This document shows, piece after piece, positions 1 to 33,548 of a stretch of DNA of 33,548 nucleotides. A program made the position numbers and the translations under genes. The stretch lies in assembly GCF_023264895.1 (NCBI RefSeq), contig NZ_JAHFUY010000046.1:1-33548 (forward strand). The letters run 5' to 3'. Within the stretch, counting starts at the first letter, position 1; every line of letters starts with the position of its first letter. This DNA is from Herbiconiux sp. (GTDB taxonomy: Bacteria; Actinomycetota; Actinomycetes; Actinomycetales; Microbacteriaceae). A model generated the notes under the pieces. That model was given only the letters and a program-made list of their open reading frames with translations. It was not told where the DNA came from and did no database searches.

Positions 1-108
1 TGGGCGCGACCGGCGTCGAGCTGCGCCTGGCCCGCGTCGAGCTGCGTGCGGCCGGCATCGGCCTGGGTGCGGCCGGCGTCGAGCTGGGCGGCCTGGGCGG
101 CCTGCTGG
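1..108 (-). repeat. 21-bp in-frame tandem repeats (Q-L-D-A-G heptads)
   Basis: On the plus strand the unit resembles GGCGTCGAGCTGCGTGCGGCC and recurs about every 21 bp with substitutions. It encodes seven-residue units of the type AGRTQLD within the MMPL protein. The heptad spacing and Ala/Gln/Leu content suggest a helical coiled coil in the extracytoplasmic domain. The array may continue left of the window. Confidence 0.7.
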
Positions 109-452
109 GCCTGGGCGTCGAAGGGATCGATGACCGCGGCGACCCCGTCGAGGTCGCGCGCGCTCGTGGCCGCCTCGGTGATCGCCTGCTTCTGCTCGTC
201 GGTGAAGGGCTCGCCGTCGGTCGTGCGGTAGACGACCGTTCCGGTGCCGCCCGCGGTGTCCGGGAGCTTCTCGGCGAGCGCGTCGGTGACCGCCCCGGAG
301 GCCGTGCCGGGGATGTCGAAGCTGTTGCTGAGGGTGCCGCCGATGGCGAAGAACGCCCCCACGGAGATGCCGAGGATCACGACCCAGGCGACGATCACGG
401 GCCAGGCCCGGCGGGCGGCGAACGAACCAAGACGGTACAGCAGGGAAGCCAC
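1..452 (-). CDS. MMPL/RND-family transporter, N-terminal part (gene continues past position 1)
   Basis: About 150 residues are visible, from a GTG at 450-452 preceded by the ribosome site GAAGGAGA. The N-terminus reads MASLLYRLGSFAARRAWPV and runs into a first transmembrane helix (about residues 15-37). An extracytoplasmic segment follows, with an FDIPGTAS-like stretch and a VVYRTTDGEPFT strand. This is the usual start of actinobacterial MMPL proteins, which export lipids or drugs across the membrane. From about residue 115 the protein enters a repetitive Q-L-D-A-G-rich segment, probably a coiled coil, and the window ends there. The gene is divergent from a TetR gene with a 68-bp gap, a typical layout for a regulator and the exporter it represses. 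Which compound is exported cannot be told. Confidence 0.85.
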   Translation of the reverse strand, partial: MASLLYRLGSFAARRAWPVIVAWVVILGISVGAFFAIGGTLSNSFDIPGTASGAVTDALAEKLPDTAGGTGTVVYRTTDGEPFTDEQKQAITEAATSARDLDGVAAVIDPFDAQAQQAAQAAQLDAGRTQADAGRTQLDAGQAQLDAGRA

Positions 453-520
453 GGGATCTCCTTCAGACCTGCTTGAGCATACGCGACGTCTCGTCTAGAG
501 ACTGGGGGTACCCTGAGGGG
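453..520. promoter_or_regulatory. Divergent promoter region with candidate TetR operator
   Basis: The gap between the divergent MMPL and TetR genes contains the inverted repeat GTCTC-N5-GAGAC at 488-502, with TCTAGA inside it. A plausible TetR-gene promoter is TTGAGC (473-478) and TAGAGA (496-501) with 17-bp spacing, so the palindrome would overlap the -10 box. TetR proteins commonly bind such dyads to repress both themselves and a neighbouring exporter. The dyad is seen directly; its function is inferred. Confidence 0.5.
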
Positions 521-1105
521 GTGAACGAGCAGGCGTCGGGGCATCGCACGGGCCCTGTGCGGAGCGCAGCCGCTCGCGACGCCATCCTCGCCGCCACCGC
601 GCGCCTCTTCCAGGGCCAGGGCTACGACCACCTCACGATCGAGGGCATCGCCAAGGAGGCGGGGGTCGGCAAGCAGACCATCTACCGCTGGTGGCCGAGC
701 CGGGGAGCCCTGATCGCCGAGTGCCTCACCGACGGCCGGCTCATCCCGATCGACTTCGACGTGCCGTACACGGGCGACCTGCTGCGCGACGTCGAGGAGT
801 GGCTCGGCTCGGTGCTCGCCATCCTCGAGACCCCGCACGGCGCCATGCTGCTGCGCTCGCTCGTCTCGGCCGCGGCGGAGGACGCGGAGGTGGGCGACCA
901 CCTCAGTGCGAGCCTCGGTGTCGACCGCCACCTGGCCGAGCGCCTGGCCGCCGGCATCCTCGACGGTCAGCTCGCCGCCGACGCCCCCGTCGAACTGCTC
1001 GGCCACGCGGTGCTCGGCACCATCATCGTGCAGAGCCTCACCCGGCGGCCCGACGTCGCCGGCGCCCTCCGCGAACTCGTGCGCTACCTGGTGACCGCGC
1101 GGTGA
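521..1105 (+). CDS. TetR/AcrR-family transcriptional regulator
   Basis: The protein is 194 residues from a GTG at 521, just after TGAGGGG. An upstream in-frame TTG (473) would put the start inside the promoter and operator, so 521 is preferred. An N-terminal TetR helix-turn-helix is clear: AARDAILAATARLFQGQGYD, then IAKEAGVGKQTIYRWW. The C-terminal ligand-binding region (LLRDVEEWLGSVLAILE onward) resembles the TetR_C domains of AcrR-type regulators. It is divergent from the MMPL gene and its stop codon overlaps the start of the ATP-grasp gene (GTGA at 1102-1105), so the two are probably translationally coupled. It likely represses the MMPL exporter and itself. The ligand is unknown. Confidence 0.9.
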   Translation: MNEQASGHRTGPVRSAAARDAILAATARLFQGQGYDHLTIEGIAKEAGVGKQTIYRWWPSRGALIAECLTDGRLIPIDFDVPYTGDLLRDVEEWLGSVLAILETPHGAMLLRSLVSAAAEDAEVGDHLSASLGVDRHLAERLAAGILDGQLAADAPVELLGHAVLGTIIVQSLTRRPDVAGALRELVRYLVTAR

Positions 1106-1995
1106 GCAGCCGTGCGCGCCGGCGGGAGCGCAGCAGGCTCGTGCGGGCGGTGCGACTCTGGCGCACCCGGAACCCGCAGACCTTCACCGAGAAGGTGCGC
1201 TACAAGATGCTCCGCGACCATCGGCCGCTCCTCGTGACCTTCGCCGACAAGGCGGCGGTGCGCGAGCACGTGGCCGAGCGGATCGGATCGGCGTACCTCC
1301 CGCAGGCGTTCGCCGTGCTCGACGACCCGGCCGAGCTGCTGCGGCTCGAGCTCCCTGAGCGCTACGTCGTCAAGCCCACGCACGGCAGCGGTGCCGCCAT
1401 CGTGGTGAGCCCGGAGGCGCCCGCCGACGCCGAGCTGCCGCCCGCGCGGTGGAGCTGGGTCTACCGGCACGTGCGCCCGGAGGCCGCGCGGCGCGAGCTG
1501 CTGGTGGGGATCGCCGAGCACTGGGCCACCCAGCTCTACGGCCAGGGGCCCAACCGCGAATGGGCCTACGGCCGGGTGCCGCCGAAGGTGATCGTGGAGG
1601 AGATGCTCGAGGGCGAGGGCGGAGGCATCCCCGACGACTTCAAGTTCTTCGTGTTCCACGGACGGTGCCACCACATCCAGGTCGACGCCGGCCGCTTCGA
1701 GGGGCGCACGCAGGACTTCCACCGGCCCGACTGGGAGCACCTGCCGCTCAGCGGCGGGCCGCCCTGGATCGATCCGCCGCGGCCCCGCCCCGACCGGCTC
1801 GACGAGATGATCGCCGTCGCCGAGCGGCTCGGGGAGGGCACCGACTTCGTGCGGGTCGACCTCTACCTGCTGCCCGACCGCATCGTGTTCGGCGAGCTCA
1901 CGAGCTACCCCGCGGGCGGCGACAGCCCGTTCGAGCCCGCGAGCTTCGACGCCGAGTTCGGCCGGCCCTGGACCGTGCCGCGGCGCTACCGCTGA
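1102..1995 (+). CDS. TupA-like ATP-grasp protein (polysaccharide/teichuronopeptide type)
   Basis: The protein is 297 residues. The GTG at 1102 overlaps the TetR stop by 4 bp; a later in-frame GTG at 1138 is possible. Early residues NPQTFTEKVRYKMLRDHRP and FADKAAVREHV are characteristic of the TupA-type ATP-grasp family. These are followed by YVVKPTHGSGA (nucleotide-binding loop), PKVIVEEMLEGE, DDFKFFVFHGRC and FGELTSYPAGGDSPF (acidic metal-binding end). The family ligates an amino or carboxyl group to a sugar polymer precursor, as in TupA of teichuronopeptide synthesis, and often sits in surface polysaccharide loci. Here it stands alone, coupled to a regulator of an MMPL exporter, so a role in envelope modification is plausible but not shown. 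Confidence 0.8.
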   Translation: MSSRARRRERSRLVRAVRLWRTRNPQTFTEKVRYKMLRDHRPLLVTFADKAAVREHVAERIGSAYLPQAFAVLDDPAELLRLELPERYVVKPTHGSGAAIVVSPEAPADAELPPARWSWVYRHVRPEAARRELLVGIAEHWATQLYGQGPNREWAYGRVPPKVIVEEMLEGEGGGIPDDFKFFVFHGRCHHIQVDAGRFEGRTQDFHRPDWEHLPLSGGPPWIDPPRPRPDRLDEMIAVAERLGEGTDFVRVDLYLLPDRIVFGELTSYPAGGDSPFEPASFDAEFGRPWTVPRRYR

Positions 1996-2025
1996 CCGGT
2001 GGCGATCGCAGCGCCGGAACGACGG

Positions 2026-2058
2026 ATGCCCCGCCCGGTACGAGACCGGACGGGGCAT
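2026..2058. terminator. Bidirectional intrinsic terminator between convergent genes
   Basis: ATGCCCCG-c-CCGGT, loop acgag, ACCGG-a-CGGGGCAT forms a 13-bp stem with one mismatch. It lies between the end of the ATP-grasp gene (1995) and the end of the GlsB-like gene (2099), which converge on it. No long T-tract follows on either side, so it would act mainly through the strong stem. A short direct repeat, ATCAGGCCCGCA, follows at 2070-2081 and 2084-2095. Confidence 0.75.
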
Positions 2059-2098
2059 TCTGGTGCAGGATCAGGCCCGCACTATCAGGCCCGCAGGA

Positions 2099-2368
2099 TC
2101 AGGCGCGACGGCCCTTGCGGCCGAAGATGAGGCCGTAGATCAGCAGCACGATGATCGACCCGCCGATGGCGAGGAGCCAGGTCTGGATCGACCAGAACTC
2201 CTCGAGGTTCGCGTTGAAGAGCAGGCCGCCGAGCCAGCCGCCGAGGAGCGCTCCGATGACGCCGAGGATGAGGGTGATGAACCACCCTCCGGCCTGCTTG
2301 CCGGGGATGATCAGCTTGGCGATGGCGCCGGCGATGAGGCCGAGGATGAGGAAGGCGATGAAGCTCAT
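2099..2368 (-). CDS. GlsB/YeaQ/YmgE-family stress-response membrane protein
   Basis: The protein is 89 residues from the ATG at 2366-2368. It is almost entirely hydrophobic: a Gly-rich first helix (FIAFLILGLIAGAIAKLI), the family hallmark loop PGKQAGGW, a second Gly-rich helix (ITLILGVIGALLGGWLGG) and a third helix near the C-terminus, ending in the basic tail GRKGRRA. This is the usual size and pattern of transglycosylase-associated (GlsB/YeaQ) proteins, small inner-membrane proteins induced by stress. It lies downstream of the catabolic operon in the same direction, but 163 bp away, so it probably has its own promoter. Confidence 0.92.
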   Translation of the reverse strand: MSFIAFLILGLIAGAIAKLIIPGKQAGGWFITLILGVIGALLGGWLGGLLFNANLEEFWSIQTWLLAIGGSIIVLLIYGLIFGRKGRRA

Positions 2369-2469
2369 TGCTGTGTTCCGTTTCTGTAGGGTGCGGGTTG
2401 GAGCCTGGCCCGATCCGGGCGATCCGGCAATGGGTCGGCCCCGCTTTGCATCGCGGCCCCGGATGTGCA

Positions 2470-2503
2470 GGTGCGCAGGCGCACCGGATCGCTGGCGCAC
2501 CGG
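2470..2503 (-). terminator. Candidate terminator/dyad downstream of the catabolic operon
   Basis: The 163-bp gap between the hydrolase stop (2532) and the GlsB-like start (2368) contains GGTGCG-CAGG-CGCACC (2470-2485). It also has a direct repeat of GGCGCACCGG at 2479-2488 and 2494-2503. These could fold alternatively and slow transcription leaving the long operon. There is no T-run, so the call is tentative. I see nothing else convincing in this gap. Confidence 0.35.
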
Positions 2504-2531
2504 GGTGCTGGTATGCCGGTGGCTGGTGCCC

Positions 2532-3233
2532 TCAGCTCGCGAGCACCGCGAGCTCGGCGAGCACCCGCGGGTCGGCCAGCACCCGGAAGTGGCCTCCCGT
2601 CGCGAGCTCCACGTTCTTCGCCCCCGGAAGGGCGCTGCCGCCCGGGATGTGCGGATCGAAGCGGCCGTAGACCGAGACGATCCGCGCGTTGACCGACTGC
2701 CGGTGCGACAGCTCCACGAGGGTGGCATCGCCCGGGCGGAAGATGCGCAGGCTCGGCGCGAGCATGAACCGTGCGTAGACCGAACCGCCGAAGGGCGTCG
2801 CGACCGCGAGCATCGACCGGATGCGCTCGGCCGACGACCCGAGCGACATCGCGTACTTGCCCACCAGCCCGCCCTTGCTGTGCGCCACGAGCACCACGCC
2901 CGAGAGGTCGTGCTCGTCGAGGTAGTCGGCCACGTGCCCGGCGGCATCCGGAACGGGGCGGTTGTTCCAGCGGAGCGGCCCGATCACGTGCACCGGATGC
3001 CCGCGGTCGTGCAGGGCGGCGATGAGCGGCTGCAGGAAGCGCCAGGTCTCGTAGACCCCGGGCACGACCACGATGGGGGCGCGATCGCCGTCGTGGAACG
3101 AGTCCGGATCGGCGCGGCTGAGCACCGAGCGCACCTGCCAGTGCACGGCGTAGGCGTAGTCGCGCGCCCACCAGCCCGCGATCCGGAGCCGGTCGGCGAT
3201 CCCGTGCGGATGCCAGCGTGGGGTGTCGGTCAT
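2532..3233 (-). CDS. Alpha/beta hydrolase (lipase/esterase-like), last gene of catabolic operon
   Basis: The protein is 233 residues from the ATG at 3231-3233, with GAGGAG about nine bases upstream. It has an alpha/beta hydrolase fold: oxyanion region IVVVPGVYETW, nucleophile elbow AHSKGG (Ser119), and a likely acid/base pair in GRFDPHIPGG (Asp193) and TGGHFRV (His215). The K after the nucleophile Ser (HSKGG) resembles bacterial triacylglycerol-lipase/EstA-like enzymes. No signal peptide is seen, so it is probably cytoplasmic. The start lies 13 bp after the stop of the preceding hydrolase gene, consistent with one operon. The substrate is unknown; an ester or lactone linked to the aromatic growth substrate is one possibility. 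Confidence 0.82.
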   Translation of the reverse strand: MTDTPRWHPHGIADRLRIAGWWARDYAYAVHWQVRSVLSRADPDSFHDGDRAPIVVVPGVYETWRFLQPLIAALHDRGHPVHVIGPLRWNNRPVPDAAGHVADYLDEHDLSGVVLVAHSKGGLVGKYAMSLGSSAERIRSMLAVATPFGGSVYARFMLAPSLRIFRPGDATLVELSHRQSVNARIVSVYGRFDPHIPGGSALPGAKNVELATGGHFRVLADPRVLAELAVLAS

Positions 3234-3246
3234 GGGCGTGCTCTCC

Positions 3247-4071
3247 TCACGCGCCCGTCCCCTGTTCCGCGCCCGCCTGCACCCGCCGCACGCCGAGCGA
3301 CAGCACCGCATCGGCGACAGCGCGCGGAGCGGTGTGCTGCACGACGTGGCGGTGGCCCGGCACGACCGCGAGCCTCCCGTCGACGGCCCGGTCGCGGAGA
3401 CGGCGGCACCACGCTATCCCGGCGATCGGATCGAGCCCGCCGCGCACGACGAGGAGCGGGACGGCCAGCTCGGCCACGCGTCGCTCGATCGGGTAGGTGA
3501 GCATGGGCTCGGACTGGCGGAGGAACCAGGCGGGACCGCAGCGCAGGTAGTCGAGGAGCACCACGAGATCGACGTCGGGGGGTTCGACGAGGATGTCGAT
3601 GCCGAGAGCGAGGGCCTGCGCCGGGAGGCTCCGATGCCGGTCGTCGGCGACGGGGCCGACGATCACGACGCCCGTGGCGCGATCCGGTCGCTGCACGGCG
3701 AGCTCGACCACCCACTGCGCCCCCATGGAGTGACCGAGCAGCACGCCGGCCGGAATGCCGAGGAGGTCGAGCGCGGCCCCGAGCGCCCTGGCCATCTCGG
3801 CCACCGAGGGCGAGTGGCCCGGCTTCGGGAGACCGCCGAACCCGGGGAGATCGATGGAGTGCACCTCGCCGTGGAGCGCGAGCTCGTCGTGCAGGCGGGA
3901 GAGGTAGCGGTGCGAGGCGCCGATGCCGTGCACGAGCACGTGCACCGGAGGCGCCGCGCTGCCCACCTGGCCATTCTCGGGCGCCACTGCCGTGCTGAAG
4001 GCGCGGAATTCCATCTCGCCCACCGTCACGCTCCGTTCGAGCGTCGTGGGGGGCTGTCGTCGTTCCGGCAT
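3247..4071 (-). CDS. Alpha/beta-fold hydrolase
   Basis: The protein is 274 residues. The ATG at 4069-4071 is chosen because GAGGAG lies five to six bases upstream; an earlier in-frame start at 4116 lacks this. Motifs are VHVLVHGIGASHRY (oxyanion hole), DLPGFGG, nucleophile elbow GHSMGA (Ser115) and a late GHRHVVQH with the candidate catalytic His (240 or 242). This is the classical layout of C-C or ester hydrolases used in aromatic degradation (MhpC/3-oxoadipate enol-lactonase type), but family membership alone does not give the substrate. A 90-bp gap separates it from the maleylacetate reductase gene, with a small hairpin TCGGGC-N5-GCCCGA (4080-4096) just ahead of its ribosome site. Confidence 0.85.
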   Translation of the reverse strand: MPERRQPPTTLERSVTVGEMEFRAFSTAVAPENGQVGSAAPPVHVLVHGIGASHRYLSRLHDELALHGEVHSIDLPGFGGLPKPGHSPSVAEMARALGAALDLLGIPAGVLLGHSMGAQWVVELAVQRPDRATGVVIVGPVADDRHRSLPAQALALGIDILVEPPDVDLVVLLDYLRCGPAWFLRQSEPMLTYPIERRVAELAVPLLVVRGGLDPIAGIAWCRRLRDRAVDGRLAVVPGHRHVVQHTAPRAVADAVLSLGVRRVQAGAEQGTGA

Positions 4072-4161
4072 TCTGCTCCTCGGGCTGTGGGCCCGAACCA
4101 GGCCCCCTGCCAGCATCTGCTGTTTCGCCCGGCACCGCTCGTTCCGGCGGGACCGGGCTCG

Positions 4162-5217
4162 TCAGCTGATGCTGCGGCCCTCCAGCGCCGCCTGCAGGAT
4201 GCCCTCGAGGTCGCGTTCGTGCACCGGCCGCGGATTGCTCGAGGGCACGAGCGGCAGGATGAGCCCGGCGCTCTCGGGGATGCTCTCGGCCCGGTAGCCC
4301 ACGTCGGCGAGCGCGCGCGTGGCGGGGATCGAGGCGTAGAGCGAGTCGAGGCCCTCGACCGCGCTCGAGGCACCGAGCGCTCGGGCGATCCGCTCCTCCG
4401 CCTCGGCCGAGGCCCCCACGTTGAACGCGAGCACCTGCGGCAGCACCGCGGAATGGGTCTGCGCGTGCGGCAGGTCGTAGGCACCGCCGAGCACGTGGCA
4501 GATCTTGTGGTGGAGGCCCGAGCCCGCCGAGGCGAAGGCGACCGCCGAGACGTATGCCCCGTAGAGCATGCGCTCGCGCGCGGGCACGTCGCCCAGGTCG
4601 GCGACGATCGCGGGGAGCGCCGCGGCGACCTCGCGGATGCCCTCCTCGGCGAGCGCCCGGTTGAGCGGATCCGAGTTCGGCGCCCACATCGAGTCGATGC
4701 AGTGGGCGATGGCGTTGAGACCCGAGGCCACGGAGAGGTCGACGGGCAGGCTCAGCGTGAGCGCGGCGTCGTAGATCACGACGGCCGGGAGCACGACGTC
4801 GTCGACCCCCGTGGTCTTGCGGGAGTCGGTCGTGAGGCCCCAGACGTTCGTGGCCTCGGATCCGGCGTAGGTGGTGGGCACGGCCACGATCGGCAGCCGC
4901 TCGGTGAGCGCGATGGCCTTCGCGAGCCCCGTGGTCGAGCCCCCGCCCACCGACACCACGAGGTCGATGCCGGCCTCGCGCGCGGCGGCCCGCGCCCGCT
5001 CGGCGTGCGCGATGGGCACGTGCGGCGCCACGTCGTCCCAGTGCAGCGCCACCTCGATGCCGGCGGCGATGCTGCGGGCGAGCTCGGCCTCGGAGGGCGC
5101 CGCGATCACCATGACGGCCCCGGCACCCCTCTCGGCGACCTCGGCGGCGAGCGCTGCGGCGGCGTCGCCGGAACCGAAGCGCACGCGCTGGGGCAGGGTG
5201 CGGTGGTCGAACTTCAT
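4162..5217 (-). CDS. Maleylacetate reductase (iron-alcohol-dehydrogenase family)
   Basis: The protein is 351 residues, the normal size for maleylacetate reductases, which reduce maleylacetate to 3-oxoadipate with NAD(P)H. Nucleotide-binding signature GGGSTTGLAKA (about 91-101) is followed by VPTTYAGSEATNVWG (113-127), HCIDSMWAPNSDP (172-184), SGLHHKICHVLGG (233-245) and PHAQTHSAVLP (250-260). These are typical of the MAR branch rather than metal-dependent butanol dehydrogenases. The ATG (5215-5217) overlaps the upstream hydrolase stop (ATGA). With the ring-cleaving dioxygenase, CoA-transferase and thiolase of the same operon it completes a route to 3-oxoadipyl-CoA. It most resembles the PcpE/LinF/TftE group. 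Confidence 0.92.
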   Translation of the reverse strand: MKFDHRTLPQRVRFGSGDAAAALAAEVAERGAGAVMVIAAPSEAELARSIAAGIEVALHWDDVAPHVPIAHAERARAAAREAGIDLVVSVGGGSTTGLAKAIALTERLPIVAVPTTYAGSEATNVWGLTTDSRKTTGVDDVVLPAVVIYDAALTLSLPVDLSVASGLNAIAHCIDSMWAPNSDPLNRALAEEGIREVAAALPAIVADLGDVPARERMLYGAYVSAVAFASAGSGLHHKICHVLGGAYDLPHAQTHSAVLPQVLAFNVGASAEAEERIARALGASSAVEGLDSLYASIPATRALADVGYRAESIPESAGLILPLVPSSNPRPVHERDLEGILQAALEGRSIS

Positions 5218-5876
5218 GGTGTCTCCTCGTGATCGCGCAGCCGGTTCAGGAACACGCGGGCGTCGGCCGCCGCCCGCTCGGTGATGCCGTGCTCGTCGCC
5301 CGGCTCGACGAGCACGTCGGCCTGGGCTCCGGCGAGCGCGAGCAGCCTGGTCGTGTCGGCGACCCGGAAGGCGGGCACCCAGGGGTCGTGGTCGATCGAG
5401 CGCAGCAGCACGGGCACACCCCGGCGGAGGGTGCCCACGCGCCGGGCGACGGTCTCGGACTCGAGCGGTTCGGCGCCGACGTAGCCGCCCGTGAAGAGCA
5501 CGGCGCCGACCACGGGCACGTTCCGCGTGAGCAGGAAGTGCGACAGCGTGCACGCCCCCTGCGAGAAGCCGAGCAGCGCCACGCGGGCGAAGCCGGCCTC
5601 GTGCGCCGCGGCCACGCTCGCCTCGACCACGTCCAGCGCCCGTTCGAGGTGCTCGGCGTTCTCGGGCGCGGGGTCGAGGAAGGGATGCGGATACCAGGAG
5701 TTGCCCACGGCCTCCGGCGCGAACCAGCGCAGGCCCGCCACGCCGAGCCGTTCCGACAGGCCGCGCACGAACGGCACGTCCTGGGTGCGGCCGTGCAGCC
5801 CCACCACGGCGAGCGCCTGCGGGTCGCTCGCCTCGGCGTCGCCCCAGACCTGCGGTTCCACGGTGGTCTCCGTCAT
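5214..5876 (-). CDS. MhqD-like phospholipase/carboxylesterase-family hydrolase
   Basis: The protein is 220 residues from the ATG at 5874-5876. The catalytic triad can be placed: GFSQGA (Ser105), RSIDHDPWVP (Asp162 or Asp164) and PGDEHGI (His196). LAVVGLHGRTQD supplies the oxyanion region. This is the carboxylesterase-2 fold of Bacillus MhqD, which is encoded beside ring-cleaving dioxygenases of the MhqO type. Here it directly follows the dioxygenase gene (72-bp gap) and overlaps the next gene by 4 bp. That pairing suggests it processes the ring-cleavage product or removes quinone-derived esters. The exact reaction is unproven even in the Bacillus case. Start alternatives a few codons away exist. 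Confidence 0.85.
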   Translation of the reverse strand: MTETTVEPQVWGDAEASDPQALAVVGLHGRTQDVPFVRGLSERLGVAGLRWFAPEAVGNSWYPHPFLDPAPENAEHLERALDVVEASVAAAHEAGFARVALLGFSQGACTLSHFLLTRNVPVVGAVLFTGGYVGAEPLESETVARRVGTLRRGVPVLLRSIDHDPWVPAFRVADTTRLLALAGAQADVLVEPGDEHGITERAAADARVFLNRLRDHEETP

Positions 5877-5948
5877 CCGATCATCCCTTCCTCGTCACCC
5901 GTCGTCACACGATCCGATCAGTGCCCGTCGTGCTCAGTGCCGTCGCGC

Positions 5949-6908
5949 TCAGTCCTCGTCGCGCAGCGGCTCGAGGCGGGCCATGATCGACTCGCGCTCG
6001 TGCTCGAAGAACGGCGGCAGCATGAAGGCGCGGCCGAGCTCCTCGGGCGACTCGTCGCAGTCCCAGCCGCCCTCGTTGTGCGTCACGGCCAGCTCGAACA
6101 GCGCGCCACCCGGGGTGCGCACGTAGTGCGACTTGAAGTAGGTGCGGTCCTTGAGCTCCGAGATGTCGGTGTAGCCGGCGCCCTCGATGTCGAACTTCAC
6201 CTCGTTCTGGTTCTCGAGGTTGTCGAGGTTCCAGGCGAAGTGGTGGTACGCGCCGGAGCCGTAGCGCCAGGTGCCCTGCTCGTCGGTGCGGTTGCCGGTG
6301 AGCTCCACGAAGTTGCCGACGTCGGCGTTGCCCACGCGGTAACGGGCGCGGTCGCCCTCCTCCTCGACCTCGCTCGAGGCGAAGAACGCCTCCTTGCCGA
6401 AGTCGACCATGCGGTCCTGGTCGAACACGTGGATGCCCACGCCGTAGATGCCGTGGATCGCGTACTCGATGCCCACGCCGTTCTTCGTGTAGCCCTCACG
6501 CGGGTCGTTCTCGACCTCGATCAGCACGTACTCGATGCCGGAGGGGTGGCGGAGGTTCAGTCGGCGGCCGCCGAACACGTCCTCGAAGCTGTTCTCGACA
6601 CCGTGCTCGGTGAGCCGCTTCGACCAGAACTCGAGCGATCCGGTGGGCACCGAGAGCAGCACCTCACGCGCCTGGTTGGTGCCGCGGATGCCGTAGAGCC
6701 CCACCTGCGCCCACGGGAACGTGGTGATCACGGCCGAGGGGTCTCCGCCGGCGTTCGAGTAGTAGAGGTGGTACACCGGCGTGCCGCCGTCGTAGAGCAC
6801 CGTCTTCTTGATGAAACGCAGGCCGAGGACCCGCGTGTGGAAGTCGACATCCTCCTGCGCATGCCCTACCGAGAGGGTCACGTGGTGGGAACCGGCGACA
6901 TACGTCAT
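5949..6908 (-). CDS. VOC-fold ring-cleaving dioxygenase, PcpA/LinE/MhqO type (hydroquinone cleavage)
   Basis: The protein is 319 residues from an ATG preceded by AAGGAGATAACA, one of the best ribosome sites in the window. It has two glyoxalase/VOC modules. The Fe(II) ligands known for PcpA (His11, His227, Glu276) align as His9, His223 and Glu272 with near-identical spacing. The PcpA second-shell residues His10, Thr13, Arg259 and Tyr266 match His8, Thr11, Arg255 and Tyr262. The C-terminal MLPPFFEHERESI resembles MhqO. Such enzymes open para-hydroquinones next to one hydroxyl. Neighbouring maleylacetate reductase supports a product at or near maleylacetate. Substituted hydroquinone or hydroxyhydroquinone is possible; the actual substrate is inferred. 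Confidence 0.9.
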   Translation of the reverse strand: MTYVAGSHHVTLSVGHAQEDVDFHTRVLGLRFIKKTVLYDGGTPVYHLYYSNAGGDPSAVITTFPWAQVGLYGIRGTNQAREVLLSVPTGSLEFWSKRLTEHGVENSFEDVFGGRRLNLRHPSGIEYVLIEVENDPREGYTKNGVGIEYAIHGIYGVGIHVFDQDRMVDFGKEAFFASSEVEEEGDRARYRVGNADVGNFVELTGNRTDEQGTWRYGSGAYHHFAWNLDNLENQNEVKFDIEGAGYTDISELKDRTYFKSHYVRTPGGALFELAVTHNEGGWDCDESPEELGRAFMLPPFFEHERESIMARLEPLRDED

Positions 6909-6950
6909 TGTTATCTCCTTGTTGGTCGTCTACTGCGGATGCCCGATGCT

Positions 6951-7769
6951 TTACTCCGTCGGGGCGGAGGGTTCTCTGTAGACCGCGTTCCGGTCGACCT
7001 CGCGGTAGACCGTCGGCGCGACGGGGTGCTCGATCTCCTCGGCCAGGTGACCGAGGAGGCCGGCGGTGCGGGCGAGCAGCGCGAAGCCGCGCAGGAGCTC
7101 GACCGGCAGACCGGCGTCGGCGAGAGCGGCTCCGGCGACGCCGGCTCCGTTCAGCGGAAGGGTGCGGCCGATGATGTCGGGGTGCACGCGGCCGATGGCC
7201 TCGAACAGCTCGAGGTAGGGGCCCTTGACCCCGGCCTCGGCGGCGATGCCGATGATCACCGGGGTGCGGGGGTCGCCCTGCTTGTGCACCGGATGGCCGA
7301 GCCCCGGCACCGTGCCGCCGGTCGCGGCCGTCGCGGTGATCGCGGCGCGGGCCGCGTCGTCCCAGTCGGCCGCGGTGAAGGCGGTCGTGTCGCCGAGGGT
7401 CGACAGCACGCCCTGGAGGTAGAGCCCGGTGTCCTCGGTCACGCCGAGGAAGCGGGATCCGCCGCCCAGGAGGCCCGCCGCGAGGGCTCCCTGCAGCGAG
7501 TCGGGGGCGCTGTAGTAGGTGAGGCGCGCGGCGATCGCGGTGGGGGTGAAGCCGTGGTCGGCGAGCGAGACGAGCACCGCCTCGAACACGCGCAGCTGGC
7601 CGGGTGTCGGGCGGCGGCGGGCCACCAGGAGGTAGGCGAGCTCGCCGAAGCCGATCTGCCCGATGAGCTCGCCGGCCAGGTCGTGGCCGAGGAGGGAGAT
7701 GGAGTCGGCGTCGCTCGTGCCGATGCTCGTGGGGTACTCGGGGCGGTCGTGGTCGGGGCGGTCAGGCAC
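6951..7769 (-). CDS. Citrate-synthase-fold citryl-CoA lyase-like protein
   Basis: The protein is 272 residues, far shorter than citrate synthase (about 370-430) and similar to the lyase module of ATP-citrate lyase. The start is GTG (7767-7769) behind GAGGAGG; it overlaps the end of the CaiB gene by 8 bp. The citrate-synthase signature GLGHPVHKQGDPR holds the conserved active-site His (159). The ISLLGHDLAGELIGQIGFGE and PLNGAGVAGAALADAG segments fit the family. Such short proteins are usually named citryl-CoA lyases and would cleave a 3-hydroxy-3-carboxyacyl-CoA to an acyl-CoA and a 2-oxoacid, or run in reverse. Its direct coupling to a CaiB-type CoA-transferase suggests that partner makes its CoA thioester. 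Its place in an aromatic operon is unusual. Confidence 0.75.
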   Translation of the reverse strand: MPDRPDHDRPEYPTSIGTSDADSISLLGHDLAGELIGQIGFGELAYLLVARRRPTPGQLRVFEAVLVSLADHGFTPTAIAARLTYYSAPDSLQGALAAGLLGGGSRFLGVTEDTGLYLQGVLSTLGDTTAFTAADWDDAARAAITATAATGGTVPGLGHPVHKQGDPRTPVIIGIAAEAGVKGPYLELFEAIGRVHPDIIGRTLPLNGAGVAGAALADAGLPVELLRGFALLARTAGLLGHLAEEIEHPVAPTVYREVDRNAVYREPSAPTE

Positions 7770-8997
7770 GGGGGGCCTCCTCCTCGGTCAGCCAGGCGCG
7801 CACGGCGTCGTCGTGCTCGCCGAGAGCGGGCGGCGGGGCCGCGTGGCGAGCCGGGGTGCGGGAGAACGCGATCGGGTTGCGGATGACGGGCACCGCGTGC
7901 TCGCCGTCGCCCACGGTCACCACCGGATCGAGACCGAGGCGCTCGGCGAGCGCGATCCCGCCGTCGATCGTGTTGATGGGCCCGCACGGCACGCCCGCCT
8001 CGGTGAGCCGCTCGAACCAGTCGGCGACGGTGCGCTCGGCGAGGGCCCCGACGAGCAGCGGCCGGAGCTCGGCACGGTTGCGGTTGCGGTCCTCGGTGCG
8101 GGCGAAACGGGGGTCGTCGGCGAGGGCAGGGAGCCCGAGGGCGGTGGCGAGCCGGCCGAACTGGCCGTCGTTGGCGGCCACGACGATGAGCTCGCCATCC
8201 TGGGTCGGCAGCGGCTCGTAGGGGAACAGGCTCGGATGCGCGTTGCCCATGCGGAACGGCACGGTTCCGGCAGCGACCACGGTGGAGCTGTGGTTGGCCA
8301 TGGCGGCGAGGGCGGTCGAGAGGAGGTTGACCTCGATGTGCTGACCCTCGCCGTGTTTGCCGTCACCGTGCTCTCGGTCGTCGGTGCTGTCGCGGTGGCG
8401 GAGGGCGGCGAGGACGCCGACGACCGCGTTCAGGCCGGTCATCACGTCGAACACCGAGACGCCGCTGCGGTAGGCGGGGCCGTCGGCGTCGCCCGTGAGG
8501 CTCATGAGGCCCGAGGCCGCCTGCACGATGAGGTCGTAGCCGGGCAGCGCGGCGCCGCCCGCCGTGCCGAAGCCGCTGATGGAGGCGTAGACGACAGCGG
8601 GGTTGGTGGCGGCGACGGAGTCGTAGTCGAGGCCGAAGCGGGCGAGACCGCCCGGCCGGAAGTTCTCGATCACCACGTCGGCCCGCCGCGCGAGCTCCTG
8701 CGCCAGGGCGCGGTCGGCCTCGTCGCCGAAGTCGAGCACCACCGAGCTCTTGCCGCGGTTGACGCCGAGGTAGTAGGTCGAGACGCCGTCGCGCTCGGGC
8801 GGGGCCCAGGAGCGGGTCTCGTCGCCGGCCGGGCTCTCGACCTTCACCACGCGGGCGCCGAGGTCGGCGAGCAGCTGGGTGGCGTAGGGGCCTGCGAGCA
8901 CGCGCGAGAAGTCGGCGACCAGGATGCCGTCGAGAGCCCCGGGCGTGGGGGCGCCGCCCTCCGCGGGCAGGGCGGGCCGGCCGTCCTGCGCCGTCAC
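7762..8997 (-). CDS. CaiB/BaiF (class III) CoA-transferase
   Basis: The protein is 411 residues. A GTG at 8995-8997 follows GGGGAGGCGACG and overlaps the IclR stop (GTGA). Family hallmarks are LVADFSRVLAGPYATQLLAD near residue 30, ENFRPGGLARFGLD (111-124) and the catalytic aspartate in LPGYDLIVQAASG (Asp155). The large domain ends with the GVPCGPINT signature. Class III enzymes move CoA between carboxylic acids through an aspartyl-CoA thioester and often act on unusual acids. Because the operon already has a class I 3-oxoacid CoA-transferase, this one likely serves a second acid, and the overlapping lyase gene suggests a citryl-like acid. A His/Asp/Gly-rich insert (TDDREHGDGKHGEGQH) lies about residues 203-218. 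Confidence 0.9.
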   Translation of the reverse strand: MTAQDGRPALPAEGGAPTPGALDGILVADFSRVLAGPYATQLLADLGARVVKVESPAGDETRSWAPPERDGVSTYYLGVNRGKSSVVLDFGDEADRALAQELARRADVVIENFRPGGLARFGLDYDSVAATNPAVVYASISGFGTAGGAALPGYDLIVQAASGLMSLTGDADGPAYRSGVSVFDVMTGLNAVVGVLAALRHRDSTDDREHGDGKHGEGQHIEVNLLSTALAAMANHSSTVVAAGTVPFRMGNAHPSLFPYEPLPTQDGELIVVAANDGQFGRLATALGLPALADDPRFARTEDRNRNRAELRPLLVGALAERTVADWFERLTEAGVPCGPINTIDGGIALAERLGLDPVVTVGDGEHAVPVIRNPIAFSRTPARHAAPPPALGEHDDAVRAWLTEEEAPRA

Positions 8998-9857
8998 CGT
9001 CGCCTCCCCAGTCGCGTGAGCTCGAGGTCGGCCCCGATGGCGTCGGCCGCCGCCACGAGGGCGGGGGCGAAGTCGGCCTCGATCCGCTCGATCGTGGCCA
9101 CGCCCACCGTGGTCGAGACGTTGATGGCGGCCACCACCCGGCCGTTCCGGCGCACCGGAGCGGCGATCGAGCGGAGCCCCACCTCGAGCTCCTGGTCGAC
9201 GGCGGCCCAGCCGCGCTCCCGCACGGCGGCGATCTCGGTGCGCAGCACCTCGCGATCCGTGAGCGTCTTCGCCGTGAGGCCCACGGGCTGCACGGCGTCG
9301 AGGAGCCGGTCGAGCTCGGGCTCGGGGAGGCCCGCGAGCAGCACGCGGCCCATCGAGGTGGCGTAGGCGGGGAAGCGCGTGCCGACGGTGATGGCCACGG
9401 CCATGATGCGCCGCACGGGCACGCGGGCCACGTAGACGATGTCGCCGCCGTCGAGCACCGAGGCCGAGGTCGACTCGCCGAGCTCGTGCGCGAGCTGCTC
9501 GAGGTGCGGGAGCGCGACCTCGGGCAGGGTGAGCGCGCTGAGATAGCCGAAGCCGAGCTCGAGCACGCGCGGCGTGAGCGAGAACTGCTTGCCGTCGGTG
9601 CGCACGTAGCCGAGCTCCACGAGGGTGAGGAGGAAGCGGCGGGCGGTGGCGCGCGTGAGGCCGGTGCCGCGGGCGACGTCGCTGAGCGTCTGCACGGGCA
9701 GGTCGGCGGTGAAGGCCTTGATCACCTCGAGGCCGCGCGCGAGCGACTGCACGTACTGCTCCCCCGGCACGCGGGCGCCCGGGTCGCCCGCACGATCGGC
9801 GGGATCGGCAGCACCGGCAGCGGCACCGGCGCCGGCGGCGGTCTCCACGGCGCTCAT
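8994..9857 (-). CDS. IclR-family regulator (PcaR/PobR-like)
   Basis: The protein is 287 residues. An Ala/Gly/Asp-rich leader of about 30 residues precedes the typical start YVQSLARGLEVIKAF. A winged helix follows: LSDVARGTGLTRATARRFLLTLVELGYV. The C-terminal IclR effector domain includes GESTSASVLDGGDIVYVARV and GLRSIAAPVRRNGRVVAAINVS. Regulators of this branch control protocatechuate and 3-oxoadipate genes and respond to the pathway acid. It is embedded in the operon, with ATGA overlap to the thiolase and GTGA overlap to the CaiB gene, so it is made with its targets. The palindrome at 12552-12566 is the obvious candidate operator. Confidence 0.92.
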   Translation of the reverse strand: MSAVETAAGAGAAAGAADPADRAGDPGARVPGEQYVQSLARGLEVIKAFTADLPVQTLSDVARGTGLTRATARRFLLTLVELGYVRTDGKQFSLTPRVLELGFGYLSALTLPEVALPHLEQLAHELGESTSASVLDGGDIVYVARVPVRRIMAVAITVGTRFPAYATSMGRVLLAGLPEPELDRLLDAVQPVGLTAKTLTDREVLRTEIAAVRERGWAAVDQELEVGLRSIAAPVRRNGRVVAAINVSTTVGVATIERIEADFAPALVAAADAIGADLELTRLGRRR

Positions 9858-11026
9858 CGCTCGAGCACCACGGCGAGGCCCTGGCCCACGCCGATGCAGA
9901 TGGCGGCCACGGCGACCCCGCCGCCCCGCCGCGCGAGCTCGTGGGCGGCGTGACCGATGATCCGGCCGCCCGATGCGCCGAGCGGGTGCCCGATCGCGAT
10001 CGCGCCACCGTGGATGTTGACCTTCGCCGGATCGAGCTCGGGCCAGAGCTTCAGGCACGCCAGCGACTGCGCCGCGAAGGCCTCGTTGAGCTCCACCACG
10101 TCGACGTCGGCCCAGGTCTTCCCGGCGTTCGCGAGTGCCCGGTTCGCGGCCTCGACGGGCCCGATGCCGAACATGTCCGGGTCGACCGCCGCGACCCCGC
10201 GCCCGATGATGCGGGCGAGCGGCTCGGCGTCGATGGGGGCGTCCTCGGCCCCCACGATCACCATCGAGGCGCCGTCGTTCAGCGGCGACGCGTTGCCGGC
10301 CGTGATGGTGCCCTCCGGCCGGAACGCCGGCTTGAGCCCCGCGAGCGACTCCACGGTCGAGTCGGGGCGGATGCCCTCGTCGCGTGCGAGGTCGACCCCG
10401 GGCACGGCCACCATCTCGCCGTCGTACATCCCGGCGTCCCAGGCCGCTGCGGCCGCCACATGGCTCGCCGCCGCGAACGCGTCCTGCTCCTCGCGGGTGA
10501 TGCCGTGCTTCTCGGCCAGCAGCTCGTTCGACTCGCCGAGCGAGATCGTCCACTCCTTCGGCATCCGCTTGTTCACGAGTCGCCAGCCCAGCGTGGTCGA
10601 GTGCAGCGTCTCGTTGCCGGCCGGGTAGCCGCGCTCGGGCTTCTGCAGCACCCACGGGGCCCGGCTCATCGACTCCACGCCGCCCGCCAGCACGAGGCGG
10701 GAGTCGCCGGACTCGATCGCACGGCTCGCATCCATGACGGCCTGCAGGCTCGATCCGCAGAGCCGGTTGACGGTCACGCCGGGCACCGAGGTGGGGAGCC
10801 CGGCGAGCAGCACAGCCATGCGCGCGACGTCGCGGTTGTCCTCGCCGGCCTGGTTCGCCGCTCCGGCCACGACGTCGTCGATGAGTGCGGGGTCGAGCTC
10901 CGGATGCCGGTCGAGCACACCGCGCACCACCGTGGCGAGCAGGTCGTCGGGCCGCACGCCCGCCAGGGCCTTGCCGAACCGGCCGAACGGCGTGCGCACG
11001 GCGTCGTAGACGAAACTCGCGGTCAT
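9854..11026 (-). CDS. pcaF: 3-oxoadipyl-CoA thiolase-type acetyl-CoA acyltransferase
   Basis: The protein is 390 residues from the ATG at 11024-11026, overlapping the CoA-transferase B stop (ATGA). It has a complete thiolase active site: Cys90 in NRLCGSS, the NEAFAAQS block, His347 in GGAIAIGHPLGASG and Cys377 in CIGVGQG, essentially the same spacing as biosynthetic thiolase. The internal segment HSTTLGWRLVNKRMP matches the DTT-x-GWR-x-VN segment of PcaF/PaaJ 3-oxoadipyl-CoA thiolases. The reaction would be 3-oxoadipyl-CoA plus CoA to succinyl-CoA plus acetyl-CoA, the last step of the pathway. The specific substrate is inferred from context; the class is certain. Confidence 0.92.
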   Translation of the reverse strand: MTASFVYDAVRTPFGRFGKALAGVRPDDLLATVVRGVLDRHPELDPALIDDVVAGAANQAGEDNRDVARMAVLLAGLPTSVPGVTVNRLCGSSLQAVMDASRAIESGDSRLVLAGGVESMSRAPWVLQKPERGYPAGNETLHSTTLGWRLVNKRMPKEWTISLGESNELLAEKHGITREEQDAFAAASHVAAAAAWDAGMYDGEMVAVPGVDLARDEGIRPDSTVESLAGLKPAFRPEGTITAGNASPLNDGASMVIVGAEDAPIDAEPLARIIGRGVAAVDPDMFGIGPVEAANRALANAGKTWADVDVVELNEAFAAQSLACLKLWPELDPAKVNIHGGAIAIGHPLGASGGRIIGHAAHELARRGGGVAVAAICIGVGQGLAVVLER

Positions 11027-11808
11027 GATCGCATCCCCTTGGTGTCGTCGCTGCCGCGGTGGCCCTCGCCGTCGTGGCCGGTCGCATCCTGAAGCTCCAG
11101 GCCGGTGAGCCCACGAAGCTCGTCGAGGGTCGTGTCGCCGAAGACCTCGGTCACGGCGAGCCCGGCGGCGGTCACGTCGAACACCGCCCGGTCGGTGTAG
11201 ACCCGGCTCACGCAGGCGACGCCGGTGAGCGGATAGGTGCACGCGGCGACGAGCTTCGACCCGCCGTCGCGGGTGAGCAGATCCGTCATCACCCAGACGC
11301 TCTTGGCGCCGATCGCGAGGTCCATCGCCCCGCCGACCGCCGGGATCGCCCCGGGAGCGCCGGTGTGCCAGTTCGCGAGGTCGCCGCGTTCGGAGACCTG
11401 GAAGGCGCCGAGCACGCAGATGTCCAGGTGCCCGCCGCGCATCATGCCGAACGAGTCGGCGTGATGGAAGTAGGAGGCGCCCGGAAGCTCGGTCACGGGC
11501 TGCTTGCCGGCGTTCATGAGGTCGGGGTCGACGAGGCCGGGCTCGGGAGCCGGGCCCATGCCGAGCATGCCGTTCTCGGTGTGCAGGATGATCTCGAGCC
11601 CCGCGGGAAGGGCGTCGGCGATGAGGGTGGGGGCGCCGATGCCGAGGTTCACGATCGCGCCCTCGGGGATGTCCTGGGCGATGCGCGCCGCCAGGGCACG
11701 CCGGTCGAGGCCGGGTCGGTCAGGGGCGGGCCGGTCGAGGCCGGGCCGGTCAGGGGTGGGCCGGTCGAGGCCGGGCCCATCGAGGGCGCCGCGGTCGAGG
11801 CCGCTCAT
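11023..11808 (-). CDS. pcaJ: 3-oxoacid CoA-transferase, subunit B (3-oxoadipate type)
   Basis: The protein is 261 residues from the ATG at 11806-11808, overlapping the subunit A stop (ATGA). The class I CoA-transferase core runs from ARIAQDIPEGAIVNLGIGAP. The catalytic glutamate is in HTENGMLGMGP (Glu78), followed by HADSFGMMRGGHLD and DLLTRDGGSKLV. The N-terminus is extended by about 30 residues made of LDRPxPDRPG repeats that the family lacks; their DNA is a 30-bp tandem array. Translation could instead begin inside the array, but no alternative start with a better ribosome site is evident. With subunit A it would move CoA from succinyl-CoA to 3-oxoadipate. Confidence 0.9.
   Translation of the reverse strand: MSGLDRGALDGPGLDRPTPDRPGLDRPAPDRPGLDRRALAARIAQDIPEGAIVNLGIGAPTLIADALPAGLEIILHTENGMLGMGPAPEPGLVDPDLMNAGKQPVTELPGASYFHHADSFGMMRGGHLDICVLGAFQVSERGDLANWHTGAPGAIPAVGGAMDLAIGAKSVWVMTDLLTRDGGSKLVAACTYPLTGVACVSRVYTDRAVFDVTAAGLAVTEVFGDTTLDELRGLTGLELQDATGHDGEGHRGSDDTKGMRS
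11701..11805 (-). repeat. 30-bp tandem repeats at the 5' end of the CoA-transferase B gene
   Basis: Units begin at 11701, 11731 and 11761, with a partial fourth at 11791. Each opens with CCGGTCGAGGCCGGG (or a close variant) and ends with a TCAGGGGYGGG-like block. The first two units differ at few positions and the third is diverged at its end. The period is a multiple of three, so each unit adds ten residues (PGLDRPxPDR) to the protein N-terminus. Copy-number change would lengthen or shorten the protein without a frameshift. Confidence 0.85.
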
Positions 11809-12536
11809 GCGGGTGCCCCCACGAACTCGCCGTCGCGGAGCCAGGGCCGCTCCCCCACCTCGACCACGCGGTCGACGAAGATGCCCGGGGTCACGACGGC
11901 CTCGGGGTCGAGGGCGCCCAGCTCCACGACCTCGTCGACCTGCACGACGGTGGTGCGTGCCGCAGCCGCCATGAGCGGACCGAAGTTGCGGGCGGTGCGG
12001 CGGTAGACGAGGTTGCCCCAGCGGTCGGCGCGGTAGGCCGAGATGAGGGCGACGTCGGCGCGCAGCGGGTATTCGAGGATGTAGTCGCGGCCGTCGATGG
12101 TGCGCGCCTCCTTGCCCTCGGCCACCGTGGTGCCGACGCCGGTGGGGGTGAAGAACGCGCCGATGCCGGCTCCGGCGGCGCGGATGCGTTCGGCGAGGTT
12201 GCCCTGCGGCACGAGCTCGAGCTCCACCTCGCCGGCGCGGTAGGCGGCGTCGAAGGCGTGCGAGTCGGCCTGGCGGGGGAAGGAGCACACGACGCGCCGA
12301 ACCCGGCCTGCGGTGATGAGTGCCGCGATGCCGGTGTCGCCGTTGCCGGCGTTGTTGCTCACGATCGTGAGGTCGGAGGCGCCCTGGGCGATGAGGGCGT
12401 CGATGAGCTCCACCGGCTGGCCGGCGGCACCGAAGCCGCCGATCATGACGGTCGCGCCGTCGCCCACGTCGGCGATCGCCTCGCTCGCATCGGCTCTCAG
12501 CTTTGAGATCACAGCCACCTCGAAAGTGTTCGTCAT
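11805..12536 (-). CDS. pcaI: 3-oxoacid CoA-transferase, subunit A (3-oxoadipate type)
   Basis: The protein is 243 residues from the ATG at 12534-12536. An ATG 18 bases earlier (12554) would leave a leader of only a few bases and lies in the palindrome, so the later start is preferred; no strong ribosome site is visible for either. Family features are DGATVMIGGFGAAGQPVEL near residue 30, TIVSNNAGNGDTGIAAL, and GAFFTPTGVGTTVAEGKE. The C-terminal block GVTPGIFVDRVV-type appears as VVTPGIFVDRVVEV. It is the first gene of the operon and pairs with subunit B (4-bp overlap). PcaI/CatI-type activity is the likely role given the maleylacetate reductase and thiolase. Confidence 0.9.
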   Translation of the reverse strand: MTNTFEVAVISKLRADASEAIADVGDGATVMIGGFGAAGQPVELIDALIAQGASDLTIVSNNAGNGDTGIAALITAGRVRRVVCSFPRQADSHAFDAAYRAGEVELELVPQGNLAERIRAAGAGIGAFFTPTGVGTTVAEGKEARTIDGRDYILEYPLRADVALISAYRADRWGNLVYRRTARNFGPLMAAAARTTVVQVDEVVELGALDPEAVVTPGIFVDRVVEVGERPWLRDGEFVGAPA

Positions 12537-12551
12537 GCGAACACTCGTACG

Positions 12552-12572
12552 CATGTTGACAACATGGTTATA
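12552..12572 (-). promoter_or_regulatory. Operon promoter -10 and palindromic operator
   Basis: CATGTTG-a-CAACATG at 12552-12566 is a perfect 7-bp inverted repeat. Directly upstream on the minus strand is TATAAC (12567-12572), a good -10 box, with a loose TCTTGA about 16 bp further up. The transcription start would fall at about 12559-12560, in the palindrome, leaving a leader of some 24 bases to the preferred ATG. Such placement suits a repressor. The IclR protein of the operon is the natural candidate ligand. The sequence symmetry is observed; binding is inferred. Confidence 0.65.
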
Positions 12573-12725
12573 CACGCTGCAACAAAAATCAAGAGCCGAC
12601 CCAAGAATCCATGGCGTCGCACATCTTCTACAGGATGCGGCGGCGCCGGTAAAGGCCCGCGACGATTCCCGCCCGACGACGGATCGTGGGACGGATCGTG
12701 AAAGACCGAGGGAGGGGCTTCGAGC

Positions 12726-12998
12726 ATGGCGATGCGGGTGGTCATGCCGCGGGAGGTGCGGCGCCGGCGCGCGTTCGCGGTGATGTGGCTGATGTGGAGC
12801 CGCCGAGGCTACTCGTGTCGGCCCTGCCCCGGCAGCGCCGCGAAGCGGGGCTGGGTGGTCGTGGAATTCTGGATCGAGGCGCCCACCGCCTCGGTCGACA
12901 CGTTCGCCTCCTACGAGTGGGAGCTCGACGACGCCCTCCTCGGCCTCAGGGTGCGAGCCGACTTCCGCCGCCGCGGCTCACGCCTCGACGGGGGCTGA
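12726..12998 (+). CDS. Small hypothetical protein
   Basis: The protein is 90 residues from an ATG with GGGAGGGG eight to nine bases upstream. It starts with a basic region (MAMRVVMPREVRRRRAF), has a short hydrophobic or Trp-rich stretch (VMWLMWSRRGYSC), and a more ordered second half (WVVVEFWIEAP, then FASYEWELDDALLGLRVRADF). I do not recognise a family. It is divergent from the catabolic operon and convergent with GntR-1. An 11-bp direct repeat GACGGATCGTG (12678-12688, 12690-12700) lies in its upstream region. The strong ribosome site favours a real gene, but composition alone in GC-rich DNA is weak evidence. Confidence 0.5.
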   Translation: MAMRVVMPREVRRRRAFAVMWLMWSRRGYSCRPCPGSAAKRGWVVVEFWIEAPTASVDTFASYEWELDDALLGLRVRADFRRRGSRLDGG

Positions 12999-13032
12999 CG
13001 ACCCAGGCCACCGCGCGACGCAGTTGAGGCCT

Positions 13033-13047
13033 CACCTGGCTCAGGTG
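13033..13047 (-). terminator. Small hairpin overlapping the GntR-1 stop codon
   Basis: CACCTG-gct-CAGGTG forms a 6-bp stem with a 3-base loop at the 3' end of GntR-1. It sits between two convergent genes. There is no T-tract, so it is at best a weak terminator or an mRNA 3'-end stabiliser. Confidence 0.3.
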
Positions 13048-13826
13048 GCGGCGATGTTCACCTCGAGCGGCACGATCTCGGTGAGCACCCAGGTCTCGTA
13101 GTAGTCGAAGCGGGTCGAGTCCTTCGCCCACGACAACGACCCCACCCGCAGGACGGGTTCGTCTCTGCCGACCCCGAGGGCGGCGGCGATGTCTGGCGGG
13201 GTGCGCAGGGCATGGATGACTCGCCGTGCGCCAGCCGTCACGAAGCCCGCGCCACGCAGCGCCTGGTTCACCGATCCGGAACCGTCCAGGACGTCGTCGG
13301 CGCGGGAGACGACGCGTCCGCTCGCTCCCGGGAACCAGTTCGTGCTGAACATGGCGGATCGCCCCTCGAGCGAGCGCACCCGCACGAGCTCGAAGACCTC
13401 CTCCTCCGGCCCCACCTGGAGGAGCTGGGCCACGCGCTCGGGCGGAACGGCGAACCGGGCACCGAGCACCGTCGTCTCGATCCCGACCTGTCCGTGCTGA
13501 AGCTGGGACTCCAGGAACCCCTGCGGATCCTGGATGGTCCAGCCCGAGGATTCCGTCGGGGTCGTCGCGAACACGCCCCGCCGCGGCACCCGGCGCGCGT
13601 AGCCCTCGGACTCGAGCTTCTGGAACGTCTGCCGCACGGTGGCACGGGAGAGGCCGAACTCGCGGCACAGCTCGAGCTCGCTCGGGAGCCGCTCGCCCTC
13701 GGCGATCCGGCCGCCCACCACCTGCTCCCGGAGGATCCCGAACAGCTGCTCGTAGTACGGGACCTCAGAATTCCGCTCGATCACCCGAATCAACGCACCC
13801 TCGCTCGCCTGCTCCAGACCCGTCAT
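13041..13826 (-). CDS. GntR/UTRA (HutC-type) regulator, copy 1
   Basis: The protein is 261 residues from the ATG at 13824-13826; an in-frame TTG nine codons earlier would lie in the proposed operator. VPYYEQLFGILREQV leads into the GntR winged helix (LPSELELCREFGLSRATVRQ, residues 47-66). A UTRA effector domain follows (about 105-255: FELVRVRSLEG, FSTNWFPG, FDYYETWVLTEIVPLEV). UTRA domains sense phosphosugars and related metabolites. It is last in the minus-strand sugar operon. It is strikingly similar to copy 2 at 23721-24512, roughly two-thirds identical along the whole length, so the two regulators bracket the island. The upstream element at 13841-13853 suggests autoregulation. Confidence 0.93.
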   Translation of the reverse strand: MTGLEQASEGALIRVIERNSEVPYYEQLFGILREQVVGGRIAEGERLPSELELCREFGLSRATVRQTFQKLESEGYARRVPRRGVFATTPTESSGWTIQDPQGFLESQLQHGQVGIETTVLGARFAVPPERVAQLLQVGPEEEVFELVRVRSLEGRSAMFSTNWFPGASGRVVSRADDVLDGSGSVNQALRGAGFVTAGARRVIHALRTPPDIAAALGVGRDEPVLRVGSLSWAKDSTRFDYYETWVLTEIVPLEVNIAAT

Positions 13827-13840
13827 GGTAGGCCGTATGG

Positions 13841-13853
13841 ACAGACTAGACAA
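13841..13853. promoter_or_regulatory. Candidate GntR/UTRA operator upstream of GntR-1
   Basis: ACAGACTAGACAA (TTGTCTAGTCTGT on the minus strand) lies 15 bases ahead of the GntR-1 start. It matches ACAGACTCGACAA at 18414-18426 in the divergent sugar promoter at 12 of 13 positions. HutC-type operators often contain a GTCTAG-like core. A shared element in front of the regulator and in front of the cluster's divergent genes is what an autoregulated operator would look like. Confidence 0.5.
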
Positions 13854-13888
13854 CAGTGGTCGCCCGAATGCAGACGTGATGGCGGGGA

Positions 13889-14449
13889 CTACTCGAAGTT
13901 GCGGTGGCGGGCGACGAGGTCTTCGAACCGAGCACCGGTGCGTCGCACGAGCATGAGGTAGAGCACGTCCCAGAAGATCCAGAGCGACTGCTCGAACAGG
14001 CTGCCCATCGCCTGGATCGTGGGGACGACGTCGCCCTCGGCGCCGTAGGTGTGCGCCGGGATCGTGAGCACGATGTCGGCCAGCCTGGCGGTGGGGCCGT
14101 CCGGGATCGCGGTGGCGACGAGCAGGGTCGCACCGGTCTTCTTGACCTGTTCGGCGATGTAGTGCAGGTGCGGGATGTTCGCGGGCCCGGTGGGCATGAT
14201 GAACAGGTCGTCGGCGGTGACCGCCGGCGTGGTGTCGTCCCAGCCCCAGTGCACGGTCTTGCCGAAATGGGTCAGCCGCATCGCGAACGCCTTGGAGCCG
14301 AGGCCCTCCCGCCCGATACCGAGCACGAAGATGCGCTGGTGCTTCTCGAGCGCGTCGAGCGCCGCCTCGATGCTGTCGAGCGGCACGCGGCGGAACACCT
14401 CGCCCAGCTCCTCGACGACGGTCGCACTGATCTCGCGGAACTCAGACAT
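13889..14449 (-). CDS. HxlB-like SIS-domain protein (6-phospho-3-hexuloisomerase family)
   Basis: The protein is 186 residues from an ATG behind GAGGAAGGACAG. Length and sequence follow 6-phospho-3-hexuloisomerase: IFVLGIGREGLGSKAFAMRL (40-59), His61, and the C-terminal PTIQAMGSLFEQSL (143-156) with Glu153 and the ending ARHRNFE. However, the loop that in HxlB reads like GSGSGETK and holds the sugar phosphate is replaced here by PTGPANIPH (86-94), without serines. A changed substrate or a non-phosphorylated ligand is possible. It follows the ABC permease gene by 88 bp in the same operon. Isomerisation of a ketose phosphate is the default inference, with the lost loop as a caution. Confidence 0.85.
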   Translation of the reverse strand: MSEFREISATVVEELGEVFRRVPLDSIEAALDALEKHQRIFVLGIGREGLGSKAFAMRLTHFGKTVHWGWDDTTPAVTADDLFIMPTGPANIPHLHYIAEQVKKTGATLLVATAIPDGPTARLADIVLTIPAHTYGAEGDVVPTIQAMGSLFEQSLWIFWDVLYLMLVRRTGARFEDLVARHRNFE

Positions 14450-14537
14450 CCGCTGTCCTTCCTCTTGCAGCCTCGCGGCTCGGGTTGTTCTGTGACGATG
14501 GCATGGCCGGGGCCACGACCGGGGCCCGGGGCCGGCT

Positions 14538-15569
14538 TCAGCGTAGGCCGGGCTTGGCCCCGAAGCGGCCCACCAGCAGGGCGATCAGGATCACGGCACC
14601 GTAGACGGCATTGATCCAGAAGGTCGGGACGCCGGCCAGGGTGAGCACGTTGGTGAGGGTTCCGAGCAGCAGCACGCCCATCAGGGCTCCGATGATGCGC
14701 CCCTGCCCTCCGGTGAGCTGCACCCCGCCGATCACGGCGGCGGCCAGCGCACTGAAGATCATGTTCTCGCCCATGCCGCTCGTGACCGAGGCGAGACGGC
14801 CGGCGAGCATGAGGCCGGCGAACGCCGCGAGGGTGCTGGCGGCCACGAAGGCCGTGATCAGCACGAAGTCGACGCGGATGCCCGCGGCCTTGGCGGCGTC
14901 GGCGTTGCCGCCGATGGCGTAGAGCGCGCGCCCCCACGAGGTGTAGCGCAGCACCAGCCCGGCGATCACGAACAGGATGGCCGTGACCCAGATGGCCGCG
15001 GGAACCCCGGCCCACCGCGCGGAGCCGATGTAGCGGAAGGCCTCGGGGAGGCCGGCCAGCGTCTTGCCCTGACTGATGCCGAGGGTGATGCCGCGCAGGA
15101 GGATGAGCATCGCGAGCGTCACGATGAACGGATCGAGCTTCACCTTCACGACCATGAAGCCGTTGAAGAGCCCGATGCCGGCGCCGATCACGAGGGTGAT
15201 CAGGATGGCCAGCAGCGGATCGATGTCGGTTCCGAGACCGCCCACGGCGGCGGGGATGACGAGCCAGGCGGCCACCATCGGCGCGAGCCCCACGGTCGAC
15301 TCGAGCGAGATGTCGAGCTTTCCGGTGAGCAGGATCAGGGTCAGGCCGATCACCACGATGCCGAGCTCGGCCGACTGGCGGAGGATCAGGGTGAGGTTGG
15401 CGGCCGAGAGGAAGGCCGGGCTGACCAGAGCACCCACGACGATCACGATGGCGAGGCCCGGCAGCACGCTGAGCTCACGCACGTTCTGCACGACGGCGCC
15501 GAACGCGCGGTTCTTCGGCGCGGAGGCACTTCTGGGCTTGGCGGATGCGGGGGCGGTGGTGTTCGTCAT
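14538..15569 (-). CDS. Sugar ABC transporter permease (RbsC-type)
   Basis: The protein is 343 residues. The ATG at 15567-15569 is chosen because GGAGTGA lies at the right distance; a GTG at 15578 overlapping the ATPase stop is an alternative. The sequence is highly hydrophobic with about eight to ten membrane helices. It carries the RbsC/AraH family hallmarks: LTLILLTGKLDISLES, FNGFMVVKVKLDPFIVTLAML, YAIGGNADAAKAAGI (cytoplasmic coupling loop) and GGQGRIIGALMGVLLLGTL. A basic N-terminus of about 25 residues is cytoplasmic. It forms the channel for the sugar bound by the lipoprotein at 17175-18248, powered by the fused ATPase upstream. Confidence 0.95.
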   Translation of the reverse strand: MTNTTAPASAKPRSASAPKNRAFGAVVQNVRELSVLPGLAIVIVVGALVSPAFLSAANLTLILRQSAELGIVVIGLTLILLTGKLDISLESTVGLAPMVAAWLVIPAAVGGLGTDIDPLLAILITLVIGAGIGLFNGFMVVKVKLDPFIVTLAMLILLRGITLGISQGKTLAGLPEAFRYIGSARWAGVPAAIWVTAILFVIAGLVLRYTSWGRALYAIGGNADAAKAAGIRVDFVLITAFVAASTLAAFAGLMLAGRLASVTSGMGENMIFSALAAAVIGGVQLTGGQGRIIGALMGVLLLGTLTNVLTLAGVPTFWINAVYGAVILIALLVGRFGAKPGLR

Positions 15570-15574
15570 GGTCT

Positions 15575-17083
15575 TCACTCCAGGCCTTCGATGGCTCTCA
15601 CGATGTCTTCTTCGATCGGCTCCGAGAGCGCGGCGGCGATCCGCCCCTCTCGCATGATGAGGACGCGGGAGCTGACGAGCAGCTCCTCCACGTCATCCGA
15701 GATGAGCACCACGGCCACGCCTTCGGCGAGCGCGCGGAGCATCAGGGCGTAGATGGCGTCCTTCGCGGCGATGTCGACGCCGGCCGTGGGCGAGATCAGC
15801 ACCAGCACCCGCGGCTTCCGGGCGAGGGCCCGCGCCAGGACCACCTTCTGCTGGTTGCCGCCTGACAGTCCCGAGACCGCGAGCGACGGATTCGGCGGCA
15901 CCAGTGCGACGTCCTGGATCAGCTTCTCCGAGATCGAGGTGCGGCGGCGGGGTGAGAACACGCCGGCGGGGGCGATCTGATCCATGATGCCCATGGTCAT
16001 GTTCTCGGCCACGCTCAGCTGCGGCACGTAGCCGTCGCGGTGGCGGTCGGCCGGCACGAACCCGATCCCGGCGCGCTGGCTCGTCTTCACGTTCCCGGTG
16101 GCCAGGCGCTCGCCGTCGACGAGGATGTCGCCGCCGGACGATCGGCGGAGGCCGGCGATGACCTCGCCGACCGAGTACTTACCCGACCCGCCGCTGCCGC
16201 CGATGGCGACGAGCTCGCCGGGCGCGACGTCGAACGAGATGTCGGTGAAGGCTCCGCCCTTGTCGCTGACGCCCTTGAGCGAGAGGGCCGGCGGGCCGGT
16301 CAGCGAGGTCGACTTGGTGTCGGCGCGGTGACGCTGCTGCTCCTGGCCGGCCAGCAGGGCCTCGACCAGATCGTCGGAGCGGATGTCGGCACCCGTGCGC
16401 GACCAGAGCAGTCTGCCGTCGCGCAGCACCGAGGCGGAGTCGCAGATGGCGGTGACCTCGCGGAGGAAGTGCGAGACGAAGACGAACGTGACGCCCGACT
16501 GCTGCAGCTCCTGCACCTTGTCGAACAGCCTCCGGATGGCGGCACCCTCCAGCTGCACGGTGGGCTCGTCGAGCAGCACGATACGGCTGCCGGCCTCGAG
16601 CGCCTTGGCGATCGTGAGCATCTGACGCTCCTCGATCGGAGCGTCGGAGAGCAGGGTGCGGGGATTGAGCTGGATGTTCCACGCCGAGAGGATCCGCTCG
16701 GCCTCGCTCTGCATGAGGCGCCACGACACCTTGACGCCGGCGGTGGGCAGGCGGCCCGCGAAGAGGTTCTCGGCCACGGTGAGGTTGGCGAACACGGAGG
16801 GCCGCTGGTAGACGCAGGCCACCTGGTGCTGCCAGGCCTTCGGATCCGATGCCGAAGGGGCGGGTTCGCCGAAGAAGCTCAGCGACCCGGTGTCCGGCTG
16901 CTCGAGGCCGGTGATCATGCGCAGCAGAGTCGACTTGCCGGCGCCGTTCCGGCCGATCAGGCCGTGCACCTGACCGGGGAGGATCGACACGGAGACGTCC
17001 TGCAGCGCTTTCGTGGCACCGTACGTCTTGCTCACGCCGTCGATGCGGATGGCGGGGACGGGGCCCGGTGAGGTGGTGGTCAT
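15575..17083 (-). CDS. Sugar ABC transporter ATP-binding protein, fused two-domain (RbsA/MglA-type), with degenerate second site
   Basis: The protein is 502 residues from an ATG behind GGAGACGTC. Domain 1 has a normal Walker A (GRNGAGKST, 44-52), Walker B RIVLLDEPT (167-175) and H-loop His205, but its signature region reads SDAPIEERQ instead of LSxGQ. Domain 2 has a perfect signature LSGGNQQK (406-413). Its Walker A is GGSGGSGKYS (295-304, with Tyr after the Lys), and its Walker B reads VLVLISPT (426-433), so the usual Asp-Glu pair is Ile430-Ser431. One composite ATP site should be active and the other should not hydrolyse. RbsA-type proteins normally carry an altered Walker A in domain 2; losing the DE pair goes further. 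Confidence 0.93.
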   Translation of the reverse strand: MTTTSPGPVPAIRIDGVSKTYGATKALQDVSVSILPGQVHGLIGRNGAGKSTLLRMITGLEQPDTGSLSFFGEPAPSASDPKAWQHQVACVYQRPSVFANLTVAENLFAGRLPTAGVKVSWRLMQSEAERILSAWNIQLNPRTLLSDAPIEERQMLTIAKALEAGSRIVLLDEPTVQLEGAAIRRLFDKVQELQQSGVTFVFVSHFLREVTAICDSASVLRDGRLLWSRTGADIRSDDLVEALLAGQEQQRHRADTKSTSLTGPPALSLKGVSDKGGAFTDISFDVAPGELVAIGGSGGSGKYSVGEVIAGLRRSSGGDILVDGERLATGNVKTSQRAGIGFVPADRHRDGYVPQLSVAENMTMGIMDQIAPAGVFSPRRRTSISEKLIQDVALVPPNPSLAVSGLSGGNQQKVVLARALARKPRVLVLISPTAGVDIAAKDAIYALMLRALAEGVAVVLISDDVEELLVSSRVLIMREGRIAAALSEPIEEDIVRAIEGLE

Positions 17084-17136
17084 GACGTCTCCGTCTCGGA
17101 TCTCTGGTCCGGTCGTTCGGCTTGCGGGTGATCGGG

Positions 17137-17166
17137 GTCCGGGTGCCGCCTGGGCGGCACCCGGAC
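17137..17166 (-). other. Strong intercistronic stem-loop after the binding-protein gene
   Basis: GTCCGGGTGCCGCC-tg-GGCGGCACCCGGAC is a perfect 14-bp inverted repeat. It begins eight bases past the stop codon of the binding-protein gene (17175) and lies ahead of the ATPase gene (17083). No T-run follows. Stem-loops at this place in sugar ABC operons protect the binding-protein mRNA end or cause partial termination, giving more binding protein than ATPase and permease. Confidence 0.8.
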
Positions 17167-17174
17167 GCTCGGGG

Positions 17175-18248
17175 CTACTCCGCGACGCCGAAGGCCTGCA
17201 GGGCGAACTCCTTGTTGCCCCACAGCTCCGGGTCGTCGACGTTCTCGGCCGTCACGACGGGGGTCGGGAGCAGGTCGACGAGGTTGCCGTTCCGCTCCTC
17301 GATCACGCTGCCGTGGTCGGTCTCGCCCGCCTCGAAGGTCTCACCGCTGATCGCACGGGTGAGGTACTCGACGCCGTAGTCGATGTAGTCGGTCATCGGC
17401 TGCGCCACCGCGGCATCGAGCCAGCCGTCGCGGATCGCGGTCATCGCCATCGGGCTGGCGTCGACGGAGACCTGCACGACGTGGCCCTCCTCCCCCACGG
17501 GGACGAGCTTGCCGAGCGACTCGAGCGTGTCGAGGATCGTGGGGAAGAACGTGGCATCGCTCTGGTTGTAGATGCCCGCGATGTTGTCGTACTGGTTCAT
17601 CGCCGTCTCGATACCGGATGCCGCCTTCGCCGGGTCCCACTCGGTGGCGACGTTGACGAGCTTCACATCGGGGTAGTTCTCGGCCATGCAGTCGTTGAAC
17701 CCGTTGGTGCGGTCGCGGCCGTTGGAGGTGACCGGGTCGCCGTCCAGGGTGATGACGGCGTCGCCGGCCTCCACGCGGCTTCCCATCTCCTCGCAGGCGA
17801 GCGCGCCCATGTTGACGTTGTCAGCACGCACGATCATCGCGATGCTGCCCGAGGCGGGCGCCTCGTCGATCGCGACGATCGGCACGCTCGCGTCGTTGGC
17901 GTACTCGATGGCGGGCACGATGGCATCCGCGTCGCCGACCGAGATGACGAGGCCGTTGGCGCCCTTGTTGATGAGCGTCTGGATGTCGGTCAGCTGCTGG
18001 GCGGCGTCCCGGTCGGCGTTGGTCGCCGGAATGGTGCCGTAGCCGAGCTCGGCGAAGCGCTCCATCGAGCCGACGTTCTCGGCGTTCTGGAACGGGTCGG
18101 TGTGCGGCTGGGAATAGCTGAGCAGGACCTCGGACTTGGGGGTGTCGGCGTCGACCCCCGCGGATCCTTCGCTCGCGCATCCGGCGAGCAGCAGGGTGCT
18201 CGCGCTCAGGCCGGCGAGCACGGCTCCCGTTTTGGCTGCGATTCGCAT
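17175..18248 (-). CDS. Sugar ABC transporter substrate-binding lipoprotein (RbsB-type, Peripla_BP_4)
   Basis: The protein is 357 residues from an ATG behind AGAGGAAG. A short lipoprotein signal (MRIAAKTGAVLAGLSAS, then LLLAGC) places Cys24 as the lipidated residue, so it is anchored outside the membrane. The mature protein has the RbsB-like two-lobe fold: DIQTLINKGANGLVISVGDA, VPIVAIDEAPASG, DPVTSNGRDRTNGFNDCM, IAGIYNQSDATFFP and AVAQPMTDYIDYG. It differs enough from RbsB that ribose need not be the ligand. It is the first gene of the minus-strand operon, divergent from the aldolase gene, with operators between. Its ligand defines the island's substrate. Confidence 0.94.
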   Translation of the reverse strand: MRIAAKTGAVLAGLSASTLLLAGCASEGSAGVDADTPKSEVLLSYSQPHTDPFQNAENVGSMERFAELGYGTIPATNADRDAAQQLTDIQTLINKGANGLVISVGDADAIVPAIEYANDASVPIVAIDEAPASGSIAMIVRADNVNMGALACEEMGSRVEAGDAVITLDGDPVTSNGRDRTNGFNDCMAENYPDVKLVNVATEWDPAKAASGIETAMNQYDNIAGIYNQSDATFFPTILDTLESLGKLVPVGEEGHVVQVSVDASPMAMTAIRDGWLDAAVAQPMTDYIDYGVEYLTRAISGETFEAGETDHGSVIEERNGNLVDLLPTPVVTAENVDDPELWGNKEFALQAFGVAE

Positions 18249-18328
18249 TGCAGACTTCCTCTCTGAAGTGGCAGGACTACGGATGTCCCGGCGGTGCGCG
18301 GGGCTCTCCGGACTATTTGGTACGGCTT

Positions 18329-18368
18329 GTACGTACGGAACATACATGGCGTCCATCCGGTTTGTAAA
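18329..18368 (-). promoter_or_regulatory. Promoter of the binding-protein operon with GTACGTAC operator
   Basis: On the minus strand TTTACA (18363-18368) and TATGTT (18339-18344) are separated by 18 bp. The predicted transcription start is near 18332, inside the palindrome GTACGTAC (18329-18336). A repressor on this site would block initiation. Confidence 0.6.
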
Positions 18369-18405
18369 GCCGTCGCGATCCGGACTCGAATCCACCCAAG
18401 ATGAA

Positions 18406-18449
18406 TTGTACGTACAGACTCGACAATACGTACGTTTTCGCATTATGGT
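18406..18449 (+). promoter_or_regulatory. Aldolase/kinase operon promoter with paired operators
   Basis: TCGACA (18420-18425) and TATGGT (18444-18449) form a likely promoter with 18-bp spacing. The perfect palindrome TGTACGTACA (18407-18416) and ACGTACGT (18428-18435) lie on either side of the -35 box, with centres 20 bp apart, two helix turns. The element ACAGACTCGACAA (18414-18426), shared with the GntR-1 upstream region, covers the -35 box. Tight control by one or both GntR/UTRA proteins is the likely meaning. The remaining part of the 248-bp gap shows no other clear element. Confidence 0.6.
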
Positions 18450-18496
18450 GACTCCGCGAACAGCGCCGCGCTGTTTCTTCACTGAGGAGTGTTCAC

Positions 18497-19336
18497 ATGG
18501 CTCTGGTCTCCGGCATCGACGTGATCGAGGAGTGCACCTCGCGCCGCCTCGTGGCGGGTGCGTTCAACACCACCAACCTCGAGACCACGATGGGCATCAT
18601 CGATGCGGTGGAGCGGGTGGGCGTGCCGACCTTCATCCAGGTGGCGCCCACCAACGTCGCGCTCTCGGGGTACGAGTACATCTACGACATGGTCGCCCGC
18701 CGGCTCTCGACCGCGAAGACCCCGGTGGCGCTGCACCTCGACCACGGGAAGTCGATCCAGTCGGTCGAGGATGCGCTGGCCGCGCGATTCACCTCGATCA
18801 TGATCGACGACTCCGAGGCCGCCTACGACGACAACGTCGCCACCTCCGCGCGAGCCCGCGAGCTCACCCCCCGCTCGCTGGCGCTCGAGTCCGAGCTCGG
18901 CAGCATCGGCGGCAAGGAGGACGACGTGGCGCCGGAGTTCGCCGCCACCACCGATCCCGCCCAGGTGGCGCACTTCGTCGAGGCCACGGGCACCGACATG
19001 CTCGCCGTCTCGGTCGGGAACCAGCACGGCTACGTGCCGAACGCGAGAATCGACTTCGACCTGCTGTCCGAGGTGCGGGATGCCAGCCCCGTGCCGCTCG
19101 TCATCCACGGCGGCTCAGGGCTCCCCGCCGAGCAGCTCGGGCGCCTGCACGAGTTCAACGTGGTCAAGGTCAACGTGGCGAGCGATCTCCGCAACGCGAT
19201 GATCCGCTCGTTCGGTGAGGCCTACATCGCGAACCCCCGCGAGGTGTCGCTCATCCGGGTGTCGAAGGGCGCCGTCAAGGCGATCACCGACGTCGTGGAG
19301 GCGCGCATCCGCACCCTCAACCCCTCGGTGGCGTAG
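18497..19336 (+). CDS. Class II (metal-dependent) aldolase, tagatose-bisphosphate/fructose-bisphosphate type
   Basis: The protein is 279 residues from an ATG behind GAGGAG. It follows the GatY/KbaY branch: ALHLDHGKS with catalytic Asp82 and zinc ligand His83 (the same numbers as in AgaY tagatose-bisphosphate aldolase), Glu-rich ALESELGSIGGKED, VGNQHGYVP (His177) and VIHGGSGLP (His204). These residues bind Zn and a ketose bisphosphate or monophosphate, splitting it to dihydroxyacetone phosphate and an aldehyde. It opens the plus-strand operon and is followed ten bases later by an FGGY kinase. Which ketose phosphate it cleaves is undetermined; the three kinases downstream presumably supply it. 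Confidence 0.92.
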   Translation: MALVSGIDVIEECTSRRLVAGAFNTTNLETTMGIIDAVERVGVPTFIQVAPTNVALSGYEYIYDMVARRLSTAKTPVALHLDHGKSIQSVEDALAARFTSIMIDDSEAAYDDNVATSARARELTPRSLALESELGSIGGKEDDVAPEFAATTDPAQVAHFVEATGTDMLAVSVGNQHGYVPNARIDFDLLSEVRDASPVPLVIHGGSGLPAEQLGRLHEFNVVKVNVASDLRNAMIRSFGEAYIANPREVSLIRVSKGAVKAITDVVEARIRTLNPSVA

Positions 19337-19346
19337 GAGCCCGCCG

Positions 19347-20798
19347 ATGCTGCCGACGATCACGGTCGATGTGGGCACCACGAGCGTCAAGCTCTGCCTG
19401 TTCGACGCCGCGGGCGCACTTCAGGCGTCCGCGCGCGAGGCCACGCCGACCCGTGCCGACGCGTGGGGCGAGGTCTACGACCTCGAGGCCCTCGACGCCG
19501 TGCTGACCGGGTTCGTGGGCAGCCTCGACGCCGACGAGCGCCGCTCGGTGAAGCGGATCGCGATCACCGGCGTGGGTGAATCCGGCGGACTCGTGCGGGA
19601 GGACCTCTCGCTCGCCTCGCCGATGATCCTCTGGCACGATCACCGGGGTGCGGATCGCCTCTCAGGGCTGGATGCCGCGGCACGACGGGAGATCTACGCG
19701 GTCACCGGACTGCCCGTGAACGCGAACTACGGGCTGTCGAAGGTGGCCTGGGCGGTGGAGAACGCGGACGCCGGGAGCGCGGCCGATGCCCAGTGGCTGA
19801 ACATCTCGGAGTACCTCGCGGCACGCATGACCGGCGAGCGGTGGGCCGAGTACTCGCTCGCGAGCCGCACCCTCGCACTCGACCTCGGCACCCGCACCTG
19901 GTCGGCCTCGGTCGCCGGCCTCCTCGGCGTCGACGTGGGCGTCTTCCCACCCCTCCGGAGCGCCACCGAGGGCTCCCTCGTGACCGCCGCTTTCGCCCGC
20001 GCGACCGGCCTCGGCACCGACGTCGAGGTGCACGTGGCCGGACACGACCACGTCGTGGGCGCCGCCGGGTCGGGACTCGCCCGAGGCGAGCTGCTCAACT
20101 CCACCGGAACCACCGAGGGCCTGCTCGTGCTGCGCGAGGCTCCGAGCACCGATGTGCGCTCCGAGCGCGCGAAGCTCGCCAACGGGCTCTCCTCCACGGG
20201 CGGCGACGCGACGCTGTTCGCCTCCATCCCCACCGGCGGCTCGGCGTTCGCCACGCTGCAGAACATGCTCGGCCTCGACGCCGACGCCCTCACCGCCGTG
20301 GTGGCCCGGCTGCACGCCCGTTACCTGGCGGGCGAGATCGACCTGCGTGGCGTCCCACTCGTCCTTCCCGAGTTCCGCGGGAGCCCTCCTCCCACCAAGA
20401 ACGCGAAGGCCCGCGGCGTCATCGCCGGTCTCCACAGCGACACGACTCTCGACGAGATCGTCTTCGGCACCTTCCTCGGCATGGCGCTGCAGTTCCGCGA
20501 CGTGCTCGAGCTCTTCCCCGAGGAGCCCACCGCGATCAAGGTGATCGGCCCCGCGAGCCGCAACCCGCTCTGGCTGCAGCTGAAGGCCGACCTGCTCGAC
20601 GCCCCCCTCAGCGTCTCGCGGTTCCCCGAGGTCGTCTCGGTCGGGGCCCAGGCCCTGGCCTCGGGTGAGCGCCGCTCCTGGGCGGAGTGCGACCCCAGCG
20701 AGGTCGACCCCGATCAGGGGCGGGCCGCGACGCTCGCCGAGTGGCAGCACGGGGTCGCACCACTCTGGCAGCACCTGAAAGAGGGAGCGGAGCGATGA
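19347..20798 (+). CDS. FGGY-family carbohydrate kinase, copy 1
   Basis: The protein is 483 residues from the ATG at 19347 behind TAGGAG. The N-terminal ATPase-fold phosphate loop is ITVDVGTTSVKLCLFD; the sugar-binding part has ITGVGESGG and ILWHDHRGADR. The second domain starts at VHVAGHDHVVGAAGSG (general-base Asp in GHDH), then LLNSTGTTEGLLV and IKVIGPASRNPLWLQLKADL. It is most similar to copy 3 (22324-23781), sharing the GVGExG and GHDH motifs, and differs from the xylulokinase-like copy 2. The end overlaps the start of copy 2 (ATGA). It phosphorylates a sugar or polyol with ATP; the substrate cannot be assigned. Confidence 0.9.
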   Translation: MLPTITVDVGTTSVKLCLFDAAGALQASAREATPTRADAWGEVYDLEALDAVLTGFVGSLDADERRSVKRIAITGVGESGGLVREDLSLASPMILWHDHRGADRLSGLDAAARREIYAVTGLPVNANYGLSKVAWAVENADAGSAADAQWLNISEYLAARMTGERWAEYSLASRTLALDLGTRTWSASVAGLLGVDVGVFPPLRSATEGSLVTAAFARATGLGTDVEVHVAGHDHVVGAAGSGLARGELLNSTGTTEGLLVLREAPSTDVRSERAKLANGLSSTGGDATLFASIPTGGSAFATLQNMLGLDADALTAVVARLHARYLAGEIDLRGVPLVLPEFRGSPPPTKNAKARGVIAGLHSDTTLDEIVFGTFLGMALQFRDVLELFPEEPTAIKVIGPASRNPLWLQLKADLLDAPLSVSRFPEVVSVGAQALASGERRSWAECDPSEVDPDQGRAATLAEWQHGVAPLWQHLKEGAER

Positions 20799-22267
20799 CG
20801 CTGGTCGCAGGGATCGACTCGTCCACCCAGGCGTGCAAGGTCACCGTGCGCGATCTCGCCACGGGCCGGCGGGTGCGCGAGGGCAAGGCGGCGCATCCGC
20901 CCGACACCGTCGTCGACCCGGAGGTCTGGTGGACCGCCCTGCTCACGGCGGTGAACCGCGCCGGCGGGCTGAGCGACGTCTCGGCGGTCTCGGTCAGCGG
21001 TCAGCAGCACACGCCCGTCTTCCTCGATGCGGCGGGTGGAGCGGTGTGCGACTCTCCGCTCTGGAACGACACCGGCTCGCACGCGTCCATGGTGGCGCTC
21101 AACGACGAGCTCGGGCGTGAGACGTGGATCCGCCGCACCGGCATCCCGCTCACCCTCTCGGACACCGCGCCGAAGCTCCGCTGGCTCCGCGACACGCATC
21201 CGGCGGCTGCAGCGAGAACGGCGGCCGTCGCGGTCGTGCACGACTGGCTGACCTGGCGGCTGATGGGCGGTGGTCCGGGCACCGGGCGCCTCGACGAGCT
21301 GACGACCGACCGCTCCGAAGCCTCCGGCACCGCCTACTGGTCGCCGGAGACCGGTGAGTACACGATGGATCTCTTCGAGCACGCACTCGGCAAGCAGGCC
21401 CTGCTCCCCCGCATCCTCGGCCCGCTCGATGTCGCCGGCGTCGCCGGCCGCGGGCTCCCCGGCATTCCCGAGGGCATCCCGGTCGGCGTCGGCAGCGGCG
21501 ACAACGCCGCCGCCGCCCTCGCCCTCGGGCTCGGCACGGGCGACGCGGTGCTCTCGCTCGGCACGTCCGGTGTCGTGTACGCCCGCTCGGCGCATCCGGT
21601 GCACGACTTCGACGGCTACGTGTGCAGCTACGCGGATGCGACGGGCGACCACCTCCCGCTCGTCGCGACCCTCAACGCGGCCCGCAACTTCGATCTCGGC
21701 GCCGCCCTGCTCGGCTGCAGCTACGACGAGCTGTCCGACCTCGCGCTCGCGGCGCGCCCCGGCGCCGACGGCCTCACCCTGCTGCCCTACTTCGAGGGCG
21801 AGCGCACCCCCGACCTGCCCCACGAGCGCGGGTCGCTGCACCGGGCGTCGCTCACCAACTTCACGCGCGCGAACTTCGCCAGGGCCGTGTTCGAGGGCAC
21901 GCTCGCGAGCCAGGTGGCGATGCTCGACAACCTCTCGGCCTGCGATGTGCCGGTGGGCCGGCTCCTGCTCATCGGCGGTGCGGCCGGGAGCCTCGCCGTG
22001 CAGCGCATCCTCACCCAGCTCGTCGAGATCCCGGTGGCCGTGCCCTCGCCCGACGAGTACGTCACGAAGGGAGCGGCCATGCAGGCGGCGTCGACGCTCA
22101 CCGGGGAGTTCCCGGCCTGGGAGCTCACGGTGGCCGAGCTGCCTCAGGTGGCCCGCGAGACGCGGATCGCCGAGCAGCACGAGGCCGCGAAGGCAGCTCT
22201 CGGCTACACGCCCGAGGTGCCCGGTACGGCCCGGCGGCCCGCATCCGCCCTGCTGCCGAGCGCCTAG
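20795..22267 (+). CDS. Xylulokinase-like FGGY kinase, copy 2
   Basis: The protein is 490 residues from an ATG that overlaps the previous stop. Xylulokinase features are GIDSSTQACKVTVRD, VSVSGQQHTPVFLD, PLWNDTGSHASM, VVHDWLTWRLMGG, and DRSEASGTAYWSP. The second domain has VGSGDNAAAALALGLGTGDAVL (Asp of GSGDN is the likely base), VLSLGTSGVVYA and LLIGGAAGSLAVQ. D-xylulose to xylulose 5-phosphate is the reference reaction, but related kinases take other ketoses and polyols. It is the best annotated of the three and suggests that a pentulose-like compound is imported or formed. A 56-bp gap precedes the third kinase. Confidence 0.92.
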   Translation: MTLVAGIDSSTQACKVTVRDLATGRRVREGKAAHPPDTVVDPEVWWTALLTAVNRAGGLSDVSAVSVSGQQHTPVFLDAAGGAVCDSPLWNDTGSHASMVALNDELGRETWIRRTGIPLTLSDTAPKLRWLRDTHPAAAARTAAVAVVHDWLTWRLMGGGPGTGRLDELTTDRSEASGTAYWSPETGEYTMDLFEHALGKQALLPRILGPLDVAGVAGRGLPGIPEGIPVGVGSGDNAAAALALGLGTGDAVLSLGTSGVVYARSAHPVHDFDGYVCSYADATGDHLPLVATLNAARNFDLGAALLGCSYDELSDLALAARPGADGLTLLPYFEGERTPDLPHERGSLHRASLTNFTRANFARAVFEGTLASQVAMLDNLSACDVPVGRLLLIGGAAGSLAVQRILTQLVEIPVAVPSPDEYVTKGAAMQAASTLTGEFPAWELTVAELPQVARETRIAEQHEAAKAALGYTPEVPGTARRPASALLPSA

Positions 22268-22323
22268 CGACGACCCGTTCCGTGCGGGCCGATTAGGATC
22301 TCTACGGTCGGGCATCCTGGGAG

Positions 22324-23781
22324 GTGGCGGTGGTGGGCACGCTCCGTACTCCCGTGGTCTGCGGTGTCGACATCGGCAGCACCAACGCCAAGGTGGTGGC
22401 GCTCGACGAGGGCGGCACCGTGCTGGCCCGCGCCTCCCGCCGCACGCCCCGCGACGGCGACGGCCTCTGGATCGACGCCGATGCCCTCGTCGACGCGCTC
22501 GAGGAGATGATCCTCGAGGTCTGCGGGCGGCGGCACGAGGTGCAGGCGATCTGCGTGGCCGGGGTTGGCGAGGACGGCGTGCTCGTCGACGAGTCGCTTC
22601 GGCCCGTGACGAAGGCGCTCGCCTGGTTCGATCCCCGGCGCAGCGGCATCTTCCGCGACCTCGAGCCGGGGCTCGGGCCGATTCCCGGCGACGGCGCGTT
22701 CGACGTGGGCGGATTCGACACCGAGGCCGATCCCGTGCGCACGCTCGTCGGCTGGCGGTGGGCACGCGAACAGGCAGGCGACTCCTCTCCCCACCTCTGG
22801 ATCGCCCTCGCCGACCACGCCGCCCTCCGCTGGACCGGGCGCCCGTTCCTCAGCGACACCCTCGCCTCCCGCACCGGCGCCTGGCGTTCGCGCGATCGGT
22901 CCTGGTCGGCCGAGCGGGTCGAGCTCACCCTCGGCTCGGTCGGGATGCTGCCGGCCGTGCTGCGCACCGGCGACCCCGTCGGCGAGATCACGTCGCCGAC
23001 GCTCCGTGCCGCGGGCGTGCTGGCCCCGGATGCCATCGCCGTCGTGGGTGGGCACGACCACCCGATCGGTGGCTGGGTCGTCGACCAGCTCGTGCCGGGC
23101 GCCGTGCTCGACTCGATGGGCACGGCCGAGGTGGTGGTGGCGCAGTCGCCGGTGGCCGGGCTCGCGCGACGGGACTTCGTGGACGTCGCCCCCGGGATCC
23201 GCTCGACCGGCACGACCCTGCTGCGGGTGGAGGAGCTGTCGCGGAACGTGGAGTGGGCGGCGCAGGATCCCGAGGTCGGGCGGTCGCTGCGCGCCCTGCT
23301 CGAGGGCGGGATCGCCCCGGTGCCGGTGCTCGAGGACGGCCACTTCGTGCCCGGCCGTCGTGGCGGAGGCTGGCCCGCCTATGCGCTGGATGCGCCGAGC
23401 GATCCGCTGTCCCGCGCCTCGGCGGTGCTGGGCGCCCTCGCCTGCGCGGGGCGCGATGCGGTGGCGGCGGTGCGGGCGGGGCTGGAGGTGCGGGCCGGGC
23501 TGGACGTGCGATCGCCGGCCGTGTCCCCGGGTCGCCCGCCCGAGATCCGGCTCGCCGGAGGGTGGGTGCGTTCGCCAGGGTGGGTGGAGATCAAGGCCGC
23601 CGTGAACGGCTACCGCACGGCAGCCATCCTCGAGCCCGAGGTCACCGCGGTGGGTGCGGCGATGCTCGCGGCCCGGGCGCGCGGCTGGTCGCCGGATCCG
23701 GCGCGAGCGCTCGGCGGCACTCAGCTCGCAGCGACGTTCACCTCGAGCGGCACGACGTCGGTGAGCACCCAGGTCTCGTAG
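22324..23781 (+). CDS. FGGY-family carbohydrate kinase, copy 3 (3' end overlaps GntR-2)
   Basis: The protein is about 485 residues from the GTG at 22324; in-frame GTGs at 22330 and 22333 fit the GGGAGG ribosome site (22319-22324) better, so the true start is probably one of these. Motifs: VVCGVDIGSTNAKVVALD, VAGVGEDGVLVDE, ALAWFDPRRSGIF, VVGGHDHPIGGW and LDSMGTAEVVV, then IRLAGGWVRSPGWVEIKAAV. It belongs with copy 1. The final 20 codons, TFTSSGTTSVSTQVS and before, are antisense to the conserved end of GntR-2, giving a 61-bp convergent overlap. This suggests the natural end was replaced when the regulator gene came to lie there. Confidence 0.88.
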   Translation: MAVVGTLRTPVVCGVDIGSTNAKVVALDEGGTVLARASRRTPRDGDGLWIDADALVDALEEMILEVCGRRHEVQAICVAGVGEDGVLVDESLRPVTKALAWFDPRRSGIFRDLEPGLGPIPGDGAFDVGGFDTEADPVRTLVGWRWAREQAGDSSPHLWIALADHAALRWTGRPFLSDTLASRTGAWRSRDRSWSAERVELTLGSVGMLPAVLRTGDPVGEITSPTLRAAGVLAPDAIAVVGGHDHPIGGWVVDQLVPGAVLDSMGTAEVVVAQSPVAGLARRDFVDVAPGIRSTGTTLLRVEELSRNVEWAAQDPEVGRSLRALLEGGIAPVPVLEDGHFVPGRRGGGWPAYALDAPSDPLSRASAVLGALACAGRDAVAAVRAGLEVRAGLDVRSPAVSPGRPPEIRLAGGWVRSPGWVEIKAAVNGYRTAAILEPEVTAVGAAMLAARARGWSPDPARALGGTQLAATFTSSGTTSVSTQVS

Positions 23782-24512
23782 TAGTCGAAGCGGGTGCCGT
23801 CGTGGTCCCACGAGAGCGACCGCACGCGCAGCACCGGGGTGCCCTCGTCGACGCCGAGTCGGGCGGCCACGGGCTCGGGGGCGCCGAGGGCGTGGATGAT
23901 GCGGCGAGCGCCCGCCGAGACGTGCCCGGCCTGGCGCAGGGTCGTGTTGACCGATCCCTCGCCCCGCAGCACGTCATCCGCCGCCGCCATCATGCGGCCG
24001 ACCCCGGCGGGGAACCAGTTGGTGCTGAACATCGCGATCCGGCCCTCGAGCGACCGCACGCGTTCGAGGCCGAACACCTCCTCGGAGGCGCCGAGCTCCA
24101 GAGCGTCGGCCACGTGCGCGGGCGGCACGGCGAACCGCGCCCCCACGACCTCGGTCTCGATGCCCGTCTGCCCGTGCCGCAGCTGCGACTCGAGGAAGCC
24201 CTGCTCGTCCTGCACGATCCAGCCCGACGGCTTGTCGCGCACCGACGCGAACATCCCCCGCCGCGCGACCTTTCGCGCGAGGCCCTCGGACTCGAGCTTG
24301 GCGAGGGTCTGCCGCACGGTCGCCCGCGACAGCCCGAACTCGCGCGTGAGCTCGAGCTCGCTCGGCAGCCGCTCCTCGGGAGCGATCTCGCCGCCCCGGA
24401 TGCGCTCGCCCAGGATGCCGAACAGCTGCTCGTAGTACGGAACCGGCGATTCCCGCTCGATCGACTTCGCCAAGGCCACCATCCCCTCGGCCGCCATCGT
24501 ATCGCGCTGCAC
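23721..24512 (-). CDS. GntR/UTRA (HutC-type) regulator, copy 2
   Basis: The protein is 263 residues. The GTG at 24510-24512 has GAGGAGACCG ideally placed; a GTG eight codons upstream and an ATG five codons downstream are less well served. VPYYEQLFGILGERI, the winged helix LPSELELTREFGLSRATVRQ and the UTRA domain (FGLERVRSLEG, FSTNWFPAGVG, FDYYETWVLTDVVPLEV) mirror copy 1 almost throughout. Differences concentrate in the linker, around residues 85-95, and in parts of the UTRA domain, so the two may bind similar DNA but different effectors. It converges on the third kinase and follows the toxin gene (24-bp gap). Confidence 0.93.
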   Translation of the reverse strand: MQRDTMAAEGMVALAKSIERESPVPYYEQLFGILGERIRGGEIAPEERLPSELELTREFGLSRATVRQTLAKLESEGLARKVARRGMFASVRDKPSGWIVQDEQGFLESQLRHGQTGIETEVVGARFAVPPAHVADALELGASEEVFGLERVRSLEGRIAMFSTNWFPAGVGRMMAAADDVLRGEGSVNTTLRQAGHVSAGARRIIHALGAPEPVAARLGVDEGTPVLRVRSLSWDHDGTRFDYYETWVLTDVVPLEVNVAAS

Positions 24513-24536
24513 CGGTCTCCTCGGAAGCGGAAGCAC

Positions 24537-24941
24537 CTAGTCGAAGAGCTTGAGCGTCTCCAGTCCACGCTCGTTGACGCTCACGACGTACGGGCCGGGC
24601 TGTCTCCCAGCCCGCCGGAAGATCGCCGCCTCGAGGTTGAGGAACCTCTGGGCCTTCTGAGCGCCCGTCAACTGGTTCTTTCCGAGGGCGAAGACCCTGG
24701 CGCCACTGGCGACGACCGCGCGCGCTTCGAGCGGACGCTTGGCGATCGCCTTGTCGCCCGTCAGAAGCACCTCTCCCTCGGCTGTGGCGTCGCGGATCCA
24801 GTCGATGTCGACGAGCGCCTGCGCGGTGACCGATCCGTACCGCTCGCGCATGCTGACCACGATCCATCCCGCCGCTCGAAGCGTCTCGGGAAGGAGGTGA
24901 TCGCCGAGGCTGCGATCGGTGAAGAACCGCGGACCCGGCAC
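24537..24941 (-). CDS. VapC45-like PIN-domain toxin
   Basis: The protein is 134 residues from the GTG at 24939-24941. It starts with PGPRFFTDRSLGDHLLPETL, with the first PIN acidic residue at about position 9. DIDWIRDATAEGEVLLTGDKAIAKR supplies further acidic residues, including the GDK motif. RVFALGKNQLTG and LNLEAAIFRRAGRQPGPY follow, a pattern of the VapC45-like PIN proteins. Length and gene order match the Mycobacterium tuberculosis Rv2018-Rv2019 pair as I remember it. It would be an RNase that inhibits growth when not bound by the antitoxin. The gene lies eight bases after the antitoxin stop. Confidence 0.82.
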   Translation of the reverse strand: MPGPRFFTDRSLGDHLLPETLRAAGWIVVSMRERYGSVTAQALVDIDWIRDATAEGEVLLTGDKAIAKRPLEARAVVASGARVFALGKNQLTGAQKAQRFLNLEAAIFRRAGRQPGPYVVSVNERGLETLKLFD

Positions 24942-24949
24942 GAGGCGAC

Positions 24950-25615
24950 CTAGGCGGCGGCCAGGACGAGGTTCTGAATGGTCTCGGTGGGCATGTCGAA
25001 GTCGGCGGCGACGTCCCGGATCATCTCACCGGCGGCGATGCGGGCGAGCACATCGTCGACTCGGACGCCGTAGGCGCTCAACGTGGGCTGACCGAAGTTG
25101 ATCTCGGGGTCGATCGTGTACTCCGCGCCGCTGGCCCTCGGAATCCGGAGCTGTCCGATGAATCCGTCCCGATAGTCCACCTGCTTCAAGTGCTCGCGGA
25201 CGATCTCCCCGAAGGCCGCCTGTCCGTTGCGCACGACGACCAGCCTGTTGTCATCGAGAGCCGAGTCGGACCGCCGCAGGTCCCAGAGGATCTCGGCTCC
25301 GTCGGTCTTCAGACGATCGCTGGCCAACGCGTGGTCGAGACCGATCTGGGATCGGAGCTGCTCCAGCGCCGGCCGTATACGCGAGACGGGCACGCCCGCC
25401 TTCGTGAAGGCCTTCACGATCCAGGCCTCCGCGAGACCGATGAACGGAACCGTGTATCCGCGACCGGGGCGGGCGACGGTGATGAAGGGCGGCTTCCGAT
25501 TGCCGGACGCCGTGGTGTAGCCGCTCGCCCAGTGGTTGAACGTCGACTGGGGCATCCCGAGCAGGCTCGTCGCTTCGCCCTGTGTGTACAGGGGGACCAG
25601 TGTGAGTTCGTCCAC
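24950..25615 (-). CDS. VapB45-like antitoxin (DUF433 C-terminal domain)
   Basis: The protein is 221 residues from the GTG at 25613-25615, with GGGAGAAGG seven bases away; an earlier start at 25657 is possible. The N-terminal part contains a MerR-like helix-turn-helix (YTQGEATSLLGMPQSTFNHW) that probably binds the operon promoter. The C-terminal part has INFGQPTLSAYGVRVDDVLA and a DUF433-like helix-turn-helix (GEMIRDVAADFDMPTETIQN). This two-domain structure and length (Rv2018 is about 239 residues) fit VapB45. Unlike most antitoxins, it is longer than its toxin. Autoregulation is expected. The 117-bp upstream gap has no clear promoter. Confidence 0.82.
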   Translation of the reverse strand: MDELTLVPLYTQGEATSLLGMPQSTFNHWASGYTTASGNRKPPFITVARPGRGYTVPFIGLAEAWIVKAFTKAGVPVSRIRPALEQLRSQIGLDHALASDRLKTDGAEILWDLRRSDSALDDNRLVVVRNGQAAFGEIVREHLKQVDYRDGFIGQLRIPRASGAEYTIDPEINFGQPTLSAYGVRVDDVLARIAAGEMIRDVAADFDMPTETIQNLVLAAA

Positions 25616-25693
25616 GATGCACCTTCTCCCGCTTCCTGGCCCAAGGTTAGCAATCACGCCAGAAGCCCCGCTCCAGGACGCAATGATCTGTGC

Positions 25694-25715
25694 AAAAAGA
25701 CCGCGAGGGCTGGTC
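25694..25715 (-). terminator. Candidate intrinsic terminator of the DUF445 gene
   Basis: On the minus strand GACC-N9-GGTC is followed by TTTTT (A-run 25694-25698 on the plus strand). It begins 17 bases after the DUF445 stop. The stem is short, so termination may be partial. Confidence 0.4.
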
Positions 25716-25732
25716 GAGCTGTGGAGAACCGC

Positions 25733-27013
25733 TCAGGCGAACAGCGCGTGCACGGCCGTCGCGATCGCGAAGATGCCGACGCCGGCGATCGCGCCCACCA
25801 CAGTGCCGTTGATGCGGATGAACTGCAGGTCGCGGCCCACCTGGAGCTCGATCTTCTCGGTGGTCTCGCGGGCGTCCCAGCGCTTGACCGTGTCACTGAT
25901 CACCGAGGCGAGATCGTGCCGGTACTTCTGCACCGCGTACCCCGCGGCATCGGCGATCCACGCGTCGACCTTGGCCGAGAGCGCGCGATCGCCCGAGAGC
26001 CGCACCCCGAGATCCACCAGCGCCGAGGTCGCCGACGACCGCAGCGGGCTCGCGGGGTCGGCGAGCGACTCCCCGAGCGTCGTCTTGACCGCCTCCCAGA
26101 GCTGACCGGCGAAGGAGCGCAGCCGCGGGCTCTCGAGGAACTCGGCCTTCATCCCCTCGACCCGCTCCCCCATCTCGGGGTCGTGCTGCAGCCGATCGGT
26201 GAGGTCGACGAGGTAGCCGTCGATCGCCACCCGCAGCGGATGCTCCGGATCCTCCCGCACCGCGTTCAGCACGCCGACCAGCTCCCGGTGGGCGCGCTCA
26301 TCGGCGAGATCGCGGGCGAACCCGGGGACCCAGCGGGGCAGACGGCCGGAGACGGCCTCGCCGAGCGCATCCGGATGCGCCGTGAGCCAGGCCTCGGCCG
26401 CGTCGACGAGGGCGTCGACGATGGCGCGCTGCTGGTCGGCGGCCACGAGCTCGGCCCCCACCCGGCCGAGCGCAGGCGCCCACTCCCGGTCGAACAGGTG
26501 CTCACGGGCGAGCCGCTCGATGAGCGTCTCGACGTCGTCGTCGCCGAGGAAGCGCAGCAGACCCTGCGCCATCACGGCACCCTCGGCGCTGGCGCGCTCC
26601 GCGTTCACCGGATCGGAGAGCCAGGCTCCCAGCCGGTCGGCCACGCTGAAGGTGGCGAGCTTGCTGCGCACCACCTCGTCGGAGAGGAAGTTCTGCTCCA
26701 CGAACTCGCCGAGGCTCTCGCCGATCTCGTCCTTGCGGTTCGGGATGATCGCCGTGTGCGGGATGCGCAAGCCCAGCGGATGCCGGAACAGCGCGGTCAC
26801 CGCGAACCAGTCGGCGAGCGCCCCCACCATCGCACCCTCGGCCGCGGCCCGCACGAAGCCCAGCCACGGATACCGGTCCTGGAACGCGAAGGCCACCGCG
26901 AAGACGACCGCCGAGAGCACCAGCAGCGACAGCGCGATGAGCTTCATGCGCCGGAGCCCGGCGCGGCGCTCCAGATCGGCCTCCGTGAGGAGGGAGTCGC
27001 GCGTGGTGGTCAT
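25733..27013 (-). CDS. DUF445-family membrane protein (YjiN-like)
   Basis: The protein is 426 residues from the ATG at 27011-27013 behind GGGAGGATCACG. A first transmembrane helix (LIALSLLVLSAVVFAVAFAF) is followed by the DUF445 hallmark AAAEGAMVGALADWFAVTALFRHPLGL-type region, split here as EGAMVGALADWFAVTALF and RHPLGLRIPHTAIIP. A long helical soluble part and a C-terminal second membrane helix (INGTVVGAIAGVGIFAIATA) complete the family layout. YjiN-type proteins have no established biochemical role. The gene starts 29 bp after the tRNA-Ser terminator, so it needs its own promoter or read-through; no clear promoter is seen. Confidence 0.9.
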   Translation of the reverse strand: MTTTRDSLLTEADLERRAGLRRMKLIALSLLVLSAVVFAVAFAFQDRYPWLGFVRAAAEGAMVGALADWFAVTALFRHPLGLRIPHTAIIPNRKDEIGESLGEFVEQNFLSDEVVRSKLATFSVADRLGAWLSDPVNAERASAEGAVMAQGLLRFLGDDDVETLIERLAREHLFDREWAPALGRVGAELVAADQQRAIVDALVDAAEAWLTAHPDALGEAVSGRLPRWVPGFARDLADERAHRELVGVLNAVREDPEHPLRVAIDGYLVDLTDRLQHDPEMGERVEGMKAEFLESPRLRSFAGQLWEAVKTTLGESLADPASPLRSSATSALVDLGVRLSGDRALSAKVDAWIADAAGYAVQKYRHDLASVISDTVKRWDARETTEKIELQVGRDLQFIRINGTVVGAIAGVGIFAIATAVHALFA

Positions 27014-27041
27014 CGTGATCCTCCCGAACCGCAAGGGAACG

Positions 27042-27072
27042 AAAAAACCGCCACATCGCGATGATCTGGCGG
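27042..27072 (-). terminator. Intrinsic terminator of tRNA-Ser
   Basis: On the minus strand CCGCCA-gat-CATCG/CGATG-TGGCGG forms a long stem, directly followed by TTTTTT (27042-27047). It lies 24 bases after the tRNA 3' end, which is the expected place and form of a factor-independent terminator. Confidence 0.88.
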
Positions 27073-27096
27073 CATTCTGACGAACGGCATGCAGTG

Positions 27097-27186
27097 CGGA
27101 GACGGTGGGATTTGAACCCACGGTACCCTTGACGGGTACTCCACCTTAGCAGGGTGGTGCACTAGGCCGAACTATGCGACGTCTCC
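27097..27186 (-). tRNA. tRNA-Ser (anticodon GCU)
   Basis: A 90-base class II tRNA. The acceptor stem GGAGACG pairs with CGTCTCC and the discriminator is G. The anticodon stem-loop is CCACC-CTGCTAA-GGTGG, giving anticodon GCU, which reads AGC/AGU serine codons. The long variable arm GTACCCGTCAAGGGTAC and the T-arm GTGGGTTCAAATCCCAC are typical of serine tRNA. CCA is not encoded. The 5' flank to the neighbouring hydrolase gene is only 19 bases. Confidence 0.97.
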
Positions 27187-27204
27187 TTGGCTTTCGCCTC
27201 CGCC

Positions 27205-27210
27205 ATCATA
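27205..27210 (-). promoter_or_regulatory. Candidate -10 box of tRNA-Ser overlapping a stop codon
   Basis: TATGAT on the minus strand lies 18 bases before the tRNA 5' end and includes the TGA stop of the upstream hydrolase gene (27206-27208). The expected -35 region shows no good match, so the call is tentative. If correct, the tRNA promoter is inside the neighbouring gene. Confidence 0.4.
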
Positions 27211-27940
27211 CGACATGCGAGCGCATGGTCTCGTGCAGGAAGGCGGCGACCTCGTCGGCAGCCGCCGCGAGGTGCTCCGCGTGGGTGTGGCCCGAGATCT
27301 TCACGCGCGGCTTGAACTCGTGCTCGCCGTCGTCGAGCCAGTGCACCCGGATGCGCGGATCGAGCGGGTAGCCGAGCACCTCCTCGCGGGTTCCGAACGG
27401 ATCGCGCGCGCCCTGCACGATGAGCGCCGGCGTCTCGAGGTGCTCGAGGTGCGAGGTTCGGAGCTTCTCCGGGGAACCGGGCGGATGGAAGGGGTAGCCG
27501 AGGCAGACCAGCGCCGCGACGCTGCCGGCGGCATGCAGCTCGTCGGCCACGAGACTCGCCACCCGGCCGCCCATCGACTTGCCGCCGATCGCCACCGCGG
27601 ACGACCCCGATCCGGCGGGCGACACCGAGTGACCGGGCGCCACCTGCGAAGCCAGCACAACCTGCACAGCCCGCACCGCCGCCCGGTACTCCCCCGCGAG
27701 CGTCTCGGCCCGGGGCGGCGGCTTCCGCGACCCGGAGCGACGGGCCGCCATGTACGCGAACTCGAACCGCGCCGTGCGGATGCCGCGCTCGGCCAGCAGC
27801 GCGCACATCCGGTTCATCCAGTCGGAGTCCATCGCCGCACCCGCACCGTGCGCGAGCACGAGCACCGGCGCCTGCACGGGCACCGGCGCGTCCGGACCCT
27901 CCCACAGGAGGTCGGGCACGGCGGCAGCAGGATCGACCAT
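27206..27940 (-). CDS. KANL3/Tex30-type alpha/beta hydrolase
   Basis: The protein is 244 residues from the ATG at 27938-27940, with no clear ribosome site. VLVLAHGAGAAMDSDWM gives the oxyanion region; GGKSMGGR has the nucleophile Ser122, VQGARDPFGT Asp180 and DDGEHEFK His207, so the triad is intact. The G-K-S-M-G-G elbow and HGAGA start are diagnostic of the KANL3/Tex30 branch of alpha/beta hydrolases, whose bacterial members have no assigned substrate. It lies ten bases after the LCP gene stop (27951) in the same direction and may be co-transcribed with that pair. Confidence 0.85.
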   Translation of the reverse strand: MVDPAAAVPDLLWEGPDAPVPVQAPVLVLAHGAGAAMDSDWMNRMCALLAERGIRTARFEFAYMAARRSGSRKPPPRAETLAGEYRAAVRAVQVVLASQVAPGHSVSPAGSGSSAVAIGGKSMGGRVASLVADELHAAGSVAALVCLGYPFHPPGSPEKLRTSHLEHLETPALIVQGARDPFGTREEVLGYPLDPRIRVHWLDDGEHEFKPRVKISGHTHAEHLAAAADEVAAFLHETMRSHVV

Positions 27941-27950
27941 GCCGTCGACG

Positions 27951-29282
27951 CTACTCGTTGCCCACCGAGCAGGTGTAGTCGGCCGCCGTCTGGCCCTTGA
28001 CGTTCGAGGGCAGCACGGTCGAACCGTCGGCGTTGACCGATCCGGGCTCGGGCTCGACGGGTGCCTCCGGATCGACCGGCGCCTCCGGATCCACCGGCGC
28101 CTCGGGATCCACCGGCGCCTCAGGATCGACAGGCGCAGGATCGACCGGCGCGGGATCAGCCGGCGCAGGATCGACCGGAGCGTTCGGGTCGACCACCGAC
28201 GCGATCCCGCCCGGCGCCTCCACCGCCACCGGCTGGTCAGCCCGGATCGCGGCGAACAGCACCTCGGCCGCCTCCGTGTCCGGCGCCACCTTGCCCTCGG
28301 GCACCCAGTCGGCCGAATACGACGGGAACGCCACGAACGTGACCTTCGACAGATCCATGTCCTTCAGCGCGAGCGCGATCGACACCATCGTGTCGGGCGA
28401 GGCCAGCCGGTCGGAGAGGATCATGTTGCTCGCCGCAGCCTTCGCGAGCCCGTAGAGCTTGCCGAAGTCGGTGAGCGTCGAGTCGCTCTTGACCGTGCGC
28501 ACGAGCGACGAGAGGAACACCTGCTGCGACGAGATGCGGCCGAGGTCGCTGCCGTCGCCGACGCCGTGCCTCGTGCGCAGGAAGCCGAGCGCATCCGCCC
28601 CCGCCAGGGGATGGGTGCCCGGCTCGAGGTAGACCCCCGTGAACGGGTCGTCGATCACGTCGGTGACGCAGACGGGAACGCCGCCCACCGCATTCGACAT
28701 CTCGATCACGCCGTTGAACTGGATCTCGGCCGCGAACGGCACACTGAGGCCCGTGAGCGACTCGACCGTGAGCGCCACACAGGCGAGCCCGCCCTGCGAG
28801 AGCGCCGTGTTGATGGGCGCCGTGTAGCCGCCGCCCTCGGGGCACTCGGGGAGGTCGACCACGAGGTCGCGCGGAAAGCTCACGACGGTGGCGTTGGAGT
28901 GGTCCTCGGCGATGTGCAGGAGCATCGTGACGTCGTTGAGCTCGCCGCCCTCGTCCTCGCCGTAGGCGTCGCCCTGGTTCGTGCGCGAGTCGCTGCCCAC
29001 GAGCAGGAGATTCACACCGCCGTCGATCGCGTCGATGGAGGGCGGGGGCGCCGCGCCCTCCTCCCCCGACTCGAGGTCGGAGGCGAGCGAGACGGTGCTG
29101 ATGGAGGCCGTCACGTCCCAGGCCGCGTAGGCCGCGATCGAGGCTCCGCTCACGAGCACGACGGCGAGCGAGGCGAGCGCGACCGTGCCGATGGCGCGAA
29201 GCGGATGCGGGGACGACAGGCGCCCGTGGCGCGCGATCGGCTTCGGGGGCGTGCGCTCCGGCCCGGACGTCTTGCGGCTAAT
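27951..29282 (-). CDS. LytR-CpsA-Psr (LCP) family protein, copy 1
   Basis: The protein is about 443 residues if translation starts at ATT (29280-29282). LCP enzymes transfer polymer from lipid carriers to peptidoglycan outside the membrane. After the KPIARHGR leader comes one membrane helix (about 29-53), then GVNLLLVGSDSR, TVVSFPRDLVVDLP and GFLRTRHGVGDGSDLGRISS with the conserved Asp and Arg residues. A Pro-rich VDPEAP linker and the terminal DYTCSVGNE follow. No ATG, GTG, TTG or CTG exists between the previous gene's overlap and KPIARHGR. ATT has AAGGGG seven bases upstream and overlaps the LCP-2 stop, so an unusual start is likely. The alternative is an ATG about 80 bases inside LCP-2. 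Confidence 0.88.
   Translation of the reverse strand: MSRKTSGPERTPPKPIARHGRLSSPHPLRAIGTVALASLAVVLVSGASIAAYAAWDVTASISTVSLASDLESGEEGAAPPPSIDAIDGGVNLLLVGSDSRTNQGDAYGEDEGGELNDVTMLLHIAEDHSNATVVSFPRDLVVDLPECPEGGGYTAPINTALSQGGLACVALTVESLTGLSVPFAAEIQFNGVIEMSNAVGGVPVCVTDVIDDPFTGVYLEPGTHPLAGADALGFLRTRHGVGDGSDLGRISSQQVFLSSLVRTVKSDSTLTDFGKLYGLAKAAASNMILSDRLASPDTMVSIALALKDMDLSKVTFVAFPSYSADWVPEGKVAPDTEAAEVLFAAIRADQPVAVEAPGGIASVVDPNAPVDPAPADPAPVDPAPVDPEAPVDPEAPVDPEAPVDPEAPVEPEPGSVNADGSTVLPSNVKGQTAADYTCSVGNE
28051..28182 (-). repeat. In-frame 18-bp and 15-bp tandem repeats (V-D-P-E-A-P linker)
   Basis: Four 18-bp units start at 28051, 28069, 28087 and 28105, close to GGATCCACCGGCGCCTCG. Four 15-bp units follow at 28123, 28138, 28153 and 28168, close to GGATCGACCGGCGCG. 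They encode the VDPEAP and VDPAP repeats of LCP-1. Both periods preserve the reading frame. A Pro/Asp-rich extended linker is expected between the catalytic domain and the C-terminal peptide. Confidence 0.9.
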
Positions 29283-30561
29283 AGTCGTTCCCCTTCGAGC
29301 AGGTGTACTCCGCTGCTGTCTGCCCTGTGATCGATTGTGGCAGGGCCGTCGCCGCCGCCGCGGCATTCCCGCTCGTGTCGGGCGCCGCATCCGCCGCCCC
29401 AGAACTGGGGTCAGCGGCGGCCCCCGGAGCATCCGCATCCGCATCCGCATCCGCATCCGCCTCGGTCCCCGCCGCAGCGGCCGGCGCGTTCGGGTCGACC
29501 ATCGCCCCCACCCCCGTGTTCGCCGGGTCGGCCGTGACCACCGGCTGATCGGCCGCGATCGCCGCGAACAGCACGTCGGCGTCGTCGTAGAGCGGCTGCA
29601 CCTTGCCGGCGTAGTCGCCGTCGCCGTCGGTGCTTCCCGGATAGGCCACGAAGGTCACCTTCTCCAGGTCGATGTCCTTCAGCGCGAGCGCGATCGACAC
29701 GAGGGTGTCGGGCGAGGCGAGGCTCTGCGAGAGCACCATGTTGCCCGACGCCGCGCGGGCGAGGCCGTAGAGCCGGCCGAAGTCCGAGAGGGTCTCCCCC
29801 GACTTCACGGTGCGCACGAGCGAGGAGAGGAACACCTGCTGCGACGAGATGCGGCCGAGGTCGCTGCCGTCGCCGACACCGTGCCTCGTGCGCAGGAAGC
29901 CGAGCGCATCCGCCCCCTGCAGCGTGTGGGTGCCGGTCTCGAGGTAGACCCCGGTGTACTCGTCGTCGATCGGATCGACCACGCACACGGGCACCCCGCC
30001 CACGGCGTTCGACATCTCGATGACCCCGTTGAACTGGATCTCGGCGGCGAACGGGATGCTCAGCCCCGTGAGCGCCTCGACCGTGAGCACGGTGCAGGGG
30101 AGGCCGCCGTAGCTGAGGGTGACGTTGATGGGCTGCGCGCTCATGGCGTCGAACGATCCGCCCGCCGGGTCGGGGCAGGAGGGGATGGGCACCACGAGGT
30201 CTCGGGGAAAGCTCACGACGGTCGCGCTCGAGTGGTCCTCGGCGATGTGCATGAGCATCGTGACGTCATTGAGGTTGCCCTCCGTGTCGCCGTAGGCGTC
30301 GCCCTGGCCGGCCCGCGAGTCGCTGCCGACGAGCAGGAGGTTGACCCCGCCGTCGATCGCGTCGATCTGCGGCACGACGCCCTCGGTCTCGCCCGCGAGC
30401 GCGACCGTCTGCACCTCGCTGGAGACGCTCCAGGTGGCGTAGCCGGCGAAGGCGGCGCCGCTGACGGCGACCACGGCAGCGGCGACCCCGACGAAGCGGG
30501 CGATCAGGGCGATCGGCTTCGGGGTCTTCTGCCGACCGTGACGGGCGATCGGATGGGTCAT
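29278..30561 (-). CDS. LytR-CpsA-Psr (LCP) family protein, copy 2
   Basis: The protein is 427 residues from the ATG at 30559-30561. MTHPIARHGRQKTPKPIA is a short cytoplasmic leader, then a membrane helix (about 20-45). The LCP catalytic domain has GVNLLLVGSDSR, VVSFPRDLVVPIP, IQFNGVIEMSNAVGGVPVC and FLRTRHGVGDGSDLGRISSQ, nearly the same as in copy 1. The linker is Ala/Asp-rich (ADADADADADA) rather than Pro-rich. The terminal peptide EYTCSKGNDY matches that of copy 1. Copy 1 follows directly with a stop/start overlap, so this is a tandem duplication with diverging tails. Both likely attach wall polymers such as teichoic or polysaccharide chains. Confidence 0.93.
   Translation of the reverse strand: MTHPIARHGRQKTPKPIALIARFVGVAAAVVAVSGAAFAGYATWSVSSEVQTVALAGETEGVVPQIDAIDGGVNLLLVGSDSRAGQGDAYGDTEGNLNDVTMLMHIAEDHSSATVVSFPRDLVVPIPSCPDPAGGSFDAMSAQPINVTLSYGGLPCTVLTVEALTGLSIPFAAEIQFNGVIEMSNAVGGVPVCVVDPIDDEYTGVYLETGTHTLQGADALGFLRTRHGVGDGSDLGRISSQQVFLSSLVRTVKSGETLSDFGRLYGLARAASGNMVLSQSLASPDTLVSIALALKDIDLEKVTFVAYPGSTDGDGDYAGKVQPLYDDADVLFAAIAADQPVVTADPANTGVGAMVDPNAPAAAAGTEADADADADADAPGAAADPSSGAADAAPDTSGNAAAAATALPQSITGQTAAEYTCSKGNDY
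29429..29458 (-). repeat. Hexanucleotide tandem repeat (GCATCC x5)
   Basis: Five exact copies of GCATCC on the plus strand encode the alternating Asp-Ala stretch in the LCP-2 linker. Slippage would change linker length in two-residue steps without a frameshift. Confidence 0.92.
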
Positions 30562-30606
30562 GGGCGGGTGCGGTTCTCGGGGTCGGGAGGAGGTGGGGAC
30601 CTCTCA

Positions 30607-31722
30607 TCATCTCCGATGAAGCTGAGAACCACCGAGAGAGCCGCCGCGATGGGCACCGGGATGAACACCGAGGAGGCGCGCGGGGTTCGCCACGAGCATC
30701 GTGTCGCACTGCTCCGCCGTGACGCCGCGCTCGTGCAGCAGCGGGAGGAAGGAGTCGATGAGGTAGTTGTAGCCCTGCCGACCGTGGGTGCCCGGGTTCA
30801 TCCAGACCTCGGCCCCCGTGAGGTCGGAGGCGAGGAACACGGTGTCGGTGCGCCCGTCGGCCACGAGGGCCGCCACCAGGTCGGCCCGGTGGGCATCGGC
30901 CCGGTGGAAGGCGTGCTTCACGAACTCTCCGTCGGGCGGATCCTGCTCGGGCGGGCCCACGAAGAACTCCCACGTCTCCTTGCCGATCGTGTCGATCGCC
31001 ACGTTGACGCCGCGGTCGTTCACCGACCGCACGAAGTCGACGCTCAGCTGCGTGTCCATGTGCCCGATCACCACGCCACCGAGGTCCACGCCCTCGGCGC
31101 GGAGGATGTCGATCTGCTCGTGCGCCATCGTGCCGTGGGTGGTGTGCGTCATGATGCCGAGGCCGGTCTCGTTCGAGGCCCGCGCGCTCGCCCGCAGGCA
31201 CTTCTCCTCGTGCGGGGTGATCACGCCGAGGCTCGTCGCCTGCTCGCCGAGCACCCCGGCCACCACGCCCGTCTCGCCGATCCCGGTCGTCGCATCCGCC
31301 ACGAACCGCGCCGTGAGCTCGTCGAGGGAGGCCTCGAGCGCCCAGCGCGGCGAGTACGCCTCGAGGTAGACGGCGGTGCCCGAGACGATGTTCAGCCCCG
31401 TGCGCTCGGCGATCTCGCGGAGCAGCACGGCGTTCGCACCGTCGTCGTCGCGCCCCACGACGCCATACGGGCTGATGTCGACCACCGTGCCCACGCCCGC
31501 CGCCGCCAGCGACGAGAGGGCCCGCACCGCGAGGTCGACCCGGTCGTCGGCGGCTCCACCGCTCTGCCAGGGGCCGGGCACGAGCGACAGCAGGTGCTCG
31601 TGCACCATCACGCGGCCGAGCGAGTCGGCGGGCACCGGGCCGAGCACCGTCTGCACCTGGGCGGATGCGACGGGCCGGCCGGAATCGACCTGCGGGGCGG
31701 ATGCGGCCTGCTGATTCGGCAT
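30607..31722 (-). CDS. Phosphotriesterase-family hydrolase (PLL/Php-like)
   Basis: The protein is 371 residues from the ATG at 31720-31722; an in-frame TTG three codons earlier is possible. The amidohydrolase metal site is visible: VMVHEHLL (His41, His43), GIGETG (Glu150 in place of the carbamylated Lys of true phosphotriesterase, as in Php), THTTHG (His193), VIGHMD (His221) and LASDLT (Asp300). With bridging Glu it is more likely a lactonase or esterase than an organophosphate hydrolase. It starts ten bases after the SIS gene stop, in an operon with a sugar ABC transporter, so a sugar lactone or related ester is the likely substrate. The last 18 residues (GAHRGGSLGGSQLHRR) look unstructured. 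Confidence 0.88.
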   Translation of the reverse strand: MPNQQAASAPQVDSGRPVASAQVQTVLGPVPADSLGRVMVHEHLLSLVPGPWQSGGAADDRVDLAVRALSSLAAAGVGTVVDISPYGVVGRDDDGANAVLLREIAERTGLNIVSGTAVYLEAYSPRWALEASLDELTARFVADATTGIGETGVVAGVLGEQATSLGVITPHEEKCLRASARASNETGLGIMTHTTHGTMAHEQIDILRAEGVDLGGVVIGHMDTQLSVDFVRSVNDRGVNVAIDTIGKETWEFFVGPPEQDPPDGEFVKHAFHRADAHRADLVAALVADGRTDTVFLASDLTGAEVWMNPGTHGRQGYNYLIDSFLPLLHERGVTAEQCDTMLVANPARLLGVHPGAHRGGSLGGSQLHRR

Positions 31723-31732
31723 GCCCGTCAAC

Positions 31733-32884
31733 CTAGTGCGTCCTCGTGACCTTGTTGAGGCCGGCGGGCTGATCGGGGTTCAGCCCGCGCTCGAGGGCCA
31801 GCTCGAGGGCGAGCTGCTGCAGCGGGAGGATCTCGATCAGCGGGATGAGCTCATCCGGCACCCCGGCAGAGTCGAGGCCGGGCAGCGCGATCCTCGAGCG
31901 CACCGGTGTGGAGCCGTCGAGCTCCTGGGCCCCGACCACGATGAGCTCGGCGCCGAGATCAGCCGCGGCCGCCGCGAACGTGGCCACCGAGGCGTGCCCG
32001 CCGGGGCTCGCGGCCAGCACGATCACCGGCGTGCCGGCGATGACCTGACCGAGCGGGCCGTGCGTCGCGTCCGCCACACTCCAGCCCGACGCCGCGATGG
32101 CGTTGGTCTCCATGAGCTTGAGCGCGCCCTCCTTGGCCGACGCCATCGAGTAGCCGCGCCCCACCACGAGGATTCGCTGCGCCTCGCGGAGGCCTGCGGC
32201 GAGCGCCGGCGACGCCTCGGCCGCGGCACGGATCGTGCTCTCGCCGGCCGCCGCCACCGCCTCGACCGCGGCTTCGAGCGAGCTCCAGTCCGCGCCGGCG
32301 GCGCGCGAGAGCACGAGGTGCAGCGCGAGGAGCTCGGCCGTGTAGGTCTTGGTCGCGGCCACCGAGAGCTCCGGCCCCGCCGAGAGGGGCACGTGCACCT
32401 CGCCGAGGCGGGCGAGCGTGCTCGAGGGGTCGTTCGTGAACGCGATCACGGCCACCCCGGCCCCCTGCGCCGACCGCACCGTCTCGAGCAGATCCGGCGA
32501 CTCTCCGGACTGGGAGACGGCGAGCATCACCGACCGCGGGTACTTCAGCGTCACGCCGAACGCACTCGCGGTGGCGGGCGTCGCGAGCATCGCCGGCGTC
32601 CGCAGCAGGTTGTGCGCGAGGTACTGGCCGTACTGCGCGGCGTGGTCGCTCGACCCCCGCGCCGCGAACACGATCAGCTCGGGCGCGATGCTCCGGATGA
32701 GCTCGGCCGCGGCGTCGAGGGCGTCGCGCTGGGAGGGGATGAGGTCGCGCCAGCGGGCGGGCTGCTCCGCGATCTCGGCGCGCAGGTGGGCTCCGGGCGC
32801 AGCGCTCTGGGCCCCGCTCTCCGCGGCGCTCCCGGGGCCACTCCCGGTCACGGGCGTGGTGGTGGGCGAGAGGGGTTCTGTCAT
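31733..32884 (-). CDS. AgaS/GlmS-type SIS-domain sugar isomerase or deaminase
   Basis: The protein is 383 residues with two SIS domains and no glutaminase domain. The ATG (32882-32884) overlaps the ABC ATPase stop (ATGA). Domain 1 has FAARGSSDHAAQYG and LAVSQSGESPDLLE, the phosphate-binding loop; ATKTYTAELLAL follows. Domain 2 has ILVVGRGYSMASAKEGALKL and ADATHGPLGQVI. These features match the C-terminal half of GlmS and the AgaS/FrlB group, which isomerise or deaminate amino-sugar or fructosamine phosphates. The intact SQSGES loop contrasts with the HxlB-like SIS protein at 13889. An N-terminal Ser/Pro/Gly-rich stretch of about 30 residues is disordered. Confidence 0.9.
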   Translation of the reverse strand: MTEPLSPTTTPVTGSGPGSAAESGAQSAAPGAHLRAEIAEQPARWRDLIPSQRDALDAAAELIRSIAPELIVFAARGSSDHAAQYGQYLAHNLLRTPAMLATPATASAFGVTLKYPRSVMLAVSQSGESPDLLETVRSAQGAGVAVIAFTNDPSSTLARLGEVHVPLSAGPELSVAATKTYTAELLALHLVLSRAAGADWSSLEAAVEAVAAAGESTIRAAAEASPALAAGLREAQRILVVGRGYSMASAKEGALKLMETNAIAASGWSVADATHGPLGQVIAGTPVIVLAASPGGHASVATFAAAAADLGAELIVVGAQELDGSTPVRSRIALPGLDSAGVPDELIPLIEILPLQQLALELALERGLNPDQPAGLNKVTRTH

Positions 32885-33548
32885 GAGGTGAGTCCTGTGA
32901 TCATGGCGACGAGTTCGTTGTGGGTGGTGTCGGCGAGCACGCGCGTGCCCACCTGGGTGCCGCGGCGGAGCACCGAGACGCGGTCGGCGATGCGGAACAC
33001 CTGATCCATGTTGTGGCTGACGATCAGGATGGCCGCGCCGCGGGCCTTGAGCTTCAGGATGAGCTCCTCGACCTTCGCGGTCTCGGCCACGCCCAGCGCG
33101 GCCGTCGGCTCGTCGAGCAGCACGAGGCTCGAGGCCCAGTGGGTGGCGCGGCAGATCGCGACGCCCTGGCGCTGACCGCCGGAGAGGTCGCTCAGCGTGG
33201 CCTTGGCCGAGGGGATCCGCACGTCGAGCGAGTCGACGAGCTGCTGGGTCTCGGTCGCCATCCGCTTGCGGTCGAGGATCTTGAACGGCCCCGTCGTGAG
33301 CTCGCGGCCGAGGAACATGTTCATGTAGACGGGCTGGTCGACCACGAGCGCGAGGTCCTGGTAGACGACCTCCACACCCTTGGCGCGCGCATCCGAGGCG
33401 TCGCGGAAGTTCGCGGGCCGGCCGTCGAGCCAGATCTCGCCCTCGCTCGGCTGGTAGAGGCCGGAGATGATCTTGATCAGGGTCGACTTGCCGGCGCCGT
33501 TGTCGCCGACGAGGGCCACGATCTCGCCCGCCTGCACGTCGAGGTCGA
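32881..33548 (-). CDS. Sugar ABC transporter ATP-binding protein, FrcA-type (5' end beyond window)
   Basis: The last 222 residues are visible; the true start is past position 33548. Walker A is VGDNGAGKST, the Q-loop VYQDLALV, signature LSGGQRQ, Walker B LVLLDEPTAALG and H-loop IVSHNM, all normal. A single ATPase domain ending at ITGLTS shows this is the one-domain FrcA type (fructose/hexose importers with an RbsC-like permease), unlike the fused protein at 15575. Unusual but family-consistent is VYMNMFLGRELTTGPF. It overlaps the SIS gene by 4 bp. Permease and binding-protein genes are expected to the right, outside the window. Confidence 0.92.
   Translation of the reverse strand, partial: DLDVQAGEIVALVGDNGAGKSTLIKIISGLYQPSEGEIWLDGRPANFRDASDARAKGVEVVYQDLALVVDQPVYMNMFLGRELTTGPFKILDRKRMATETQQLVDSLDVRIPSAKATLSDLSGGQRQGVAICRATHWASSLVLLDEPTAALGVAETAKVEELILKLKARGAAILIVSHNMDQVFRIADRVSVLRRGTQVGTRVLADTTHNELVAMITGLTS

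Follow-up and report, generated by a model that had tools for sequence, protein, structure and literature searches.

The window analysed here, an entire contig of 33,548 bases within which all visible neighbours lie, carries an operon of eleven genes on the minus strand, spanning 2532..12536 (ATG start) or 12575 (GTG start). The reading that we favour, at nearly even confidence, is that this operon encodes ring opening and the ensuing lower pathway of a hydroquinone bearing an alkoxy group, 2-methoxyhydroquinone being the likeliest; the methoxy group, and with it the substrate, is deduced from chemistry. First, the PcpA-type dioxygenase would cut between C1-OH and C2-OCH3, thereby releasing C2 as a methyl ester instead of an aldehyde. 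The adjacent PF02230 serine hydrolase may then strip the methyl group as methanol, which would yield maleylacetate if hydrolysis precedes reduction and 3-oxoadipate if it follows. Maleylacetate reductase (MAR) would reduce the double bond, and CoA-transferase A/B with the thiolase would lead to succinyl-CoA and acetyl-CoA; the families of these last two steps are well supported, though not the exact substrate of the latter. The hydroquinone would be supplied by a ring hydroxylase encoded elsewhere in the genome, and the scheme would require neither an aldehyde dehydrogenase (ALDH) nor an O-demethylase.

Gene content of the operon and the rest of the genome

The eleven-gene, one-strand set and the families given in the initial annotation are borne out by family profiles and PDB matches (Table 1). 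The 4-bp overlaps described there as prevailing account for half of the junctions (5 of 10); one further junction is an 8-bp overlap and four are gaps of 42, 72, 45 and 13 bp, where the 45-bp gap becomes 132 bp if the tenth gene begins at 4029. The layout is not due to chance, because Herbiconiux oxytropis has the identical 11 genes in the identical order.

Table 1. Genes of the operon, in order of transcription
Gene product	Position	Strand	Basis
3-oxoacid CoA-transferase subunit A	11805..12536, alternative GTG start 12575	minus	TIGR02429, 369 bits vs cut-off 128.5
3-oxoacid CoA-transferase subunit B	11023..11808	minus	TIGR02428, 277 bits vs cut-off 243.55; PF01144
Thiolase, 3-oxoadipyl-CoA type	9854..11026	minus	TIGR01930 above cut-off
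IclR regulator, PcaR/PcaU/PobR family	8994..9857	minus	TIGR02431, 319 bits vs cut-off 284.75
CaiB-type (class III) CoA-transferase	7762..8997	minus	PF02515
Citryl-CoA-lyase-like protein (citrate synthase family)	6951..7769	minus	NF004868; PF00285; PDB 6hxp citryl-CoA lyase
PcpA-type ring-cleaving dioxygenase	5949..6908	minus	PDB 4huz PcpA, E 2.4e-65; PF00903
MhqD-like serine hydrolase, proposed ester hydrolase of ring-opening product	5214..5876	minus	PF02230
Maleylacetate reductase, Fe-ADH family	4162..5217	minus	PDB maleylacetate reductases 3w5s, 3hl0
Alpha/beta hydrolase (start may be 4029)	3247..4116	minus	PF00561, PF12697, PF12146
Lipase-like alpha/beta hydrolase (last gene)	2532..3233	minus	sub-threshold PF07819 (PGAP1-like) only

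The best NCBIfam models for the thiolase are those of 3-oxoadipyl-CoA thiolase, and its scores lie under their cut-offs (441 versus 597 bits for the PcaF equivalog, TIGR02430); therefore, the label "3-oxoadipyl-CoA type" fits. The best PDB match of the MAR is 3iv7. It reads LHHKICHVLGG at the site of the LHHKLCHTLGG signature of maleylacetate reductases (PMC5741723), a motif that, with L or M in first place, occurs in 29 of the 30 MARs near a dioxygenase, including that of the window (L132 is the one without it). At the LSTPEQ cofactor motif, the window MAR instead reads IAAPSE, as aligned to 3jzd by eye.

The top NCBIfam model for the CaiB-type protein is succinate-glutarate CoA-transferase, which it matches under the cut-off, and succinate-HMG CoA-transferase is among its PDB matches. 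The lyase exceeds its NCBIfam subfamily cut-off (NF004868, 274.1 versus 193 bits) and is the sole match of its kind in the genome. Neither protein has a role in the methoxyhydroquinone scheme. For routes that would employ them, via citramalate, HMG or a citrate-like product of ring opening, a comparison on paper gave no preference; a literature search on such routes returned nothing relevant. Nesterenkonia suggested a link to a LigB-type dioxygenase, which was dropped when a genome search, run without a positive control, gave no match at E 0.001.

As first claimed, the operon lacks a hydroxylase and an ALDH: these families had no match among its 11 genes or the other called genes of the window. 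The nearby ring hydroxylase or ALDH that was to be looked for is thus missing from the window, while other contigs hold flavin hydroxylases, the hydroxylase kinds seen near the dioxygenase in relatives, and at least one ALDH, confirmed at locus L148. The proposal that the set could be self-sufficient is doubtful for this reason. A P450 was rejected as the supply step: H. oxytropis has one about 2.9 kb upstream of the operon, and its only match in the present genome is weak and partial.

The dioxygenase and its neighbouring hydrolase

The dioxygenase is similar over its full length to PcpA (4huz residues 3-310), which is its nearest solved structure, and it matches MhqO (3oaj) with an E of 2.3e-47. 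Its metal ligands were placed using the PcpA ligand positions; H9 is present in 84 of 84 close relatives, and H223 and E272 in 83 of 84 (one row is gapped). By similarity and by these residues the protein is predicted to be a PcpA/LinE-type hydroquinone 1,2-dioxygenase. The aligned acid ligand is Glu (E272), versus the Asp that, with two His, makes up the metal ligands in passages of a review (PMC3727088). The structure model of the dioxygenase is of no more than fair quality (mean pLDDT 77.1; one model was clearly better than the other four), and in its tree the position of the outlying plasmid rows L052 and L053 is unsure owing to long branches.

The MhqD-like hydrolase clears its Pfam cut-off (30.0 versus 23 bits for PF02230) and its AlphaFold model has a mean pLDDT of 88.7. 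The catalytic triad is intact in the window protein and conserved among the loci that have the hydrolase: S105 in 65/65, D164 in 65/65 and H196 in 64/65. The nucleophile is Ser and not Cys, the latter being the nucleophile of dienelactone hydrolases.

The pairing of the two genes was followed across 84 loci that encode close relatives of the dioxygenase. In 65 of these the two genes are no more than 5 kb apart, and in 55 no more than 2 kb; no locus has its first hydrolase at 5-10 kb. The hydrolase is the commonest dioxygenase neighbour among those tested. An ALDH lies within 5 kb in 2 of the 84 loci, both of which also carry the hydrolase, and within 10 kb in 4; its absence beside the dioxygenase looks like a rule across the relatives. 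Of the two ways in which the initial annotation had the operon reach maleylacetate, these counts favour hydrolysis of a substituted product. Among the three hydrolases it offered for that step, the MhqD-like one is widely conserved, whereas the alpha/beta hydrolase and the lipase-like hydrolase occur within 10 kb of the dioxygenase in only 3 and 2 of the 84 loci, respectively.

All 66 hydrolase matches with E < 1e-30 sit within 5 kb of a dioxygenase, and the hydrolase HMM gave no match in 183 kb of the genome's other loci, some of which overlap. In 30 of the 84 loci, the dioxygenase has a MAR no more than 10 kb away. The hydrolase is present in all 30, which are related loci and not 30 independent cases, and no MAR occurs in the 19 loci that lack the hydrolase. 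These 19 include 5 from Mycobacterium and several from Pseudonocardia, and four are short or end-of-contig loci. At more distant, MhqO-like loci a weak hydrolase match lies next door in 10 of 23; therefore, the pairing is not specific to the proposed route.

Other substrates for the dioxygenase-hydrolase pair

The same pair might serve an alkyl-hydroquinone route or quinone detoxification, as MhqE-MhqD in Bacillus and Staphylococcus, where cleavage beside the alkyl carbon would give a beta-diketone to be split by the hydrolase. The PF02230 family of the window hydrolase fits, and passages of PMC6798810 describe mhqRED as methylhydroquinone-induced and as joining a dioxygenase to a phospholipase/carboxylesterase whose role is there merely suggested. 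That operon, as described, differs in lacking MAR, CoA-transferase and thiolase and in serving quinone resistance. The alkyl products would need none of these three enzymes, which share the operon here and adjoin the pair on plasmid pACHL02. In addition, a hydroquinone dioxygenase of another type, described in passages of PMC3222310, cuts methylhydroquinone beside C-H and not C-CH3. Alkyl substrates are accordingly unlikely.

Cleavage beside a halogen, as with PcpA/LinE in the pentachlorophenol and lindane pathways, would give an acyl halide that hydrolyses itself to maleylacetate, leaving the hydrolase accessory. Here, the dioxygenase family, the metal-site residues and a MAR later in the pathway are all shared. 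The known substrates of PcpA/LinE, however, are chlorinated and require no esterase step. The LinE-type protein of plasmid pMI1 is 39-40% identical to the window dioxygenase; the LinE-type plasmid locus has a MAR nearby, but a hydrolase match that is weak and 2.7 kb away (E 7e-10). Pseudarthrobacter chlorophenolicus A6 pACHL02 is closer, with a dioxygenase of 66-67% identity, hydrolase, MAR, thiolase and CoA-transferase A/B; it differs in having an FAD monooxygenase directly upstream and in lacking CaiB, lyase and IclR. Arthrobacter nitrophenolicus SJCon and pACHL02 have identical dioxygenase rows, and the SJCon cluster holds the dioxygenase, hydrolase, MAR, thiolase and CoA-transferase. SJCon is reported to convert 2-chloro-4-nitrophenol via chlorohydroquinone to maleylacetate, in passages that name no gene (PMC3563742, PMC3368897), and since the latter conversion needs no esterase this counts against the methoxy reading. 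A halogenated substrate is nonetheless rather unlikely for the window operon: no dehalogenase family was matched in the window, and the intact serine hydrolase, as the commonest tested neighbour, would go unexplained.

With plain hydroquinone as substrate, ring opening would give 4-hydroxymuconic semialdehyde, for a dehydrogenase encoded outside the operon to oxidise; this is the classical hydroquinone pathway in the passages of PMC3727088 and fits the ALDH at L148. This is quite improbable, given the rarity of ALDH near the dioxygenase, the lack of the in-cluster ALDH of the classical pathway, and the absence of any role for the hydrolase.

Direct opening of hydroxyhydroquinone to maleylacetate, the other way named at the outset, is compatible with MAR and the lower pathway but is highly improbable and was put aside, as its cleavage requires no hydrolase and the genome probably has a separate enzyme for it: contig C80 encodes a two-domain intradiol dioxygenase, probably of hydroxyquinol type, adjoining an FAD hydroxylase. 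An intradiol enzyme of this kind co-occurs with the PcpA-type dioxygenase in 16 of the 84 loci. C80 has no MAR, and the genome holds no close match to MAR besides that of the window; the operon therefore probably acts as a lower pathway in common, its MAR probably also serving the hydroxyquinol route of C80, and plain hydroxyquinol is unlikely as a substrate of the operon itself.

Known counterparts of the proposed methoxyhydroquinone scheme

The methoxyhydroquinone reading has its nearest counterpart in Aspergillus niger. According to passages of PMC8336404, the methoxyhydroquinone dioxygenase MhdA yields a methyl ester, and loss of the neighbouring esterase OmeA causes 4-oxo-monomethyl adipate to build up. 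In both, an esterase gene stands beside that of the dioxygenase; in the fungal route, and by proposal in the window, ring opening yields a methyl ester and the path leads to 3-oxoadipate, a MAR being proposed for it. The two systems differ in that MhdA resembles homogentisate dioxygenases, a family other than the PF00903/PcpA type of the window enzyme, and in that the window operon includes the lower pathway. A two-subunit bacterial hydroquinone dioxygenase accepts 2-methoxyhydroquinone at 59% of the hydroquinone rate, as given in passages of PMC3222310.

More tentatively, a methoxyhydroquinone pathway may be widespread in Actinobacteria as a convergent counterpart of that in fungi: during ring opening, a PcpA-type dioxygenase would convert the aryl methyl ether to a methyl ester, from which a paired esterase would free methanol. 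Methoxyl groups derived from lignin would thus be lost without an O-demethylase, and Firmicutes MhqE-MhqD would be a detoxifying cousin. If true, this gives a chemical reason for the dioxygenase-esterase pair of many Actinobacteria, predicts that bacteria can strip methoxyl groups from lignin-type aromatics through hydrolysis once the ring is open, and makes the unsettled chemistry of MhqE/MhqD directly testable. A literature search on 3-methoxyphenol with methoxyhydroquinone found nothing on bacterial catabolism. A bacterial methoxyhydroquinone route is not claimed here as unreported: passages of a database paper (PMC13094099), citing Shettigar 2020, state that an analogous pathway has already been described.

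The dioxygenase, hydrolase and MAR also occur together on two Rhizobiales plasmids. Resorcinol/hydroxyquinol clusters of the graABCD type have a MAR in common with the window operon, but their ring is opened by an intradiol dioxygenase and an esterase is not needed. In Agrobacterium LN-1, one cluster combines an intradiol dioxygenase, monooxygenase and flavin reductase of the resorcinol/hydroxyquinol types with a window-type dioxygenase and hydrolase.

Organization of the operon

The window is contig C25 in its entirety (33,548 bases) and belongs to a 3.95-Mb genome assembled in 168 contigs (92% complete). Family and solved-structure searches place its 11 operon genes in the order CoA-transferase A, CoA-transferase B, thiolase, IclR, CaiB (a class III CoA-transferase), citryl-CoA-lyase-like protein, PcpA-type dioxygenase, PF02230 hydrolase, maleylacetate reductase (MAR), alpha/beta hydrolase and lipase-like hydrolase. 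This operon of same-strand genes, proposed in the initial annotation, was confirmed: all eleven genes occur in unchanged order in Herbiconiux oxytropis (L055), which also provides the nearest dioxygenase relative among the matches listed (95%), making a Herbiconiux the probable source. The overlaps, described as mostly 4 bp, are so at five of the 10 junctions; the other five differ, one being the 8-bp overlap of the CaiB and lyase genes in mid-operon. The reported absence of a hydroxylase and an aldehyde dehydrogenase (ALDH) also held, as family searches matched neither among the window's genes.

Plasmid pACHL02 of Pseudarthrobacter chlorophenolicus (L048) shares the dioxygenase, hydrolase, MAR, thiolase and CoA-transferase A/B, and carries an FAD monooxygenase immediately upstream of its set. 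The shared genes are likewise grouped in Arthrobacter nitrophenolicus SJCon (L090). The operon is real, conserved and of a known general kind, in which hydroquinone ring opening leads into the 3-oxoadipate route. Its variant feature is that a proposed esterase occupies the place of the dehydrogenase.

Two further features were seen. The N-terminus of CoA-transferase B is extended by repeats of approximately GLDRPxPDRP, which precede its family-model match. In L055 a DUF445 gene lies directly upstream of the operon; in the window the two are separated by a cluster for sugar use (two GntR genes, SIS, an ABC transporter, a class II aldolase and three FGGY kinases), which looks like an insertion relative to that locus.

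Coordinates of features in the window and elsewhere in its genome
Feature	Location	Coordinates	Strand
Operon, 11 genes	C25 (window)	12536 (or 12575) to 2532	minus
Dioxygenase	C25 (window)	5949-6908	minus
PF02230 hydrolase	C25 (window)	5214-5876	minus
CoA-transferase B extension	C25 (window)	11700-11808	minus
Sugar-use cluster	C25 (window)	13041-24536	
Alpha/beta hydrolase and monooxygenase	C22 (L162)	8791-11163	
FAD hydroxylase and intradiol dioxygenase	C80 (L147)	11496-14266	
Relatives of some second-set genes	C79 (L149)	6733-15999	

The hydrolase as partner of the dioxygenase

Genome contigs were searched with a 7-row alignment; the best 80 of 339 relatives (L055-L134), three plasmid loci (L046-L048) and the window itself made up the comparison set. 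Near-duplicates remain among these 84 loci (a single genome supplies L097-L099, and Kocuria dechangensis occurs twice), and some loci are truncated at contig ends. Neighbours were identified in two ways: the hydrolase with an HMM derived from its own cluster in this set, and the other families by blastp (1e-20; a single query each, except for P450, which had two). Pfam was applied to representatives only.

In this set, the hydrolase (E < 1e-30) is no more than 2 kb from the dioxygenase at 55 of 84 loci and no more than 5 kb away at 65, with no additional locus between 5 and 10 kb. ALDH is found within 5 kb at two loci, both of which have the hydrolase, and within 10 kb at four. MAR occurs within 10 kb at 30 loci, CaiB family members nearby at 15, the lyase at 14, and CoA-transferase and thiolase at four. 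The hydrolase is present at all 30 MAR loci, and the 19 loci that lack it have no MAR either, which ties it to the maleylacetate route, although these loci are related and not independent. Without L096, L098 and L099, the hydrolase is present in 63 of 81 rows. Among the matches listed, its triad is conserved (S105 and D164 in 65/65, H196 in 64/65) and W61-Y62 is invariant (65/65); the AlphaFold model is good, with a mean pLDDT of 88.7. In 183 kb of the genome's other, partly overlapping loci, the hydrolase HMM had no match at 1e-3 and the ALDH query matched itself alone.

On chemical grounds, cutting a hydroquinone between C1-OH and C2-X would turn C1 into a carboxylate and leave X on C2. Here, X = H would yield an aldehyde, halogen a self-hydrolysing acyl halide, OH an acid, OCH3 a methyl ester and alkyl a beta-diketone. 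A hydrolase would be needed only for the last two, of which only the methyl ester would also lead to maleylacetate and 3-oxoadipate, handled by the downstream enzymes. The methyl ester is favoured because it alone would both require the hydrolase and feed those enzymes, and methoxyhydroquinone is, of the options, the best-supported putative substrate.

There is direct fungal precedent for an ester product and a neighbouring esterase. As reported in PMC8336404, Aspergillus niger MhdA converts methoxyhydroquinone to 4-hydroxy-6-methoxy-6-oxohexa-2,4-dienoic acid, and 4-oxo-monomethyl adipate accumulates without the neighbouring esterase OmeA, so that in A. niger reduction precedes the esterase. 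MhdA is described, in PMC12388069, as similar to homogentisate dioxygenases, and thus the bacterial case would be convergent. In addition, PMC3222310 reports that 2-methoxyhydroquinone is a substrate of a two-subunit bacterial hydroquinone dioxygenase, with 59% of the rate measured for hydroquinone.

Several observations count against the ester reading. The hydrolase is missing from 19 of 84 loci. Four of them (L082, L089, L096, L123) are short or lie at a contig end, but genuine exceptions come from Mycobacterium (four loci, on longer stretches) and several Pseudonocardia. Neighbouring genes in Mycobacterium L131 include a P450-type one and others for an O-methyltransferase, a berberine-bridge-type oxidase and a further alpha/beta hydrolase. 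For SJCon, cleavage of chlorohydroquinone to maleylacetate is reported, in source passages that do not name the gene; its dioxygenase row is identical to that of pACHL02, suggesting recent plasmid transfer. Finally, a weak hydrolase match is adjacent in 10 of 23 distant MhqO-like loci (L023-L045, 1.5-kb flanks). The dioxygenase-hydrolase pair is therefore older than the methoxyhydroquinone pathway, and may be a detoxification pair simply reused here.

Candidate hydroxylases and a probable shared lower pathway

At 29 of the 84 loci (best 80 of 339 plus 4), the dioxygenase has a PF08028 flavin monooxygenase nearby; many of these loci, among the matches listed, also have an alpha/beta hydrolase or flavin reductase. 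In the window's genome, contig C22 carries a pair of the same alpha/beta hydrolase and monooxygenase (best matches 61% and 63%), and C5 encodes a second, more distant monooxygenase. On C80, an FAD hydroxylase, 75% identical to one near this dioxygenase in an Arthrobacter and closest among solved structures to 2-hydroxybiphenyl 3-monooxygenase, adjoins a two-domain intradiol dioxygenase (72%). The latter may act on hydroxyquinol, as suggested by the genes around it in relatives, MAR among them; MAR is absent from the 20 kb examined around the C80 genes. PF00775 has one other match in the genome, a partial one on C43. The genome also has one confirmed ALDH (L148), a further point against the ester reading.

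The genome's next match to the window's MAR is at 36% (E 6e-29), which leaves it without a close second copy. With candidate hydroxylases on other contigs, no MAR in the 20 kb around the C80 genes and this MAR the sole close copy, the operon probably serves several routes as their lower pathway. Three paralogues of CoA-transferase A exist (76, 77 and 54%), and the operon is thus not alone in providing that step. Gene absences are provisional in this incomplete (92%) assembly.

A second set of genes, in varying parts, flanks the dioxygenase in Streptomyces, Rhodococcus, Kribbella and Gordonia (L046, L047, L067, L069, L073, L076, L079, L088): FAD monooxygenase, SDR, 3-hydroxyisobutyrate-dehydrogenase-like, carboxymuconolactone-decarboxylase-like, metallo-lactamase and GntR. 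Relatives of some lie on C79, away from the dioxygenase. Actinomycetospora L100, L104, L111 and L120 have a cobalamin-independent methionine-synthase-like gene nearby (PF01717 in L111), which could be a methyl transferase of the pathway.

The CaiB and lyase pair

The genome has no second match to the lyase. Beside the dioxygenase, the CaiB and lyase pair occurs in 14 of 81 rows (from the best 80 of 339 plus 4), which span, among the matches listed, Herbiconiux, Microbacterium, Nesterenkonia, Actinomycetospora and Pseudonocardia; eight of the 14 have MAR. On a quick dioxygenase tree of the 81 rows, supported branches force at least four changes. No known pathway was found for the pair. As a low-confidence guess, succinyl-CoA from the thiolase would activate a tertiary hydroxy acid, which the lyase would split into acetyl-CoA and a 2-oxoacid. 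The pair is accompanied by a LigB-type dioxygenase in six Nesterenkonia and one Pseudonocardia (L074, L075, L077, L078, L080, L134, L102) and by a PF01979 amidohydrolase in Nesterenkonia and Actinomycetospora.
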